This document shows positions 1-64,000 of a stretch of DNA of 64,000 nt, in pieces. Below the pieces are notes generated by a model. That model saw only the letters and a program-made list of their open reading frames with translations. It was not told the origin of the DNA and did no database searches. A program made the translations under genes and the position numbers. Numbering within the stretch: position 1 is the stretch's first letter; the number at the start of each line of letters is the position of its first letter. This DNA comes from Gemmatimonadaceae bacterium (GTDB lineage: Bacteria > Gemmatimonadota > Gemmatimonadetes > Gemmatimonadales > Gemmatimonadaceae): NCBI GenBank assembly GCA_035533755.1, contig DATLTC010000067.1, positions 62,001-126,000 of the forward strand. Direction: 5' to 3'.

Positions 1-1023
1 GCGTTCGTGGTGTACGCGCTGGACCGGCTGGGATTCGACGGCGAGGTGGTGGCGTTTCTCGATTTCCTCAAGCGCGTGGCACGCCGCCGCACGAGCCAGC
101 ACATCCAGATCATGTACGGCATCGACGGCCGGCGCGACCTGCCCGAGTCGACCCTCGCTCACTTGCGCGGCTACCACGGCGCGTCACCGGTCCGCATCGG
201 CAATGCGGCGGCCACGCAGTTTCAGCTCGACGTGTACGGGGAGCTGCTCGAGACCGCGAGCATCTGGGCCCGCCATCACCCGCTGAGCGAGGGCCTGTGG
301 AAGGTCCTGCGCGATCTCGTCGACTGGACGGCGCATCACTGGCGCGAACCGGATTTCAGCATCTGGGAGGCGCGGCAGGTACCCAAGCACTACGTGTACA
401 GCAAGGTCATGGCGTGGACCGCGGTGGACCGCGGGATCAGCATCGCCCGGACGTGCGGACTCACCGCCGACGTCGACGGCTGGCGGAAGGCCGCCGACGA
501 GATCCACGCCGACGTGCTGGAGCGCGGGTGGGATGCCGAACGGCAGACGTTCGTGCAGGCGTACGGCGAGCGCCAGCTCGACGCCGCGCTGCTCGTGATT
601 CCTAAAGTGCGCTTCCTCCCCGCCGACGACCCCCGCGTGCGCAGCACGGTGCAGGCGGTGCGGCGCGAGTTGGGGGCGGGCGCGCCCGATCTGCTCTACC
701 GCTATCGCTCGGAGGACGGACTGTCGGGCGACGAGGGCGCATTCATCGTCTGCTCGTTCTGGCTTGCCCAGGACCTGGCGCTTGGCGGAGATCTGGACGC
801 CGGCGAGCAACTGTTCCGCGACCTGTTGCGGCGAGTGAACCACGTCGGCCTGATGGCCGAGGAGATCGATCCGCACACCGGAGAGCAGCTGGGCAACTTT
901 CCACAGGCCCTGTCCCACGCCGCGCTTCTCAACACGGCATACATCCTCGAGCGCATGCGGGCCAGACTCGGCGCCGCGGCGCCGGTGCGTGACGCGCCAC
1001 CGGACCAGGGAACCATTGTCTGA
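1..1023 (+). CDS. Glycoside hydrolase family 15 (glucoamylase/trehalase-type), 5' truncated by window edge
   Basis: This is the C-terminal part of a GH15 (alpha/alpha)6-barrel enzyme. The reading frame is open from the first base, so the start lies outside the window; about 340 residues are present. The segments SPVRIGNAAATQFQLDVYGE and FSIWEARQVPKHYVYSKVMA, with a later EDGLSGDEGAFIVCSFW, are hallmark GH15 sequences; the E in DFSIWE and the one near GLMAEEIDP are the usual catalytic carboxylate regions. No signal peptide can be judged because the N-terminus is missing. GH15 proteins of this bacterial type hydrolyse alpha-glucosidic bonds of maltooligosaccharides or trehalose; the substrate cannot be told from sequence alone. 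It lies 96 nt upstream of the GH2 gene on the same strand, which suggests a small carbohydrate-degradation cluster. Confidence 0.9.
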   Translation, partial: AFVVYALDRLGFDGEVVAFLDFLKRVARRRTSQHIQIMYGIDGRRDLPESTLAHLRGYHGASPVRIGNAAATQFQLDVYGELLETASIWARHHPLSEGLWKVLRDLVDWTAHHWREPDFSIWEARQVPKHYVYSKVMAWTAVDRGISIARTCGLTADVDGWRKAADEIHADVLERGWDAERQTFVQAYGERQLDAALLVIPKVRFLPADDPRVRSTVQAVRRELGAGAPDLLYRYRSEDGLSGDEGAFIVCSFWLAQDLALGGDLDAGEQLFRDLLRRVNHVGLMAEEIDPHTGEQLGNFPQALSHAALLNTAYILERMRARLGAAAPVRDAPPDQGTIV

Positions 1024-1044
1024 CGCCGGACTTTGCGTTATACC
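1016..1044 (+). promoter_or_regulatory. Possible sigma70-type promoter upstream of the GH2 gene
   Basis: TTGTCT at 1016-1021 and TATACC at 1039-1044 are separated by 17 nt. The -35 element overlaps the stop codon of the GH15 gene. Each box matches the consensus at about four of six positions, so this is suggestive only. Confidence 0.3.
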
Positions 1045-1119
1045 CGGTGAGCGGGATGAGCGTCCGCAGATGCATTTCCACTCCTCACCAGGCGCGGCGC
1101 GGCCGCGCGGAGCAGCACC

Positions 1120-3645
1120 ATGCGCAAGTGGAGCCGGCGGGACGTACTGAAAAGTGGCGTGATCGCCGCCGGCGGCGCGTTGCTCGGCGGCAAGGTGGGC
1201 CGGTTGGACGGAATGACGGTGGACGCCGATCCGCCGTTGTCGGTCTTGTCCTCCAACCCCCCTACCGCCCTACCGTCCTACCCCCCAAACACCCGCGACC
1301 GCCTGCTCCTCGACTTCGACTGGCGCTTTCACCTGGGGCACGCCAACGACCCAACGCAGGACTTCGGGTTCGGCGAGGGCGACGATGGCATCTTCGCCAA
1401 GACCGGCCGCATGTTCGCGCCGGCGCGCCCCAACTTCGACGCCAGCGCGTGGACCACCGTGGATCTGCCGCACGACTGGGCGGTGGAGCTGCCGTTCGTG
1501 GACGCGCCGACGCTCATGTCGCACGGGTTCAAGCCGCTCGGCCGCGACTACCCGGCCACGAGCATCGGATGGTATCGCAAGGTGTTCGCGATCCCGGCGG
1601 CCGACCAGGGGCGCCGGCTGTCGCTGGAGTTCGACGGCGTGTATCGCAACGCCATCGTCACGCTCAACGGGGCGTATCTCACCACCGCATTCAGCGGCTA
1701 CGCGCCGTTCCGCGTGGACATCACCGACTTCGCCAACGTCGGCGGCGACAACGTGCTCGTGGTGCGCGTGGACGCCACCGAGAACGAGGGCTGGTTCTAC
1801 GAGGGCGCGGGCATCTACCGGCACGTGTGGCTGGTGAAGACGCACCCGGTGCACGTGCCGCAGTGGGGCACGTACGTGACCAGCGACGTGAAGGGCGCGC
1901 GGGCGCGCGTGCGGCTGGAGACCGAGGTCGCCAACGAGAGCGACGCCGACGCGACCTGCCGCGTGGTGTCGCGCATCGTCGACGCGTCGGGCGCCGTGCG
2001 CGCCACCGTCGCCACGGACGGCGTCGTGGTGCCGGCGTGGAGCGCCGCCACCGTGACGCAGTCGGCGACGGTGACCGATCCTACGCTCTGGTCGCCGGAG
2101 ACGCCGTACCTGTACCGCGTGGTCACCACGATCGAGATGGCCGGCGCCGCGGTGGACGCGTACGAGACGCCGCTCGGCATCCGCACGATGCGATTCGACG
2201 CCGACCAGGGCTTCTCGATCAACGGCAAGCGCGTGGAGCTCAAGGGCACGTGCAACCACCAGGACCACGCCGGGGTGGGCTCGGCCCTGCCCGACGCGCT
2301 GCAGGACTTCCGCATCGCCAGACTCAAGGACATGGGCAGCAACGCCTATCGGACGTCGCACAATCCGCCCACGCCCGAACTGCTCGACGCCTGTGACCGG
2401 CTGGGCATGCTGGTGCTGGACGAGACGCGCATGCTGTCGTCGAGCCCCGAGGCGCTGTCGCAATTCGAGCGGCTGCTCCGGCGCGACCGCAATCACCCGA
2501 GCGTGTTCTGCTGGTCGATCGGCAACGAGGAGCCCGTCCAGGGCACCAGCGAGGGCGCGCGCATCGCGACGTCCATGAAGCGGCTGGCGCGCCGGCTCGA
2601 TCCGTCGCGTCCGATCACCGAGGCGATGAACGGCGCCTGGGGCACGGGGCTCTCGGCCGTGGTGGACGTGCAGGGCTTCAACTACGGCGACGGCGCGCGC
2701 ATCGACGCCTTCCACACGCAGTTCCCCAAGCACTGGACGATGGGCACCGAGGTGGCGAGCACGGTGTCCACGCGAGGCATCTACGCCAACGACAAGACCC
2801 GCGGTTACGTGGAGGCCTACGACACCCAGAAGCCCCCCTGGGGCGCGACCGCCGAGGCGTGGTGGAGCACGTACTCGACGCGCGCGTTCCTGGCCGGTGG
2901 GTTCGTGTGGACGGGCTTCGACTATCGCGGCGAGCCCACGCCCTACGCGTGGCCGTGCATCAATTCGCACTTCGGGATCATGGACACGTGCGGATTCCCC
3001 AAGGACAACTTCTTCTATTACCAGGCATGGTGGGGCGCCAATCCCGTGCTGCACCTCTTTCCGCACTGGAACTGGGCGGGCCGCGAGGGCCAGGAGATCG
3101 AGGTGTGGGTGCACAGCAACCTCGATCGCGTGGAGTTGCTGCTCGACGGCAAGAGCCTGGGCGTCCAGACCGTGGCGCGCAACGCGCACCTGGCGTGGAA
3201 GGTGCCGTATCGCGCCGGCACGTTGGAGGCCCGCGGGTTCGCCAACGGCCGTCAGGTGCTGCGCACGACGCGCGAGACCACCGGCGCGCCGGCGGCGATC
3301 GCGCTCGTGCCCCATCGCGCGGGGATCGCTGCCGACGGCGAGGACGTTGGCGTGGTGGCCGTGCACGTGGTGGATGCGCAGGGGCGGGTGGTACCGGTGG
3401 CCGACAACGAGATCACGTTCGCCGTGTCGGGCACCGGGCGCCTGATCGGCCTGGGCAACGGCGACCCGAGCGATCATGGGGCGGACAAGGGCGCCGCTCG
3501 CCGCGCGTTCAACGGCGTCTGCATGGCCATCGTGCAGGCGTCGAAGACGCCCGGCGCGCTGCGCGTGGACGCCACGTCGCCGGGCCTCACCGGTGCGTCG
3601 CTCGTCATTCAATGCCATGCCGCGATGCCGCGCCCCTCGGCGTGA
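1120..3645 (+). CDS. Tat-exported glycoside hydrolase family 2 (beta-galactosidase-like)
   Basis: 841-residue GH2 enzyme. The N-terminus has a twin-arginine signal (SRRDVLK followed by an Ala/Gly-rich hydrophobic stretch), so it is probably exported folded. Domains in order: GH2 jelly-roll sugar-binding domain (about 65-230), Ig-like domain (about 240-350), TIM barrel (about 355-640), then a DUF4982-like beta domain (WNWAGREGQEIEVWVHSNLD) and a Big/invasin-like C-terminal domain. The GNEEP motif gives the acid/base Glu at residue 470; GTEVAST probably contains the nucleophile Glu 544. The start is supported by CGGAG at 1108-1112. Family knowledge indicates cleavage of beta-galactosides or similar sugars outside the cytoplasm; the exact substrate is unknown. 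The linker after the Tat signal (residues 48-55) is encoded by a CCTACCNN octamer repeat that also occurs between genes elsewhere in the window. Confidence 0.92.
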   Translation: MRKWSRRDVLKSGVIAAGGALLGGKVGRLDGMTVDADPPLSVLSSNPPTALPSYPPNTRDRLLLDFDWRFHLGHANDPTQDFGFGEGDDGIFAKTGRMFAPARPNFDASAWTTVDLPHDWAVELPFVDAPTLMSHGFKPLGRDYPATSIGWYRKVFAIPAADQGRRLSLEFDGVYRNAIVTLNGAYLTTAFSGYAPFRVDITDFANVGGDNVLVVRVDATENEGWFYEGAGIYRHVWLVKTHPVHVPQWGTYVTSDVKGARARVRLETEVANESDADATCRVVSRIVDASGAVRATVATDGVVVPAWSAATVTQSATVTDPTLWSPETPYLYRVVTTIEMAGAAVDAYETPLGIRTMRFDADQGFSINGKRVELKGTCNHQDHAGVGSALPDALQDFRIARLKDMGSNAYRTSHNPPTPELLDACDRLGMLVLDETRMLSSSPEALSQFERLLRRDRNHPSVFCWSIGNEEPVQGTSEGARIATSMKRLARRLDPSRPITEAMNGAWGTGLSAVVDVQGFNYGDGARIDAFHTQFPKHWTMGTEVASTVSTRGIYANDKTRGYVEAYDTQKPPWGATAEAWWSTYSTRAFLAGGFVWTGFDYRGEPTPYAWPCINSHFGIMDTCGFPKDNFFYYQAWWGANPVLHLFPHWNWAGREGQEIEVWVHSNLDRVELLLDGKSLGVQTVARNAHLAWKVPYRAGTLEARGFANGRQVLRTTRETTGAPAAIALVPHRAGIAADGEDVGVVAVHVVDAQGRVVPVADNEITFAVSGTGRLIGLGNGDPSDHGADKGAARRAFNGVCMAIVQASKTPGALRVDATSPGLTGASLVIQCHAAMPRPSA
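1261..1284. repeat. Octamer repeat (CCTACCNN)x3 inside the GH2 gene
   Basis: CCTACC recurs at 1261, 1269 and 1277 with an exact 8-nt period. The same array type occurs between genes at 37666-37689, and a degenerate copy (CCTATTGCCTACCGTCC) is at 3661-3677 just after this gene. Here it is translated as a Pro-rich linker after the Tat signal. Eight is not a multiple of three, so copy-number change would shift the frame. Confidence 0.7.
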
Positions 3646-3668
3646 GCGCGTGGCGTGCCGCCTATTGC

Positions 3669-4994
3669 CTACCGTCCAAATGCATTTGCCAGATCCATCG
3701 CCTTGCCGTCGCGCGCCGTGAGCGGCGCCAGCTTCCATCGGTGCTCGATGGTGGCGAGGATCGACGCGGTCTCGTAGGTGGTGTGGTCCACGTAGCCCTT
3801 GCGGGCGAGCGGCGAGATCACGATCGCCGGCACGCGCGTGCCCGGCCCCCAGCGATCGATCTTCGGCGGCGACACCTGGTCCCAGAACCCGCCGTTCTCG
3901 TCGTAGGTCACGATGATCGCCGTGTCGTGCCAGTCGGGTCCGTTGCGCACGGCGTCGATGAGCGCCATCGCGTGCTGCTCGCCGCGCAGGAGGTTGGTGT
4001 ATCCCGGATGTTCGTCGTCCGCGCCCGACGGTTTCACGAACGACACCGCGGGCAGCGTGCCGGCCCTGGCGGCGGCGATGAAGTCGTTCTCGTCCAGCAG
4101 ATGCTCCGCTCGGGCCTTGGTGCCCGGCGCATACGCCGCGAAGTACGCGAACGGCTGGTGATGGTACTGGAAGTCATCCGGCGGATGCCCCGCCTCGGCG
4201 GCCTTCCAGCCCCCCGCATACCACGCCCATGAGAGCCCGGCGTTGGTGAGCCGGTCGCCGATCGTCGCCATGGTCTGCGCCGGCACGAGTTGATCGGCGG
4301 GCACCGACCTGGGATACGGCCCGCCGGCCGGGAAGGCCGTGTTCACCACGTATCCATCGGGCGTCACGGCGCCGTCGCGCCGCAGGCGTCCCGCCGAATC
4401 GACCGCGGCGATCATGGCCTCGGGCGCGTGCGGGAACACCGGCGTGGCGGCGGCCACGAGCCATACGTGGTTGAGAAAGGATCCACCGAACGCCGAGTGG
4501 AAGAACCGGTCGCAGAGCGTGTACTGCGCGGCGAGTCTGGCCAGCGGCAGGCTGTCGGTGCGGTAGTAGCCCATGGCCAGCCCCTTGGCGTCGCTCACCT
4601 GGGCAAAGCGGTCCATCGTGCCGCGGTCGATCTGCTCCTGCTCCTGGTAGAACCGGTGCACGAGATCGAGCGTTGGCTGGTCGCGGGCAATGAACCGCTC
4701 GATGGCGAACGGCGCGTTGGGCAGCGTGTCGGGGAGGCCCGAGTTGGCCGCCTGCGGCAGCGTGGTGTACACGTGACCCTGGGCGTCCACCTGCGGCGGC
4801 GCGTACGTGGCGTCGGCCAGTCCGATCGCGCCGGGAAACTGCCCGTACAGGTTGTCGAAGCTGCGATTCTCGAGGTAGATGACGACGAAGTGATTGACGC
4901 GCCCGAGGGCCGCATGGCGGTCGACCGGAGCCTTGGACCGGCAGGCGGTCGCGGCCACGGCGAGGGCGAGGATGACGAGTGTGGTCTTGCGCAC
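3669..4994 (-). CDS. Phosphoesterase family lipoprotein (AcpA/phospholipase C-like)
   Basis: 441 residues if started at the GTG at 4994, which has GGAG eight bases upstream (plus-strand CTCC at 5003-5006). The longer open frame upstream has no family similarity, so I excluded it. The N-terminus RKTTLVILALAVAATAC is a lipoprotein signal with a Cys lipobox. Family motifs of Pfam phosphoesterase PF04185 are clear: HFVVIYLENRSFDNLYG near the N-terminus, FGGSFLNHVWLVA, IIVTYDENGGFWDQVSPP and IVISPLARKGYVDHT. These enzymes are metal-dependent phosphatases or phospholipases C acting outside the cytoplasm; which one this is cannot be decided. The gene converges on the GH2 gene with 23 nt between stops. 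A second member of the family sits at the right end of the window. Confidence 0.88.
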   Translation of the reverse strand: MRKTTLVILALAVAATACRSKAPVDRHAALGRVNHFVVIYLENRSFDNLYGQFPGAIGLADATYAPPQVDAQGHVYTTLPQAANSGLPDTLPNAPFAIERFIARDQPTLDLVHRFYQEQEQIDRGTMDRFAQVSDAKGLAMGYYRTDSLPLARLAAQYTLCDRFFHSAFGGSFLNHVWLVAAATPVFPHAPEAMIAAVDSAGRLRRDGAVTPDGYVVNTAFPAGGPYPRSVPADQLVPAQTMATIGDRLTNAGLSWAWYAGGWKAAEAGHPPDDFQYHHQPFAYFAAYAPGTKARAEHLLDENDFIAAARAGTLPAVSFVKPSGADDEHPGYTNLLRGEQHAMALIDAVRNGPDWHDTAIIVTYDENGGFWDQVSPPKIDRWGPGTRVPAIVISPLARKGYVDHTTYETASILATIEHRWKLAPLTARDGKAMDLANAFGR

Positions 4995-5012
4995 GAGCAC
5001 ATCTCCAAGAAG

Positions 5013-5049
5013 CGCGGGCCGGGAAGCGAGGTGCGCCGCCCGGCCCGCG
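5013..5049 (-). terminator. Perfect 11-bp stem-loop between two minus-strand genes
   Basis: CGCGGGCCGGG at 5013-5023 pairs perfectly with CCCGGCCCGCG at 5039-5049 across a 15-nt loop. It lies downstream of the small membrane protein gene (stop at 5075) and upstream of the phosphoesterase start (4994). There is no U-tract, so it may be a weak terminator or an mRNA-stabilising or attenuating structure. Confidence 0.5.
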
Positions 5050-5074
5050 TGTGTGTTCCCCGGAAGGGGCGCTG

Positions 5075-5518
5075 CTAGGCGGCGGCGCCGTCTTCGGAAT
5101 ACATGCGGCATCCGATGTAGCCCGCAATGAGAAACTCGATGAGCGCGGCGATGGCTGCGACGCAGACGAGTTCGATGGACATCAGCCGGTCGAGATAGAA
5201 CGAGCCGTACGCCAGCGAGGACACGAACCAGACGAACGCGGCCGCGCACATCCCCGTCTGGGCGCCGGCCCCGTACCGGGGGCGGATGGCCGCGTAGCAC
5301 CAGACGATGCTGATGCCGAACAGAAGGTCCGTGCCGAGGCTGCCCACCATGGCCCGCTTGGAGTTCATGACGTCGGCCAGCACCCCGCTCATGGCGCCCG
5401 CCGTGCCGGCGGCCCACGGGCCAAGGACGTACGTCCATACGGCGTAGTCGAGCACCATCAGCACGATACCAGCCACCACACCGCCCACGATCACCTTCTG
5501 TCGGTTCATGGATGCCAT
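5075..5518 (-). CDS. Small integral membrane protein of unknown function (four predicted helices)
   Basis: 147 residues. I do not recognise the family. Hydrophobic segments are visible at about 8-30 (VIVGGVVAGIVLMVLDYAVW), 58-78, 85-105 and 115-137, consistent with four membrane helices and short loops. The start at 5518 has GGAGG about five bases upstream; a second in-frame ATG at 5509 would fit less well. It is on the same strand as the phosphoesterase lipoprotein but separated from it by a strong stem-loop, and it is 121 nt downstream of the PLP decarboxylase stop. No functional inference is justified. Confidence 0.7.
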   Translation of the reverse strand: MASMNRQKVIVGGVVAGIVLMVLDYAVWTYVLGPWAAGTAGAMSGVLADVMNSKRAMVGSLGTDLLFGISIVWCYAAIRPRYGAGAQTGMCAAAFVWFVSSLAYGSFYLDRLMSIELVCVAAIAALIEFLIAGYIGCRMYSEDGAAA

Positions 5519-5639
5519 GACCCCCTCCGGCCTCGGGTGGACTGCTCGGCACTGCAGACTCGTGATCCTGACGCGCCTCTACAGTAGGCCCAACCGGCCG
5601 TTGGGGCCAGAGGACGCCATCCGGGCGCCCCGGCGCCGC

Positions 5640-7052
5640 TCAGCCGTCCACGGCCTCGCGCATCACGTGCCAGAGCGCGGCCACGTGCTCGTACTCCGTG
5701 GCCTCGGCGCCGATGGACACCCGGGCCATCCACCGGCCGTCGAGCATGGACGGCGTGAGGTACGCTTCGCCCGACCGGTTGATCCGGTCCACCCAGCCCA
5801 GCGTGTGCTGGTCCAGCGCCTGGCCCGAGAGTCCGGGAGGCTCGTGTCGCACGCACACCGTCTGGAGCACCACCGGGGCGAGCACGCGCCAGTGCGACTC
5901 GGCGCGCACCTGGGCTTCGAGCCACTTCGCGTTGTCCATGTCCCGCCGGATGCGCGCCTGCAGCCCGCGCACCCCCTGGTCGCGGATGAGGAACCAGAGC
6001 TTGAGCGCGCGGAACCGGCGGCCCAGCGGAACGCCCCAATCGCGATAGTTCTTCACGCGGCCGTCCGCGGCGCTCTGCAGATAGCTGGGGTTGGTGGACA
6101 TCACGCGCACCAGATGCTCGGGGTCGCGCACGTAGTACAGCGAGCAGTCGAACACCGCGCCCAGCCATTTGTGCGGATTGAGCACCAGCGAGTCGGCGGC
6201 CTCGACGCCGTCCCACATCCAGCGCAGCTCGGGCACGATCATCGCCGAACCCGCCATCGCGGCGTCCACGTGCAGCCACATGCCGTGCGCACGGGCCACG
6301 CGGGCGATGTCGCGCACCGGGTCCAGCGCCGTGGTCCCGGTGGCGCCCGTGGTGGCCACCACGGCGCACGGCACCCGGCCGGCGGCGAGGTCCTGGGCGA
6401 CCAGATCGCGTAGCGCGTCGGCGCGCATCGCGTAGGCGTCGTCGTGCGGCACGATGCGCACGTTGTCGCGCCCGAATCCGGCGAGCAGCGCCGCCTTGTC
6501 CACCGAGCTGTGCGCGTGGGCCGACACGTACACCACGAGCGGCGCCGGTTGCCCCTGCAGGCCGCCGTGCGCGAGCGAGTAGTCGGTGGCGCGCTCGCGG
6601 GCGCAGACCAGCGCCACCAGGGTGCTCGTGGACGCCGTGTCCTGGATGACGCCGCTCCAGGCGTCGGAGAGGCCCACCATCTGGCGCATCCAGTCGGTGA
6701 CCACTTCCTCGAGTTCGGTGACGGCCGGGCTCGCCTGCCACGACAGCCCGACCACGGCGAGCCCGCTGCTCAGGTAGTCGCCGAGCACGCCGGCCAGGGA
6801 GCCGGCGCTGGGGAAGTAGCCGAAGAATCTCGGCGACTGCCAGTGCGAGATGCCGGGCATGATGATGTCGTCGAAGTCGCGGAGCATGGCATCGAACGGC
6901 TCGCCCTGCTCGGGCGGCGCCGGCGGGAGCTTGGCTCTGATCTCCCCCGGCGCCGTCTGCGCCATCACGGGACGGTCGGCGATGCGCGCGCGATACTCGG
7001 CGACCCAGTCGGCGACGGCCTTGGCATGGGCGCTGAAATCGGAAGGATTCAT
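5640..7052 (-). CDS. Pyridoxal-phosphate-dependent group II decarboxylase
   Basis: 470 residues from the ATG at 7052; upstream codons in the same frame look non-coding. The protein matches the aromatic-L-amino-acid/glutamate decarboxylase family: an N-terminal swap segment (GEIRAKLPPAPPEQGEPF), MPGISHWQSPRFFGYFP, and the PLP-binding motif SLVLNPHKWLGAVFDCSLYY, whose Lys 295 should form the Schiff base. HVDAAMAGSAMIVPE contains the Asp that contacts the pyridine nitrogen. Enzymes of this group decarboxylate aromatic or acidic amino acids in the cytosol; the resemblance is closest to the aromatic (DOPA/tryptophan) type, but substrate is an inference. It is transcribed divergently from the Uma2 gene across 89 nt. 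Confidence 0.9.
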   Translation of the reverse strand: MNPSDFSAHAKAVADWVAEYRARIADRPVMAQTAPGEIRAKLPPAPPEQGEPFDAMLRDFDDIIMPGISHWQSPRFFGYFPSAGSLAGVLGDYLSSGLAVVGLSWQASPAVTELEEVVTDWMRQMVGLSDAWSGVIQDTASTSTLVALVCARERATDYSLAHGGLQGQPAPLVVYVSAHAHSSVDKAALLAGFGRDNVRIVPHDDAYAMRADALRDLVAQDLAAGRVPCAVVATTGATGTTALDPVRDIARVARAHGMWLHVDAAMAGSAMIVPELRWMWDGVEAADSLVLNPHKWLGAVFDCSLYYVRDPEHLVRVMSTNPSYLQSAADGRVKNYRDWGVPLGRRFRALKLWFLIRDQGVRGLQARIRRDMDNAKWLEAQVRAESHWRVLAPVVLQTVCVRHEPPGLSGQALDQHTLGWVDRINRSGEAYLTPSMLDGRWMARVSIGAEATEYEHVAALWHVMREAVDG

Positions 7053-7111
7053 GGGGCGTGCCAATGATGCCGGGGAACGCGGGCGGGCGCGCACCGTTCC
7101 CGCATGTGGAC

Positions 7112-7141
7112 TTGCACTCTCGCCGCCGAGGGAAACATAGT
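7112..7141 (+). promoter_or_regulatory. Possible promoter immediately upstream of the Uma2 gene
   Basis: TTGCAC at 7112-7117 and CATAGT at 7136-7141 are 18 nt apart. Transcription from this site would start near 7148, which is the second ATG of the gene (7148), so the message could be leaderless. A competing Shine-Dalgarno-like GAGGGA at 7128-7133 fits the first ATG at 7142. Confidence 0.35.
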
Positions 7142-7705
7142 ATGGGCATGCCCGCCACAACGAGCCACTGGACCGTGGAGATGCGCAACGCGCTGCCCGA
7201 CGACGGCCAGCGCTACGAGGTCATCGACGGGGAGCTGTTCGTGACGCCGGCGCCCCGGTGGGCGCATCAGGAGGCGGTGGGCCGCCTGCACTTGCTCCTC
7301 GCGCCGTACGTGGCCGCGCAGGCGGTGGGCCACGTCATCCTTTCTCCCGCCGACGTCGAGTTCGCGCGCGACACCGTGGTGGAGCCCGATCTGTTCGTGG
7401 TGCCGTTGGTGGACGGGCGCCGCCCGCGCGATTGGCGTGAAGCGGGGCACATGCTGCTGGCCATCGAGGTCCTGTCACCGACCACGGCGCGGCTGGACCA
7501 GGGACGCAAGCGCGCGCTGTATCAGCGGCAAGGCGTGGACGAATACTGGATCGTGGATGTGGACGGCCGGGTGATGCAGCGTTGGCGGCCGGGGGACGAC
7601 CGTCCCGAGGTCCTGAGCGAGCGGTTGACCTGGGCGCCGCCGGGCGCCGAGTCGGCGCTGGCGATCGACCTGGCAACATTCTTCGCGGACATCGCGGGGG
7701 AGTAG
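7142..7705 (+). CDS. Uma2 family (DUF820) PD-(D/E)XK endonuclease-like protein
   Basis: 187 residues. The fold of the Uma2/DUF820 family is recognisable: RYEVIDGELFVTPAP near the N-terminus, VVEPDLFVV with the catalytic Asp, LLAIEVLSPTT with the Glu of the E-X-K-like core, and KRALYQRQGVDEYWIVDVDG near the C-terminus. The family is restriction-endonuclease-like in structure; its biological role is not established, although it is often abundant in cyanobacteria and other environmental bacteria. GAGGGA lies eight nt upstream of the ATG. An alternative start is the second ATG at 7148 (MPATTS). The gene is single, convergent with the aminotransferase gene, with no restriction or methylase partner nearby. 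Confidence 0.85.
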   Translation: MGMPATTSHWTVEMRNALPDDGQRYEVIDGELFVTPAPRWAHQEAVGRLHLLLAPYVAAQAVGHVILSPADVEFARDTVVEPDLFVVPLVDGRRPRDWREAGHMLLAIEVLSPTTARLDQGRKRALYQRQGVDEYWIVDVDGRVMQRWRPGDDRPEVLSERLTWAPPGAESALAIDLATFFADIAGE

Positions 7706-7711
7706 GCCGGC

Positions 7712-7739
7712 GGCGGGACGTATGCCGCGGGCGTCCGCC
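7712..7739. terminator. Imperfect stem-loop between convergent genes
   Basis: GGCGGGACG (7712-7720) pairs with CGTCCGCC (7732-7739) with a one-base bulge. It lies between the stops of the Uma2 gene and the class V aminotransferase gene and could end transcription from either side. No U-tract is present. Confidence 0.35.
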
Positions 7740-9113
7740 CTACTCCGCAAACTCCTGCATCACCGCCACGCACCGGCGCACGTCGTCGGCGTTGCTGGCC
7801 ATGCCCACCGACGCACGCAGCGCGCCCACGGCGACGTCGGGGCCCATGCACTGCGCGAATCGCTCCAGCGTGAACCCCTGGGCCGTGTCGCGCATGCAGC
7901 GCGCGGCGTCGGTTGCCGCGAAGCCGAACGCCCACTCGCCCGCGCCCGGATTGCAGAAGCAGCCGCCGCGCACCGAGACGCCGGCCTCGCGGGCCCGCCG
8001 CTCCACGATACCGTACGGGATGGGCCGGCCGGCCGCGTCGAGCAGATTGAACGCCACGGTGCCGCCTCGCGCGTCCATGGTCCGCGGACCGTAGATCACC
8101 ACCACGGGCGCGCCGTTGCCGTGGGCCAGGCTCTGCAGGCCGTGCAGCATCTCACTGGTGAGCACGCGCACGTGCGCCGACAGGCGGTCGATGTCGATCT
8201 CGCGCATGAATGCGAGGCCGGGGGCGATCCCCGCCACGCTCAGGAAGTCGGGTGTGCCGTCCTCGAACCGCTCCGGACCGGCGCGGAGTTGGTGCATGTC
8301 GTTCTGCACCGAGACAAAATCCACCGTCCCACCGGCAAACCACGGACGGCGCAACCTGGCCAGCGCGTCGTGCCGCGCCACCAGCGCGCCGACGCCGGTG
8401 GGGTAGCCGAAGACCTTGTAGAACGACACCGCCACGAAGTCCGCCGGTACGGCGCGCAGGCTCAACCGATTGGCGGGCACGTACGCCGCGGCATCGAGCA
8501 GCACGTCGTAGCCAAGGCCGCGCGCGCGCTCCACCAGATCCAGCGGGTGTTTGACGCCCGAGAAGTTGGACTGCGCGGAATAGGCGAACAGCCGGGGGCC
8601 GGTGCCGAGGCGCGCCGCCGCGTCGAGCGCCTGGTCCACGCCGGGCATCCGCAACTCCTCGTCCAGCGGCAGGTAGGTCACCCGCGCGCCGGCGCGGCGC
8701 GCGAATTCGCGCACGCCGTTCACGGCATTGTGGTTGTCGGCCGACAGGACGTAGGCGCCGGCGCTCGTGAACGGGTAGCTCTCCGCCACGAGCTTGATGG
8801 CCGCGCTGGCGTTGGCCGTGAAGACCACGGCGTAGTCTGCGGGATCGGCGTCGAGGAAAGCCCGCACCGAAGCCCGGGCCTCCTCGATGATGGCCGTACT
8901 CGCCAGCGATGGGTCGTGCGCGGAGTGCGGATTGCCGAACACGCCGTCGCGCAGCCGCTCGAAGTGCGCGCGCACCAGCCGCTCGGGATAGAGCCCGCTC
9001 CCCGTATAGTCGAGATACGCCTGCTGCCGGCGCTCCAGACGCGCGAATTCGCGGCGGCGCAGTTCCGCGAAGAACGTTTCGGTCTGGACGGTGGCTTCGG
9101 CGAGGGTGAGCAT
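7740..9113 (-). CDS. Class V aminotransferase / cysteine-desulfurase-like, MoCo-sulfurase type
   Basis: 457 residues from the ATG at 9113. The fold-type I PLP motif VAVSFYKVFGYPTGVGAL carries the Schiff-base Lys; FGNPHSAHDPS and YLDYTGSGLYP are typical N-terminal motifs. The segment VRGGCFCNPGAGE near residues 385-387 is more like the N-terminal domain of eukaryotic molybdenum cofactor sulfurase (MOCOS) than like IscS or SufS, and supplies the candidate persulfide Cys. No MOSC domain follows, so the protein is the PLP half only. A molybdenum hydroxylase of the xanthine dehydrogenase family, whose relatives need a sulfurated cofactor, lies at 30953-33582; a functional link is speculative. A TATATT box ends nine nt before the ATG. 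Confidence 0.85.
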   Translation of the reverse strand: MLTLAEATVQTETFFAELRRREFARLERRQQAYLDYTGSGLYPERLVRAHFERLRDGVFGNPHSAHDPSLASTAIIEEARASVRAFLDADPADYAVVFTANASAAIKLVAESYPFTSAGAYVLSADNHNAVNGVREFARRAGARVTYLPLDEELRMPGVDQALDAAARLGTGPRLFAYSAQSNFSGVKHPLDLVERARGLGYDVLLDAAAYVPANRLSLRAVPADFVAVSFYKVFGYPTGVGALVARHDALARLRRPWFAGGTVDFVSVQNDMHQLRAGPERFEDGTPDFLSVAGIAPGLAFMREIDIDRLSAHVRVLTSEMLHGLQSLAHGNGAPVVVIYGPRTMDARGGTVAFNLLDAAGRPIPYGIVERRAREAGVSVRGGCFCNPGAGEWAFGFAATDAARCMRDTAQGFTLERFAQCMGPDVAVGALRASVGMASNADDVRRCVAVMQEFAE

Positions 9114-9122
9114 CTCCTCGGG

Positions 9123-9128
9123 AATATA
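9123..9128 (-). promoter_or_regulatory. -10-like TATATT next to the class V aminotransferase start
   Basis: Read on the minus strand, TATATT ends nine nt upstream of the ATG at 9113, with GAGGAG directly before the ATG. A start close to the ATG (near-leaderless message) would fit. No good -35 box is visible at 16-18 nt. Confidence 0.3.
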
Positions 9129-9167
9129 CGACGCGCGGGCGTGTGTGGCGTGCCCGGGCAACACGAA

Positions 9168-9199
9168 GCGAGGGGCGGCCCCGCAGGACCGCCCCTCGC
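9168..9199 (-). terminator. Perfect 11-bp stem-loop between RCC1 lipoprotein and aminotransferase genes
   Basis: GCGAGGGGCGG (9168-9178) pairs without mismatch with CCGCCCCTCGC (9189-9199) across a 10-nt loop. It lies 3' of the RCC1 gene (stop at 9222) and 5' of the aminotransferase, both on the minus strand, so it probably insulates the two. There is no U-run after it. Confidence 0.6.
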
Positions 9200-9221
9200 C
9201 ACCTCGGCTACCCCACCCCGG

Positions 9222-10715
9222 CTATTGCGTGGGCACCACCACTTCTTGCGGCGTCACGCTGTAGCCGCCGGGAATGGCATCGCCCAACTCGCCGCTGTCG
9301 TTGTAGCCCCAGCAGTATGCGTTGCCGCTCGGCGTGCGACCGCACGTGTGGAACGAGAGGCCGGCGCTCACCGAGGTGAACGTCAGCCCACCGCTCACCG
9401 GCACCGGGGTATTGCTGCCGGCCGTGGATCCCGCGCCCAGATCGCCGAAGCCGCCGTCGCCCCAACAGTAGGCGATGCCGGCGGGAGTGAGCGCGCACGT
9501 GTGGATCTCGCCCGTGGTGATCTGGGCAAAGGTGTGCCCTCCGGCCACGGCCACCGGCACCGAACTGCTCAGCGACGTCACCCCGTTGCCGAGCTGCCCG
9601 TTGGCGGCGTCGCCCCAGCAGTACGCGGCGCCGCTCGTGGTAACTCCGCAGGCGTGAGACACGCCGGCGCTGATCGCCGCGAGGTCGAGCCCGCCTACCA
9701 CGGCCACGGGCGTCGCGCGATCGGTGGTCGTGCCGTCACCGAGCGCGCCGTACGCGTTGGATCCCCAGCAGTACGCGGCGCCGCTCGTGGTGATGCCACA
9801 CGTGGCCACCCCGCCCGCGCTGATCGACGCGAACGTGAGGCCGCCGGACACGAGCACGGGCGTCGGGCTATCCTGCCCCACCGCGCCGTTGCCCAGTTCG
9901 CCGCTCTCGTTGGCTCCCCAGCAGTACGCGGCGCCGGCCGTGGTGACGCCGCAGGTGTGCGAATAACCCGCGCTCAGCACGGCGAAGGCGAGGCCGCCGG
10001 CCACGGGCACCGGCGTGGAACTGGTCGTTCCCGACGTGGCATTGCCCAGCTCGCCGGATTCGTTGTCGCCCCAGCAGTAGGCCGCGCCCGCGGCGGTGAG
10101 GCCGCAGCTGTGCGAATAGCCCAGGGCGAGCGAGGCGAAGGTGAACCCGCCCGACACCCGCTGCGGAAACACCGACTGCGTCGTGCTGTCCACGCCGAGC
10201 TGTCCGGAGGCGTTGCTGCCCCAGCAGTACGCCACGCCGCCGGCCACCAGCCCGCAGCTATGGCTGAACCCAGCGCTGACCGCGCTCACCGACGCCATCG
10301 CGGTGGTGAGCGGGAGCTTCACCGTGACCGTCGCGGTTCCGGAAATCGCGCCGCTCGTGGCGGTGATGGTGGTCGAGCCCGTGTCCTTGGCCGTGACGAG
10401 GCCCGAGTCGCTCACCGTGGCGACGGTGGAATCCGTGCTCTTCCACGTCAGCGAAACGGTCGTGTAGATGACGTTGCCTTTGGAGTCGTAGGCGTTGGTG
10501 GAAAATCGGATCGTGTCGCCCACGATCATCGGCACAACTGAGGGCACCATGGTGATCGAGGCCACGGGGCCGGTCGTGGGCGCCGTGGAAGTCGCCGACC
10601 GTTTGCTGCAGGCGCCGACGACGACGGAGGCCAGGAGCAGCGCGAGGATCGCGCGCGACCGCGCCGAACGGCCCTCGGCTCCGCTCGCGGACTGAGGGGG
10701 GATCTGGACGGACAT
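9222..10715 (-). CDS. RCC1-repeat lipoprotein with an N-terminal Big-2 (Ig-like) domain
   Basis: 497 residues from the ATG at 10715. A lipoprotein signal (AILALLLASVVVGAC) comes first, then one bacterial Ig-like domain (about 45-130, with SITMVPSVVPMIVGDTIRF and STVATVSDSGLVTAKD). Next come seven RCC1-type blades of 50-57 residues, each centred on a pattern of H-x-C-x-L/V-T, then AYCWG and G-x-LG. Seven blades would close a complete beta-propeller. The paired Cys in every blade could form disulfides outside the cytoplasm. No catalytic residues are visible; a surface binding or adhesion role is inferred from architecture. Proteins of this kind are common in environmental bacteria with large secretomes. 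A stem-loop terminates the gene. Confidence 0.9.
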   Translation of the reverse strand: MSVQIPPQSASGAEGRSARSRAILALLLASVVVGACSKRSATSTAPTTGPVASITMVPSVVPMIVGDTIRFSTNAYDSKGNVIYTTVSLTWKSTDSTVATVSDSGLVTAKDTGSTTITATSGAISGTATVTVKLPLTTAMASVSAVSAGFSHSCGLVAGGVAYCWGSNASGQLGVDSTTQSVFPQRVSGGFTFASLALGYSHSCGLTAAGAAYCWGDNESGELGNATSGTTSSTPVPVAGGLAFAVLSAGYSHTCGVTTAGAAYCWGANESGELGNGAVGQDSPTPVLVSGGLTFASISAGGVATCGITTSGAAYCWGSNAYGALGDGTTTDRATPVAVVGGLDLAAISAGVSHACGVTTSGAAYCWGDAANGQLGNGVTSLSSSVPVAVAGGHTFAQITTGEIHTCALTPAGIAYCWGDGGFGDLGAGSTAGSNTPVPVSGGLTFTSVSAGLSFHTCGRTPSGNAYCWGYNDSGELGDAIPGGYSVTPQEVVVPTQ

Positions 10716-10854
10716 GGGGGACCGGTTGTGGCGCGCCCTTGGGGGGGATCGTGCCGTCCGGCGCTGCAGCCGGACCCAGAATTTACACGCGGGACCAGCC
10801 GGCGTTCCGTGCCCGCCGCAGGACGTGGCCCGGCCGACGCCGCCCCCCTTGGGG

Positions 10855-12327
10855 TCAGCCCGCGAGGCCGGCCAGCGCGTCGTGCAGCCGCACCATGGCC
10901 AGCGTGTCCACCTTGCAGTACTCCAGCAGGTGGCGGCGATGCAGCGCCCATTCCGCGTCGTCGATCCGCCCCATGGCCCGCAGCCCGCTGATGCCCGTGG
11001 CGTCGTCGCCGTTGCCGATGGCGAGGTCGTCGTAGCGCAGTTCGGGCACCAGCACCGGGAGCACCCGCTTGATGGACAGGCTGCCGTGGAATTCGGGGTG
11101 CGCCACCGACGCCTGGACGATGGGCAACAGGTCCACCAGACGATCCGCAACCCGGTCGAGCGCGCGCGTCATGGCCGGAAGCCGCGCCGACAGCCAGAGC
11201 AGGCGATGGCGCTCGAACGACGAGTAGACCACGATCGATTCCAGGCCGTCGAGGCTCTGGAGCAGGTGCCGCGCGAACTCCTCGATATCCGGCGCGCGCG
11301 GGTCGAGCAGCAGCTCGCGATGCTCGGCGTCGCCCTGGCGCATGCGCCGGTGGAGCGAGTACTGGATGGGAATCACGTCGTACGGCGCCATGCCGGGAAA
11401 GGGCGGCAGGGCCAGCGACAGGGTCTCGAAATCCAGATAGCCCGTGGGCGCGCGCACCTGGGCAAGCTGCGCCAGCCCGGCAGCCTCGGTGACCAATCCG
11501 CCGGCGATCACGGCGCGCCGATGCAGCTGCTGGATGGGCGTGAGCTTCTCCCCTTCGGGCACGTGGGCGATGCGCGCGATGCCGCCGGCGATGAGGGCGT
11601 CGGCCTTCCTGCCGAGGATGCGCGGCAGCTCGAACACCGGGTCGCTGGGTCCGTCCAGATGGCAGGGCGACCGCAGGAACTCACAGTTCTTGCACACCGA
11701 CTTGAGCACGGCGAGCGGCGCCGTGGGCGCCGACACGGCCCGATGCACCGGCTCGAACAGCGGCGCGAACTCGGTCGCCCGCGCCAGCGCGGCGTCGGTA
11801 ACGTCGTGGGCGAGCAGCGCCGGCAGGTCGTTGTCCACCCGCCAGTCGGGATTGACCAGCGCGAGCGAGGCTCGCACCACGGCCAGGCCGGCGCCGCACA
11901 CCACCGCCACGGTGTAGGCGAGGTCGTCCACATCTTCGGCCTTCACCTGCTTGGCCGATTTCACCTCGATCACGTGCCAGCCGCCGGGCTCGCGCACCAG
12001 GATGTCGGGACGCGCGATGGCGTGCTGGGCCACCAGCGGCACCTCGAACGCCGTGGACGTGGCCGGATCGGCGACCACAGTGCGGCCCTGCGCCAGCCAT
12101 TCGGCGGTGGAGGGGCCGCGCAGGTCGAGGCCCGGCGCATACATCTGGCGGGCGAGGTCGCCGATCGCATTGCCCTGCGTGAACCGGAACTGCTGGGCGA
12201 AGCTGCGCGAGCCGGCGGGTTGGTCGGGATTGTGCAGTAGCCAGCCGCGCCGCTCGCACGCGAGCGCCTCGAGAAACACCTGCTTGGTGAGCGGGCGGTC
12301 GCGTGGCGTCATCGGCGTCTCGTCCAT
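10855..12327 (-). CDS. DUF2779 family protein (Cas4-like nuclease domain plus DEDD-like domain)
   Basis: 490 residues. The N-terminus LTKQVFLEALACERRGWL and the core ARPDILVREPGGWHVIEVKS resemble PD-(D/E)XK nucleases of the Cas4/RecB type. A C-x2-C-x6-C cluster (CKNCEFLRSPC) could bind an iron-sulfur cluster together with the N-terminal Cys. The C-terminal half begins with YLDFETLSL (Asp 299, Glu 301), which resembles the first acidic motif of DEDD exonucleases and defines Pfam DUF2779. The activity of this family has not been established as far as I know, so nuclease function is an inference. The ATG directly abuts the stop codon of the PMT-type glycosyltransferase upstream (no spacer), so the two are probably co-transcribed. 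There is no CRISPR array in the window. Confidence 0.82.
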   Translation of the reverse strand: MDETPMTPRDRPLTKQVFLEALACERRGWLLHNPDQPAGSRSFAQQFRFTQGNAIGDLARQMYAPGLDLRGPSTAEWLAQGRTVVADPATSTAFEVPLVAQHAIARPDILVREPGGWHVIEVKSAKQVKAEDVDDLAYTVAVVCGAGLAVVRASLALVNPDWRVDNDLPALLAHDVTDAALARATEFAPLFEPVHRAVSAPTAPLAVLKSVCKNCEFLRSPCHLDGPSDPVFELPRILGRKADALIAGGIARIAHVPEGEKLTPIQQLHRRAVIAGGLVTEAAGLAQLAQVRAPTGYLDFETLSLALPPFPGMAPYDVIPIQYSLHRRMRQGDAEHRELLLDPRAPDIEEFARHLLQSLDGLESIVVYSSFERHRLLWLSARLPAMTRALDRVADRLVDLLPIVQASVAHPEFHGSLSIKRVLPVLVPELRYDDLAIGNGDDATGISGLRAMGRIDDAEWALHRRHLLEYCKVDTLAMVRLHDALAGLAG

Positions 12328-13740
12328 CTAGAAGTGCCGCTGTACGAGCCAGAACCGCATCTGGAACGCCTGCGGCGTGAGCGGCCAGCCATACGTGATG
12401 GGGGCGTAGTAGAGGAAGCTGACCGCCGCCAGCGCGATCAGGCCCCAGTACAGCGCCGCCGACCGCCGCGACGGGAACGCCCATGGCCGGGAGTCGTCGC
12501 CGTCCGCGGCCCAGCCGGCCACGATGCCCACACCGAGCACGGCGAACGCCAGGCTGTACACGAACGCCATGAAATACGAGTACTGGTACATCACGCGCTG
12601 GATGAGCGCGAACGGCAGGAAGTTGGCCACGTAGGCCACGGCGGTGAGCGCCAGCGGCGCGCGCCAGGCGGCAAACCGGTCGCGCCGTCGCAGCCAGGCC
12701 ACCCCGATCACCCCGAAGCCGACGAGAATGCCGTACCACACGACCGGATTCCCGGCCAGGAAGATCGTGGCCCGCCGCCCATCGGGCTGTGGCGCGCCCG
12801 CCCAGAACGTCATCGCGTGCTTGATCACCGGCCAGCTGTACCAGGGCGACGCGCCGACGTTGGCGGTGCCCACGAGGGCCGCATCGGACCGCCGCATGGC
12901 GCGATTGACCTCGAAGAACTTGTCCAGGAACGCCATGTGCGCGCCCGGCGTGTACTTCGCGTCTCCCTGGAGCGTGGCGCGGAATGCCGCCGACATCCAC
13001 ATGTCGCCCGGGCCGCCGCGCGTCATGCGCGCAAAGTGGACGGCGAATACCGACAGGTAGACCGCCACCGGAATGACCAGGAGCATCGCGCCCTCGGCGG
13101 CCAGCCGCCGCCATGGCGTGCGGCGCCGGATGCCTTCCACGCCCCACGCCAGCGCGATCAATCCCAGCGCTGAGAGGCCCGTCCACTTGATGCTCACGGC
13201 GAGTCCGGCGCACAGCGCCGCGGCGGCCAGCACCAGCCACCGCGCGGCGCCGGTGCGGCGCCGCGCCGCGAGGTATACCGTGAGCGCCGTGAGCGCGAAC
13301 AGCACGAGCATGCTGTCGGGCACGATCACCCGCGATTCCGCGAGCAGCGCGTTGTCGAGCAGAAGCAGGGCGCCGCCGAGCGTGGCCAGGCGGCGCGGCG
13401 CGCCGAGGCGCCGCAGGAAGAGGTAGAACACCGGGATGATGAGGGTGCCGGCCAGCGCCGGCACGATCCGCAGCAGCGGCTCCGGTTCGGGACGCCCGAG
13501 GCTCAGGTACGGGATGCCGAACAGCCGGGCCGTGAGCGCGAAGATCTGATTGGCGAGCGGCGGGTGCACGTCCAGGTAGAACACGCGCGCCAGGTACTCG
13601 GCGGTGAACTTCTCGTAGTGCACTTCGTCGAACACCACGGCGTGCGGCTGGAACAGCCCCCAGAAGCGCGTGAACGCCGAGAGTGCGGTGAGGATGAGCA
13701 GTTCGGGCCGCCGGGGCCACGAGCGAACGCGCGCCAGCAT
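12328..13740 (-). CDS. Dolichyl-phosphate-mannose-protein mannosyltransferase-like glycosyltransferase (GT39/PMT)
   Basis: 470 residues and about ten hydrophobic segments. The N-terminal loop has the PMT signature VVFDEVHYEKF followed by FYLDVHPPLANQIFAL; the acidic residues in these motifs are those needed for catalysis in the family. Such enzymes transfer sugar from a polyprenyl-phosphate carrier to proteins (Ser/Thr) or to envelope glycans on the outer face of the cytoplasmic membrane. A role in O-glycosylation of secreted proteins would fit the many exported proteins here, but no substrate can be named. The start ATG at 13740 has a TAGAAT box six nt upstream. It is followed without a gap by the DUF2779 gene. 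Confidence 0.88.
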   Translation of the reverse strand: MLARVRSWPRRPELLILTALSAFTRFWGLFQPHAVVFDEVHYEKFTAEYLARVFYLDVHPPLANQIFALTARLFGIPYLSLGRPEPEPLLRIVPALAGTLIIPVFYLFLRRLGAPRRLATLGGALLLLDNALLAESRVIVPDSMLVLFALTALTVYLAARRRTGAARWLVLAAAALCAGLAVSIKWTGLSALGLIALAWGVEGIRRRTPWRRLAAEGAMLLVIPVAVYLSVFAVHFARMTRGGPGDMWMSAAFRATLQGDAKYTPGAHMAFLDKFFEVNRAMRRSDAALVGTANVGASPWYSWPVIKHAMTFWAGAPQPDGRRATIFLAGNPVVWYGILVGFGVIGVAWLRRRDRFAAWRAPLALTAVAYVANFLPFALIQRVMYQYSYFMAFVYSLAFAVLGVGIVAGWAADGDDSRPWAFPSRRSAALYWGLIALAAVSFLYYAPITYGWPLTPQAFQMRFWLVQRHF

Positions 13741-13746
13741 GCAGCA

Positions 13747-13752
13747 ATTCTA
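13747..13752 (-). promoter_or_regulatory. -10-like TAGAAT directly upstream of the PMT gene
   Basis: On the minus strand TAGAAT is followed by six bases and then the ATG at 13740. This is the spacing expected if transcription begins at the A of the start codon. No convincing -35 box is visible. Confidence 0.35.
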
Positions 13753-13859
13753 GCCCAGTCGCGACCGGGCCACATGCCCCCGGACCGGCGGGGTGACTGG
13801 CGCCGCGCGTTCGGGGTCACGACTTTATGGTAGGAACCCCAACCCACGGGAGTCTAAGG

Positions 13860-16007
13860 ATGTCGCTTACGGTCCATCGCCAGCTCACGCTCGCCGTTTC
13901 ACTCCTCGCGCTCTGCCTGACCTCCGCGGCCGCGGCCGCCCAGCAGGCGCCCCGCTATCCCGTCACGCGCAAGGACACGGTGGTGGACGACTACTTCGGC
14001 ACCAAGGTGCCCGATCCCTATCGCTGGCTCGAAGACCAGAACTCGCCCGAAGTGGCGAGATGGGTGGAGGCGCAGAACGCGGTGACATTCGCGTATCTGG
14101 ACAAGATCCCGCTCCGCGAGGTGTTCAGGCAACGGCTCACCGAGCTCTGGAACACGCCGAGCGTGGGCGTGCCGAGCCGCGTCGCGGGCCGGCTGTTCTA
14201 CCGCATGAACACCGGCCTGCAGAATCAGTCGGTGCTCTACGAGCAGGCCGGGCTGGCCACCGCGCCCACCGTGCTCATCGATCCCAACACCCTCTCGGCC
14301 GACGGATCGGTGGACCTGGCCTCGTCGTCGCCGTCCCCGGACGGCAAGTACCTCGCCTTCGGGCTGTCGGTGGGCGGATCGGACTGGGAGGAGTTGCATG
14401 TTCGCGATCTGGCCACCGGCCGCGCCACCGCCGACACCGTGCACTGGGTGAAGTATTCCGGCATCGCGTGGACGCGGGACGGCAAGGGATTCTTCTACAC
14501 GCGGTTCCCCGCCCCACCCAAGGATCAGGTGCTCACCGCCGCCGCGGTGAACGGCAAGATCTACTATCACGTGGTGGGCACGCCCGACTCGCAGGACCGC
14601 ATGATCTACGAGCGCCCCGACCGGCCCACCTGGTACGTGGGCGCGTCGGTGACCGACGACGGCCGGTATCTGTTCATCACGCTCCACCACGGGACGAATC
14701 CCGAGAACCTGCTCTACTACGCCGACCTCGCCGATCCGATGCACCCGAACATCGGCGCCGCGATCGAACCCGTGAACACGTCCAACGACGCCGAGTACGC
14801 GGTGATCGGCAACCTCGGACGCACCGTGTTCATCCAGACCACCAACCATGCGCCCAATCGGCGGATCATCGCCGTCGTGCTGCCCGACACGGCGCACTGG
14901 CGCACCGTGGTGCCCGAGACGAAGAACAACATCGAGGCCGCGCTCGTGGCCGGCGATCGCGTGGTGGTGCAGACGCTGGAGGACGTGCAGAGCCACGTGC
15001 GGATGTACGACGCCGCCGGCAAGCTGCTGGACACCGTGAAGCTCCCGGGCATCGGCGCCGTGGAGGGCTTGAGCGGGCGCGCCGGCACCCCGGAGCTGTT
15101 CTACAGCTTCGCGTCGTACCTCGCGCCCACGATCGTCTACCACTACGACTTCGCGTCCCGGCGGACGACCGTGTTCGGCCCGCCGCGGCCCAAGCCCCCG
15201 TTCGACGCCGCGCCGTACGAGACCCGGCAGGTGTTCTATCGGTCCAAGGACGGCACGCGCGTGCCGATGTTCATCACCGCCAGGAAGGGCGTGACGCTCG
15301 ACGGCTCGCACCCCACCATTCTCTACGCGTACGGCGGGTTCGACATCGCCACGCTGCCCAGCTACAGTCCCACGGTCGCGATGTGGCTGGAGCATGGCGG
15401 CATCTATGCCGTGGCCAACATCCGCGGCGGCAGCGAATACGGCGAGGCATGGCATCATGCCGGCCGGCTGGACAAGAAGCAGAACGTGTTCGACGATTTC
15501 GCGGCCGCCGCCGAGTACCTGATCAAGCAGAAGTACACGTCGCCCAAGCACCTGGCCATCCACGGCTATTCGAATGGCGGCTTGCTCGTGGGCGCCACGG
15601 AGGAGCAGCACCCCGAGCTGCTCGCGGCGGCGTATCCCGGCGCCGGCGTCATGGACATGCTGCGGTATCAGAAATTCAGCGCCGGCATCGGCTGGGTGCC
15701 CGAATACGGGTCGTCCGACAACCCCGAACAGTTCAAGTATCTGATCAAATATTCGCCCGTGCACAACGCCAGGGCGGGCACCTGTTACCCGGCCACGATC
15801 GTGACCACGGCCGACCACGACGACCGCGTGGTGCCCGGGCACTCGTTCAAGTTCACGGCGGCGATGCAGGCCGCCCAGGGGTGCGACCGGCCGATCCTGA
15901 TCCGCGTGGAAACCAAGACCAGCCATGGGTACATGCCCACCGACAAGCGGATCGCGCAGCTGGCGGACGTGTGGGCATTCACGGGCTGGAATACCGGGAT
16001 GCGGTAG
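13860..16007 (+). CDS. Prolyl oligopeptidase (peptidase family S9A), exported
   Basis: 715 residues from the ATG at 13860, which has GGGAG seven nt upstream; an earlier in-frame ATG at 13827 would spoil the signal peptide (LTLAVSLLALCLTSAAAAAQ). The N-terminal part starts with the usual YPVTRKDTVVDDYFGTKVPD and WLEDQNSPEVARWVEAQN, followed by a seven-bladed propeller. The C-terminal alpha/beta hydrolase has Ser 571 in GYSNGG, the Asp in TADHDDRVVP and His 689 in KTSHGYM, giving a complete triad. Family enzymes cleave short peptides after proline; location here is probably periplasmic. The gene ends only 3 nt before the start of a hybrid histidine kinase. Confidence 0.95.
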   Translation: MSLTVHRQLTLAVSLLALCLTSAAAAAQQAPRYPVTRKDTVVDDYFGTKVPDPYRWLEDQNSPEVARWVEAQNAVTFAYLDKIPLREVFRQRLTELWNTPSVGVPSRVAGRLFYRMNTGLQNQSVLYEQAGLATAPTVLIDPNTLSADGSVDLASSSPSPDGKYLAFGLSVGGSDWEELHVRDLATGRATADTVHWVKYSGIAWTRDGKGFFYTRFPAPPKDQVLTAAAVNGKIYYHVVGTPDSQDRMIYERPDRPTWYVGASVTDDGRYLFITLHHGTNPENLLYYADLADPMHPNIGAAIEPVNTSNDAEYAVIGNLGRTVFIQTTNHAPNRRIIAVVLPDTAHWRTVVPETKNNIEAALVAGDRVVVQTLEDVQSHVRMYDAAGKLLDTVKLPGIGAVEGLSGRAGTPELFYSFASYLAPTIVYHYDFASRRTTVFGPPRPKPPFDAAPYETRQVFYRSKDGTRVPMFITARKGVTLDGSHPTILYAYGGFDIATLPSYSPTVAMWLEHGGIYAVANIRGGSEYGEAWHHAGRLDKKQNVFDDFAAAAEYLIKQKYTSPKHLAIHGYSNGGLLVGATEEQHPELLAAAYPGAGVMDMLRYQKFSAGIGWVPEYGSSDNPEQFKYLIKYSPVHNARAGTCYPATIVTTADHDDRVVPGHSFKFTAAMQAAQGCDRPILIRVETKTSHGYMPTDKRIAQLADVWAFTGWNTGMR

Positions 16008-16010
16008 CCG

Positions 16011-18998
16011 GTGAAGCCGGTAGCCACTGCGGCAGCGCCAGGGCTCTCCCTTGGCGTGAAGTTGCCGCTGCTCATCGGCGCGTTGCTCGTCGTCGTCATC
16101 GGGGTGAACACCTGGGGCGACTACCGCAATCACACGCGCGCCGAAGAATTGATCACCGAGACTCGGCTGGGCCAGGTGGCAGAGGAGCTGAGCCTCGCGT
16201 TCGATCGCACGAGCGGGCAGCTGCTCCAATCCACCGCTGCCGCCGCCCGCGCCAGCGCCGTCCGGGCGTATCTGGAACACCCCGCCACGCGCCTGCGGGA
16301 GGCGGCGCTCGGCGCGCTGTTTCGCGCGGAATCCGGCCCGCAGACGGTCACCGTGCAACTCTGGGATACCGCCGGCCACGTGCTGTTGAGCACCGAGCCG
16401 GACCGTCGTGCCCGCGCGCCCCAGGATGAAGCCCCGCTGCTCCGCCGCGCCGCGATCTCCCCCGCGGGCGCCGTGGGGCGTTTCCATGTGATCGGCGATT
16501 CGGTGGTCTTCGCCGTGGTGTCGCGCGTGCGCCTGCAGCGTCGCGTGGCCGGGTACGTGGTGCACTGGCGCATGATCTCCTCGTCGCCCGACGCGCGCCG
16601 CGCGGCCAGCCTGCTCATCGGCGCCGGCGGGCGCATCCTCGTCGGCAATGCCACCGACAGCGTGTGGAGCGACCTCCAGACGGCCACCGCCGCGCCGCCG
16701 GTCAACCTGTCGCGGACTCGCGGCGTGGTCACGTACCAGCGTCCGCGCATCGGGCGCGTGCTCGCCATGCCGCGGCGCGTGGCCGGCACGCCGTGGACCG
16801 TCGTCGTGGAGTTCCCGTACGACTCGATCATGGCCCCCGTGCGGGACGACGTGTCGCGACTCCTGCTCATGGACGCGCTCGTGCTGCTCCTGGGGCTGGC
16901 GGGGGCGTGGGCCCTGAGCCGGGCGCTCACGGCGCGCCTCTCGCGGCTCACCGCCACCGTGGAATCGACGGCCGCCGGCGGAACGCCGTCCCGCTCCCCG
17001 CATCCCGCCGGCGGCGACGAGCTGGTCCGCCTCGGCCACGCGTTCGACGCGATGGTGGCCCGCGTGGATGACGCGCTTGGCGCGCGGACGGCATCGGAGG
17101 AGCAGTACCGCCGGCTGTTCGAATCGGTGCCGCTCCCGGTCTATGTGTTCGACGTCGAGACCCTGCGCTTCCTGGAGGTGAACGGCGCCGCCGTTCGGCA
17201 CTACGGATATTCCCGTGAAGCATTTCTCACGATGACGCTGCGGGACATCCGATCCGCCGAGGACATTCCGCGCATGGAGGCCGACGTCCACACCCTGAAC
17301 GATCGCCCGCAGGCGCGAGGCATCTGGCGCCACCTCAAGCACGACGGCACGCCGATCGACGTCGAGGTGGTCTCCCACATGATCAACTTCAACGGCCGGC
17401 ACGCGGCGCTCACCGTGGTCACCGACGTCACCGAACGCAACGTCGCCGCCGAAGCGCTCCGGCGCTCGGAGGAGCGGTATCGCTCGCTGTTCCGCGAGGC
17501 CCCGTTCGGCATCGCGCTGTCGTCGGTCGAGGGACGCATCGTCGATGCCAATCCGGCGCTGGCGTCGATGCTCGGCTACCCCTCGGAGCGCGAGATCGTG
17601 GGACGACACGTGGCCGAGCTGTACGCCAATCCCGACGATCGCGGCGAGATCTTTGCCGAGCTGCAGCGCGCCGGGCACTGCCGGCGCGAAGCGCTCCAGT
17701 GGATGCGCCAGGACGGACGACCGATCACGGCGCGGTTCACGGCCCGCGTCGTCTCCGACGCGCGCCACCCCAACGCCTACGTGGAAGCGATCGTCGAGAA
17801 CGTGACCGAGCGCGTGCGCCTGGAGGAGCAGTTCCGCCAAGCCCAGAAGATGGAAGCCATCGGCCGGCTCGCCGGCGGCATCGCGCACGACTTCAACAAC
17901 CTCCTCACGGTGATCCTCGCCACCACGGAACTCCTGCTCGACCGCAGCCCCCCGGCGGGACCGGAGCACGCCGAGCTGGAAGACGTGTATCGCAGCGCGC
18001 AGCGCGGGGCCGATCTCACCCGGCAACTGCTCGCCTTCAGCCGGCGCCAGATGCTGTCGGTGCGGCCGTTGAGCGCGAACACGCTCGTCCGCGGCACCGA
18101 GAGCCTCCTGCGACGGCTGATCGGCGAGGACGTACGCCTCAACGTCATCCCGGCCGCCGGCCACGACACGGTGCTCGCCGACGCGGGACAGCTCGAACAG
18201 GTGCTCATGAACCTCGCCGTGAACGCGCGCGACGCGATGCCCGACGGCGGCGCGCTCACGATCGAAACCCAGGCCGTGGAACTCACCGAGGACCAGACCG
18301 AGCACAGCGTGACCATGCCCCCGGGGGCCTACCTGGTGATCGCCGTGAGCGACACCGGCGTGGGCATGGACGCCGCCGTGCGCGCGCACATCTTCGAGCC
18401 CTTCTTCACCACCAAGGACAAGGACAAGGGCACGGGGCTCGGCCTGGCGACCGTGTACGGCATCGTGAAGCAGATGGGCGGGTACATCTGGGTGTACAGC
18501 GAGGTGGGCGTCGGCACCACGTTCAAGATCTACCTGCCGCGCGTGGCCGAAGCCCCCCGCGCGCGGGCCGCCGAGCCGTCGGGCGGCCGCGCCCACACCG
18601 GCACCGAGACGTTGCTCGTGGCCGAGGACGAGCCCGGCATTCGCAACCTCCTGGTGCGCGTGCTCACCGCCAGCGGCTACACCGTGCTCGCCGCGGCGAG
18701 CGGCGAGGAAGCCACCGAACTCGCGCGGGGCCACGCGTTGCCCATCCATCTGCTCGTGACCGACGTCGTGATGGCCGGCATGCACGGGCCCGACCTGGCC
18801 CGCCACGTGGCCGAGCTGCACCCGGAGGCGGCGGTGCTCTTCCTGTCCGGCTACACCGACGAAGCGGTGGTCCAGCACGGCGTGGACACCGGACGGGCCG
18901 CGTTTCTCCAGAAGCCGTTCACGCACCACGAATTCCTGGCCAAGGTGCGGGACGTCCTCCACGCCGCGGCCGGCGGGGAACACCGCCGGCCGGAGTAG
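16011..18998 (+). CDS. Hybrid sensor histidine kinase with two PAS domains and a C-terminal receiver
   Basis: 995 residues from a GTG 3 nt after the peptidase stop. Order: membrane helix 1 (about 15-37), extracytoplasmic sensor region (about 38-280), membrane helix 2 (about 283-303), HAMP linker, PAS 1 (about 365-480), PAS 2 (about 490-605), HisKA with His 626 in GGIAHDFNNLL, HATPase with DTGVGM and GTGLGLATVYGIVKQMGG, and a receiver (about 865-980) with acceptor Asp 918 in LLVTDVVMAG. All catalytic motifs are intact. No DNA-binding regulator is adjacent, so the output partner is elsewhere. Sharing a transcript with prolyl oligopeptidase suggests, but does not prove, a link to peptide sensing. 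No strong Shine-Dalgarno is visible; translation may be coupled to the peptidase. Confidence 0.93.
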   Translation: MKPVATAAAPGLSLGVKLPLLIGALLVVVIGVNTWGDYRNHTRAEELITETRLGQVAEELSLAFDRTSGQLLQSTAAAARASAVRAYLEHPATRLREAALGALFRAESGPQTVTVQLWDTAGHVLLSTEPDRRARAPQDEAPLLRRAAISPAGAVGRFHVIGDSVVFAVVSRVRLQRRVAGYVVHWRMISSSPDARRAASLLIGAGGRILVGNATDSVWSDLQTATAAPPVNLSRTRGVVTYQRPRIGRVLAMPRRVAGTPWTVVVEFPYDSIMAPVRDDVSRLLLMDALVLLLGLAGAWALSRALTARLSRLTATVESTAAGGTPSRSPHPAGGDELVRLGHAFDAMVARVDDALGARTASEEQYRRLFESVPLPVYVFDVETLRFLEVNGAAVRHYGYSREAFLTMTLRDIRSAEDIPRMEADVHTLNDRPQARGIWRHLKHDGTPIDVEVVSHMINFNGRHAALTVVTDVTERNVAAEALRRSEERYRSLFREAPFGIALSSVEGRIVDANPALASMLGYPSEREIVGRHVAELYANPDDRGEIFAELQRAGHCRREALQWMRQDGRPITARFTARVVSDARHPNAYVEAIVENVTERVRLEEQFRQAQKMEAIGRLAGGIAHDFNNLLTVILATTELLLDRSPPAGPEHAELEDVYRSAQRGADLTRQLLAFSRRQMLSVRPLSANTLVRGTESLLRRLIGEDVRLNVIPAAGHDTVLADAGQLEQVLMNLAVNARDAMPDGGALTIETQAVELTEDQTEHSVTMPPGAYLVIAVSDTGVGMDAAVRAHIFEPFFTTKDKDKGTGLGLATVYGIVKQMGGYIWVYSEVGVGTTFKIYLPRVAEAPRARAAEPSGGRAHTGTETLLVAEDEPGIRNLLVRVLTASGYTVLAAASGEEATELARGHALPIHLLVTDVVMAGMHGPDLARHVAELHPEAAVLFLSGYTDEAVVQHGVDTGRAAFLQKPFTHHEFLAKVRDVLHAAAGGEHRRPE

Positions 18999-19007
18999 CG
19001 CGCGCGC

Positions 19008-19406
19008 CTACTGCGTGACGACCACCGTGCCCACGAATCCGGGATACCGCGCCGGTGGATGGAGGGTGCAGTGATAGCGGTACGTGCCCGGCTGGTCGAA
19101 GGTGTGCTGGAACGCCCCGCCCTTGGTGGACCCGGCGGCCGGCGGCGAGAGCGTTCCGCTGTCCCAGATGCCGTCGTCGCTGGTGGTCGTGTGCGGCACC
19201 GCGCCCTGGTTCGTCCACCGCACCGTGCCACCCACCCGCACGGTGACCGTGAAGGGCGTGAACACGAAGTCCTTGATCTGCACGTCGGTGACCACGCCGC
19301 CCCCACCGCCACCGCCGCCTCCACCGCCGTCGCTCAGCGGCGCCGTGGCACTGCAGCCGGCGGTCATCGTCATGGCCGCCAGCAAGAGAATGGTCGGAAC
19401 GCGCAC
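19008..19406 (-). CDS. Cupredoxin-domain lipoprotein (plastocyanin-like)
   Basis: About 132 residues from a GTG at 19406 (start uncertain; no clear ribosome site). A lipoprotein signal (PTILLLAAMTMTAGC) is followed by a run of eleven Gly encoded by GGN repeats, then a single cupredoxin domain. Visible copper ligands are the His in GAVPHTTTSDD and the Cys and His in YRYHCTLHPP. The usual axial Met after the HPxM-type loop is absent: the loop reads HPPARYPGFVGTV. The copper site could therefore be three-coordinate or use another ligand, or the protein may not bind copper. It may be an electron carrier anchored at the envelope. It lies downstream of the CHRD gene on the same strand, separated by a strong stem-loop. 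Confidence 0.8.
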   Translation of the reverse strand: MRVPTILLLAAMTMTAGCSATAPLSDGGGGGGGGGGGVVTDVQIKDFVFTPFTVTVRVGGTVRWTNQGAVPHTTTSDDGIWDSGTLSPPAAGSTKGGAFQHTFDQPGTYRYHCTLHPPARYPGFVGTVVVTQ

Positions 19407-19439
19407 GAGTGTGGAATGCAGAGGGTGAACCGGTGGATC

Positions 19440-19477
19440 GGTGGGTCGATGCGCCGGACCCCGCGCATCGACCCACC
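19440..19477 (-). terminator. Perfect 15-bp stem-loop after the CHRD gene
   Basis: GGTGGGTCGATGCGC (19440-19454) pairs perfectly with GCGCATCGACCCACC (19463-19477) with an 8-nt loop. It starts 11 nt beyond the CHRD stop and lies before the cupredoxin gene. It is the longest perfect hairpin I saw in the window and has no U-tract. Confidence 0.6.
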
Positions 19478-19488
19478 GGCGCACCACG

Positions 19489-19953
19489 TTACTGTTTCTC
19501 GATCTGTCCGCGGATCTCCCCGCCCTTGTTCGCCGCCGTATGGACGTTCACGTACGCGTCGCCGCCGTTGATCAGCGCCATCAACGAATCGCCGGAGACT
19601 CCCTTGCTCACTTCCTTGGCGAGATCGATGAACCCGGACGCCAGCCCGCCGGACGCCACGTGCTTGATCGTGAACGAGTACACCGGCGGCCCGCCCACGC
19701 CCACCTTGCCCACGTGGATGTGCGCCATCGTCGCCGCGCCCGTGAGGCCCTTGACGGTGATCGCGTAGCGCAGGCGCATGCCCACCAGCGTGAAGTGGGC
19801 CGTGCCGGTGCCGGTGGTGGTGTTGGCCGGCGTCTCCGCGGCGCCGGTCATCTGGGCCACGTACTTGACCGCCTGCGGGCGCGGGGCCGACGGGCCGGTC
19901 CAGCCCGCGACCAGCGCGACGGATGCTGCGATGCCGAGGATACGGAAATGCAT
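19489..19953 (-). CDS. CHRD-domain exported protein
   Basis: 154 residues from the ATG at 19953, which has GGAGA seven nt upstream. A signal peptide (ILGIAASVALVAGWTGPSA) precedes a single CHRD domain: YVAQMTGAAETPANTTTGTG, LRYAITVKGLTGAATMAHIH and the terminal GGEIRGQIEK. The domain is named after chordin; in bacteria it is found in secreted proteins whose function is unknown. The gene is divergent from the AarF/UbiB gene across about 250 nt. It may form a loose envelope pair with the cupredoxin lipoprotein that follows. Confidence 0.88.
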   Translation of the reverse strand: MHFRILGIAASVALVAGWTGPSAPRPQAVKYVAQMTGAAETPANTTTGTGTAHFTLVGMRLRYAITVKGLTGAATMAHIHVGKVGVGGPPVYSFTIKHVASGGLASGFIDLAKEVSKGVSGDSLMALINGGDAYVNVHTAANKGGEIRGQIEKQ

Positions 19954-20202
19954 GGGACGATCTCCAAGGTGTGAGACGGGGTGCGTCACCTGCCGACCGG
20001 ATGCCGGCCTCGGCTCCGATCGCCCTGCCATGGGGAAAACACTCACCACAATACGGGAAAACCGCTCGCCGCGCTGCGGCGGGGGCCCGACAGACCGGCG
20101 ATCGCGGGTCGCGTAGGATGCGGCATTGGCCCTTGTCGGCCACGCCGCCCCCCGGAACCCGAGACCCGGACGGCGCGCGATCCGTCATCCCGGGAGCTCC
20201 GG

Positions 20203-21879
20203 ATGCCGACGTCCACCGTGCCCAGTACCCCGTCCGTCCCGTCAGGTGCCGCCGGCACCGCGGGGGCGCCGCCGCGGCACCTGCTCGCGTTCGGGCCCGG
20301 CGCCGTGGCGCGCCGGACGCCGCGAATGTTCGGCATCCTGCGCGTGCTGCGCCGTCACGGCATTCTGGGCGCCCTCCGCGGACGCCGCCACTGGCCCGAG
20401 CCCACCGAGGTGCGTGCGGCCCTCGAGGAACTGGGCGTGGTGTTCCTCAAGTTCGGCCAGGTGCTGGCGGTGCGCCGCGACATCCTGCCCGACGAGTACA
20501 CGCGCGAACTCGAACGCCTGCACGACCGGCTGCCGCCGATGCCGTTCGCCGACGTCGTGGCCACCATCGAGCACGATCTGGGAGGCACGCTGCGCGACCA
20601 CTTCGCGTCGGTGGACGAGCGCCCGATCGCCGCCGCCACCATCGCGCAGGTGCACCGGGCCACCCTCCCCGACGGTCGCCAGATCGTGCTCAAGGTGCGA
20701 CGCGCGGGCCTCGAGTCGCGCGTGGCCGAGGACACCGCCATTCTCGCGTACCTCGCGGCGCTGGCCGAGCGGTATGTGCCCCGCCTGCAGACGTTCGACC
20801 TCGTGGGGATGATTCAGGAATTCCGATACGCCCTGCAGCGCGAGATGGACTTCCGCCTCGAGGCGCGCACCATCCGCCGGTTCCGCGAGGCCCTGCGCGA
20901 CGTGGACGGCGTATGGACCCCGGACATCGTGCCCGAGTACTGCGGCCCGGCCGTGATCGCGATGGAGTATTTCAGCGGCGTGCGCGTGGATCGGTACGCC
21001 GTGAGCCATCCCGACGAGCGCCCCCGCCTGGCCCGCGGCATCGCCACCCTGCTGCTGCACCAGATCTTCGAGAACGGGCTGTTCCAGGCCGACCCGCACC
21101 CCGGCAACATCGCCGTGCTCGCCGACGGCCGCCTGTGCCTGCACGATTTCGGCATGGTGGGCGAACTCGACGCGGCCATGCGCGACAGCCTCACGTCGCT
21201 GCTCGACGCGGTGGTGCGCGGCGACGTGCGCGACACCGCCGACGCGTATCTGGAGTTGGGCCTCGTGGGCGCCGATGTGGACCGTCCCGCCCTCGAAGCC
21301 GACCTCAGTGCCCTGCTCCGCCGCATCCACGAGCAGGACATCGCCGAGATCTCGGTGGGCGACGCCCTGCAATCGTTGCTGCGGGTGGGCACGAGCCATC
21401 GCATCCGCAATCCGGGCGCCGTCCTGCTGCTCACCCGCGCCTTCCTGCTCGCCGAAGCGGTCATGCGCGACCTCGACCCCGCGCTCAGCGTGGCCGCGGC
21501 GTTCCAGGACGAGATGCAGCGCGTGGCGATGCGACGGTTCACGCCGTCGCGGCTTCTGGACGACGCGCGCCGCGCACAGCGGGAGATCGAGAAGCTCCTG
21601 GGCAGCGCGCCCGCGGATATGCGGCGCACCCTGCACCGGCTCTCCGAGGGCGAGTTGGGCCAGGTGCGCATTCCTGCGCTCGAGAGCACCGAACGCCGCG
21701 CCAGCCGCGGCATCGAGCGCCTCACCGGCGCCGTGGCGTCGGCGGCCCTGTTGATCGCCGGCGCCCTGCTCGTCGTGGCCGGCGGCTGGCACCGTTATCT
21801 GGGCGACGTGCTGCTCGCGTTCGGCGCCGTGGACACGGCGATGGTCGGGATCGGCGCCTGGCGGGGCCGCGCCCGGTAG
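20203..21879 (+). CDS. ABC1/AarF/UbiB family atypical kinase
   Basis: 558 residues from the ATG at 20203 (GGGAG six nt upstream). The atypical kinase hallmarks are present: FLKFGQVL (K-x-G-Q motif), AAATIAQVHRA (Ala-rich loop in place of the Gly-rich loop), IVLKVRRAG with the ATP-contacting Lys, EMDFRLEA, FQADPHPGNIAVL (catalytic loop) and LHDFGMVG (metal Asp). Two hydrophobic segments at the C-terminus (about 510-550) suggest membrane anchoring. Family members support ubiquinone or other isoprenoid-lipid metabolism through ATPase activity. No quinone biosynthesis gene adjoins it, so the pathway cannot be assigned. It converges with the CYTH gene, 12 nt between stops. Confidence 0.92.
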   Translation: MPTSTVPSTPSVPSGAAGTAGAPPRHLLAFGPGAVARRTPRMFGILRVLRRHGILGALRGRRHWPEPTEVRAALEELGVVFLKFGQVLAVRRDILPDEYTRELERLHDRLPPMPFADVVATIEHDLGGTLRDHFASVDERPIAAATIAQVHRATLPDGRQIVLKVRRAGLESRVAEDTAILAYLAALAERYVPRLQTFDLVGMIQEFRYALQREMDFRLEARTIRRFREALRDVDGVWTPDIVPEYCGPAVIAMEYFSGVRVDRYAVSHPDERPRLARGIATLLLHQIFENGLFQADPHPGNIAVLADGRLCLHDFGMVGELDAAMRDSLTSLLDAVVRGDVRDTADAYLELGLVGADVDRPALEADLSALLRRIHEQDIAEISVGDALQSLLRVGTSHRIRNPGAVLLLTRAFLLAEAVMRDLDPALSVAAAFQDEMQRVAMRRFTPSRLLDDARRAQREIEKLLGSAPADMRRTLHRLSEGELGQVRIPALESTERRASRGIERLTGAVASAALLIAGALLVVAGGWHRYLGDVLLAFGAVDTAMVGIGAWRGRAR

Positions 21880-21891
21880 CGGCCGCGCGCC

Positions 21892-22371
21892 TCAGTGGGC
21901 GTCGGGCCAACGCGTGTACGGGAGTCGCGCGAGGTTGGAATTGAAGTACCGCGGGTCGTCCGACACCTCCAACCCCACCCACGGCGGAAGCTTCACCACC
22001 GCGTTGGCCGCCGGCAGTTCCACCTCGGCGAGGACGAGTCCCGCATTCTCCCCCTCGAACACATCCACCTCCCATACCCGCCCGTCGAAGGCCACGCGGT
22101 GCCGCACCTTCTCGATCAGCGGCGCCGGACACAGCCGGTCGAGCATCACGTCGGCGTCGGCCACGGGGATCGGATATTCGAACTCCAGCCGCTCGATTCC
22201 CACCGTCGCGCCCTTGATCGTCAGAAAGCCCTGATCGCCCACGGCGCGCACGCGCACCACGTGCGCCGCCTCGGTGGACAGGTACCCCTGGCGGAACCGC
22301 TTGCCCGCCGCCGCATCCGGGCGCCACATGTCGTGCTTGACCAGGAACTTCCGTTCGATCTCGATCGCCAC
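21892..22371 (-). CDS. CYTH-domain protein (triphosphate tunnel metalloenzyme type)
   Basis: 159 residues from a GTG at 22371 with GAGG five nt upstream. It begins with the diagnostic E-x-E-x-K signature (VAIEIERKFLVK), then FRQGYLSTEAAHVVRVRAVG, LTIKGATVGIERLEFEYPIP, VWEVDVFEGENAGLVLAEVE and a C-terminal PRYFNSNLAR. This is the compact bacterial CYTH family related to inorganic triphosphatase and class IV adenylate cyclase. All the tunnel-lining charged residues I can recognise (Glu, Lys, Arg) are retained. Most simple bacterial CYTH proteins hydrolyse tripolyphosphate; activity here is inferred. A second CYTH-like gene lies upstream on the same strand. Confidence 0.9.
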   Translation of the reverse strand: MAIEIERKFLVKHDMWRPDAAAGKRFRQGYLSTEAAHVVRVRAVGDQGFLTIKGATVGIERLEFEYPIPVADADVMLDRLCPAPLIEKVRHRVAFDGRVWEVDVFEGENAGLVLAEVELPAANAVVKLPPWVGLEVSDDPRYFNSNLARLPYTRWPDAH

Positions 22372-22512
22372 GGGATCCTCAGCGTGCCGGTATGAACCGC
22401 ATCTGGAAGATGTTGAACTTGCCGCCAGGAACGAATGGCGCCACCCCCAGGACTGGCCATGCATTGTGGTCGTCGATCATCCATGCGGGGTTGAGCGCCC
22501 TGCGTGTGCGGC

Positions 22513-23190
22513 CTACCACGCGCTCTCCATGGACGGGGAGGACGAGTGATCGTGCAGCCCGAGAATGCGCTTCAGCGCCCGCGGGCAATTCTCATTCGCG
22601 GTCGGATCGAGCTTGAGCTGTTCGAGCGCCCCCAGCACTCGCATCGGATCGGCGTCCGCGAAGGACACCGTGTTCCAGCGGTGCGTACCCATCGTGATCT
22701 GCGCGCGCTCGCCGCGACACCCCGCCACGGTCATCGGCCGGCGGCGCTTGGTGAGCGTGACGATGCGGAGGTCGCGGTGCGGCACGACCACGTTGCGGAG
22801 CAGGTCGGCCAGCGAGTGCGGGGGCGTGCCGGGAGCCGGCGCCGGGAGGGCCCAGGCGTCGAACGCCGCCGACAGCGCGTCGGCGGCCAGGGGGAATTCT
22901 GCCGTGATATCCGGCCGCCAGAACTCGAGGTCGCCCGCGCCGGCCCGCTCCAGCCGCTCGATGTGGAGCCGGCCGTCGCAGATCTTCACGTTGTGCGGCG
23001 ACAGCAGCGAGAGCACATGCGTTTCCTCGCGCTCCGCAACGTCCGGCGCCTCGGTTACCTCGCCGCCGCCCGGCGGGGCAACGAACGTACGCTCGAACGC
23101 CCGCCATTCCCACCGCGGAACGCCGGCGGCGTGCCCCCCGGCTCCCCCGTCGGCGATCGCCGGATTGCTGACCCGCCCCGCAAATTCCAC
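22513..23190 (-). CDS. Putative divergent CYTH-like domain protein
   Basis: 225 residues from a GTG at 23190 with GAGGAG eight nt upstream. Recognisable elements are WEWRAFERTF near the N-terminus, VKICDGRLHIERLER, a following DLEFWRPDITAEFPL, and a C-terminal CRGERAQITMGTHRWNTVSF. The W-R-x-F start and the K-I-R-D-x-L-x-x-K-type strand followed by G-L-E-x-W-x-P recall proteins annotated as CYTH-like or adenylate-cyclase-like. The E-x-E-x-K motif itself is missing, so the assignment is tentative. It lies between the CYTH gene and the MgtC/DUF4010 gene, all on the minus strand, and may belong to one transcript with them. Confidence 0.6.
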   Translation of the reverse strand: MEFAGRVSNPAIADGGAGGHAAGVPRWEWRAFERTFVAPPGGGEVTEAPDVAEREETHVLSLLSPHNVKICDGRLHIERLERAGAGDLEFWRPDITAEFPLAADALSAAFDAWALPAPAPGTPPHSLADLLRNVVVPHRDLRIVTLTKRRRPMTVAGCRGERAQITMGTHRWNTVSFADADPMRVLGALEQLKLDPTANENCPRALKRILGLHDHSSSPSMESAW

Positions 23191-23335
23191 CGCTCCAACT
23201 CCTCGTGCAGACTCGCGAAGAATCGGCGTTCGGGGAGAGCCGCCCTATCGGGAAAACCCTCGCCTCGGGTCGGGCGAAGCGCGTACGTGCCCGCCCGCTT
23301 TGCCCACAGATCCGTACGGGAACCCAACGGACCGG

Positions 23336-24643
23336 CTAGACGCGCCCGCCGAGCCAGAGCCCCAGCACGGCTGCCGCCGCCAGCGCGAGAAACCCGGGCG
23401 CCACGGCGCGCCGGAACCTGGGCGATCCGAGCCCCAGCGCCACGCCAAGCTTGAGCAACGTATTCGAGAGCACTCCCACCACGATGCCTTGCGCCGCCAG
23501 CCCGCTGCTGGCGCCGTCGGCCACCGACCGGCACATCGACACGGTCAGCGCGTCCACGTCGGTGAGACCGAGTACCGCCGCCGAGCCGAGCACGCCCACG
23601 GAGCCCCACAGCTCGCTGGCCACCGACAGCGCCATCATCGCCAGTTGGAACACCAGCGCCAGTTGGATGGCCGACCAGAGACGCAGCGGACTCTGCCGTT
23701 CCGGCTTCACCTCGCTCGACGCGGCCGGCGAGGGACGCCGCAGCAAGATGGCCACCAGCCCTGCCCCCACGATGGCCGACGGGAGCAGCATCGGAACCAG
23801 CGCCCGCGCCACACCCACATTGAGGATCGCCGACGTGGTGAATACCCGCGCCACGAGCACGGTGCACGCCCCGATGACGCCGAGCGCCAGCGGGCCGCTC
23901 AATTCCGCGCCGTTCCGGCTCAGCCGCGAGAACTGGAACGTGACGGCCGTGGACGAGACGAGGCCGCCGATTATTCCCGTGACGCCATACCCGCGCTCCG
24001 CGCCCACGGCGTGGCGGGCCACGTGCCCCGCGAAGTTGAGCCCGGAGAACAGGAGCACGATCGTCCACAGCATGCGCGGCCGGATGCCACCCAGCGGTCC
24101 GAACGGACCTTCGGGCAACAGTGGCAGCACCACCAGCGCCAGCACCGCGAACTGCAGCGCGGCGCGCATCTCGCCCTCGCCGATCTTCCGCACCAGCCAG
24201 TGCAGCCGCTCCTTCTCGCCCAGCGCCAGAACCACCACGGCCACGGCGCCCGCAGCCAGCGCCATCTGTCCGATTCCCGCCAGGGCGCCCAGCGCGAGGA
24301 CCACGAGCGCCGCCGCCTCGGTGGTGCCATCCAGGTCCATGCCGGGCCGGCGCACCGCCATGGCGTAGGCAATGGCCACAAACACCACGCCGCCGGCCAG
24401 CAGCACGGCGGTGGCAGCAACGTAGCCCCACCAGAGCAGCAGCCCCGCCGCGCCGCCGAGGATGCCCAGGAGCAGAAAGGTGCGCACCCCCGCGAAGCGC
24501 GCTTGCGGTCCCGACGCGTGTCCCGACCACTCCCGCTCCGTGCCCACGGCCAGCCCCACCAGCGCGGCCATGCTCAGCCGGACGGCAGCTTCGAGGGCGG
24601 GCGGCACACCCGGGAACAGTTCAATGATCGTTGTCATGACCAT
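23336..24643 (-). CDS. MgtC/SapB and DUF4010 domain integral membrane protein
   Basis: 435 residues with about 12 hydrophobic segments. The N-terminus LSMAALVGLAVGTEREWSGH matches the MgtC-type motif (L-x-G-x-x-x-G-x-E-R-E). The C-terminal half matches the DUF4010 part: GYGVTGIIGGLVSSTAVTFQ, then LGLTDVDALTVSM. Proteins with this architecture are membrane-embedded and of unknown function; a link to magnesium or pH homeostasis is only by analogy with MgtC. Start alternatives are the ATGs at 24643 and 24637, neither with a strong ribosome site. It lies 29 nt downstream of the NtrC-type regulator stop, same strand. Confidence 0.85.
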   Translation of the reverse strand: MVMTTIIELFPGVPPALEAAVRLSMAALVGLAVGTEREWSGHASGPQARFAGVRTFLLLGILGGAAGLLLWWGYVAATAVLLAGGVVFVAIAYAMAVRRPGMDLDGTTEAAALVVLALGALAGIGQMALAAGAVAVVVLALGEKERLHWLVRKIGEGEMRAALQFAVLALVVLPLLPEGPFGPLGGIRPRMLWTIVLLFSGLNFAGHVARHAVGAERGYGVTGIIGGLVSSTAVTFQFSRLSRNGAELSGPLALGVIGACTVLVARVFTTSAILNVGVARALVPMLLPSAIVGAGLVAILLRRPSPAASSEVKPERQSPLRLWSAIQLALVFQLAMMALSVASELWGSVGVLGSAAVLGLTDVDALTVSMCRSVADGASSGLAAQGIVVGVLSNTLLKLGVALGLGSPRFRRAVAPGFLALAAAAVLGLWLGGRV

Positions 24644-24672
24644 GCAGGATCGCACCGCCGAACCCCGCAGCG

Positions 24673-26031
24673 CTAGTCGTCGCCGTACCCGTCGCCGATC
24701 CGGTACCGCTTGAGCTTGTCGTACAGGGTGCGCAGTCCGATGCCCAGCCGGTCGGCGGCCTCGCGGCGGTTGCCGCCGGTGGCGGTGAGCACCTCCTCGA
24801 TCGCGTTGCGCTCCAGATCGGCGAGCGTGTGTGGGGCCTCGAGCTTGGGGCGGAGGCCGTTGCGCAGCGCGCCGTCGCCCGCCGGCTGGATATCGGCGGC
24901 CCGGATGCGATGCCCGGTGGCGAGAATGGCCGCGCGCTCGAGCGCATTGGCCAGCTCCCGCACGTTGCCCGGCCACGCCGCCTCCTGGATGCGGCGCTTG
25001 GCGTCGTCGTCGAGGGTCAGATGCGACCGTCCGACATCGGCCCCGATGCGCAGCAGCAGGTTCTCGGCCAGAGGCAGGATGTCCCCGCGCCGCTCGCGCA
25101 GCGGCGGCAGACGGATGGGGAACACGGCCAACCGGTGATAGAGATCCTCGCGCAGTCCGCCCGACGCCAGCAGGTCGGCGGGCTCGCGATTCGTGGCGGC
25201 CACCCACCGCACGTCGGCTTCGATGGTGCGCGTGCCGCCCACGCGCTCGAACCGGCGGTCCTGCAGCACGCGGAGCAGCTTGGCCTGGACCTCGGGCTTC
25301 ATCTCGCCAATCTCGTCGAGAAAGAACGTGCCGCCGTCGGCCAGTTCGATGCGTCCGCGCCGCGCCGCCGTGGCGCCCGTGAACGCGCCCTTCTCGTGCC
25401 CGAACAGCTCGCTCTCGAGCAGCGTCTCGGGAAGCGCGGCGCAGTTCACGGCCACGAACGGCCCGTGGGCGCGGGCGCTCCAGGCGTGCAGCGTGCGGGC
25501 CGCCACCTCCTTGCCCGTGCCGCTCTCGCCGATCAGGAGCACCGTGGAGTTGGTGGGCGCCACGCGGCGCAGCCCGTCCACCACCGCCGCCATCGCCGGG
25601 TCGCCGTACGTGAGCGGCGGCAGCGGCGGCGCCTCGCGCGCCGCGCGATCGCGCGCCGCGAGCAGCGTGCGCCGCTCCAGGGCCCGCGACGCCAGCAGTC
25701 GCAGTTCGCGCGGACTGCTGATCGGCTTTTCCAGATAGTCGAACGCGCCGAGCTTCATCGCTTCCACGGCCGATTCCACCGATCCGTGCGCCGTGAGCAG
25801 GATGACCTCCATCTCCGGTTGCTCGGCGCGGGCCCGCCGCAGCAGCTCCAGCCCGTCCATTCGCGGCATCCGGAGATCGGTGATCAGCAGATCGAAGCTC
25901 TCGCGGGCCAACCGCCGCGCCGCCTCTTCGCCGTCGGCGGCCGAGGCCACCGAGTGCCCGTCGTCTTCCAGGGCCTCGGCGATGAACTCGCGCAGCCCCT
26001 GCTCGTCGTCCGCCACCAGGATGCGTGCCAT
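24673..26031 (-). CDS. NtrC-family sigma54-dependent response regulator
   Basis: 452 residues. Receiver domain first (acceptor Asp 52 in LLITDLRMP, Lys 102 in YLEKPIS), then an AAA+ domain with Walker A GESGTGKE (168-175), the sigma54-contact loop GAFTGA (215-220), [11 protein letters not shown] (Walker B) and the R-finger region, and finally a Fis-type HTH ([20 protein letters not shown]). It should activate sigma54 promoters when phosphorylated. The partner kinase gene ends 8 nt upstream. The two follow the MacAB-type exporter on the same strand, so the pair may control the exporter or respond to the same stress. Confidence 0.95.
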
Positions 26032-26039
26032 GGCCGGGT

Positions 26040-27293
26040 TCAGCCCGCGGGAATCGAGATGCGGAACACCGCGCCGCCGCCGGCGTGATTGACGGCCGTC
26101 ACCGTGCCGCCGTGCATCTGCGTCACGCGCTGCGCCACCGCGAGCCCGAGGCCGGTGCCCGTGGTGCGCGTGGTGTAGAACGGCGCGAAGATCTTCTCCT
26201 CGTCGCCCGGGGAGATGCCGTCGCCGAAGTCGCGCACGGCGATCTCCAGCGCGCCCCCGCGCTGGCGCACCGTCACTTCGGGACGCGTGCCGGCCGCCGT
26301 GGCCTGGAGCGCGTTGCGCAGCACGTTGGTGATCGCCTGGCGCATCCGCGCGTCGTCCAGCGGCCAGCTGCGCGGCGCGTCGTCCAGCGCCAGCGAGAAC
26401 CGGCCCGGCGCCACCTCGTCGGCGCCGGCGCGCACCAGCGCCACCGGGTCGGTGGGCCGGATGTCGATCGGGCCCGAGCGCACGAAGTCGAGCAGGTCGC
26501 TGGTGAGCGCCTCCAGGCGCTCGGCCTCCTGCACCACGCGCTCGGCCTTGCGATGGTCGGCTTCGCGCGACGTGAGCCGCTCGGCCAGCAGCTGCGCGTG
26601 CCCCTTGAGCGACGCCAGGGGATTGCGGATCTCGTGCGCCATCACGCCGGCCATCTCGCCGAGGGCGCTGAGGCGCCGCTGTTCCTCCATCCGCCGCTCG
26701 GCCAGCTCCTGCTGCGCCGACAGCCGCCAGAAGATGAACGCGGCGGCCAGCAGCGCGGCGGCGACGAGCGCCGAGAGGATGAACGTGCTCAACGATTCGG
26801 CGGCCATCTGCTCGGCGGCCACCGGTTCGAACTCGATGGCGAGCAGCCGGCGCGGCCCTTCTTCGGCCCCGTCGGGCGTGCCGCGGGAGAGCGGCGCCAT
26901 GGCCGTGATCCGGATGCGCGATCCGACCGTCTCGACCACCGGCGGCCGCCGCATCACGCGCGTGGAGTCGAGCGCGGCGGTGTCGGCGGCCGTCCCCGCC
27001 TGCGCCAGCGCGTGCCCGCCGGCGTCGAACAGGCCGACGTACCGCAGCCCCGCGTCCTCGCGCATCCGCAACAGCGAGTCGAGCTGCTGCGCGGTGGGCA
27101 CCGTGGGCAGCGCGCGCACCAGCTGGCGGGCCGATTCGAACAGCACGCCGGCCTGCCCACGGTTGAGCGTGGACGTGGCGCGCACCACGCGGCGATGGCT
27201 CATCCAGGACATGGCGAGCAGCGCAGCGGCCATGGCGACCGTCGTGGCCAGCCATCCCCAGCGCGCCCAGCGGCCAATTCGAGCAGTGCGCAT
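26040..27293 (-). CDS. Sensor histidine kinase paired with the NtrC-type regulator
   Basis: 417 residues from the ATG at 27293. Membrane helix 1 is at about 12-30, an extracytoplasmic region of about 140 residues follows, and membrane helix 2 is at about 175-195 ([18 protein letters not shown]). HisKA motif [17 protein letters not shown] has His 220; the ATPase domain has [17 protein letters not shown] and [18 protein letters not shown]. This is the NtrB/ZraS-like arrangement typical for partners of sigma54 activators. It is 127 nt downstream of the permease gene; a TATATT box at 27345-27350 may give it its own promoter. Confidence 0.93.
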
Positions 27294-27344
27294 GACGTCC
27301 CCGGCAACGTGGGCCCGAACGCGAGTGTTCGGGTCCGTGTCGCG

Positions 27345-27350
27345 AATATA
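27345..27350 (-). promoter_or_regulatory. -10-like TATATT upstream of the kinase-regulator pair
   Basis: Minus-strand TATATT followed by CG, 51 nt before the kinase ATG. The same TATATTC string precedes the class V aminotransferase and the molybdenum hydroxylase genes. No good -35 partner at standard spacing. Confidence 0.3.
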
Positions 27351-27420
27351 CGAGGCCGGCGGAAGCGGGGCGACCAAGGTGTCCGCCGGAGCCAACCGCC
27401 GGGGCATGGCGCGATCTCCC

Positions 27421-28638
27421 CTATTCGTATCGCAGGGCTTGGATGGGATCCAGCGCCGCCGCCTTGCGCGCCGGATAGTAGCCGAAGAAGATCCCCACCG
27501 CCGCCGAGAACCCGATCGCGATGCCCACCATGGCCGGCGCGATGGCCGTCTGCCACCCCGTGGCCTGTTGCAGCACCGCCGAGCCCGCGTAGCCGAGCGC
27601 CACGCCGAAGAAGCCGCCGATCACGCTCATCACGATCGCCTCGACCAGGAACTGGGTGAGCACGTCGCTGCCGCGGGCCCCGATCGCCATGCGAATGCCG
27701 ATCTCGCGCGTGCGCTCGGTGACCGACACGAGCATGATGTTCATGATGCCGATGCCGCCCACGAGCAGCGAGATGCTGGCGATCGCCGCCAGCAGCAGCG
27801 TCATCACCTGCGTCGTGCCCGACGCCGCCTGCGCGAGATCGGTCTGGTTACGCACGGTGAAGTCGTCGGGATCATACGGCGCCAGCTTGTGCGTATCGCG
27901 CAGGATCTGCGTGATCTCCTGCTCGGCCGCCGGGATCTCGTCCTTGGTGGACGTGCTGACCAGGATCTGGGCGATGAACTGGTGGTTCGAGAGCCGCGTC
28001 TGGACCGTGGTGTACGGCACGAGGATCACGTCGTCCTGGTCGTTGCCTTCGGCCGTCTGGCCCTTGGCCGCCAGCACGCCGATGATCTTGAACGGCACGT
28101 TGCGGATGCGGATCGGCTGGCCCACCGGATCCTGCCCGGGCCAGAGGTTGTCGGCCACCGTCTTGCCGATCACGGCCACGCGGGCATTGGACCGCTGGTC
28201 GGTGATGTCGAAAAAGCGCCCCGAGGTGGTCTTCCAGTCGCGGATGGTGGGGTACTGGACCGACACGCCCTGCACGCCCGTGCGCCAGTTGCCGGTGCCG
28301 CCCACGATCTGTCCGAACGCGATGATCACCGGCGACGTGTTGGTGAGCAGCAGCCCCTGCTGGGCCAGCGTCTCGTAATCCTTGATCGTCAGCCGATTGG
28401 ACGTGCCGGCGCCCTGGCTCACGCCGCCGGTCTTGAACGCGCCCTGCGTGATCACCAGCATGTTCGTGCCCAGATTGTCGATGCGGTGCTGGATCTCCGA
28501 CTTCGCGCCCTGCCCCACCGCCACCATCACGATCACGGCCCCCACGCCGATGATGATGCCGAGCATGGTGAGCAGCGTGCGCATCTTGTTCTTCAGGATG
28601 CTCTTGGTGGCGATGTTGATGAGTCGTGAGGATTTCAT
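27421..28638 (-). CDS. MacB-type ABC transporter permease
   Basis: 405 residues. One N-terminal membrane helix (TLLTMLGIIIGVGAVIVMVA, about 22-42), a large periplasmic domain, and three C-terminal helices ending in an FtsX-like segment with EIGIRMAIGARGSDVLTQFL. This is the permease half of a MacB-like mechanotransmission exporter, with the ATPase encoded separately rather than fused. The ATPase gene ends 3 nt upstream and the MacA-like adaptor is the first gene of the operon. Substrates of the family include macrolides, peptides, siderophores and lipoproteins; none can be chosen here. Confidence 0.93.
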   Translation of the reverse strand: MKSSRLINIATKSILKNKMRTLLTMLGIIIGVGAVIVMVAVGQGAKSEIQHRIDNLGTNMLVITQGAFKTGGVSQGAGTSNRLTIKDYETLAQQGLLLTNTSPVIIAFGQIVGGTGNWRTGVQGVSVQYPTIRDWKTTSGRFFDITDQRSNARVAVIGKTVADNLWPGQDPVGQPIRIRNVPFKIIGVLAAKGQTAEGNDQDDVILVPYTTVQTRLSNHQFIAQILVSTSTKDEIPAAEQEITQILRDTHKLAPYDPDDFTVRNQTDLAQAASGTTQVMTLLLAAIASISLLVGGIGIMNIMLVSVTERTREIGIRMAIGARGSDVLTQFLVEAIVMSVIGGFFGVALGYAGSAVLQQATGWQTAIAPAMVGIAIGFSAAVGIFFGYYPARKAAALDPIQALRYE

Positions 28639-28641
28639 GGG

Positions 28642-29400
28642 TCAGTCCGCCACCGGTTCGGGTTCCAGATGCATCAGGTCCTCGGCGGCGACGTGCCGGT
28701 CCACCACCGCCTCGTCCCGGATGATGTGCCCGTCGCGCAGTTCGATCACCCGTTTCGTGTACCCCGCGATGTCGTGCTCGTGCGTCACGAGCACCACCGT
28801 GATGCCCTGCTCGTTCAATTCCTGGAACAGCGCCAGCACTTCCACCGACGTCTGCGAGTCCAGGTTGCCCGTGGGTTCGTCGGCCAGCACCATCGCCGGC
28901 CGCGTGACCAGGGCCCGCGCGATCGCCACGCGCTGCTGCTGGCCGCCCGACAGCTCGCTCGGCTCGTGGTCCAGCCGTTCACCCAGCCCCACGCGCTCCA
29001 GGGCTTCCCTGGCCAGCTGCTTGGTGTCGAGCTTGCGGTTGCTGCGATCGTAGAGCAGCGGAAGTTCCACGTTCTCCAGCGCCGACGTGCGCGCCAGCAG
29101 GTTGAACCCCTGGAACACGAACCCGATCTTGGCGTTCCGGATGTCGGCCAGTTCGTTCTTGCTCAATCCGTCCACGCGGACCCCGTCCAGCATGTAGCTG
29201 CCGTGCGTGGGCTGATCCAGGCAACCGAGGATGTTCATGAGCGTGGACTTTCCCGAGCCCGACGCGCCCATGATCGCGATCATCTCGCCGCGCTCCACGG
29301 TGAAGTCCACGCCGCGCAGGGCGTGCACCTGGGTCTTGCCCGTGGCGTACACCTTCTTGAGCCCTTCCACGCGGATGACGACGTCCTTGACCTCGGCCAT
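28642..29400 (-). CDS. ABC transporter ATP-binding protein (MacB/LolD type)
   Basis: 252 residues. Walker A GASGSGKSTLMN, signature LSGGQQQRVAIARAL, Walker B MVLADEPTGNLDS and the H-loop VLVTHEHDIAGY are intact. The spacing and the sequence after the signature place it in the MacB/LolD/FtsE group. It is encoded 2 nt after the adaptor and 3 nt before the permease, so the three make one operon. It should form the cytoplasmic ATPase dimer of the exporter. Confidence 0.95.
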   Translation of the reverse strand: MAEVKDVVIRVEGLKKVYATGKTQVHALRGVDFTVERGEMIAIMGASGSGKSTLMNILGCLDQPTHGSYMLDGVRVDGLSKNELADIRNAKIGFVFQGFNLLARTSALENVELPLLYDRSNRKLDTKQLAREALERVGLGERLDHEPSELSGGQQQRVAIARALVTRPAMVLADEPTGNLDSQTSVEVLALFQELNEQGITVVLVTHEHDIAGYTKRVIELRDGHIIRDEAVVDRHVAAEDLMHLEPEPVAD

Positions 29401-29402
29401 GG

Positions 29403-30716
29403 CTAGAACCCTCCGCGGAATCCGCCTCTACCACCCTGCGTGTTGCCCTGGAACGGATTCGCCGTCGCCGAGCCCGATGTGGAGCCGCCCGTGACCGCGG
29501 CGATGATCTGCATCCCTTCCTTGATCGTGGGACCGGTGATCTCCGTTTCCTGGCCGTCGGTGAGCCCGGTATGCACGCGCGCTATGGCAAGCTTGCCGCT
29601 GCTGTCCAGGTACCAGAGCGCCGCCACGTCCGGCAGGCGCTGAGCACCCGCTCCCCCTCGGCCGCCAGGACCGCCCCGGCCGCCGCCACCGCCGCCGCGC
29701 TGGAACCCACCGCCGCGGCGACCGCGCGCCGCGGAGTCCGCGCCGCCGCTCCGCCGCCCGGAGTCACCGGACGAAGCGTACTGCTGGCGCATCTGCGCGA
29801 TCATCGCCTGCGTGGGCCGGAAGCGAATCGCCGCATCCGGGATCTTGAGAACGGCGGTCGCCTTGGCGATCTCGAAGTTCACCGTGGCCGTCATGCCGGG
29901 ACGCAGCGCGCCGTCGGGATTGGGCACGTTCACCACCACGGGATAGTCCACCACGTTGTCCACCGTCGTCGACTGCAGCCGCACCTGCCGGACGATGCCG
30001 TGGAACACGCGATCGGGGTATGCTTCGACCGTGAAGTCCGCGATCTGTCCGTCGTGGATCTGCCCGATGTCGGCCTCGTCCACCGACGCGATGATCTGCA
30101 TGTTCTTGAGATCGCCGGCGATGAGGAACAGCTCGGGCGCCGAGAAGCTGGCGGCCACCGTCTGTCCGGGATCCACCGTGCGCTTGATGACGATGCCGTC
30201 GATGGGCGAGTAGATGAACGCGTAGGCCAGGTTCTGTTCCGCCTCGGTGAGGGCCACGGAATCGGACTTGAGAGTGGCGATCGACATCGCGTAGTTGGCT
30301 TCGGCGGTTTCGTAGTCCGACTGCGTCTCCGCCTTGTTGGTGAGCAGCCGCTCGATTTGCTGCACCGCGAACATCTTCTGCTTGAGGTCCGCCTCGCCCT
30401 GCGCCTCCGACGCCTTGGCGCGGTCCACGGACAACCGCAGCACCGTGGTATCGATGCGTGCCAGGAGTTCGCCCTTGCGCACGTGATCGTTGAAGTCCGC
30501 ATAGAGCGCGTCGATGCGCCCGGACACCTGCGTGCCCACCTGCACGGAATCCACGGCGGTGAGGTTGCCCGTGGCGCTGACCGTGGATTCCAGGTCGCCG
30601 CGCGTGATCGGAACGAAGAGATACGACGTCGTGCCGGCCGAGGCCTGACGCCGGAAGTAGGCGGTGGTGCCGGCCACGGCGATGATCACGACCAGCCCGA
30701 TGATGATCCGTTTCAT
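29403..30716 (-). CDS. MacA-like periplasmic adaptor protein with an RGG-rich insert
   Basis: 437 residues. An N-terminal membrane anchor (RIIIGLVVIIAVAGTTAYF) is followed by the adaptor core: a barrel-sandwich/lipoyl half (GNLTAVDSVQVGTQVSGRID), a short helical hairpin (about 95-160), the second lipoyl half (YSPIDGIVIKRTVDPGQTV) and a beta-barrel domain. Near residues 325-352 there is an unusual low-complexity stretch rich in Arg and Gly (for example GGGRGGPGGRGG), and the C-terminus ends in another Gly/Arg-rich tail. These insertions are not part of the normal family fold. The protein should link the inner-membrane ABC pump to an outer-membrane channel, which is not encoded nearby. It is the first gene of the operon. 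Confidence 0.92.
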   Translation of the reverse strand: MKRIIIGLVVIIAVAGTTAYFRRQASAGTTSYLFVPITRGDLESTVSATGNLTAVDSVQVGTQVSGRIDALYADFNDHVRKGELLARIDTTVLRLSVDRAKASEAQGEADLKQKMFAVQQIERLLTNKAETQSDYETAEANYAMSIATLKSDSVALTEAEQNLAYAFIYSPIDGIVIKRTVDPGQTVAASFSAPELFLIAGDLKNMQIIASVDEADIGQIHDGQIADFTVEAYPDRVFHGIVRQVRLQSTTVDNVVDYPVVVNVPNPDGALRPGMTATVNFEIAKATAVLKIPDAAIRFRPTQAMIAQMRQQYASSGDSGRRSGGADSAARGRRGGGFQRGGGGGGRGGPGGRGGAGAQRLPDVAALWYLDSSGKLAIARVHTGLTDGQETEITGPTIKEGMQIIAAVTGGSTSGSATANPFQGNTQGGRGGFRGGF

Positions 30717-30834
30717 GCGATTCGCTTCCCTCTGGAGTTGTGCACTTCGCGCCGGAGCGCGCTACGCTGGCCCTCCATAGAGCAATCCCCGTGCCATGGG
30801 CCACGCGTAGGCCCCGCAACGAGTTAGCCGCAGC

Positions 30835-30853
30835 GCACGGGCGCCGCCCGTGC
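30835..30853. promoter_or_regulatory. Perfect inverted repeat in the divergent adaptor/hydroxylase intergenic region
   Basis: GCACGGGC (30835-30842) and GCCCGTGC (30846-30853) form a perfect 8-bp dyad with a 3-nt centre, midway in the 236-nt region between the divergent MacA-like and molybdenum hydroxylase genes. It could be a regulator binding site or a small hairpin. Confidence 0.3.
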
Positions 30854-30914
30854 CAATCCCGCACCAGCCACTGCGGATTCCGCACGCCGCCGTACGCGAC
30901 TCCGGACACTTCCA

Positions 30915-30920
30915 TATATT
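30915..30920 (+). promoter_or_regulatory. -10-like TATATT upstream of the molybdenum hydroxylase operon
   Basis: TATATT followed by CG, 32 nt before the ATG at 30953. With GAGGAG at 30939-30944 this gives a normal short leader. No -35 consensus is seen at 16-18 nt. Confidence 0.35.
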
Positions 30921-30952
30921 CGAAACACCACGCGTCTGAGGAGAAGCGAGCC

Positions 30953-31450
30953 ATGCGCATCGAGCTCCAGGTGAACGGCCGAACGCACACCGTGGACGTG
31001 GATCCGAGCCGGAGCCTGCTGAGCGTGCTCCGCGAAGATCTCACGCTCACGGGGCCCAAGTACGGCTGCGGCGAATCGCAGTGCGGCGCGTGCACCGTGC
31101 TGCTCGACGGACGGTCGGTGCACTCGTGCGTGACGCCGGTGTCGGCGGCGGTGAACGCGCCGGTCACCACGATCGAGGGACTCGAACGCGACGGCCGGCT
31201 GCACGTGGTGCAGCAGGCGTTCCTCGACGAGCAGGTGGCGCAGTGCGGCTACTGCACGGGCGGGATGATCATGGCCGCGATCTCGCTGCTCGCCGCCACG
31301 CCCAAGCCGTCGCGCGACGAGATCGTGCGCGCCATGGACGGGAACGTCTGCCGCTGCGGCACCTACCCGCGGATCGTGACCGCCATCCAGCGCGCCGCCG
31401 GCCAACTGGCGCAACCGGCAGTCCAGACCTTCCGAGAGGTCCAGCCATGA
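30953..31450 (+). CDS. [2Fe-2S] subunit of a xanthine dehydrogenase-family molybdenum hydroxylase
   Basis: 165 residues from the ATG at 30953, with GAGGAG eight nt upstream. The plant-type ferredoxin cluster motif KYGCGESQCGACTVLLDG and a second C-x2-C...C-x-C motif (CGYCTGGM and VCRCGTYPRI) provide ligands for two [2Fe-2S] clusters. It has no export signal of its own. Its TGA overlaps the ATG of the large subunit by 4 nt, so the two are translationally coupled. Two-subunit enzymes of this kind (isoquinoline 1-oxidoreductase type) lack the FAD subunit and pass electrons to another acceptor. Confidence 0.95.
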   Translation: MRIELQVNGRTHTVDVDPSRSLLSVLREDLTLTGPKYGCGESQCGACTVLLDGRSVHSCVTPVSAAVNAPVTTIEGLERDGRLHVVQQAFLDEQVAQCGYCTGGMIMAAISLLAATPKPSRDEIVRAMDGNVCRCGTYPRIVTAIQRAAGQLAQPAVQTFREVQP

Positions 31451-33582
31451 CGAACTCGCGCCGCGACTTTCTCAAGACGCTCGGCAGCGGCATCGCCATC
31501 GCGCTCGTCACCGGCGACGCCACGGCTCAGGGCCTGCATCGGGCCATCCATCCCGGCGCGAGCGGCGGTGCGCCCGCGCCCACGGATCAGATCGCGGCGT
31601 GGCTGCACGTCGGCGCCGACGATTCCGTCACCGTCTACACCGGCAAGGTCGAGGTCGGCCAGGGCATCCGCACGTCGCTTGCCCAGGAGCTGGCCGAGGA
31701 GCTGCGCGTGCCGCTGGCGTCGGTGCACATGATCATGGGCGACACCGACCTCACGCCGTACGACATGGGCACCTTCGGCAGCATGTCCACGCCGCGCATG
31801 GGGCCCATCCTCCGCAAGGCCGGCGCGTCGGCGCGCGAACTGCTCATCGACCTTGCCGCCGCCAAGTGGCGCGTGGGCCGCGAGACGTTGACCGCCCAAC
31901 TGGGCGCGGTCGTCGACCGCGCGCACGGCCGCCGCGCCACGTACGGCGAATTGACGGCCGGCCGCCTGCTGGTCGAGACGATGCGCGACGACGCGCCGCT
32001 CACGCCGGCCTCGGCGTGGATGACGGCCGGACACTCCCTGCCCCGCGTGGGCGCGCGGGACGTCGTCACCGGCCGCCATCAGTACCCGTCGGACATCACC
32101 CGTCCGGGCATGCTCCACGGCAAGGTGCTGCGCGCGCCCTCCATCGGCGCCACCATGCAGTCCGTGGACGCGAGCGACGCCGCCTCGGTCAACGACGCGA
32201 TCGTCGTGCAGGACGGGCAGTTCGTGGGCGTGGCGGCGCCGCGCACGGCCGACGCCGAGCGCGCGCTGATCTCCATTCGCGCCACGTGGGCGCCCGCGCC
32301 GGGCCCGCAGCCGTCGTCGCTCGATGTCTACGACTATCTCAAGCGCACGCGCCCCGCGCCGAGCAGCGGGCGCGGCGGCGGCGAGGGATTCGGCGGCGGC
32401 GAGCCCTTCGTGCAGGGCGACGTGGACGGCGCGCTCAAGTCCGCGGCGCACACGCTGGCGCGCACGTACACGGTGGCGTACATCGCCCACGTGCCGCTGG
32501 AGCCGCGGGCCGCCGTGGCCGAGTGGACCACGGACGACAAGGGCCCGAAGCTCACCGTGTGGACGGGCACGCAGCGCCCATTCGGCGTCAAGGAAGAACT
32601 GATGCGCGCCTTCGACCTGGCCGACGACCGCGTGCGCGTGATCATGCCCGACACGGGCTCGGGGTACGGCGGCAAGCACACCGGGGAATGCGCCGTCGAA
32701 GCGGCGCGCCTGGCCCGTGGCGCCAGGCAGCCGGTGTCGCTGGTGTGGACGCGCGAAGAGGAATTCCGTTGGGCGTACTTCCGGCCGGCCGGCGTGATCG
32801 ACGTGAACGCCGGCATGACCGCCGACGGCACGCTCACGGCGTGGGCGTTCGACAATTACAACTCCGGCCCGGCCGCCATCCGGCCCATGTACGCGATCAC
32901 CAACCAGCGCGTGGAGTACCACCCCAGCGAGTCGCCGCTGCGGCAGGGGTCGTATCGCGGCCTGGCGGCCACGGCCAACCACTTCGCGCGCGAGATGCAT
33001 GTCGACGAGATGGCGCGCCTGGTGGGCATGGACACGCTGGCCTTCCGGCTCCGGAACCTCGCGGACGAGCGCCTGCGCGCCGTGTTCCAGACCGCGGCCG
33101 ACAGGTTCGGCTGGGGCAAGCCGCGGGCCGAGGGGCGCGGCGTGGGCATCGCCGGCGGCTTCGAGAAGGGCGGCTACATCGCCACCGCGATCGAGGTCGC
33201 GGTGGACCGGACGAGCGGATCGGTGAAGCTGGTGCGTGGCGTGAGCGCGTTCGACTGCGGCGCCGTGGTCAATCCCGACATCCTGCGCAATCAGATCGAG
33301 GGCGCATTCATCCAGGGCATCGGCGGCGCGCTGTTCGAGGCGATCGATTTCGACCATGGCGTGATCCGCAACGCGCACCTGGCGCAGTACCGGGTGCCGC
33401 GCTTCTCCGACGTGCCCGACGTCGAGGTCGTGCTCATCGACCGCAAGGACCAGACGCCGATGGGCGCCGGTGAGACGCCGATCTTCGGCGTGGCGCCGGC
33501 CATCGGCGCGGCGATCTTCGACGCCACCGGCATCCGCGTGCGCCAACTGCCGATGGCGCGGGGCGGGCTCCGGACGAGCTGA
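31447..33582 (+). CDS. Molybdopterin-binding subunit of a xanthine dehydrogenase-family hydroxylase, Tat-exported
   Basis: 711 residues. The N-terminus NSRRDFLKTLGSGIAIALV is a Tat signal, so the enzyme probably acts in the periplasm and carries the small subunit along. The cofactor-binding segments VYTGKVEVGQGIRTSLAQEL and PDTGSGYGGKHTGECA are clear, and MGAGETPIFGVAPA near the C-terminus has the conserved Glu of the active site. This is the IorB/aldehyde oxidase-like subgroup that hydroxylates N-heterocycles or oxidises aldehydes. No FAD subunit or XdhC-type chaperone adjoins it. Substrate unknown. Confidence 0.93.
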   Translation: MTNSRRDFLKTLGSGIAIALVTGDATAQGLHRAIHPGASGGAPAPTDQIAAWLHVGADDSVTVYTGKVEVGQGIRTSLAQELAEELRVPLASVHMIMGDTDLTPYDMGTFGSMSTPRMGPILRKAGASARELLIDLAAAKWRVGRETLTAQLGAVVDRAHGRRATYGELTAGRLLVETMRDDAPLTPASAWMTAGHSLPRVGARDVVTGRHQYPSDITRPGMLHGKVLRAPSIGATMQSVDASDAASVNDAIVVQDGQFVGVAAPRTADAERALISIRATWAPAPGPQPSSLDVYDYLKRTRPAPSSGRGGGEGFGGGEPFVQGDVDGALKSAAHTLARTYTVAYIAHVPLEPRAAVAEWTTDDKGPKLTVWTGTQRPFGVKEELMRAFDLADDRVRVIMPDTGSGYGGKHTGECAVEAARLARGARQPVSLVWTREEEFRWAYFRPAGVIDVNAGMTADGTLTAWAFDNYNSGPAAIRPMYAITNQRVEYHPSESPLRQGSYRGLAATANHFAREMHVDEMARLVGMDTLAFRLRNLADERLRAVFQTAADRFGWGKPRAEGRGVGIAGGFEKGGYIATAIEVAVDRTSGSVKLVRGVSAFDCGAVVNPDILRNQIEGAFIQGIGGALFEAIDFDHGVIRNAHLAQYRVPRFSDVPDVEVVLIDRKDQTPMGAGETPIFGVAPAIGAAIFDATGIRVRQLPMARGGLRTS

Positions 33583-33607
33583 AGGTCGGCGCCCGCCCCG
33601 CGGCGCG

Positions 33608-34789
33608 TCAGCGAACGGCGAGCACGATCTCGATGATGATCAGCAGGATGATCATCGTCTCGAGCATCTCGCTACGCCGCGACTGCGCCTCGGCGTTGAG
33701 CATCCCGTAGGTCTCGCGGATGATGGCCAGCTTGCGATCGATGCTCGACCGCCAGGCGCGCCCGCGGAACACCTCCATCGCCGCCGTATACACGCGCGCC
33801 AGATACACGTCGTCGGTCACGCTCAGCGCGTTGTCCACCCGCTCCACCGTCTCGGTGGTGTCGGCGAACAGTTCGTACAGCCGCGCCAGCACGCGGGCGA
33901 ATCCGGTGGTGAAGAACGCCCGCGCGCCGCGCCGGGCCCGCGCGATGTCGTCGTACATCCGCGGCAGCGCGTCGTCGAGCGCCGCGCTGTAATAGCGCAA
34001 CTCGAGCAGCTGCGCGTTGGCGAACTCCAGCACCCACTCCACGTCGCTCTCCTCGGCCGGCTCGCCGCTGAGCGCCAGCGCGTGCTCCCAGGTGAGTACC
34101 GTGAGATCGTCCTCGTAGTAGCTCAGCCGGTGCGGCAGGAGTTCGCGGCGGGCGCTCTCGCTCAACGGCTGCTCCTCCTGCAACAGCAGAGGCGTGAGCA
34201 GTTGGTCGTGGAGCGCGGCGGGGGGCACGCGTTCGCCGGCCGCGTCCCACAGTCCGGTGAGCCGGAATACCGTGTAATCCTCGGTCACTGCGGCCACCCG
34301 CGGCCGCGCGATGGCCGGCGCGAGCATGGCGGTGAGCGCGCGAAGGGCCGGCTCGAAGATGTCCCGTTCGCGGAGGGCCCGCTCCACATCGCGGCCGAAT
34401 CGCGAGAACGCCGTCCACGGCAGCCGCTCGGCGCCGGGCCGGATACGGGCGCGCAACGCGATCGTGCCGAAGTCGTACAGCCGCGCCGAGAGCTGGGCCG
34501 CCACGCCGTCGAGCGGGGGGCCGAGCGGCACGGGCCCCACGTTCACGAGCAGCGGCGGATTGGGAATGCGCAGGGCCAGCGCCTGCGCGCTGAGCGGCGA
34601 CAGCCGCACCGTGGCGCCCGCCGGCGCCAGCGCCGCGGCGCGGTCCAGGTCGATCGCGTACCCCACATCGTACAGGCGGTAGGCCACGGCCCATCCGCTG
34701 GTCTCCAGCGCCGACGCCGCGGCGCGCGGCCCGGTCGCCGCGGCGCCGGCGCTTGCACTGGTTCCGCTCGATGACTCGATGACGCGCAC
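33608..34789 (-). CDS. RMD1/YagE (DUF155) family membrane-anchored protein
   Basis: 393 residues from a GTG at 34789 with GGAGG about six nt upstream. The family core is seen in FSRFGRDVERALRERDIFEP, LSYYEDDLTVLTWEHALAL and EFANAQLLELRYYSAALDD. A single hydrophobic helix ends the protein (MIILLIIIEIVLAV), preceded by a basic segment, giving a C-terminal tail anchor. In yeast, members are mitochondrial membrane proteins; in bacteria the role is unknown. It is divergent from the DUF969 operon and convergent with the molybdenum hydroxylase. Confidence 0.85.
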   Translation of the reverse strand: MRVIESSSGTSASAGAAATGPRAAASALETSGWAVAYRLYDVGYAIDLDRAAALAPAGATVRLSPLSAQALALRIPNPPLLVNVGPVPLGPPLDGVAAQLSARLYDFGTIALRARIRPGAERLPWTAFSRFGRDVERALRERDIFEPALRALTAMLAPAIARPRVAAVTEDYTVFRLTGLWDAAGERVPPAALHDQLLTPLLLQEEQPLSESARRELLPHRLSYYEDDLTVLTWEHALALSGEPAEESDVEWVLEFANAQLLELRYYSAALDDALPRMYDDIARARRGARAFFTTGFARVLARLYELFADTTETVERVDNALSVTDDVYLARVYTAAMEVFRGRAWRSSIDRKLAIIRETYGMLNAEAQSRRSEMLETMIILLIIIEIVLAVR

Positions 34790-34894
34790 CGTCGACCTCC
34801 GCGGGGCTGGCCCTCTCCTGCACCATGGCCCCGTGCGCGAGCGCCCGCCGTCGGGGCTTGCCCCACGCCGCCTCAGGGGTCTTCCCGCCACCGA

Positions 34895-34924
34895 TTGCCG
34901 CCGCGCCCGGACCGCCCGTACCTT
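34895..34924 (+). promoter_or_regulatory. Possible promoter of the DUF969-DUF979-DUF2891 operon
   Basis: TTGCCG (34895-34900) and TACCTT (34919-34924) are 18 nt apart; the ATG at 34933 follows eight nt after the -10 box. Transcription would begin at or within 2 nt of the start codon, and no ribosome site precedes it, so a leaderless message is plausible. Confidence 0.35.
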
Positions 34925-34932
34925 ATGCCTCC

Positions 34933-35670
34933 ATGCTCGCCCTCCTCGGCGTCCTCGTCGTCATCATCGGATTCGCCCTCCGACTCAATGCGCTCCTCGT
35001 GGTCACCTGCGCCGGCATCGTCACCGGCCTGGCCGGCGGCCTCGGCCTCCACGAGGTGATCGCCGCGTTCGGCAAAGCCTTCACGCAGAATCGCTACGTC
35101 GCGATCGTCTGGATGGTGCTGCCGGTGATCGGCCTCCTCGAACGCAGCGGCCTCAAGGAGCGCGCCCGCGAGATGATCGCGCGCATCCACGCTGCCACCA
35201 CGGGCCGCGTGCTCATGGTCTACCTGGCGCTTCGCCAGATCACCTCCGCGCTCGGCCTCACCTCGCTGGGGGGACAGGCGCAGATGGTGCGGCCCCTCAT
35301 CGCCCCGATGGCCGAGGGCGCGGCGGAGAGCCGCTACGGCGACCTGCCGGACGACACGCGATTCCGCATCCGCGCCTTTGCCGCGGCCACGGACAACGTG
35401 GGCATGTTCTTCGGCGAGGACATCTTCATCGCCATCGGGTCCATTCTCCTGATCAAGGGATTCCTGGCGCAGAACGGCATCACCGTGCAGCCGACGACGC
35501 TCGCCAAATGGTCGGTGCCCACGGCGCTGGCGGCGTTCGCCATCCACGGCACGCGCCTGGCGCTGCTCGACCGGCGCCTCAAGCGGGAGTTGGGAGCGGG
35601 AGCGCCCAACGGTCGAACCGCTCCGCCGGCCGACGCCCCCGCGGGGCCGCACGCCGAGGACGGGCGATGA
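34933..35670 (+). CDS. DUF969 family membrane protein (predicted 5-oxoproline transporter subunit)
   Basis: 245 residues with about six membrane helices. The N-terminus LLGVLVVIIGFALRLNALLV, then the segment VWMVLPVIGLLERSGLKE and SLGGQAQMVRPLIAPMAEGA are characteristic of DUF969. Family knowledge: DUF969 and DUF979 genes occur together and are annotated as two subunits of a 5-oxoproline uptake system because of linkage to 5-oxoprolinase or pyrrolidone carboxylate peptidase genes. Here the next gene is DUF979, overlapping by 4 nt, but no peptidase or oxoprolinase adjoins. I chose the ATG at 34933 because upstream in-frame codons do not look coding. Confidence 0.88.
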   Translation: MLALLGVLVVIIGFALRLNALLVVTCAGIVTGLAGGLGLHEVIAAFGKAFTQNRYVAIVWMVLPVIGLLERSGLKERAREMIARIHAATTGRVLMVYLALRQITSALGLTSLGGQAQMVRPLIAPMAEGAAESRYGDLPDDTRFRIRAFAAATDNVGMFFGEDIFIAIGSILLIKGFLAQNGITVQPTTLAKWSVPTALAAFAIHGTRLALLDRRLKRELGAGAPNGRTAPPADAPAGPHAEDGR

Positions 35671-36623
35671 TCGGCCTCGAAGCGATCTACCTGCTCATGG
35701 GGCTGATGGTCGGCGGCATCGCCCTCGTGAACCTCCTCGACGCCAAGGACGCCAAGCGGTACAACAAGACCGCGTTCTGGGGGATCTACGCCGTCACGTT
35801 CCTGTTCGGCACCCACCTGCCCGACTTCGTGAACGGCTGCCTGGTGATCGGCATGGTGCTGGTGTCGAGCATCGGGGGGTTGGGGCGCGGCGGTCCCGAA
35901 TCGGTCACGCAAGAACAGCGCGCCGCCAGCGCGCGCCGGTGGGGCAACCTGCTGTTCGTGCCGGCGCTGCTCATCCCCGCCGTGACGCTGCTCGGCACCA
36001 CCGTGTTCCAGGGCATCCGCATCAACGGCGTGCCGCTCATCGATCCCGCCCAAGTGACCGTGATCTCGCTGGGCCTGGCCACCGTGGTGTCGCTGGCCGT
36101 GGGGATGGTCATGCTGCGCGCGCCGCTGCGGTCGCCGATCGTCGAGGCGCGGCGGCTCATGGATTCCGTGGGCTGGGCGGCGGTGCTGCCGCAGATGCTG
36201 GCGGCGCTCGGGGCGCTGTTCGCCATCGCCGGAGTGGGCGGCGTGGTGTCCACGCTGGTGAATCGGTGGATTCCGCTGAACACGCCCGTCGTCGTGGTGA
36301 TCACGTACGCCGGGGGCATGGCGCTGTTCACGATCATCATGGGCAATGCGTTCGCCGCCTTTCCGGTGATGACCGCGGGCATCGGCCTGCCGCTGATCGT
36401 GCACCGCTTCGGCGGCGACCCGGCGATCATGGCGGCCCTCGGCATGCTCTCCGGCTATTGCGGCACGCTGATGACGCCGATGGCCGCCAACTTCAACATC
36501 GTGCCGGCGGCGCTGCTGGAACTGCCCGACGAGCACGCGGTCATCAAGGTGCAGATCCCCACCGGGATCCTGCTCCTGGCCACGAACATCCTGCTGATGT
36601 ACTTCCTCGTCTTCCGGTACTGA
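35667..36623 (+). CDS. DUF979 family membrane protein (predicted 5-oxoproline transporter subunit)
   Basis: 318 residues, nine or ten predicted helices. EAIYLLMGLMVGGIALVNL, the segment GTHLPDFVNGCLVIGMVL, ITYAGGMALFTIIMGNAFAA and CGTLMTPMAANFNIVPAALL are typical DUF979 sequence. It starts inside the stop of the DUF969 gene (ATGA overlap). Together the pair should make a cytoplasmic-membrane permease; transport of 5-oxoproline is the current family assignment, not something the sequence shows directly. Confidence 0.9.
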   Translation: MIGLEAIYLLMGLMVGGIALVNLLDAKDAKRYNKTAFWGIYAVTFLFGTHLPDFVNGCLVIGMVLVSSIGGLGRGGPESVTQEQRAASARRWGNLLFVPALLIPAVTLLGTTVFQGIRINGVPLIDPAQVTVISLGLATVVSLAVGMVMLRAPLRSPIVEARRLMDSVGWAAVLPQMLAALGALFAIAGVGGVVSTLVNRWIPLNTPVVVVITYAGGMALFTIIMGNAFAAFPVMTAGIGLPLIVHRFGGDPAIMAALGMLSGYCGTLMTPMAANFNIVPAALLELPDEHAVIKVQIPTGILLLATNILLMYFLVFRY

Positions 36624-36625
36624 AC

Positions 36626-37660
36626 ATGTCCAGCCGTCTCGATCCCGATCGTGACGCCGCGCTCTCGGCGAGCGTGGCGTCCCACTTTGCCGGGCTCGCC
36701 CTGTCGCACGTGGAGCGCGAGTACCCCAACAAGCTCGATCACGTGATCAACGGGCCGGACGACGTGCGGGGGCCGCGCGCGCTGCACCCGATCTTCCACG
36801 GCAGCTTCGACTGGCACTCGTGCGTGCACGGTTACTGGCTGCTCGCCCATCTGTATCGCACGGTCCCGTCGCTCGACGCGGCGGCGCGCATCCGCGAGCT
36901 GTTCAACCGGCAACTCACGCCCGACAAGGTGGGCGGCGAGCTGGCGTATCTGCGCCAGCCCTCGCGCGCCGGGTTCGAGCGGCCCTACGGTTGGGCCTGG
37001 CTGCTGATGCTCGCCGGGGAGCTGTCCCGGCACGCCACCGACGAGGGCGCGCGCTGGGCGGCCGCGCTGCAGCCGCTGGCCGGTGCGTTCGCGCAGCGGT
37101 TCCGCGACTTCCTGCCCAGAGCCACATATCCGGTGCGCGTGGGCACGCATTTCAACACCGCGTTCGCGCTCACCCTGGCGCAGGAGTACGCGGACGCGGT
37201 GGGCGACGCGGCGTTCACCGATCTCCTGCGCGAGAAGGCCAACGCCTGGTACGGCGACGACGCGGACTGTCAGGCGTGGGAGCCCGGCGGCGACGACTTT
37301 CTGTCATCGGCGCTCATCGAGGCGGAGTGCATGCGCCGCGCCCTGCCCGCGGCAGGATTCGCCGCCTGGCTCGACCGCTTCCTGCCGCGCCTCGCGCAGC
37401 GCCATCCGGCCACCCTGTTCCGGCCCGCGCACGTGAGCGACCGCAGCGACGGCAAGATCGCCCACCTGGACGGCGTCAACCTGAGCCGCGCCTGGTGCTG
37501 GCGCGCGCTGGCGCGCGCGCTCCCCGACGGCGATCCGCGCCGCGCGCTCGCTCGCGAGACCGCCGACCTGCACCTCGCGGCGAGCCTGCCGCACGTGGCC
37601 GGCGACTACATGGGCGAGCACTGGCTGGCCACGTACGCGGTGCTCGCACTCGAATCCTGA
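36626..37660 (+). CDS. DUF2891 family protein
   Basis: 344 residues, soluble, starting 2 nt after the DUF979 stop. The family motif is HPIFHGSFDWHSCVHGYWLL near residue 50, with FERPYGWAWLLMLAGEL, GTHFNTAFALTLAQEYADAV and AHLDGVNLSRAWCW further on. Regularly spaced helices and the conserved His/Trp/Glu residues suggest an (alpha/alpha)6-barrel fold, an inference from sequence pattern. Function is unknown. Being the third gene of the 5-oxoproline permease operon suggests an enzyme acting on the imported compound or a related N-blocked amino acid, but nothing more specific can be said. Confidence 0.88.
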   Translation: MSSRLDPDRDAALSASVASHFAGLALSHVEREYPNKLDHVINGPDDVRGPRALHPIFHGSFDWHSCVHGYWLLAHLYRTVPSLDAAARIRELFNRQLTPDKVGGELAYLRQPSRAGFERPYGWAWLLMLAGELSRHATDEGARWAAALQPLAGAFAQRFRDFLPRATYPVRVGTHFNTAFALTLAQEYADAVGDAAFTDLLREKANAWYGDDADCQAWEPGGDDFLSSALIEAECMRRALPAAGFAAWLDRFLPRLAQRHPATLFRPAHVSDRSDGKIAHLDGVNLSRAWCWRALARALPDGDPRRALARETADLHLAASLPHVAGDYMGEHWLATYAVLALES

Positions 37661-37665
37661 CCCCT

Positions 37666-37689
37666 CCTACCCTCCTACCGCCCTACCCT
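37666..37689. repeat. Octamer repeat (CCTACCNN)x3 between convergent genes
   Basis: CCTACC at 37666, 37674 and 37682, period 8. It fills the short gap between the DUF2891 stop and the Big-domain lipoprotein stop. It shares CCTACCGCCCTACC with the array inside the GH2 gene at 1261-1284. Confidence 0.65.
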
Positions 37690-37690
37690 C

Positions 37691-40261
37691 TCATTCCACC
37701 CGCACCACCACCATGCGGAGCGTGTGCCCCAGCGGCAGCACCGCGCCCGACACCGCGTGCAGATCCAGCAGCTGCCGGCCGGTCAGCGATCCGCTGATGT
37801 CGAAGATCGACCCCGACCCGCCGGCCAGCGAATCCACCTCGGTACTGAACGTGCCGAACGCCGTGGCATGCGCCGCCAGCGGCCAGGAGGCGAAGTTATA
37901 TGGAAAATCGTATGACAGGCCCTGGAAGATGTCGCGCAGGTTCCAGCTCGGGACGATGTAGCGCGCGTTGGCCGGCGCGGTGGATCCGGGGTACTGGTCG
38001 GCCGCGTACGCCATCGTGAAATAGCCGTCCAGCTCGTCCCACGACCGGCCGGTCTTGTCGGTCACGTTGGCGATGCCCGCCAGCGTGGCGTCGGCGATCA
38101 GCGGCTTGAGGATGTCGGACTCCTGCGTCGAGTACTGATCGAGCATCCAGCGCGAGAACAGCCAGGCGCTGCCGTAGATGTCCGGATCGGCCGTGCCCGC
38201 GGACAGGAACGACTTGGTCTCGTTGTGCTGCATGTAGTCGTACAGGTCCAGGAACGGCGACGTCATGATGTACGGCGTGACGTTGCGCACGTCGTAGTAC
38301 ACGCTCTGGTTGTACCCCACGTCGCCCTTCCACGCCGTGCCGTAGATGGCGCGGCCGTACAGCTCCACCGCGATCTGCGCCGTCCCTTCCTCCAGCCAGC
38401 TCTCCTCCAGCTGCGTGCCCACGGGATCGGCGAATCGCTCGGCGGTGGCCGCGATGTGCTTGGTCTCGTGGATCAGCGTGGCCGGCATCAACGCGTCCCA
38501 CACCGAGCGCACGTGCGCGTCGCTCGTGCTGCCGGTGGCCAGCGTCGGCACCACCGCGTAGAACATTTCCGTGTGATTGCTCGACGGGACGTCGGCATCG
38601 AACGACGTGGGGAACAGGTCGCACGGCGTGACCCAGCCCAACTCTCCGCCGCCGCCCGCGGCGTTCGCCAGCGGACTGAACAGCATCGTCACCTTGCCCA
38701 CGCGCGTCAGCGAATCGTCGAACGCCATCGGATCGCCGAAGTACTGCGTGATGATCGGATACTGCAGGCTGTCGTAGTGCTGGCCCAGCGCCACGTAGTC
38801 GGCGTCCATCGTCCTGGCGAGCGGCGCGTTCACGTCCTCGAGGATGATGCTGTGCGAGCCCACGTACACCACCCGGGCCTGCACGCTCACCCACGTCTTG
38901 CACTGATCGCCCTGCGACACGGTGTCGATCTTCACCGTCGCCGTGTCCCCCACCGTCTGCGGGATGGGCGGGTTGAGCGCCGCCGCCGCGTCCAGCCCGG
39001 CGCGCGGCCGCCGCGCGTGCGCCTTGAGTTGCGCCAGCAGCGGCCGCACGTACGCCGACCGCTGCGCCAGCTGCAGCGCGTGCCCGTCGCGCATGTGCGC
39101 CGCGGCGCCCGCCATGAGCGCCAGCGCGCCGGCCGGGACAGGCGCCGCCTGCATGCGCGGCACCATCGGCACCATCGGCGCCGCCGCGATGCCAGCCGGA
39201 GCCCTGGTCCCCGCCAACGCGCCGCTCGCCGGCCCCACGGCGCCGCGCAACACGAAGGCTGCGATTCCGCTCGGCACGCGGCTGTCGTTGTACACGTCCA
39301 CCAGATAGTGGGCGCCGCCCGTGAGTTCGGTGCAACCCACCTGATTGGGATCGGTGATCAGCGCCGACTGGCCCACGCCCAGCGCCAACTGATTGGCCAC
39401 CTGCACCGCGTGCTGTGCCGTAGCCGGCGTCGACCCGACGATCACGGCCGCCGCGCCCGTCTGGCCGCCGCTCGACGCCGTGACCGTGACGGTGCCGATG
39501 CTGTTGGCCACGGCGAGCGTCGTGTTGCCGGTGGCCACGCACGGAAACGCGGTGGGCAGCGTGAACGTGAGCGTGGTCGCCGAGGTGACCGTGGCCGGCA
39601 CCGGCGTGCCCGCCACGGTCACCGAAACGCCCCCACTGCCCACGGCAAAGTTCGCGCCGGTGACCGTCACCGGCACCCCCGGCGTGATCGTGGCCGGCGC
39701 AACGCTGGCGATCTGCGGCGCGACCGCCGAGCCAAGTCCGGTCACCAGACCCGCGGCCGACACCGCGGCTTTGCTCGTGTCCGACGACACCCAGGTCACC
39801 GTGGCGCCCGGCACCACGGCGCCAGAGTTGCTCTTCACCACCGCGCTCAACTGCACCGTGCTGCCCGCCGCCAGGCTCACCGTGGACGGCGTCACCACCA
39901 CGCTGCTGATGCCCGCCGCCACCACCACCAGCGACAGCGTGCCCGACACGCCACCCGCGGTCGCGCCCACCGTCACGGTGCCCGGCGCCACACCGTTCAC
40001 CAACCCCGTGGCCGTTACCTTGGCACGCGTGGTGTCGGAAGAGGTCCAGACGATCGCCGGATTCGTCACCACGGCGCCCGCAGCGTCGGTGACGGTGGCA
40101 ACGAGCTGCAGCGTCTCGCCCACGCCCACCGCGGCGCTCGACGCGGTCACGGTAACCTGCGCCACCTGCCCGCTGCCAGCCGGCTCCGTCCCCGTGGGAC
40201 TGCAGGCATACAGGCCGAGGACGCCCACGACGAGCGCGGCGAGACGTACGCGGTGCGACAT
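37691..40261 (-). CDS. Big/IPT-domain lipoprotein with a HETKH zinc-metallopeptidase-like domain
   Basis: 856 residues from the ATG at 40261 (GGAG six nt upstream). A lipoprotein signal (LAALVVGVLGLYAC) is followed by two Big-2 Ig-like domains (about 30-200), an IPT/TIG-like domain (PQIASVAPATITPGVPVTVT, about 205-285), a linker of about 150 residues, and a C-terminal domain carrying LIHETKHIAATAER (His 598, His 602) and then WLEEGTAQIAVELYG. The HExxH plus downstream E-G-x-A/S pattern is that of gluzincin-type metallopeptidases such as the M30 (hyicolysin) family. The enzyme should be surface- or periplasm-anchored. Substrate unknown; no propeptide is obvious. Confidence 0.85.
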   Translation of the reverse strand: MSHRVRLAALVVGVLGLYACSPTGTEPAGSGQVAQVTVTASSAAVGVGETLQLVATVTDAAGAVVTNPAIVWTSSDTTRAKVTATGLVNGVAPGTVTVGATAGGVSGTLSLVVVAAGISSVVVTPSTVSLAAGSTVQLSAVVKSNSGAVVPGATVTWVSSDTSKAAVSAAGLVTGLGSAVAPQIASVAPATITPGVPVTVTGANFAVGSGGVSVTVAGTPVPATVTSATTLTFTLPTAFPCVATGNTTLAVANSIGTVTVTASSGGQTGAAAVIVGSTPATAQHAVQVANQLALGVGQSALITDPNQVGCTELTGGAHYLVDVYNDSRVPSGIAAFVLRGAVGPASGALAGTRAPAGIAAAPMVPMVPRMQAAPVPAGALALMAGAAAHMRDGHALQLAQRSAYVRPLLAQLKAHARRPRAGLDAAAALNPPIPQTVGDTATVKIDTVSQGDQCKTWVSVQARVVYVGSHSIILEDVNAPLARTMDADYVALGQHYDSLQYPIITQYFGDPMAFDDSLTRVGKVTMLFSPLANAAGGGGELGWVTPCDLFPTSFDADVPSSNHTEMFYAVVPTLATGSTSDAHVRSVWDALMPATLIHETKHIAATAERFADPVGTQLEESWLEEGTAQIAVELYGRAIYGTAWKGDVGYNQSVYYDVRNVTPYIMTSPFLDLYDYMQHNETKSFLSAGTADPDIYGSAWLFSRWMLDQYSTQESDILKPLIADATLAGIANVTDKTGRSWDELDGYFTMAYAADQYPGSTAPANARYIVPSWNLRDIFQGLSYDFPYNFASWPLAAHATAFGTFSTEVDSLAGGSGSIFDISGSLTGRQLLDLHAVSGAVLPLGHTLRMVVVRVE

Positions 40262-40298
40262 CAGGTACTCCAGGCGGCAGGGGGCTTGCGAATCCCGA

Positions 40299-40339
40299 AC
40301 AATACCCGGCGTGCGGGGGTTCGTGCCACAGCGTATTGT
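40299..40339. promoter_or_regulatory. Divergent -10-like boxes forming an inverted repeat
   Basis: AACAATAC (40298-40305) and GTATTGTT (40333-40340) are perfect inverted copies. Each contains TATTGT on the strand reading outwards, about 30 nt from the start of the metallopeptidase lipoprotein (minus) and of the alpha/beta hydrolase (plus). They may be the -10 boxes of two divergent promoters, or a single operator. No clear -35 boxes. Confidence 0.3.
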
Positions 40340-40368
40340 TGTGCAGATTCCGCCGAGGCGATCTCCGC

Positions 40369-41823
40369 ATGCGCCGCACATACCGTCGCTCCTTCGCCGC
40401 ATTCGCCGCCGTCCTGCTCGCCGGCGGCGGGCGCCCTGCCGCCGCGCAGGCCGTGGATACCGCGTTCCAGGGCACCGTCCTACCCCGGCTCACCGCGCGC
40501 GCCGATTCCGCGTTCCACTACGCCGCGTTCATCCCCAAGCGCTACCACGGCGCCTCCCCCGCGCCGCTGCTCCTCGTGCTCGACCCCGCGGGGCGCGCCG
40601 TGCCGGCCATCGTCCGATTCGCGCCGGCCGCCGAGCGACTCGGGTGGATCGTGCTCAGCAGCTACGACACGCGCAGCGACGATCCCAAGGCGCCCAACGA
40701 GCGCGCCGTGAACGTCATGCTCGCCGATGCGTTCGGCGCCTTCTCCATCGACACCTCGCGCATCTACCTGGCCGGATTCTCGGGCACGGCGCGCGACACG
40801 TGGGGCTTCGCGTACGGATCGTCGGGCCATGTGGCGGGGATCATCTCGGCGGGCGCGGCGATGCCCACCGACACCGTGTGGCGGCGACTGTTTCCCGGCC
40901 CGCCGCCGTTCGACGTCGCGATGGCGTCCGGCGCGCGCGGCATCAATGATGAAGAGGTCGTCTCCACGGCCAGCGCGTTGCGCGCCGCACGCCCCACGAC
41001 CCCCACGCACGCCGCCCTGCGCGTGGATGTGTTCCCCGGCACGGACCAGTGGCCGCCCGAGCCCGTGCTCGCGCGACAGCTCGGCTGGCTGGACGTGCGC
41101 GCCATGGCCCGCCGCCTGCGTCCCATCGACCAGGCGCTGGCCGATTCCGTGTTCGCGCGCGACTCCGCCGACGCCGCCGCGCTGGCCGCGGCCCATCAAC
41201 TTGGCAACGCCGCCGACCGCTGGGCCGAGATCGCCGCGGCGTGGGCCGGCGCGCACGACGTCACGTTCGCCGCGACGCGCGCCGCCCAACTGGCCGCCGA
41301 CCCCGCGGTGCGCCCGTGGCTTGCCGAGCGCGACTCGCTGGTGCGGGCCACGCCGGACTATCAGCGCGGGATCATCAAGCCGCTGTCGGATCTGCGCCGG
41401 CGACCGGGCGTTCCAGATCTTCGCCGGCTCACCCAGGAGCTGAACATCGTGGCCCTGCAACAGTGGGCCGCAGACGCCAACGACTCCCTGCGCGCCGACT
41501 GGGCCGCCCGCCGGTTGAGCGACGTGTACGAGCAGGTGTCGCTGTATGAACCCGAGGCGTACCTGGCGTACAACGACCCCGACCGCGCCCTGGCCCTGCT
41601 GGCCGTGGCCGAAGAGATCCAGGGCGATACGCCCCGCATCTGCCGGGAACGCGCGCGGGCCTATGCCGTCCGGCACGACGCCGATCGCACGCTCACCGAG
41701 CTCAAGTGCGCGCTCGCCGGGCATCTGATCGACCTCCCGGAAATCCGCACCGATCCGCGCTACCAATTCATGCGCGGGCTCGATGCGTTCAACGATTTGA
41801 TCGCCCCCACGCCCGGCCACTGA
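40369..41823 (+). CDS. Exported alpha/beta hydrolase (esterase/PHB-depolymerase-like) with helical C-terminus
   Basis: 484 residues from the ATG at 40369. Signal peptide (SFAAFAAVLLAGGGRPAAAQ) first. The N-terminal half has FIPKRYHGASPAPLLLVLDP, and IYLAGFSGTARDTWGFAYGS, where G-F-S-G gives the nucleophile Ser of an esterase-like alpha/beta hydrolase. The C-terminal half (about 250-484) is helical and ends with a segment like a tetratricopeptide pair (AYLAYNDPDRALALLAVAEE). Substrate unknown. It is divergent from the Big-domain metallopeptidase lipoprotein and is followed by a perfect terminator stem. Confidence 0.78.
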   Translation: MRRTYRRSFAAFAAVLLAGGGRPAAAQAVDTAFQGTVLPRLTARADSAFHYAAFIPKRYHGASPAPLLLVLDPAGRAVPAIVRFAPAAERLGWIVLSSYDTRSDDPKAPNERAVNVMLADAFGAFSIDTSRIYLAGFSGTARDTWGFAYGSSGHVAGIISAGAAMPTDTVWRRLFPGPPPFDVAMASGARGINDEEVVSTASALRAARPTTPTHAALRVDVFPGTDQWPPEPVLARQLGWLDVRAMARRLRPIDQALADSVFARDSADAAALAAAHQLGNAADRWAEIAAAWAGAHDVTFAATRAAQLAADPAVRPWLAERDSLVRATPDYQRGIIKPLSDLRRRPGVPDLRRLTQELNIVALQQWAADANDSLRADWAARRLSDVYEQVSLYEPEAYLAYNDPDRALALLAVAEEIQGDTPRICRERARAYAVRHDADRTLTELKCALAGHLIDLPEIRTDPRYQFMRGLDAFNDLIAPTPGH

Positions 41824-41855
41824 GCGCTCCGGGCGCCGTCCGCCGCCCGGAGCGC
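41824..41855. terminator. Perfect 12-bp stem-loop between convergent hydrolase genes
   Basis: GCGCTCCGGGCG (41824-41835) pairs with CGCCCGGAGCGC (41844-41855), 8-nt loop. It begins at the base after the alpha/beta hydrolase stop and ends eight bases before the CocE-like stop, so it can serve both directions. Confidence 0.65.
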
Positions 41856-41863
41856 GCCGGCCC

Positions 41864-43810
41864 CTACCGCTTCACCACCGAGATCTGCACCTCCGAGGGG
41901 TACATCGCCGAGTGGTGCACCGCGTTGTGCGCCACGAGCCCCGTGGCCTCGTCGTAGTTGTGCCCGCCGGTATTCAGATTGCGGTCGAACCGCGGGAAGT
42001 TGCTGCTCGACACCTCCAGGCGAATGCGGTGGCCCGCGGGAAAGTAGTTGCTCGTGTTCATGGGGCTCAACGCCACCTTGTACACCTTGCCCGGCTGCAT
42101 CCACACTTGCTTGTCGTACCCCTCGCGATAGCGCACGCGCTGGATGGTCTCGTCCAGGTTGTACGCCGTGCCGTCGGGATACACGTCGATCAGCTTCACC
42201 GTGAAGTCGGTGTCCTTGCGATCCGACGACACGTACAGCGTGACCTCGATCGGCCCGCTGACCTCGGTGTTCTCGGCGAGCGGATCGGTGCTGTACACCA
42301 GGATGTCGTTGCGCGCTTCCATCTTGCGCTGGTCGAACGCGCCGCCCTGCACCGCGTTGCCCGTGCAGCACACGTTGCCGCCGTACGACGGCACCGGGTT
42401 CATCGGATCGTACACGAAGCCGTCCGGCCGGTCGGCCGCCGGCGCCTTGGCCACCAGGCGGCCGTCGCCGTTGAGCGAGTTCGCGGCGCCGCCGCTGGCC
42501 AGGTAGTACGTCTCCATCCGCGCGCCGCGCGGCGGCCAGGTATCCGACGTCTGCCACTTGTTGAGCCCCATCGTGAAGTAGCGCACCCGGGGCAGCGTGT
42601 CGAGCAACCCGTTGTTCTCTCCCTTCAGGAAATGGTCGAACCAGCCGTAGGTGAGCGCGTCGTAGTCCAGGCGCGCGTCGCCCATGTTCCGCTCGCCCAC
42701 CACGGTCTGGGCCGTGGCGCGCTTGTAGCTGCAGTGGAGCGTGGGGGCGATCACCGCGTACTGCTCCCGGGCCACGGCGGGAGACGCCACCTGCTGGGCG
42801 TGGTGGAACATCGCCAGGTTCGGCCCGATCGACACGTCGTACCACGACATGAAGTACAGCGCCGGCACGTTGAACGGCATGTTGTCGTGATAGAGCCCGC
42901 CCTTGTACCATGCCGGATCGTTGGGCGCGCGCTCGATCATCGCGCCGCCGGTGGGCACCGGCATCGTGTCGGCGAAGATCCCGCGCGGACCGTCCACCGC
43001 CTTGATGATGTCCATCTCGGGCAGATGCCAGAGCGCCTTGGCCCAGTCCACGAGCGGGGGCTGCTGCGCCAGATCGAACGCGCGCGACGCCTGGATCAGA
43101 TCGTGGGCCGACGTGCCGGCCGGGAACATCGGCCGCACCTGATTCTGCTCGCCGTACAGCCAGGCGATGAACAGCATCTGCACCGCGCCGCCGCGATACC
43201 AGTTGCCCTGCTCGAAGTACGGCGCCACCCGCCCCACGCCGGCGCCGAAGCCCTGCGGATTGATCGCCGCCAGCGCCGGGTTCCCCACCGACGCCACGCC
43301 CATCTGCCACTCCGCCGTGGACGAGCAGCCCACCAGCCCCACCTTGCCGTTGGACCATGGCTGGTTCGCGATCCACGAGATCGCGTCGTCGCCGTCGGTG
43401 AGCGGCGGGCCGAGGATGTCGTAGTTGCCCTCGGAGAAGAAGTGCCCGCGCTCATTCTGCTCCACGTACGCGTAGCCGCGTTTCACCGCGTCGTACACGG
43501 CCGTCATGTCGCTCGGCGCCCCGAGTTTCACGTCCCAGTAGTTGAAGTTGTACGGCGTGCGCACGAAGATCGTGCCCACGCGCCCGCCGTCCTTCGGCAC
43601 GTAGACGTCGGTGGCCAGACGCGTGCCGTCGCGCATCGGCACCATGAGCTTGCGGTGGATGGTCGCGATCGATTCGAGCGCCTGCTCGGTCTTCTGGCGC
43701 TGCGCGATCAGCGCCGTGTTGGGATTGGCCTGCGCGCGCAGGACGAGCGGGCACGCGAACAACAGCGCGCCGGCCGCCGCGAATGCCGCGAGGCGCATGG
43801 GTTTCCGCAT
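41864..43810 (-). CDS. CocE/NonD family hydrolase (X-Pro dipeptidyl-peptidase S15-like), exported
   Basis: 648 residues from the ATG at 43810 (GGAG eight nt upstream). Signal peptide ([20 protein letters not shown]) first. The alpha/beta hydrolase domain has [20 protein letters not shown], the oxyanion-side motif TPYNFNYW and [13 protein letters not shown] with the G-x-S nucleophile; the C-terminal jelly-roll has [20 protein letters not shown] and ends with [19 protein letters not shown], both typical of the family. Members cleave X-Pro peptides, glutaryl-amides or esters. Periplasmic peptide degradation alongside the prolyl oligopeptidase is plausible. Confidence 0.92.
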
Positions 43811-43949
43811 GGGGGGTGCTCCAGGATCTGGACGTGGGGTGTCGCGAGCCCGGCCGGGAATGCGCGAGCTCGCCGCCCAGGATCATGCGCGCCGAACCAC
43901 GGTCCCGCCAGCGCCGGGCGCGAACGGCGCCGCCTCGCCATCTTCAAGG

Positions 43950-45809
43950 ATGACCGCTACCACCGCCGGCGTCGTCTCCTTCTATAGGAACAGCGCCGCC
44001 ACGCTCCGCGCCCGTCGCGCCGTCCAATCGCGCCTCGTCGATCGCCTGGGTAACGGCCGCCTCGCCGCCTTCGGCCTCGCGCTCCTGCTCGCGGCCCGAT
44101 GGGCCACCGCGTCCGGTGGGCGGACTGCCTGGCTCGCCGCCGCGATCGCCGTCACCCTGGGGTTCGTGGCGCTCGTCTGGTGGAGCAACCGCGCCAAGGC
44201 GGAGCTCCAACGCACCGACGATCTCGTCACGCTCGCCGACGAGGGCGCCCACCGCGCCGCGCGCCACTGGAGCGAACTCCCCGTGCGCGACTGGGAGCCG
44301 GCGCCCGCGTCCCATCCGTACGCCGTGGACCTCGACCTGTTCGGCACAGCCTCGCTGGCTCAGCTGCTGCCGCCCATGAGCTCGGCGCCGGGACGCACCA
44401 CGCTCCGCTCATGGCTCGTGGCGCCCGCCGCGCCGGCCGTGGTCGAGGAGCGCCAACTCGCCGTGGCGGAGCTGGCGCGGGATTCCGCCTTCCGCGACGA
44501 ACTCGCGCGGCGCGGCATGCGCATCACGTCATCGGCCCAGTCGCTGGCCGAGCTCGAGGCGTGGGCGCGGAGCGACGGATGGCTGCGTGGGCGCCCCGGG
44601 CTGCTCGCGGCGACGATCGCCATTCCGTGCGCCACGCTGGGACTGGCGGCCGCGCAGCTCGCCGGCGCCGTGGCCCACTCGTACTGGATCGCGCCCGCGC
44701 TCATCGGCTGGGCGCTCACCGCGCGCCACGGCAAGGCATTCGCCGGGAGCTTCGCGCCCGTGGTGGGACGCTCCAACACGCTCCGCCGCTACGCGCAGAT
44801 GGCGCACCTGGTGAGCGAGACGCGGTTCACCGGGCCCGCGCTCACCGGCCTCCAGGCGCGCCTCGCCGCGGGACCGCGGCCCGCGCACGCGAGCATGCGC
44901 GCCCTCACCGCGCTCGCCGACTGCAGCGAGTTGCGGCTGTCGCCCATGCTCTACGTGATCGTGAACACGCTCACCCTCTGGGATTTTCACGTGGTCCACC
45001 TGCTGGAGCGGTGGCAGAAGGCGTCGGGCCGCCACGTGGGCCAGTGGCTGGGGGCACTCGGCGAGATCGAGAGCTTGTCGGCGCTGGCCACCGTGGCCCA
45101 CGACAATCCCGACTGGACCTTCCCGCGCCTCGACGCCGGCGCGCCGGTGATCCTCGAGGCCAGGGCGCTGGGGCATCCGCTCCTGTCCGACGACGAAGGG
45201 GTGCGCAACGACGTGACGGTGGGCCCGGCCGGCACCATCCTCGTGGTCACCGGCTCCAATATGGCGGGCAAGAGCACGCTGCTGCGATCGATCGGCCTCA
45301 ACCTGGTGCTCAGCCAGGCGGGCTCCGTGGTCTGCGCGCGCGAGCTGCGGCATCCGCCGGCGATCCTGCACACGAGCATGCGGGTGCAGGATTCGCTGGC
45401 CCGCGGCGTGAGCTACTTCATGGCCGAGCTGGAGCGGCTCAAGTCGGTGGTCGACGCCGCCGACGCCGTGCCGCCGCAGGCCCCGCGCGTGCTGGTGTAC
45501 CTGCTGGACGAGATCCTCCACGGCACCAATTCGGCCGAGCGCACGATCGCGGCCCGCCACGTGCTCACCCATCTCGCGGCCAGCGGAGCCATCGGCGCCG
45601 TCTCCACGCACGACCTGCAGCTGGTGGACGTGCCCGAACTCGCCGCGGTGGCCCGGCACGTGCACTTCCAGGAGACGTTCTCGCGGACGGATGGGGTGGC
45701 ATCCATGAGCTTCGACTACCGGCTGCGCCCCGGCAAAGCCACCTCGAGTAACGCCCTCAAGCTCCTGGAACTGGTCGGGCTTCTTGTGCCACCATATGAC
45801 AACAGTTGA
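43950..45809 (+). CDS. Membrane-anchored MutS-like ATPase lacking mismatch-recognition domains
   Basis: About 619 residues (start at ATG 43950 is uncertain; no well-spaced ribosome site). Two hydrophobic pairs are visible near the N-terminus (GLALLLAARWATASG and AWLAAAIAVTLGFVALVWW) and another at about 220-255. A core-like helical region follows, then the MutS ATPase: Walker A GSNMAGKSTLLRSIG (about 435-449), VQDSLARGVSYFMAELERLK, Walker B VLVYLLDEILHGTNSAER and STHDLQLVD. Domains I-III of true MutS (including the F-x-E mismatch reader) are absent. This subgroup is widespread but its role is unknown; mismatch repair should not be assumed. The stop codon lies inside the -35 box of the next promoter. 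Confidence 0.88.
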   Translation: MTATTAGVVSFYRNSAATLRARRAVQSRLVDRLGNGRLAAFGLALLLAARWATASGGRTAWLAAAIAVTLGFVALVWWSNRAKAELQRTDDLVTLADEGAHRAARHWSELPVRDWEPAPASHPYAVDLDLFGTASLAQLLPPMSSAPGRTTLRSWLVAPAAPAVVEERQLAVAELARDSAFRDELARRGMRITSSAQSLAELEAWARSDGWLRGRPGLLAATIAIPCATLGLAAAQLAGAVAHSYWIAPALIGWALTARHGKAFAGSFAPVVGRSNTLRRYAQMAHLVSETRFTGPALTGLQARLAAGPRPAHASMRALTALADCSELRLSPMLYVIVNTLTLWDFHVVHLLERWQKASGRHVGQWLGALGEIESLSALATVAHDNPDWTFPRLDAGAPVILEARALGHPLLSDDEGVRNDVTVGPAGTILVVTGSNMAGKSTLLRSIGLNLVLSQAGSVVCARELRHPPAILHTSMRVQDSLARGVSYFMAELERLKSVVDAADAVPPQAPRVLVYLLDEILHGTNSAERTIAARHVLTHLAASGAIGAVSTHDLQLVDVPELAAVARHVHFQETFSRTDGVASMSFDYRLRPGKATSSNALKLLELVGLLVPPYDNS

Positions 45810-45845
45810 CAATCGGGTCTATTCGAGGCCATAATTCTCTCGAAT
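45806..45845 (+). promoter_or_regulatory. Promoter and dyad operator of the HTH-EIIA / Ehr-like operon
   Basis: TTGACA (45806-45811, a perfect -35) and CATAAT (45830-45835) are 18 nt apart. A perfect 7-bp inverted repeat ATTCGAG (45821-45827) and CTCGAAT (45839-45845) with an 11-nt centre lies exactly over the -10 box and the expected start site. A protein bound there would block RNA polymerase. The downstream genes encode HTH proteins that could be the binders. The -35 box contains the TGA stop of the MutS-like gene. Confidence 0.6.
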
Positions 45846-45852
45846 CTGTCCA

Positions 45853-46569
45853 TTGGTTGCCACGCTGACCGACCTGCTCAGCCCCAAACAGCTCGCCGAA
45901 TATCTCCAGCTTTCCCAGCGCACCGTGTACCGGCTGCTGGAGCGCGGAGACCTGCCCGCCGTGAAGGTGGGCGGCCAGTGGCGCTTTCGAAAAGCCATCG
46001 TGGACGAGTGGCTCGACGTCAACATGCAGCGCCTGGACACCGCGTCGCTGCATGCCCTGGAGAGCGACGACGAATCGGGCCCCCGCGCCCTCAGCATTGC
46101 CGGTCTGATCGCGTCCGGCAATGCGCGCATCGACGTTCCGGCCGGTTCGCGCGACGGGGTCGTGCGCGCGTTCCTGGGTGAGGTGAGCTTTCCGGAGCCG
46201 GTGTCGGTGGACCTCGTGTGCGAGCGGGTGCTGGAGCGCGAGCGGCTGTGCAGCACGGCGGCGTCGGGAGGGGTGGCGCTGCTGCACACCCCGCGCAGCC
46301 GCCCGCGCGTGCTCAACGCCCACGACCTCGTGGCCATCGGACGCATCCAGTCACCGGTGGACTTCGGCGCCCTCGACGGGACGCCCACGCACACGCTCAT
46401 CCTGCTGCTCGCGCGGAGCGAGCGCGACCAGTTGGCGCTGCTCGCCAAGCTCACGCGGCTCTGCCAGGAGCCCGGCTTCCTGGCCCAGCTGCACGACACA
46501 CGCACCGCCGATGACGTGATCGCGCTGGTGCGCGCGACCGAATCCCGCATCTTCGTCTCCACCCACTGA
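45853..46569 (+). CDS. Excisionase-type HTH fused to a PTS EIIA-like domain (regulator 1)
   Basis: 238 residues from a TTG at 45853, the only start that keeps the whole domain and follows the promoter. The N-terminal 60 residues are a MerR/excisionase-type winged HTH: LLSPKQLAEYLQLSQRTVYR and KVGGQWRFRKAIVDEWL. After a linker there is an EIIA-2/PtsN-like domain (about 90-235). The position of the phosphorylated His is kept (His 145 in VALLHTPRS), though the usual GSTGIG segment before it has drifted to CSTAASGG. EIIA-Ntr proteins sense phosphoryl flow and regulate by protein contact; here the domain is fused to a DNA-binding module. It is the first gene of the cluster and probably controls it. 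Confidence 0.85.
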   Translation: MVATLTDLLSPKQLAEYLQLSQRTVYRLLERGDLPAVKVGGQWRFRKAIVDEWLDVNMQRLDTASLHALESDDESGPRALSIAGLIASGNARIDVPAGSRDGVVRAFLGEVSFPEPVSVDLVCERVLERERLCSTAASGGVALLHTPRSRPRVLNAHDLVAIGRIQSPVDFGALDGTPTHTLILLLARSERDQLALLAKLTRLCQEPGFLAQLHDTRTADDVIALVRATESRIFVSTH

Positions 46570-46589
46570 CGGCTCCCGTTCACCCCGCC

Positions 46590-47285
46590 ATGCAACTCAC
46601 GCTTCGCCAGGTCGCGTCGTACCTCGACGTCCCGGACTCCACGGTGCGCCACTGGATCACCAGTCGCGACCTGCCGGCGCACCGGGTGAACGAGCGTCTG
46701 TACTGCAACGCGATCGAACTCTGGGAGTGGGCGGTGGAGCACGGCGTCCCGGTGTCGAAGAGTCTGCTGGAGCAGGCGCAGCGCGCGCCCGACGCCGTGC
46801 CCCCGCTGTCCACGCTGATCGCCGAAGGGGGCGTGCACCGCGACGTGCCCGGCGCGACCAAGGCCGAGGTGCTGCGCCAAGTGGTCGCGCGGCTTCCGCT
46901 GCCCGACGATGTGGACCGCGAGTTCCTGATCAGCGTGCTCGAGGCCCGCGAGGCCATGGGCTCCACGGGCATCGGCGACGGCATCGCCATTCCGCACGTC
47001 CGCAATCCGATTCTCCTGCACGTGGCGCGCTCGTTCGTGGCCGCGTGCCTGCTCACGCATCCCGTGGAGTTCGACGCCGTGGACGGCAAGCCCGTCCACG
47101 CGCTGTTCCTCGTGGTGAGTGCCACGGTGCCGGCGCACCTGCGCATTCTCGCGCAACTCGGCTACACGCTGCGCGACCCCGAGCTGCGGCGCCTGCTCAG
47201 CACGGCCGCGCCCACGGCGGCCATTCTCGAGCGGATCGCCGCCGTCGAGGCGTCCACGTCCACGCCGTCGCGCGCCAACGGATGA
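46590..47285 (+). CDS. HTH fused to a PTS EIIA-Ntr-like domain (regulator 2)
   Basis: 231 residues, starting 20 nt after regulator 1. The HTH is LTLRQVASYLDVPDSTVRHW followed by DLPAHRVNERLYCNAIELWE. The EIIA domain is better conserved than in regulator 1: EAREAMGSTGIGDGIAIPHV has the canonical segment and the phosphorylatable His 136. The two are clearly paralogous in layout but diverged. One may respond to phosphorylation and the other not, which is an inference from the degree of motif conservation. A membrane complex operon starts 4 nt downstream, so regulation of that complex is the simplest reading. Confidence 0.87.
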   Translation: MQLTLRQVASYLDVPDSTVRHWITSRDLPAHRVNERLYCNAIELWEWAVEHGVPVSKSLLEQAQRAPDAVPPLSTLIAEGGVHRDVPGATKAEVLRQVVARLPLPDDVDREFLISVLEAREAMGSTGIGDGIAIPHVRNPILLHVARSFVAACLLTHPVEFDAVDGKPVHALFLVVSATVPAHLRILAQLGYTLRDPELRRLLSTAAPTAAILERIAAVEASTSTPSRANG

Positions 47286-47289
47286 CCCC

Positions 47290-49290
47290 GTGATCGCGCT
47301 CGGAATCGCCGCCGCGTGCTGGACGCTGGGCGCGGGCGCCGCACTCGCCTTCCGGCGCCGCGCGATCGGCGCATCGCTCGGAGCGGCCGGCGCCGTGGTC
47401 GGTGGCGTGGCCGCGGCCGAAGCCGCGGTGCGCGCGCTCGGCGCGCCGGCGGGGCTGCACTGGTCCATGCCATGGAGCGTGCCCGGCGGCGCCGTCGCGC
47501 TCCGGCTGGATGCGCTGGCCGCGGCGTTCCTGCTCCCCGTGGCCGTGGTGGGCGCCGCGTGCGCCCTCTATGGCGTGGCCTACCTGCGCCACCACGCCGG
47601 CCGTGGCCACGGCGGCGCGTCGATGGCCGCCTACAATCTGCTGCTGCTGGCGATGGCGCTCGTGGTCACAGCCGACAACCTGGTGCTGCTCATCGTGGCG
47701 TGGGAGCTGATGACGCTCAGCTCGTGGGCGCTGGTGGTGAGCGATCACGATCAACGGTCGGTGCGCGCCGCGGGGCTGCAGTACCTCGTGGCCGGCCACC
47801 TGGCAACGGCCGCGCTGCTGCTGTTCGCCCTCCTGTTCGCCACCGCCACCGGCGGCTACGCCATCGCGCCGCTGGGCCCCGCAACCACGGCGAACGCCGG
47901 CCTGCTGTTCACGCTCGCCCTGATCGGCTTCGGCACCAAGGCCGGCCTCGTCCCGCTGCACGTCTGGCTCCCCGACGCGCATCCCGCGGCCCCATCGCAC
48001 GCGTCGGCGCTCATGTCGGCGGTGATGATCACGATGGGGTTCTACGGATTGGCGCGATTCATCCCGCTGCTTGGCGCGCCGGCGCTCTGGTGGGCGTACA
48101 CGCTGATGGGATTGGGCGCGGTGGGCGCGGTGGCCGGCATCGCCTTCTCCATCGCGCAGCGCGATGTGAAGCGCGCGCTCGCATATTCCACCGTCGAGAA
48201 TGCCGGTCTCGTGGCCCTCGCCATGGGGGTCGGCGTGCTGGCCACGGTGCTGCACCGCCCGGTGCTGGCCGGGCTCGCGTGGGGCGCCGCGCTGCTCCAT
48301 CTGTGGAATCACGCGCTGGCCAAGAGCCTGCTCTTTCTGGGATTCGGCGCCGCGGCGCAGCGCGCGGGCAGCCGCGACCTCGACGCGATGGGCGGCCTGC
48401 TGGCCCGATGGCCGGTGGTGGGCGGCACGCTCGTGCTCGGCGCCGCGGCCATCGCGTCGCTGCCGGGGCTCAACGTGTTCACCAGCGAATGGCTGTTGTT
48501 GCGCGCGCTGCTGGCCGGCGCGCTCGACCTCAGCGGCGTGAACCGGATCGCGCTCCTGGGCGGGATCCTCGCCGTGGCGTTCACGGGCGCGCTCGCGGCG
48601 GCCGCGTTCGCGCGCCTGGTCGGCGTGGGACTGCTTGGAACGCCGCGCACCGCGGGCGCGGCCAACGCCGCGCCCCCCGAACGCGCCATGCGCCTGCCGA
48701 TCGTCGCCCTCGGCGCCGGCTGCGTGCTCGTGGCCGCGATGCCCCATCTCGCGCTGGGCGCGCTCGCGCCCGCCGTGCGCGTGGTGGCGCCGGCGGCCGA
48801 CCTCGGCGCCGCGGAGGCCATGCTCCGGCCCATCGCGCTGCTGCTCCCGCTGCTCGCCGCGATCGTCCTCCTCACGCTCGGCCTGCGCGCCGTGGCCACG
48901 CGCCGAGCGATGGCGCGCCGCGGGCCCACGTGGGGATGCGGCTACCCCGCGCCCACGGCCGCGATGCAGTACACGTCCACCTCGTTCGGCGGGGCGCTCA
49001 CCAACGTCCTGCAACCGCTGCTCCACGTCGAGACGCGGCGCCAGATGGTTGCCCGCCAACTCCCCATCACCGGAGAGCGCGCGGTGTGGCCGCTGTCGGC
49101 GTCGTGGGCGTCGTCCACCGCCGACCGCGTACTGGAGCGACTCTACACGCCGGCGTTCGCGAGCATCGCGCGCGCCGCGCAGCGGCTGCGTTCCCTGCAC
49201 CGCGCGCGCGTGACCACGTCGCTGGTCTACATGGTCGTGGTGGTGGTCGTGCTGTTGGGCCTGCTCGTGCTGCCCGGACTCAACCGATGA
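47290..49290 (+). CDS. Antiporter-like membrane subunit, HyfB/NuoL type (first copy)
   Basis: 666 residues from a GTG 4 nt after regulator 2. About 16 hydrophobic segments. The proton-channel residues of the family are present: the Glu in LIVAWELMTLSSW, the Lys in GFGTKAGLVPLHVWLPDAHP, the Lys in AQRDVKRALAYSTVENAG and the His/Lys of HLWNHALAKSLLFLG. Length and C-terminal extension match hydrogenase-4 component B (HyfB) rather than NuoL. It should pump protons or sodium ions as part of a membrane arm. A close relative follows immediately. Confidence 0.92.
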   Translation: MIALGIAAACWTLGAGAALAFRRRAIGASLGAAGAVVGGVAAAEAAVRALGAPAGLHWSMPWSVPGGAVALRLDALAAAFLLPVAVVGAACALYGVAYLRHHAGRGHGGASMAAYNLLLLAMALVVTADNLVLLIVAWELMTLSSWALVVSDHDQRSVRAAGLQYLVAGHLATAALLLFALLFATATGGYAIAPLGPATTANAGLLFTLALIGFGTKAGLVPLHVWLPDAHPAAPSHASALMSAVMITMGFYGLARFIPLLGAPALWWAYTLMGLGAVGAVAGIAFSIAQRDVKRALAYSTVENAGLVALAMGVGVLATVLHRPVLAGLAWGAALLHLWNHALAKSLLFLGFGAAAQRAGSRDLDAMGGLLARWPVVGGTLVLGAAAIASLPGLNVFTSEWLLLRALLAGALDLSGVNRIALLGGILAVAFTGALAAAAFARLVGVGLLGTPRTAGAANAAPPERAMRLPIVALGAGCVLVAAMPHLALGALAPAVRVVAPAADLGAAEAMLRPIALLLPLLAAIVLLTLGLRAVATRRAMARRGPTWGCGYPAPTAAMQYTSTSFGGALTNVLQPLLHVETRRQMVARQLPITGERAVWPLSASWASSTADRVLERLYTPAFASIARAAQRLRSLHRARVTTSLVYMVVVVVVLLGLLVLPGLNR

Positions 49291-51251
49291 TCCTCGTGAC
49301 GTTGAGCGTCGTGCTCATGCTCATCGCGGGCGTGGCGGCCGTGGCGCTCTCGGCGCGGCGGGCGCTGGCCGAACGCGTGTTCCGCACGTGCCTCGTGGCC
49401 GGCGCGATCGCGGGATTGGTGCCGGCCCTTCGCGTCCTTGGCGGGGGGACGGTGGCCGACGTGTCCGTGGCCTCGCACGTGCCGGGCGGCCCGTGGGTGT
49501 TCGGGCTGGACAGTGTGTCGGCGGTGTTCCTGCTCGCGGTGCTGTTGGCCGGATCGGCCAGCGCGTTCTACGGCGTGACGTACCTGCGGCGCGACGCATC
49601 GCGCCGCGGCGTGGCCGTGCCGCACCTGCTGATGACCATGCTCCTCGCCGCGATGACCCTCGTCGTGGTGGCGCGGGCGGCGGTGCCGTTCCTGATCGCG
49701 TGGGAAGCGATGGCGCTCACCTCGTACGCGCTCATCGTCACCGACCACGACCGCGCCGAGAACCGCCGGGCGGGCATGCTGTACCTGGTGGCCACGCACG
49801 CCGGCACGCTGGCGCTGTTCGCGCTGTTCGCGGTGTGGGGGTCGGGCGGGGGCGACCTGTCGTTCGGGTCGCTGGCGGCGCATCCCCCCGTGGGCCCGGC
49901 GCAGGCCGCCGTGCTCGTGGCGGCGCTCGTGGGGTTCGGGATGAAGGCCGGCGTCGTGCCCCTGCACTTCTGGCTGCCCGAGGCGCACGCCGCGGCGCCG
50001 TCGCATGTATCGGCCGTGATGTCGGGCGTGGTGATCAAGATGGGGATCTACGGCCTGATGCGCGTGGGCATGCTGCTCGGCGTGCTGCCCGCGTGGTGGG
50101 GGTGGCTGCTCCTCGCGCTGGGCGCCGCGTCCGGCGTGCTGGGCGTGTTGTGGGCGCTGGCGCAGCACGATCTCAAGCGACTGCTCGCGTTTCACAGCGT
50201 GGAGAACATCGGGATCATCCTGCTCGGGCTCGGCGCCGGATCGCTGGGCGTGACGTACGACCATCCGCTCGTGGCCGTACTTGGATTCGCCGGCGCGGCG
50301 CTGCACACCTTGAATCACGCGCTGTTCAAGTCCCTGCTCTTTCTGGCCGCCGGGTCGGTGGCGCATGCCACCGGTACGCGCGAGATCGACCGCTTGGGCG
50401 GCCTGGCTCGGCGGATGCCGCGCACGGCGATCGCGTTCCTGATCGGCTCGGCGGCGATCGTGGGCCTCCCGCCGTTGAACGGCTTCCTGAGCGAGTGGCT
50501 CGTCTTCCGTTCGCTGCTGCAAGCCGGCCTCACGCCCGAGTCCCTGCGCATGGCGGTGCTGGCCGTGGCCGCGCTGGGGCTGATCGGCGCGCTGGCGTTG
50601 GCCTGCTTCGCCAAGGTGATGGGCGTGGTATTTCTGGGATCGCCGCGCGACGCGGGCGTGGCCGCGGCGCACGAATCGACGCCCGGGATGATGCAGCCGA
50701 TGGCGTTCCTCGCCGCGGCCTGCGCCGCGATCGGGCTGCTGCCGGCGCTGGTGCTGCCGCCGCTGTTCCGCGTCGGCGCGCTCGTGGCCGGCGCGTCCCT
50801 GCCCGGCGTGTGGACACTGGGCGTCGACCCGGCCGTCCGCACCATCACCTGGTTCACGGTCGCGCTCGCGGCGGCGCTCGCCGCCGCATGGGCGGCGCGA
50901 TCGCGGCTGCAGCGCCGCCGCGCATCGCGCGCCGCGGATACGTGGGGTTGCGGCTTCTCGCCCGTCACGCCGCGCATGCAGTACACCGCGTCGTCCTTCG
51001 CCACGCCCGTACTCGACGCCTATCGCGCCGTGGCGGGCGTGCGCGTGCACCGCACGGCCACCTCGTTCGCCACGCACGCCGTGGACCCGGTGCTCGACGC
51101 CGTGGTGCTGCCGGTGTGGCACGGCGTGCAGTCCGCGGCGGGCAGGGTTCGCCCGCTCCAACGCGGCCGGCTATCGCTCTACCTGATCTACATCGTGGCC
51201 GCGCTGGTGGGCGTGCTGCTGTACCTCGTGCGCTGGGGACGGGCCTCATGA
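49287..51251 (+). CDS. Antiporter-like membrane subunit, HyfB/NuoL type (second copy)
   Basis: 654 residues; the ATG overlaps the previous stop (ATGA). It keeps the same key motifs: FLIAWEAMALTSYALIV, GFGMKAGVVPLHFWLPEAHA, AQHDLKRLLAFHSVENIG and HTLNHALFKSLLFLAAGSVA. The two copies share the WGCGF/Y...MQYT motif near the C-terminus (WGCGFSPVTPRMQYT here), typical of HyfB-like proteins, and so arose by duplication. Two consecutive HyfB-like genes plus a HyfF-like gene give three potential ion-translocating modules. Confidence 0.92.
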   Translation: MILVTLSVVLMLIAGVAAVALSARRALAERVFRTCLVAGAIAGLVPALRVLGGGTVADVSVASHVPGGPWVFGLDSVSAVFLLAVLLAGSASAFYGVTYLRRDASRRGVAVPHLLMTMLLAAMTLVVVARAAVPFLIAWEAMALTSYALIVTDHDRAENRRAGMLYLVATHAGTLALFALFAVWGSGGGDLSFGSLAAHPPVGPAQAAVLVAALVGFGMKAGVVPLHFWLPEAHAAAPSHVSAVMSGVVIKMGIYGLMRVGMLLGVLPAWWGWLLLALGAASGVLGVLWALAQHDLKRLLAFHSVENIGIILLGLGAGSLGVTYDHPLVAVLGFAGAALHTLNHALFKSLLFLAAGSVAHATGTREIDRLGGLARRMPRTAIAFLIGSAAIVGLPPLNGFLSEWLVFRSLLQAGLTPESLRMAVLAVAALGLIGALALACFAKVMGVVFLGSPRDAGVAAAHESTPGMMQPMAFLAAACAAIGLLPALVLPPLFRVGALVAGASLPGVWTLGVDPAVRTITWFTVALAAALAAAWAARSRLQRRRASRAADTWGCGFSPVTPRMQYTASSFATPVLDAYRAVAGVRVHRTATSFATHAVDPVLDAVVLPVWHGVQSAAGRVRPLQRGRLSLYLIYIVAALVGVLLYLVRWGRAS

Positions 51252-52171
51252 TGCCGGTGGTGGATCCGCGCGCGGTCGCCGCGCTGGCCGTGTTGCTGGT
51301 GCTGGCGCCGGCCCTGCCCGGCGTGGCCGTGAAGACCAAGTCGTGGCTCACCGGGCGGCGCGGCGCGCCCGTGCTGCAGCTCTACGCCGATCTCGCCAAG
51401 CTCGTCCGCAAGGGATCGGTGTACAGCACCACCAGCACGTGGGTATTCCGCGCCGGGCCGGTGGTGACCCTGGCAGCGCTCGTCGCCGCGGCGCTCTTCC
51501 TGCCGCTCGACGGCCGCCAGGCGCCGGCGCACTTTGCCGGCGATCTCGTGGCGTTCGCGGCGCTGCTCGCGTTGGCGCGGTTCGCGCTCGTCCTTGCCGG
51601 ACTCGACACCGGGTCGAGCTTCGAGGGCATGGGGGCCAGCCGTGAGGTCACGTTCGCCAGCTTCGCCGAGCCCACGCTCTTCCTGTGCTTCATCGCGCTC
51701 GTGCTCGCCACGGGGCATCTCTCCATGAGCGGCATGTTCGGCGCGCCCGTGGCCGCGGCGTGGGCCGGGGCCGCCGCGCCGCTCAGCCTGGTGGCGATCG
51801 CCCTGTTCGTGCTGCTCCTGGCCGAGAATTCGCGGGTGCCGGTGGACGATCCCGCCACGCACCTCGAGCTCACGATGATCCACGAGGTCATCGTCCTCGA
51901 CCACAGCGGCCCCGATCTGGCGCTGATCCTGTACGGCAGCGCGCTCAAGCTGGCGATCTTCGCGGCGTTGATCGTCGGGTTGGCCGTTCCGCGCGCCACG
52001 CGCTCGCTGCCCGAGGCGTTGCTGCTGCTCGCCGCCGGGCTCGTGGCGGTGGCCGTCGCTGTGGGCGTGGTGGAATCGGTGATGGCGCGGCTCCGGCTCA
52101 CGCGCGTCCCGCAACTGCTCGTCGGCGCCGGCGCGCTGGCGCTGTTCGGCATCATCCTCCTGCTCCGCTGA
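51248..52171 (+). CDS. Membrane subunit, HyfC/NuoH type
   Basis: 307 residues, overlapping the previous gene by 4 nt. Eight or so helices. Key family segments: VKTKSWLTGRRGAPVLQLYA and LVRKGSVYSTTSTWVF (the cytosolic loop that faces the quinone/hydrophilic arm), MGASREVTFASFAEP, and LLAENSRVPVDDPATHLELT with conserved acidic residues. This subunit connects the hydrophilic arm to the ion-pumping subunits in complex I and group 4 hydrogenases. All the motifs appear intact. Confidence 0.93.
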   Translation: MMPVVDPRAVAALAVLLVLAPALPGVAVKTKSWLTGRRGAPVLQLYADLAKLVRKGSVYSTTSTWVFRAGPVVTLAALVAAALFLPLDGRQAPAHFAGDLVAFAALLALARFALVLAGLDTGSSFEGMGASREVTFASFAEPTLFLCFIALVLATGHLSMSGMFGAPVAAAWAGAAAPLSLVAIALFVLLLAENSRVPVDDPATHLELTMIHEVIVLDHSGPDLALILYGSALKLAIFAALIVGLAVPRATRSLPEALLLLAAGLVAVAVAVGVVESVMARLRLTRVPQLLVGAGALALFGIILLLR

Positions 52172-52173
52172 CC

Positions 52174-52812
52174 ATGCAGACCGCCGCGCAGATCGTACTA
52201 CTCCTGGTGGTACTCACCGACTTCGCCGTGCTCGGCACGTCGCGGTTGCGCACGTGCATCCGCGCCCTCGCCGCGCAGGGCCTCCTGCTCGGCCTGCTGC
52301 CGATCGCGCTGGCGCCGCAGCTCACCATCCATGCCGTGACGCTGGCCGCCGGCACCGTGCTCGTGAAAGCCATCCTGCTGCCCTGGTTCCTGACCTGGGC
52401 CATTCGCGAAGCGGCGGTGCGCCGCGAGGTGGAGCCGGTGGTGGGCTTCATCGCCTCGCTGCTCCTCGGCGCGGCGGCGCTCGCCCTGGCGTTCGCGATC
52501 ACCGCGCGGCTGCCGCTCGCCGAGGTGCGCGAGCCGCTGCTCGTCCCCGTGGCGCTGGCCACCGTGATGATCGGCCTCATCGTGCTCACCACGCGGCGCA
52601 AGGCGCTCACCCAGGTGGTGGGCTACCTGATGCTCGAGAACGGGATCTACCTGTTCGGCCTCACGCAGATGGAGAGCGTGCCCTTCCTGCTCGAACTCGG
52701 CGTGCTGCTCGACGTATTCGCGGGCGTGTTCATCATGGGCATCGTCGTCTTCCATATCAACCGCGAATTCGACTCGCTCGACTCGGCGCGGCTCACGGAG
52801 CTCAAGGACTGA
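52174..52812 (+). CDS. Membrane subunit, HyfE type (NuoK-containing)
   Basis: 212 residues starting 2 nt after the HyfC-like stop. Six or seven helices; the C-terminal half contains the NuoK-like part, with the conserved Glu of YLMLENGIYLFGLTQ and another acidic site in LLELGVLLDVFAGVFIMGIV. HyfE-type proteins are found in hydrogenase-4 and Ehr complexes and combine NuoK-like helices with additional N-terminal helices. The assignment rests on size, position and the GYLMLENGIY motif. Confidence 0.88.
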   Translation: MQTAAQIVLLLVVLTDFAVLGTSRLRTCIRALAAQGLLLGLLPIALAPQLTIHAVTLAAGTVLVKAILLPWFLTWAIREAAVRREVEPVVGFIASLLLGAAALALAFAITARLPLAEVREPLLVPVALATVMIGLIVLTTRRKALTQVVGYLMLENGIYLFGLTQMESVPFLLELGVLLDVFAGVFIMGIVVFHINREFDSLDSARLTELKD

Positions 52813-54251
52813 TGCGCCTGATCGCGCTCTGCCTGCTGCCGGCGCTCATCGCCGCGATCACGATGGCCGCGCGGTCGCCGCGCGTGGGCCGCTGGCGAGT
52901 GGTCGCGCTGGTCGCCACGGCAGCCGCGCACCTGGCGCTCACGATCTCCCTCTGGGTGTCGCCGGCCGACGCGACGGTCAATGGGTGGTTCGGCGTTGAC
53001 GCCCTGGGCCTCCTCGTGCTGACCGTCATCAGCATCATCTTCTTCGCCACGGCCGTGTACACGGTGGGCTACCTGGCCCGCGAGACGCCCCGCGGCGGAC
53101 GCGCGTTCGTGGGCGGGCTGCTGGGATTCCTCTCCGCCACCACCATCGTCTGCGTCAGCCAACATCTCGCCATGCTCTGGGTGGGTATCGAGGCCACCAC
53201 CTTCTCCGTGGCCCCGCTCATCTATCACCGGCACGACCGCCGCTCGCTCGAGGCCGTGTGGAAGTATCTGCTCATCTCGTCGGTGGGCATCGCCCTCGCG
53301 CTCCTCGGCACGTTCTTCCTGGCCAGCGCGCAGCGCGATGCGCCCGGCGCGCCGCTCATCCTCGGCGACCTCATCGCCCACGCCCACGAACTCCAGCCCG
53401 CGTGGCTGCGCGCCGCGTTCCTCTTCCTGCTCGTCGGATTCGGCACCAAGATGGGGCTGGCGCCCATGCACACCTGGAAACCGGACACCTACGGCGAGGC
53501 GCCTGCGCTCGTCGGCGGCCTCATGGCCGGTGGGCTCACCAGCTGCGCGTTCCTTGGCGTGGCCCGCGTCACCGAGATCGCGATGGCGGCCGGCATGGCG
53601 CCGTTCATCCAGCCGGTGCTGCTCGGATTCGGACTCCTGTCGCTGGCCGTGGCCGCCGCGTTCGTGATCGGACAGCGCGACCTCAAGCGCCTGCTCGCCT
53701 ATTCGAGCGTGGAACACATGGGGCTGCTCGTGCTCGGGCTCGGGCTGGGCGGCGTGGGCGCGTACGGCACGGTGTTGCACCTGGTCAACAACGGCCTCTC
53801 CAAGGCGTGGCTCTTCCTCGTGACCGGTAACGTCGTGCTCGCCATGGGCACGTCGTCGGCGGCGCGTGTCCGCGGCCTCGTGCGCGCGCTCCCGGTGTCG
53901 GGCGTGCTGCTCGTGCTCGGACTGTTCGCCGTCACGGGGTCGCCGCCGTTCGGACTCTTCATCAGCGAGTTCACGATTCTCCGCGCCGCCGTGGCCGGCG
54001 GCCATCCGTGGATCGCCGCCGTGGTGCTGCTCCTGCTCGCGATCATCTTCGTGGGCATGGCCGCGCTGATCCTGGAGATGGCGCTCGGCGAGCCCGAGTC
54101 CCCCGTCCCACCGCAGCGGGAGAGCGCGTGGCTCCTCGCCGGCCCGATCGCGCTCGCCGCCGCCGTGCTCATGCTCGGCGTCTACATCCCGGCACCGCTG
54201 CAGCACGTGCTCGCGCAGGCCGCCGTGGCGCTGGGCGGGAGGACGCCGTGA
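52812..54251 (+). CDS. Antiporter-like membrane subunit, HyfF/NuoN-type
   Basis: 479 residues; the ATG shares one base with the previous stop. About 14 helices. The segments LAMLWVGIEATTFSVAPLIY (Glu), LLVGFGTKMGLAPMHTWKPD (Lys), GQRDLKRLLAYSSVEHMG and HLVNNGLSKAWLFLVTGNV hold the conserved channel residues. This is the third antiporter-like subunit of the operon. It lacks the long C-terminal amphipathic helix of NuoL, as expected for HyfF. Confidence 0.92.
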   Translation: MRLIALCLLPALIAAITMAARSPRVGRWRVVALVATAAAHLALTISLWVSPADATVNGWFGVDALGLLVLTVISIIFFATAVYTVGYLARETPRGGRAFVGGLLGFLSATTIVCVSQHLAMLWVGIEATTFSVAPLIYHRHDRRSLEAVWKYLLISSVGIALALLGTFFLASAQRDAPGAPLILGDLIAHAHELQPAWLRAAFLFLLVGFGTKMGLAPMHTWKPDTYGEAPALVGGLMAGGLTSCAFLGVARVTEIAMAAGMAPFIQPVLLGFGLLSLAVAAAFVIGQRDLKRLLAYSSVEHMGLLVLGLGLGGVGAYGTVLHLVNNGLSKAWLFLVTGNVVLAMGTSSAARVRGLVRALPVSGVLLVLGLFAVTGSPPFGLFISEFTILRAAVAGGHPWIAAVVLLLLAIIFVGMAALILEMALGEPESPVPPQRESAWLLAGPIALAAAVLMLGVYIPAPLQHVLAQAAVALGGRTP

Positions 54252-55759
54252 ACGCGTTCAACGAGATCGGGCTCCGCAACCGGCGCGCCGTGTCGCTCGC
54301 CTCGGTGCCCGTCGAACCGGTGGACGCCTGGCGCCGCACCGTGATCGACGCCGTGGCCGCCGAGTGGCGCATCGTGGCGTTGTTCGGCATGCCGGAGGCG
54401 GCCGACACCACGCGCCTCGTGGCCATCCTCGCCAACGACGCGCGCGGCGAGCTCGGCGCCACCACGGCCCTCGTGGGCGACCGCTATCCCGCGCTCACGC
54501 CCGACTGCCCGCAGGCCCACGCCTTCGAGCGCGAGATCGCCGAGCAGTGCGCCGTACTGCCCGAAGGCCATCCCTGGCTCAAGCCGCTGCGGCGCCACCT
54601 GCCCGACCATCGGCCGCCGGCGCGCAGCAACGTGGTGCTCGATCCCGCCGTGTATCCGTTCTTCCGCGTCGAGGGCGCCGAGGTGCACGAGGTGGCCGTG
54701 GGCCCCGTGCACGCGGGCATCATCGAGCCCGGCCATTTCCGATTCCAGGCGCACGCCGAGGAGGTGCTGTTCCTCGAGATCATGCTCGGGTATCAGCATC
54801 GCGGCGTCGAGCGCCTGCTCGAGTCGGCGCCGGCGGACCAGCGCATGCTGGTGGCCGAGTCGATCGCCGGCGATACCGTGATCGGACACGCCGGCGCGTA
54901 CTGCGGCGCGATCGAGGCCGTGTCCCGCTGCCGCAAGTCCCCGCGCGCGCAAGCCATTCGCGGCATCGCGCTCGAGATCGAGCGGCTGGCCAATCACATC
55001 GGCGACCTGGGTGCGATCGCCGGCGACGTGGCGTACCAACCGGCCGCCGCCTACTTCGGCCGCATGCGCGGCGAGTGCCTCAACCTGCTGATGCAGCTCT
55101 CGGGCAATCGCTACGGACGGGGCCTCATCCGCCCGGGCGGCGTGACGTTCGATCTGCCCGCCGACATGGCCGGCGAGATGCGCGCGCGCCTGGAGACGCT
55201 ACGCGACGAACTGGAGCCGGTGGCGGCGCTGATGTTCGAGACCGCCTCGGTGCAGGCGCGGCTCGAAGGCGTGGGCACGGTGTCGCGCGAGCAGTGCGTG
55301 GCGCTGGGTTTCGTGGGTCCGGTGGCGCGGGCCTGCGAGGTGGCGCGCGACGTGCGCCACGATCACCCCTACGGGATCTTCCGCTTCGCGCACATCCCCG
55401 TGGCCACCGGCTGGGCGGGCGACGTGCACGCCCGCGCGCTCGTGCGGTGGCACGAAGTGCGCCGGTCGCTCGAGTTCGTGCTCGAACAGCTGGCCGCCCT
55501 CCCCCGCGGCGAGGCCCGCGTGTCGTGCGGCGCTTCATACCCGGGCCAGCTGGCCGTGGCGCTGCAGGAAGGATGGCGCGGCGAGATTGCCCACGTGGTC
55601 ATCACCGGCGCCGACGGCGCGGTGCGCCGCCACAAGGTGGTCGATCCGTCGTTCCACAACTGGACCGCGGTGGCGGTGTCGCTGCCCGGCAACCAGATCT
55701 CCGACTTCCCGCTCTGCAACAAGAGCTTCAACCTCTCGTATGCCGGCCATGACCTCTAG
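54248..55759 (+). CDS. NuoCD/HyfG-like large subunit without nickel-ligand cysteines
   Basis: 503 residues from a GTG that overlaps the previous stop by 4 nt. Residues about 1-130 are NuoC-like; residues about 140-503 are the NuoD/hydrogenase large subunit fold: IIEPGHFRFQAHAEEVLFLE, MLGYQHRGVERLLE, RGIALEIERLANHIGDLGAI and SGNRYGRGLIRPGGV. Of the two C-x2-C motifs that bind Ni-Fe in hydrogenases, the first is replaced by ESIAGDT (Ala 207, Thr 210) and the second by DPSFHN (Ser 468, Asn 471). It therefore cannot hold a normal [NiFe] site. This is the defining trait of Ehr complexes. It may instead face a quinone or other acceptor. Confidence 0.92.
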   Translation: MNAFNEIGLRNRRAVSLASVPVEPVDAWRRTVIDAVAAEWRIVALFGMPEAADTTRLVAILANDARGELGATTALVGDRYPALTPDCPQAHAFEREIAEQCAVLPEGHPWLKPLRRHLPDHRPPARSNVVLDPAVYPFFRVEGAEVHEVAVGPVHAGIIEPGHFRFQAHAEEVLFLEIMLGYQHRGVERLLESAPADQRMLVAESIAGDTVIGHAGAYCGAIEAVSRCRKSPRAQAIRGIALEIERLANHIGDLGAIAGDVAYQPAAAYFGRMRGECLNLLMQLSGNRYGRGLIRPGGVTFDLPADMAGEMRARLETLRDELEPVAALMFETASVQARLEGVGTVSREQCVALGFVGPVARACEVARDVRHDHPYGIFRFAHIPVATGWAGDVHARALVRWHEVRRSLEFVLEQLAALPRGEARVSCGASYPGQLAVALQEGWRGEIAHVVITGADGAVRRHKVVDPSFHNWTAVAVSLPGNQISDFPLCNKSFNLSYAGHDL

Positions 55760-55792
55760 CCGAGCGCCGCGGGCGCTCCGGACGCACAGGCG

Positions 55793-56512
55793 ATGCTCGA
55801 CTTCCTGAAACAACGGATGCGCCAGGGCATGCGCACGTCGTCGTTCCCCGACGGCCCGGTGGACTTTCCCGAGCGCTTTCGCGGGCTCCCCGTGCTCGAT
55901 GCCACGCCCGGCGCGCCGCCGCTCGACGTGGGCGCCTGCCTGTTCAGTCCCGAGGAGGCGGGCGCGCGCCCCGAGGGCACGCTGACGTTCTCGCGCGACC
56001 ACCGCATGGCCGCGTCGTCGCGCCAGGCGCTCATCTCCCCCACCGGACAGGTGGAGCTGGCGCGCGCGCTCGACGCCGAGATGCAGCGCCTGTTCAAGCG
56101 GTCGCTGCGCCTGCGCTCGGTGGTGGCCGGAAGCTGCGGCGGCTGCGAGGCCGAACTCAACGCGCTCGGCAACGTGGTGTTCGATCTGGCGCGGTTCGGC
56201 GTGCAGTTCGTGGCGTCGCCGCGCCACGCCGACGGCCTCATCCTCACCGGAACCGTGAACCGCAACATGCTCGACGCCGTGCGCAAGACGTACGAGGCCA
56301 TGCCCAGCCCGCGCCTCGTCATCGCCGTGGGCGCGTGCGCCATCGCCGGCGGCCCATTCCGCGGCAGCGCGGAGATCGGATTCCCCAGCGACCTGCCCAT
56401 CGATCTCTACGTGCCCGGCTGTCCGCCGCACCCGCTCACCGTGCTCGACGGCCTGCTCCGCCTGCTCGGCCGCCTCCCCTCGCCTACCGGGCCTGCTTCC
56501 GCCGCCACATGA
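55793..56512 (+). CDS. NuoB/HyfI-like small subunit with one [4Fe-4S] site
   Basis: 239 residues. The C-terminal 140 residues carry the four ligands of the proximal cluster: Cys 115 and Cys 118 in AGSCGGCEAELN, Cys 182 in AVGACAIAGG and Cys 210 in VPGCPPHPLT. Spacing C-x2-C follows hydrogenase small subunits, not the adjacent CC of complex I. The first 100 residues (for example GACLFSPEEAG and SRDHRMAASSRQAL) align by eye with the end of an 8Fe ferredoxin domain as fused in other HyfI-like proteins, but only one Cys (49) remains. The gene is 33 nt after the HyfG-like stop and overlaps the end of the convergent DedA gene by 29 nt. Confidence 0.9.
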   Translation: MLDFLKQRMRQGMRTSSFPDGPVDFPERFRGLPVLDATPGAPPLDVGACLFSPEEAGARPEGTLTFSRDHRMAASSRQALISPTGQVELARALDAEMQRLFKRSLRLRSVVAGSCGGCEAELNALGNVVFDLARFGVQFVASPRHADGLILTGTVNRNMLDAVRKTYEAMPSPRLVIAVGACAIAGGPFRGSAEIGFPSDLPIDLYVPGCPPHPLTVLDGLLRLLGRLPSPTGPASAAT

Positions 56513-57110
56513 TGGTGCCGGCCACCGTGGCCGCGGCCACCACGATCGTCACCACCAACACCGCCACCACCTCGGGATTGTGGATCGCGCGGCCGGCCGC
56601 CCCCTCGAGCACCTTGGCCACGCCGGCGCCCAGCGCGAAGCCCAGCCAGTAGTAGATCGCCGCCCAGAGAATCGACGCCACCGCCGCGCCCACGAGAAAC
56701 ACCAGACGGTTCATCCGGAGCGAACCCGCCGCCACCGTGAGCAGGATCCGGAACCCCGGCACCAATCGTCCCAACGCCACCGCCACGGCGCCATGGGAGT
56801 TCAGCCACTCCGCGGTGCGGTCCGCGCGCGCGTCGCTGAACCCGAATCGGTGGCCCATGCGCCGCAGGAGCGGTTGTCCCAACCGCCGCGACACCTCGAA
56901 CAGGATCGCGCTTCCCGTGACCGTGGCCGCGAACACCACCACCGTGGTGAGAAAGAAGTTCGCGTGGCCCGCGCGCCCCGCCGCGCCCAGCGCGGCGATA
57001 TACACGTCGCCCGGCACCGGCAGCGGCACCCCCGATTCCTCCACGAAGATGCCCACGAACGCGCCCACGTACTTCCAGCGCGCCAGGAACGCGAGCACGG
57101 TCGCGATCAC
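56484..57110 (-). CDS. DedA family membrane protein
   Basis: 208 residues from a GTG at 57110 that overlaps the phosphoesterase stop (GTGA). Family motifs: FVGIFVEESGVPLPVPGDVY near the N-terminus, FEVSRRLGQPLLRRMGHRFG, and GRLVPGFRILLTVAAGSLRM with the conserved Arg and Pro. Four to six hydrophobic segments. DedA proteins are membrane transporters or scramblases for phospholipids or undecaprenyl phosphate. Being the last gene of a glycolipid-like operon, it may move the product or its carrier across the membrane (inference). Confidence 0.92.
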   Translation of the reverse strand: MIATVLAFLARWKYVGAFVGIFVEESGVPLPVPGDVYIAALGAAGRAGHANFFLTTVVVFAATVTGSAILFEVSRRLGQPLLRRMGHRFGFSDARADRTAEWLNSHGAVAVALGRLVPGFRILLTVAAGSLRMNRLVFLVGAAVASILWAAIYYWLGFALGAGVAKVLEGAAGRAIHNPEVVAVLVVTIVVAAATVAGTIMWRRKQAR

Positions 57111-57793
57111 GACGCGGCGCCCGCCCCGGCCATCGCGTCGCGCAGGTCGAACTCGCGCAGGACCGCGCCGCTGGCTTCGAGCGCCAGATATTCCAGCCGG
57201 CTGCGGCGCATGCGCCCCGCATTCGCGTACCGGTCGCCGCGCACCAGGTACCGGCGGTGATTGTGCCCGAACACGCCCAGCGCGCACCGTTCGCGCTCCA
57301 CCATCGCCAGGCAACGCCCGCGGTACATGCGGTCCACGCGCGCCGCCACCGTGCCCGCCACCACGGCCTCCGCCATGCTCGCCGCACCGCGCACCAGCCA
57401 CAGGTGGCCGAATCGCCGCGAGATCCCGTCGCCGAAATTTCCCACCGACGAATCGTGCATCGGATCCACCACGTGGCCGTGCGCCACGAGCACCCGCCCC
57501 ACCGCGGCGTGCTCGAGCACCAGCGACCGCGCCCCCGCCCCGGGATCGTGGTTGCCCTCGAGCCGCGCCAGCTCACCGGCGCGGGCCATCGCCGCGATCA
57601 GCGCGCTCAGCGCCGGATGCGCCTGCTCGGCGCGCGACACCGGTTCGAACAGCCCCTCGAAGATGTCGCCGTTGAGCACCACGAAGTCGCCCGCGTCCCG
57701 CGCGCGCTGCAGGAACGCCAGCGCGAGTTGCGCCTGCGCCGGCGCGCTGTAGCTGCCCAGATGCCAGTCGCCCGCGATCACCGTGCGGCTCAC
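57107..57793 (-). CDS. Calcineurin-like metallophosphoesterase (LpxH-like)
   Basis: 228 residues from a GTG at 57793 overlapping the previous stop. The five metal motifs are present: IAGDWHLGS, VVLNGDIFEG, RLEGNHDPG, VLVAHGHVVD and FGHNHRRYL. The D-x-H plus H-x-H arrangement and size recall UDP-2,3-diacylglucosamine hydrolase (LpxH/LpxI functional class), but DWH replaces the usual DxH-L of LpxH and substrate is unproven. In the operon it sits between an acyltransferase and a DedA protein, so a lipid phosphate or nucleotide-lipid substrate is likely. Confidence 0.85.
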   Translation of the reverse strand: MSRTVIAGDWHLGSYSAPAQAQLALAFLQRARDAGDFVVLNGDIFEGLFEPVSRAEQAHPALSALIAAMARAGELARLEGNHDPGAGARSLVLEHAAVGRVLVAHGHVVDPMHDSSVGNFGDGISRRFGHLWLVRGAASMAEAVVAGTVAARVDRMYRGRCLAMVERERCALGVFGHNHRRYLVRGDRYANAGRMRRSRLEYLALEASGAVLREFDLRDAMAGAGAAS

Positions 57794-58542
57794 GGTGCCG
57801 CCCCGCGCTGCCGAGCCATCAGCGTGTCGTAGAGCGCCTGCGTGGCGCGCCGCGCCTGCTCCTGCAGGGGCTTGAGCACCGCGAGGTCGCGGGCGCGCTC
57901 CGGATCCTTGGCCACCGCGATCGGCGTGCCGATGGCGATGTCCATGCGCACCGGCAGCGGCACCGGACTCCAGAACGAGAGCCTGCCCAGCGAGAACCCG
58001 GGATACGCCGCGAACCCGCCCACCACCGCCAGCGGCACCACCGGCACGCCCATCCGCACCGCCAACCGCGCGAAGCCGTACCGGTCGTCCCACCGCAGGC
58101 GATAATCGCGCGACCGCGGGCTCGACTCGCGCCGCCCACCGGGCGTGATCATGAGCTGGTCGCCGCGCTCCAGCACCCGCAGGCACGACGACTCCGACGG
58201 ATCGATGAGCCCGGCGTCGCGCTTCAACGCCGCCAGTCCGGGAATCGCCCGCTCCAGCGGATTGCCCTTGGACGCCGCGATGCGCAGCGTGCGCAGCGCG
58301 CCGCCCCGCTCGAACCAGTCGCGCCACGCCAGCTGGTACACGGCGATCCCGAGATCCACGTTCAGGTATCCCGCGCCGTGGTGGGTGACGTAGATGCACG
58401 GCCCCGTGGGTGGCGTCCCCTCCACGCGCACCCGGTGATAGCGCGACATCCAGCGCGCCAGGCGCATGTAGCCGAATCGGTAGCGCCACTGACGCGGGTC
58501 GAGCGCCGGCACCTCCCCCGGCCCGGCGGCCGCTTCACCCAT
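57790..58542 (-). CDS. PlsC-like acyltransferase (second of two)
   Basis: 250 residues from the ATG at 58542, overlapping the preceding acyltransferase by 8 nt. The acyltransferase block is IYVTHHGAGYLNVDLG (an H-x6-D variant) and QLMITPGGRRESS in place of the FPEGTR motif, with PVVPLAVVGGFAAYPG after it. No signal peptide or membrane helix is clear, so it should bind the cytosolic face of the membrane. Family members acylate glycerol-phosphate lipids or sugar lipids. Sequence differs from its neighbour, so the two probably have different acceptors. Confidence 0.85.
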   Translation of the reverse strand: MGEAAAGPGEVPALDPRQWRYRFGYMRLARWMSRYHRVRVEGTPPTGPCIYVTHHGAGYLNVDLGIAVYQLAWRDWFERGGALRTLRIAASKGNPLERAIPGLAALKRDAGLIDPSESSCLRVLERGDQLMITPGGRRESSPRSRDYRLRWDDRYGFARLAVRMGVPVVPLAVVGGFAAYPGFSLGRLSFWSPVPLPVRMDIAIGTPIAVAKDPERARDLAVLKPLQEQARRATQALYDTLMARQRGAAP

Positions 58543-59245
58543 CGGAAGTGCCGCCCGCGATGAGTGCACGCACGGCCGCCTCCACGCGACCCGCGAACGC
58601 CGCCGGGTCCGCGGCATCCGCGCTCGCCGCCGCCGGCGGCATCATCGGATGGCCGAATCGGTATTCCAGCCGCACCGGCAGCGGAAAGGGCGGCAGCCAC
58701 AGACTCGCGCCGCGGATGGACAGGCGCCCCAGATGCTGGCGGTCGGCGCCGGCGATGGCGAACGGCAGCACCGGCACGCCGGCTTGGATGGCGAGCCGCG
58801 CGAACCCGGTGCGCCCCTTCCACCGCAACTCGTCGCGCGGCCCGTACAACTCGCGCGTGCCGCCCGGAAAGATCAGCAGCGACTCGCCCTGCGCCAGCAC
58901 CGCCAGCGCGTGCGCCTCCGTGGCCGGCACCGCGTTCACGTTCCGGCGCATCCATCCCAGCACGGGCGTCTTGTGGATGGACGTCCCGGTCTTCTCCAGC
59001 ACCCGGATCGCCGGGCGGGCGGTGTCCCAGAACGTGAACAGCGCCAGCATCACCGTTTCCAGATATAGAAACGTCTGCGGATGCTTGGCCACGTAGATCA
59101 CCGGCTGGTCGGCGGGAATGCGATCCTCGCCCACCGAGCGCGCGCGAAAGTAATAGCGGGACAACACCCGCACGCCGGGGATGATGACGCGGGAGAGCCC
59201 GCCCTCCCGGCGGAACCGGCCCGTGGAGACTGCCGGCTCGGTCAC
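58535..59245 (-). CDS. PlsC-like acyltransferase (first of two)
   Basis: 236 residues from a GTG at 59245, overlapping the glycosyltransferase stop (GTGA). Motifs: IYVAKHPQTFLYLETVML (the His of the H-x4-D motif, with the usual Asp replaced), KTPVLGWMRRNVNAVPA, LLIFPGGTRELYGP and PVLPFAIAGADRQHLG. It belongs to the 1-acyl-glycerol-3-phosphate acyltransferase superfamily. The strict Asp of the H-x4-D dyad is not evident, so activity should be tested. The acceptor is unknown; a glycosylated lipid made by the preceding enzyme is the obvious candidate. Confidence 0.85.
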   Translation of the reverse strand: MTEPAVSTGRFRREGGLSRVIIPGVRVLSRYYFRARSVGEDRIPADQPVIYVAKHPQTFLYLETVMLALFTFWDTARPAIRVLEKTGTSIHKTPVLGWMRRNVNAVPATEAHALAVLAQGESLLIFPGGTRELYGPRDELRWKGRTGFARLAIQAGVPVLPFAIAGADRQHLGRLSIRGASLWLPPFPLPVRLEYRFGHPMMPPAAASADAADPAAFAGRVEAAVRALIAGGTSDG

Positions 59246-60384
59246 GCCGGGACGCCGATGGCGTCGCGCCGGGCCGTGCCCGTCGCCGCCGCTTCCTCGT
59301 ACAGCGAAGTGATCGTGAGCGCCACGCGGCTCCATGCCAGCTGGTGCGCGCGCTGCCACCCCTGCCGCACCACGTGGTGCCGCAGCCGCTCGTCGTCCGC
59401 CGCCCGCAGGATGGCCGCCGCCAACGACTCGGCGTCCGCCGGCGGCACCAGGATCGCCGCGCCCATCGTGGCGTCGCGGTAGCCGGGAATGTCGCTCGCC
59501 ACCACCGGCCGGCCGCTCGCCATCGCCTCGATCAGCACCACGCCAAAGCTCTCGCCGTGCGTGGACGGCGCGCAGAACACGTCGCACCAGCGGTACATGT
59601 CCACCAGCCCCTGCTCGTCCACGCGGCCCAGGAACTGGGCGCCCGCGCGGCGCGCCAGATCGCCGAACGGCGCCGGATCGCCATGCCCCACCACGCGCAG
59701 CTCGAGCACGCGTCCCCGCTCCCGCAGCAGCGCCGCGGCCGCCAACAGGTGCCGCAATCCCTTGCGCGGCTCGTCGAAACGCCCCACGAACAGCAGGCGC
59801 AATGGCCCCGACTCGCGCGGCTCCACCGCCACGTTGTCCACCCCGTGCGGCGCGTGCGGCGTGGCGAACGTGGTCGGGTCGATGCCGTTGGGCACGATGT
59901 GGATGGGGCCGTCGAACACCCGCCGCGCGAAGTCGGCCGCCGACTCCGACACCGCGATGCCGCACTTCAGCCGGCGGAGCGGCCGCGCCAGCGCCCGCCG
60001 GGCCAGCGTCATCACGCCCCGCTCCGACTCGGAGAACGTATGGAACGTGGCCACCAGCGGCGCCGTGGAGCACTGCACCGCGTACCGCGACGGGCCCGGC
60101 ACCCAGGGCTCGTGCACGTGCACCAGGTCGAACCGTCCACGTTCCAGGTACCGGCGCACCGCCGCCTTGGACACCAGCAGCCCCACGCGCGCCCGCGAGC
60201 CGTTGGCCCGCACCGGCACCACGCCGGGCAGGCTGTCGCACCGCGGCGGCGTCTCGCCGCTGGCCGGACCGAGAATCCGCAGATCGTGCCCCTGCCGGCG
60301 AAGCGCTTGGGCCAGCGTGATCACATGGCGATTGACGCCACCTTCATGAGAAAGATCGTATGGCGTCACCAAACAAATGCGCAT
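59242..60384 (-). CDS. GT4 family glycosyltransferase (PimA-like)
   Basis: 380 residues from the ATG at 60384. It starts with MRICLVTPYDLSHEGGVNRH, the GG-V-x-x-H loop common to PimA-type phosphatidylinositol mannosyltransferases and related GT4 enzymes. Further motifs are DLVHVHEPW, VPNGIDPTTF, LLFVGRFDEPRKGL and the E-x7-E donor-binding motif HGESFGVVLIEAMASGRPVV. Retaining transfer of a hexose from a nucleotide sugar to a lipid acceptor is typical. First gene of a five-gene overlapping operon read from the promoter at 60509-60536. Confidence 0.9.
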   Translation of the reverse strand: MRICLVTPYDLSHEGGVNRHVITLAQALRRQGHDLRILGPASGETPPRCDSLPGVVPVRANGSRARVGLLVSKAAVRRYLERGRFDLVHVHEPWVPGPSRYAVQCSTAPLVATFHTFSESERGVMTLARRALARPLRRLKCGIAVSESAADFARRVFDGPIHIVPNGIDPTTFATPHAPHGVDNVAVEPRESGPLRLLFVGRFDEPRKGLRHLLAAAALLRERGRVLELRVVGHGDPAPFGDLARRAGAQFLGRVDEQGLVDMYRWCDVFCAPSTHGESFGVVLIEAMASGRPVVASDIPGYRDATMGAAILVPPADAESLAAAILRAADDERLRHHVVRQGWQRAHQLAWSRVALTITSLYEEAAATGTARRDAIGVPA

Positions 60385-60716
60385 GTCAACAGGGTTGGAA
60401 GGCCGATCGGACAGACGAACCGCGAACGGAGACTTTCTCCCTGGATTCGTGCCTTGCGCCCACCGCGGCAGGGCTGCCGAGGCGCTCCAGAGGGGGGTGC
60501 CGCCCCAAAGTATAAGCCCTGTCTCCGGGGGATCAATCGGGAGTCCACCATGGACCCCGGGCCGCCATGCAAGACTTTGCGCCATCTTGACTTGGCGCGG
60601 GCGCCATCCGGCCCCCTGACCGTCCCCGGCACACCGGCCCTTTCGGCAGGGCCACCGCGCGCGCCATGCTTCCCCATACCCCGGTCGTTCGCCGCCACGC
60701 TTCCACCGTACCCCGA
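60385..60716. other. Divergent intergenic region between glycolipid operon and ADOP permease
   Basis: 332 nt without a supported gene. On the minus strand it holds a good promoter (see 60509-60536). On the plus strand I see no convincing -35/-10 pair or ribosome site for the permease; an in-frame ATG at 60666 is an alternative permease start. No tRNA, terminator or repeat is evident. Confidence 0.6.
60509..60536 (-). promoter_or_regulatory. Sigma70-type promoter for the glycosyltransferase operon
   Basis: Read on the minus strand: TTGATC (60536-60531), 16 nt, TATACT (60514-60509). Both boxes are close to consensus. Transcription should start near 60502, leaving a leader of about 118 nt before the ATG at 60384. 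Confidence 0.5.
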
Positions 60717-63197
60717 ATGTCCCTCGGCTCCGCCCTCGACGCCGCTCGCCACGACTTGGCCTACGCGCTCCGCACGCTGCGCCGCGCGCCGGCATTCACC
60801 CTCATCGCCGTCGCCACCCTCGCCGTGGGCATTGGCGCCACCACGGCCGTGTTCAGCATCGTGAACGGCGTCCTGTTGCGCCCCCTCCCCTACCGCAATC
60901 CGTCGCACCTCGCGATGGCGCTCGAACTCAACAAGGACGGACGCTACCGCTCGCCGTCCTACCCCACCTACCGCGACTGGCACGACGCGGCGCCCGCCCT
61001 GCGCGGCGCCATCGAGGGCATCGCCTGGGTCAAGGGCAACAGCGGGACGATCGCCACCCCCGAGGGGCCCGAGCGCACCGTCGTCGCGTACGTGACGCCC
61101 AACTTCTTCTCGGTGATGGCCGTGCGCCCGATCCTCGGCCGTACCTTCACGACGGACGAGGCCCGATCGGCCCCCACGAGCGGCGTCGTGCTGTCGTACG
61201 ACACGTGGCGCGAACGCTACGGCGGCGACAGCGCCGTCATCGGCCGCCAGATGAATCTCAACGGCGCCCTCGCCACGATCATCGGCGTGATGCCGCCCGA
61301 CGCCTATCCCACCTTCGCCCAGCTCTGGCAGCCCATCGGCGCCATCGAGACCACCGATTCGTCGCTGCAGCGCCGCGGCGCGCTGGCCGACAGCCGCACG
61401 GTGGTGCGCATCGCCGACCGTGCCGATTCGCTGCGCGCGACCGCGGCCCTCAACCCCATCGAGCAGACCCTTGCCGCCGAGTATCCCGCCGTGTCCGGCG
61501 GGTGGACGTCGGCCGGCCTCTACCCCATCCGCAACGAGATGCTGGGCGACGTCGGGCCCACGTTGTACCTGCTCGCGGGCGCCGTGGCGCTGGTGCTCCT
61601 CCTGGCCTGCGCCAACGTCGCCAACCTGTTCGCGGTGCGCGCGGCGGGCCGCGCGCGCGAGCTGGCCGTGCGCTCGGCGCTGGGCGCGCGGCGCGGGCGC
61701 ATCGCGCGACAGCTGCTCACCGAGAGTCTGCTCCTCGCCCTGCTCGGCGGCGCCCTGGGCACCGGCCTGGCCTTCTCGCTCGTGGACGCCGTGCGGCGCG
61801 TCGCGGCGCGCCAACTGCCGCGCCCCGACCAGATCGTGGTCAGCGGCGGCGCCCTGGCGTTCGCGCTCGGCGTCTCCATCCTCGCCGCCCTGCTCGTGGG
61901 AATCGCCCCCGCGCTCGGCGCCACGCGCGCCGATCTCATCCAGCGGCTGCGCGGCGGCGCGTCGGGTGCCGTGGGCGGCGGTCGCGAGGCGCGCGTCCGG
62001 AATGGGCTCGCCGTCTCGCAGCTCGCGCTCGCCCTCGTGCTGCTGGTCGGCGCCGGACTCCTGGCCCAGAGCTTTCGCCGCGCCGCGCAGGTGCCGCTGG
62101 GCTTCGACCCCGCCGGCCTCATCACGATCAACGTCGGAGTCCCCGGCCAGACCCTCGATGCCGCGCAGTCGGCGGCCATGTACGACCGCCTCGAAGCGGC
62201 CGTGCGCGCCGTGCCCGGCGTGAGCGACGCGGCGCTGGTGAATCACGTGCCGCTGAGCGGCGCCGGCGTGCCCACGCTGGCGCAGATCGACAACGCCGGC
62301 GGCGGCGAACGCAGCGGCGTCTCGGCGTGGTATCGCACCGCATCGGCCAACTATCTGCGCACCATGCGCATGCACATGGTGCGCGGCCGCTGGCTGAACG
62401 CCGACGACATGCATGCCGGCGCGGCCAACTTCGTGGTCAACGAGACGATGGCCAGACGCCTCTGGCCCGGAAAGGACCCCGTGGGGCAGCCGCTCACCGT
62501 GCACCGCGCGGCGCAGGGCCGGCCCGATTACGGGCAGCCGATACCCGGTCAGGTGGTGGGCGTCGTGGCCGATGTGCACCAGACGGCGCAGGACGTGCCC
62601 GTGGAGCCCGAGGTGTACGTGCCCTACACGCTCGAGGTCTGGACCGGCATCACCGTCGTGGCGCGCGCGCGCGACCCCGCGCGCGTCATCCCGGCCCTGC
62701 GCACCGCGGTGCACGAGGTGGAGCCGTCGGCGCCGCTCACGTCGCTGGGCGGTCCGTCGGCCATTCGTCAGATGTCGAGCACGCTCGCCGAGAGCCTGGC
62801 CAGGCGCCGGCTCGCGGTCTCACTCGTCGGCGCCTTCTCGGCAGCGGCGCTCCTGCTGGCCGTGCTCGGGCTCTACGGCGTGGTGGCGTACGGCGTGGCG
62901 CAGCGCACCCGCGAGATGGGGGTGCGGGTGGCGCTCGGCGCCACCCGCCGCCAGATCCTTGGCTTGGTGCTCGGCCACAGCGCCAGGCTCGTGCTCGTGG
63001 GCCTGCTCGTGGGCACCGCGTGCGCCGCGGGGCTGTCGCGGTTCATCCGCGCGATGCTGTTCCAGACGCCGGCCGGCGACCCCGTGGCCTACGCGGCCAC
63101 GGCGGCCGTGTTGGCGGCCGCGGCGCTGGCCGCGGCCTACATCCCGGCCCGTCGCGCCGCCGGCGCCGATCCGACGATCGCGATGCGGGCGGAATAG
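60717..63197 (+). CDS. ADOP/MacB-type ABC permease (FtsX-like, duplicated)
   Basis: 826 residues from the ATG at 60717 (an ATG at 60666 would add 17 residues; neither has a good ribosome site). The layout is that of acidobacterial duplicated orphan permeases: LAYALRTLRRAPAFTLIAVA with the first helix, a MacB-like periplasmic domain, three helices (including ELAVRSALGARRGRIARQLL), a short linker, a second periplasmic domain and the terminal FtsX repeat with QRTREMGVRVALGATRRQIL. No ATPase gene adjoins, which is the rule for this family. Substrate unknown; possibly lipids, peptides or drugs. It converges with the second phosphoesterase. Confidence 0.9.
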   Translation: MSLGSALDAARHDLAYALRTLRRAPAFTLIAVATLAVGIGATTAVFSIVNGVLLRPLPYRNPSHLAMALELNKDGRYRSPSYPTYRDWHDAAPALRGAIEGIAWVKGNSGTIATPEGPERTVVAYVTPNFFSVMAVRPILGRTFTTDEARSAPTSGVVLSYDTWRERYGGDSAVIGRQMNLNGALATIIGVMPPDAYPTFAQLWQPIGAIETTDSSLQRRGALADSRTVVRIADRADSLRATAALNPIEQTLAAEYPAVSGGWTSAGLYPIRNEMLGDVGPTLYLLAGAVALVLLLACANVANLFAVRAAGRARELAVRSALGARRGRIARQLLTESLLLALLGGALGTGLAFSLVDAVRRVAARQLPRPDQIVVSGGALAFALGVSILAALLVGIAPALGATRADLIQRLRGGASGAVGGGREARVRNGLAVSQLALALVLLVGAGLLAQSFRRAAQVPLGFDPAGLITINVGVPGQTLDAAQSAAMYDRLEAAVRAVPGVSDAALVNHVPLSGAGVPTLAQIDNAGGGERSGVSAWYRTASANYLRTMRMHMVRGRWLNADDMHAGAANFVVNETMARRLWPGKDPVGQPLTVHRAAQGRPDYGQPIPGQVVGVVADVHQTAQDVPVEPEVYVPYTLEVWTGITVVARARDPARVIPALRTAVHEVEPSAPLTSLGGPSAIRQMSSTLAESLARRRLAVSLVGAFSAAALLLAVLGLYGVVAYGVAQRTREMGVRVALGATRRQILGLVLGHSARLVLVGLLVGTACAAGLSRFIRAMLFQTPAGDPVAYAATAAVLAAAALAAAYIPARRAAGADPTIAMRAE

Positions 63198-63199
63198 CC

Positions 63200-63225
63200 G
63201 CGGGCGGCTACCGGGCGCCGCCCGC
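63200..63225. terminator. Perfect 9-bp stem-loop between convergent permease and phosphoesterase genes
   Basis: GCGGGCGGC (63200-63208) pairs with GCCGCCCGC (63217-63225), 8-nt loop. It starts 3 nt after the permease stop and overlaps the end of the phosphoesterase frame. It could work in both directions. Confidence 0.5.
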
Positions 63226-64000
63226 CTGCGTGTACACGTCGGCGCCGAACCCCACCAACCCCTGCTGCCCCGCGTACCCCAGATACGGAAGTCCGAATAT
63301 GTCTTCCACGCTCTTGAGCATCGAGTAGTGGTTGTACGGCACGTCCGACACCGTGCCCGGCTTGATGAACGGCGAGATCAGCACCGTCCCCGTGCGGCCG
63401 CCGCCCGGCCCGTTGAACCCGGCCTGCGCCACGTTCGGGCCCGAGGGCTCGTGACAGCACGCCGACGCATCGATGCTCAGCGCCTCGTCGAACGTCACGA
63501 TCAGCAATCCGTCTTTCCTGAACGCCGGCGAATTGGTGATCAGCGGCACCCAGTGCTTCAGGAACTCGTTGGCCGACACCAGCCCGCCCGGTTCGCCGTC
63601 GCGGCACGGCCGGTCGTGGCCGTCGTGGCACAGGTTGGGCACGATGAACGAGTAGTTGGGCGTCTGGTCCGCGGAGCGCAGCGCGGCCTCGAGCGCGGTG
63701 AGCGGCACCACGTGCTGAGCGCACGACGCCGAGTCGATGATGGCATGGAAGTACACGAACGGATCGTGTTTGGCCGCGTACTGGTCGTTGGGCGCCGCGT
63801 GCTCCGTGGCGTCCGGCCCCCCGATCGCCACGTGGCCGCAGGTGGCGGGCTCGCGCGACGGATCCTTGCCCATGTCCTCCATGTAGCCCTTCCACGTGAG
63901 GTGCTTGGCCATGAGCTGGTTGGCGATCGTCTGCACGTGCACCGGATAGATGCACCCGTTGCCGATGGGCTGTCCGTCGGGCGCGGTGCCCGTCTGCACG
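63208..64000 (-). CDS. Phosphoesterase family protein (AcpA/PLC-like), 5' part outside the window
   Basis: The last 263-264 residues of a second PF04185 phosphoesterase; the frame is open to the window edge, and the N-terminal E-N-x-S-F motif is missing from view, so it continues beyond 64000. Visible motifs: HLTWKGYMEDMGKDPS, FVYFHAIIDSASCAQHVVPL, YSFIVPNLCHDGHD, DGLLIVTFDEALSIDASACC, GTVLISPFIKPGTVSDVPYN and YSMLKSVEDIFGLPYLGYA. The cysteines in ASCAQH and ASACCHE suggest disulfides and export. It belongs to the same superfamily as the lipoprotein at 3669-4994 but to a different branch (eukaryotic/fungal-like acid phosphatase type with the YNHYS motif). Confidence 0.85.
   Translation of the reverse strand, partial: VQTGTAPDGQPIGNGCIYPVHVQTIANQLMAKHLTWKGYMEDMGKDPSREPATCGHVAIGGPDATEHAAPNDQYAAKHDPFVYFHAIIDSASCAQHVVPLTALEAALRSADQTPNYSFIVPNLCHDGHDRPCRDGEPGGLVSANEFLKHWVPLITNSPAFRKDGLLIVTFDEALSIDASACCHEPSGPNVAQAGFNGPGGGRTGTVLISPFIKPGTVSDVPYNHYSMLKSVEDIFGLPYLGYAGQQGLVGFGADVYTQAGGAR

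Follow-up and report, generated by a model that had tools for sequence, protein, structure and literature searches.

An Ehr complex with a degenerate HyfH domain fused to HyfI, and its possible role as a gated ion translocator

The ehr locus and its upstream genes

The window, which is the whole stretch of 64,000 nucleotides analyzed here, is part of contig 67 in the draft genome of a Gemmatimonadota member, 3.25 Mb in size. Seven ehr genes lie on its plus strand between positions 47290 and 56512, with overlaps of 1–4 nt and gaps of 2 and 33 nt (Table 1). An earlier note, made from the letters alone, had described seven same-strand Hyf-like genes with overlaps or gaps of at most 33 nt, and the coordinates and the Pfam and NCBIfam assignments agree with this description. 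The subunit families are Proton_antipo_M/HyfB (found twice), NADHdh (NuoH/HyfC), HyfE, HyfF, Complex1_49kDa and Oxidored_q6. The locus therefore has HyfB-, HyfC-, HyfE-, HyfF-, HyfG- and HyfI-like subunits together in one operon, the gene content by which Ehr complexes are recognized. The membrane arm is retained with one lysine changed: HyfB2 keeps the TM5 Glu, TM7 and TM8 Lys and TM12 Glu motifs, and in HyfB1 the TM8 Lys is replaced by Thr (VMITMG).

Table 1. Genes, sites and motifs of the ehr locus, in window positions
Feature	Position	Strand	Basis and remarks
Predicted sigma-70-like promoter, TTGACA-18-CATAAT, 11/12	45806..45835	+	Consensus scan; precedes first HTH-EIIA gene
HTH_17 + PTS_EIIA_2 fusion 1, putative PTS-controlled regulator	45853..46569	+	Pfam; His motif STAASGGVALLH retained
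HTH_17 + PTS_EIIA_2 fusion 2	46590..47285	+	Pfam; EIIA His motif STGIGDGIAIPH
HyfB1, antiporter-like	47290..49290	+	GTG start, 666 aa; Pfam/NCBIfam
HyfB2, antiporter-like	49287..51251	+	654 aa; Pfam/NCBIfam
HyfC, NuoH-like membrane subunit	51248..52171	+	307 aa; Pfam
HyfE, NuoK/HyfE-like membrane subunit	52174..52812	+	212 aa; Pfam/NCBIfam
HyfF, antiporter-like	52812..54251	+	479 aa; Pfam/NCBIfam
HyfG (EhrL), NuoC-NuoD-like	54248..55759	+	GTG start, 503 aa; no Ni ligands
Former Ni-ligand motif L1 of HyfG, HycE C241-G-I-C244 to A207-G-D-T210	54866..54877	+	Alignment to HycE
HyfG C-terminus C490-NKSFNLSYAGHDL, conserved Ehr motif and former L2 (HycE C531/C534 to S497/G500)	55715..55759	+	
HyfI (EhrS), fused degenerate HyfH domain and NuoB-like domain	55793..56512	+	239 aa
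Degenerate HyfH (ferredoxin-subunit) domain, HyfI residues 1 to ~85	55793..56047	+	HMM, motif alignment
N2-type site, codons of HyfI C115, C118, C182 and C210	56135..56422	+	Invariant in every relative covering it

Two linked genes upstream of HyfB1, which the earlier note missed, encode fusions of an HTH_17 and a PTS_EIIA_2 domain. A gap of 20 nt separates the two, and the second ends 4 nt before HyfB1. The promoter that precedes them is one of 3 sigma-70-like matches in a scan of the region, compared to 0.5 expected from shuffling. The short gaps and the 11/12 promoter suggest a nine-gene transcription unit (45853–56512), so that the operon probably starts further upstream than HyfB1 and includes both HTH-EIIA genes.

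An HTH-EIIA gene is the sole widely conserved neighbor across Ehr loci and occurs near the ehr operon in 56 of the 69 loci with enough upstream sequence. The window genome contains three EIIA-2 domains, one in a stand-alone protein and two in the HTH-EIIA proteins beside the ehr operon, while EI and HPr are encoded adjacent to each other on contig C53. Features that PTS control would need are present, namely a linked HTH-EIIA gene, a retained phosphorylatable His, and encoded EI and HPr. In other bacteria, nitrogen-type PTS have been linked to how cells respond to K+ (PMC9239096, PMC3665714). The HTH-EIIA regulators hint at the physiological setting of the complex, which would be PTS phosphate signaling and perhaps ion homeostasis. 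Such a context is absent from the retrieved passages of the Ehr literature, and a literature search returned no paper connecting HTH-EIIA proteins to hydrogenase-like operons.

HyfG and HyfI among Ehr relatives

A scan with the HyfG alignment recovered at least 575 relatives, of which 80 were kept for comparison. These span Planctomycetota, Verrucomicrobiota, Geobacteraceae and other Thermodesulfobacteriota, Myxococcota, Acidobacteriota, Omnitrophota, Spirochaetota, Elusimicrobiota, Chloroflexota, and others; most are draft genomes with phylum labels taken from their records, and isolated odd labels, such as Eisenbacteria for L054, may reflect binning errors. In HyfG trees the Ehr family forms a single clade relative to HycE/HyfG, with support of 99–100, and the clade that contains the window (the window clade) has support of 97–100. 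The window HyfG falls with Geobacteraceae relatives, apart from the true Hyc/Hyf proteins, which bears out the earlier assignment to the Ehr type.

Alignment to E. coli HycE places A207, T210, S497 and G500 of HyfG at the Ni ligands C241, C244, C531 and C534, and HyfG stops at the L2 motif, without a maturation tail. The four NiFe-site cysteines of group 4 [NiFe] hydrogenases are all replaced, so the complex is, as judged by its ligands, not a hydrogenase; the earlier note had reached the same view. Missing hydrogenase maturation was considered as a further proof and dropped. The window genome encodes HypD and one true [NiFe] large subunit (the only PF00374 match), both on contig C56, and the argument therefore rests on the ligands.

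Other positions of HyfG show a mixture of conservation and change. The position of the quinone-site Tyr of NuoD (aligned D-Y-L) is G208 in HyfG, which departs from complex I. Residues E204, A207-G208-D209, H214, D466, D486, C490, N491 and K492 are conserved in the window clade and Gemmatimonadota relatives; six of them (D209, H214, D486, C490, N491 and K492) do not vary at all among the window clade and the intact Gemmatimonadota relatives. In a few members of the wider relative set, C490 is replaced by Asn. Ordinary Ehr HyfG proteins have five near-invariant cysteines (window positions 168, 270, 285, 490 and 499). The window clade retains only C490, with one member also having 270.

At HyfG positions 168, 270, 285 and 499, the HycE residues are V, F, T and S. 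Because HycE itself lacks cysteines at 270, 285 and 499, reading their absence as losses was set aside as unsafe, and the trio may instead have been gained by the other Ehr branch; in ordinary Ehr it might bind a cofactor. Among the four missing cysteines, only the absence of C168 is specific to the window clade, with a distant relative (L042) as the exception. A statistical link between the absence of the trio and the loss of the HyfH clusters was also abandoned, as only two independent pairs exist and no test is possible.

About 110 residues precede the NuoB-like domain in HyfI. The first 36 of these match the HycF/HyfH family (E 7e-4), and a PDB search with residues 1 to ~85 gave a sole, weak match to HycF, a subunit of formate hydrogenlyase (FHL; E 0.07). 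An HMM built from 62 intact fused HyfH domains scored the window domain at 33.2 bits, compared to 84.7 for E. coli HycF and no more than 3.4 for 200 shuffled sequences. The intact fused domain matches the HycF, MbhN, MbsN and NuoI chains of solved structures, and the corresponding region of the relatives contains CxxxCxxCxxxCP and CxxCxxCxxxCP motifs and Pfam Fer4 domains. In the window, one of the eight [4Fe-4S] cysteines is left and seven are lost. The N-terminal helix and an FRG loop are kept, and the cluster core is partly deleted. The AlphaFold2 model of HyfI (pLDDT 92) has the N-terminal helix at residues 2–11, and the Foldseek matches listed for this model are all NuoB-type chains. In the FHL structure paper, the N-terminal helix lies near the membrane surface and is present in all solved complex I-superfamily structures (PMC9474812). 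This location at the membrane surface would explain why the N-terminal end of HyfH has survived.

Thus, the earlier statement that the operon has no ferredoxin subunit stands as far as a separate gene is concerned and fails for the subunit itself, which is present in decayed form at the N-terminus of HyfI. The cluster-bearing HyfH/HycF of group 4 hydrogenases is absent, as is the HyfH with two [4Fe-4S] clusters that is typical of the Ehr relatives compared, although the Ehr definitions consulted do not include it. The only complete set of iron-sulfur ligands in the window complex is that of the N2-type site, consistent with the single site recognized before. These four cysteines in the NuoB-like part of HyfI are those expected in the complex I superfamily. 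Searches within and next to the operon found no separate HyfA/HyfH/NuoI or NuoEFG gene, which again departs from complex I and confirms that no donor module adjoins it. In a genome-wide search with the intact HyfH domain, which had been proposed as a check for a distant HyfH or NuoI gene, the top match was HyfI, followed by ferredoxin-like segments of other proteins and by the NuoI encoded with complex I on contig C9. This search thus found no stand-alone HyfH in the rest of the window genome. A hidden donor operon beside ehr in the relatives (formate dehydrogenase, NuoEFG or CODH) was likewise considered, and none is conserved.

The HyfH–HyfI fusion is found across Ehr relatives, and most of them keep 8/8 HyfH cysteines. 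In the window clade, every scored member has 0–5 of the eight (14 of the 15 tree members were scored). The Gemmatimonadota census comprises 22 degenerate domains, including that of the window, 6 intact domains, and 1 partial domain (4/8) in another branch. The degenerate domains differ in extent: part of the cluster core is deleted in L156 and L162, as in the window, and L035–L039 have a domain of near full length that has lost its cysteines. A separate lineage in Omnitrophota (L055 and L061) has lost all 8 cysteines and has a core deletion, with the N-terminal helix-loop kept. Partial cysteine loss occurs in L076/L120, L093, L118, L089, L100 and L112, so that ligand counts among Ehr complexes include 8, 7, 6, 5, 4, 2, 1 and 0. 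The four N2-type cysteines are 4/4 in every sequence covering them (one sequence is cut by a contig end).

The direction of change can be read from the tree. Relatives with 8/8 cysteines (L043, L044, L086, L121 and L097) branch around the window clade, and true HyfH also has eight; the loss of the clusters is therefore derived, and at least six changes between the full and the degenerate state occur on the tree. Taken together, an Ehr identity with a derived loss of the clusters is almost certain from these comparisons. By the same evidence, fusion of a HyfH to HyfI came first, and the loss of its two [4Fe-4S] clusters followed. The idea of a minimal complex in the earlier note does not hold, since most relatives have 8/8 cysteines and the window clade lost them secondarily. 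On this reading of the alignments and trees, the electron-input wire has been dismantled with the rest kept, and the complex is not a minimal ancestor.

What the complex may do

With the input clusters gone, electron input via HyfH cannot be expected to work, which leaves gating, a donor in trans, or chemistry in the HyfG pocket. The favored reading, in line with the redox-gated antiporter suggested in the earlier note, is that the complex translocates ions, with gating at N2/HyfG and control by the PTS; a soluble donor is the main rival. The whole explanation, in which an Ehr complex lost its clusters and now acts as a gated translocator, is given a probability of about 0.45. That gating has taken the place of redox turnover is a tentative part of this proposal. 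Having lost its electron wire, the complex would no longer be a ferredoxin-driven pump. The redox state of, or a ligand at, N2/HyfG would shift the HyfC/HyfE coupling region, and this shift would gate the movement of H+ (or Na+/K+) via HyfB1, HyfB2 and HyfF, such that the complex works as a gated translocator or antiporter of ions. The HyfH N-terminal helix and loop would be kept as a brace of the soluble arm on the membrane, and the HTH-EIIA proteins would set expression by phosphate flow through EI and HPr. It is unlikely, and remains a broader suggestion, that an electron-driven pump became an N2/HyfG-gated ion transporter under nitrogen-PTS control separately in Gemmatimonadota and Omnitrophota, through loss of the ferredoxin wire with all downstream parts retained.

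Several observations count against gating. HyfB1 lacks one conserved Lys, and the faster evolution of the HyfH domain would also fit the decay of a part that a donor in trans has made dispensable. In addition, the invariant N2 cysteines suggest that electron transfer, and not only gating, still matters; their constancy keeps redox options alive. The retrieved passages of the Ehr literature contain no ion-transport or redox activity for other Ehr complexes.

In the main rival reading, the complex still has net redox turnover. The donor would be soluble (ferredoxin, flavodoxin or another protein), would dock at the former site of the HyfH clusters and would pass electrons directly to N2, an acceptor (a quinone, a sulfur compound or another) would bind in the HyfG pocket, and pumping would proceed as in complex I; this is a possible, if doubtful, alternative. 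The invariant N2 cysteines and conserved HyfG pocket residues speak for it, and many ferredoxin-type domains are encoded in the window genome, one of them within a frame of 100 aa on C65; however, no donor gene is linked to the operon in the window clade. The core deletion present in the window, L156 and L162 might expose a route to N2, but L035–L039 keep a near-full-length domain despite their cysteine loss. Also against this rival, HyfG has G208 in place of the quinone-site Tyr of NuoD.

It is improbable that the complex carries out small-molecule chemistry in the HyfG pocket next to N2, with diffusible donor and acceptor and no protein wire. This proposal draws on the six invariant HyfG residues listed above and on the solved MBS complex, which is related to group 4 and annotated with a different reaction. 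However, the proposal has no known substrate, MBS itself keeps a ferredoxin chain of the MbsN type, and the C-terminal pocket segment of HyfG is predicted at low confidence.

A decaying, non-functional operon is very improbable. The stepwise loss of cysteines would fit it, as would the patchy presence in the phylum (25 of 298 genomes by HyfG and 31 of 395 by HyfI) and the faster change of HyfH, for which the remnant has dN/dS of 0.13–0.51 compared to 0.08–0.30 for intact HyfH in other lineages. Against decay, Nei-Gojobori dN/dS within the window clade is 0.05–0.39 for HyfB2, HyfC, HyfE, HyfF, HyfG, the NuoB-like part of HyfI and the EIIA protein, all of these values being rough because some pairs show strong divergence at synonymous sites. 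HyfG reading frames are open throughout the clade, and the N2 cysteines and HyfG motifs are maintained. By these ratios, the tested subunits of the window clade are under purifying selection. Finally, a sequencing or assembly artefact has a negligible chance: the genomes are mostly draft assemblies, but GACLFSPEE and its variants occur in frame, with conserved surroundings, across 22 genomes that belong to several genera and families.

The gated translocator remains the favored reading. The features conserved in degenerate members need no input clusters, so Ehr function can apparently persist in this lineage without the two of them. The series of ligand counts from 8 to 0, with N2 ligands and the HyfG pocket kept, suggests that electron input is separable from coupling. 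This bears on the role of Ehr and on the way in which ion transport is driven by the soluble arm in relatives of complex I.

Comparison with known systems

Marreiros 2013 and Coppi 2005 are said to be the papers that define Ehr. The family is known; the cluster-less variant, and the HyfH–HyfI fusion and its cluster loss, are without description in the Ehr literature passages searched, a scope outside which the founding papers fall. Three papers describe Ehr function as unknown or suspected and the Ni-site residues as missing (PMC6349859, PMC10432482, PMC10284858), with redox-driven ion transport only suspected (PMC6349859).

The Ehr (Ech-hydrogenase-related) complex of G. sulfurreducens is encoded by GSU0739-0745, and its physiological role was not investigated in PMC7894505. 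Going by the subunit names in PMC7894505 and PMC13194489, it has seven genes with matching kinds of subunits. Like the Geobacter Ehr, the window complex lacks the Ni ligands, and its HyfG falls together with relatives from Geobacter and Geomonas (L074, L076 and L101). It differs in that Geomonas relatives have 8/8 cysteines in the fused HyfH–HyfI compared to 1/8 in the window, and in that four of the five family-typical HyfG cysteines are other residues. The Geobacter Ehr is viewed as already non-functional in PMC13194489; purifying selection in the window clade argues against such a view for that clade.

E. coli formate hydrogenlyase and hydrogenase-4 (Hyc, Hyf; 7z0s) have homologous HyfB, C, E, F, G and I subunits and HyfH as a domain, and the N-terminal HycF-type helix is common to FHL and the window HyfI. 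Unlike these enzymes, the window complex has no NiFe site, no HyfA/HycB or HyfD, and no maturation tail on HyfG, and its HyfH is fused and without clusters. Complex I of the same genome (Nuo, contig C9) shares NuoB-, C-, D-, H-, K-, L-, M- and N-like modules and the N2-type ligands, but the window complex has no NuoEFG and no cluster-bearing NuoI, and the quinone-site Tyr of NuoD is not conserved. Pyrococcus MBS (sulfane sulfur reductase, 6u8y) is likewise related to group 4, and the reaction annotated for it is not hydrogen evolution. Unlike the window complex, it has an MbsN-type ferredoxin chain (6u8y_N, matched by the intact HyfH query), and its similarity to the window HyfG is moderate and at the sequence level only (E 2e-22).

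Mrp Na+/H+ antiporters share homologous antiporter-like subunits with the window complex. Mrp is not known to have a soluble arm of the HyfG/HyfI type, and the presence of both HyfG and HyfI separates the window complex from antiporters without a NuoB/NuoD-like arm. If no electrons flow, Mrp would be its closest functional analogue.

Subunit HyfB1 and the genes adjoining the operons

In HyfB1, the conserved lysine of transmembrane helix 8 is replaced by threonine (VMITMG versus VMIKMG) in the window and in two other loci, L029 and L031. Wherever the motif could be located in the remaining HyfB copies, nearly all of them retain this lysine. The MutS domain V gene that lies immediately upstream of the window operon is shared as an operon neighbour, among the loci of the window clade, with L030 only. 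Near the Ehr operons of four other Gemmatimonadota loci (L035, L036, L037 and L041) there is a putative SulP-type anion transporter gene, assigned by eye from the sequence.

Coordinates of the features discussed
Feature	Source	Position
MutS domain V protein	window	43611-45809
HyfB1	window	47290-49290
Ehr operon plus second Hyf-like operon	L104, Verrucomicrobia contig	12269-19034
Second Hyf-like operon	L047, Gemmatimonadaceae-family genome	G112:C236:1-7325

Cysteines of the large subunit

In ordinary Ehr complexes (e.g., L074 and L059), cysteine is near-invariant at HyfG positions 168, 270, 285, 490 and 499, none of which (0/5) is a Ni-ligand position. These five residues may form an unrecognised cofactor site.

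Second Hyf-like operons

The large subunit of the second operon on the L104 contig is devoid of any CxxC. The L047 HyfG has all four Ni-ligand cysteines (CGVC, LCYSC) but otherwise resembles Ehr (GPIHAGIIEPGHFRF, FPLVNKSFELCYSC), and its fused HyfH-HyfI carries 4/8 cluster cysteines. L047 is possibly a true hydrogenase near the Ehr branch.
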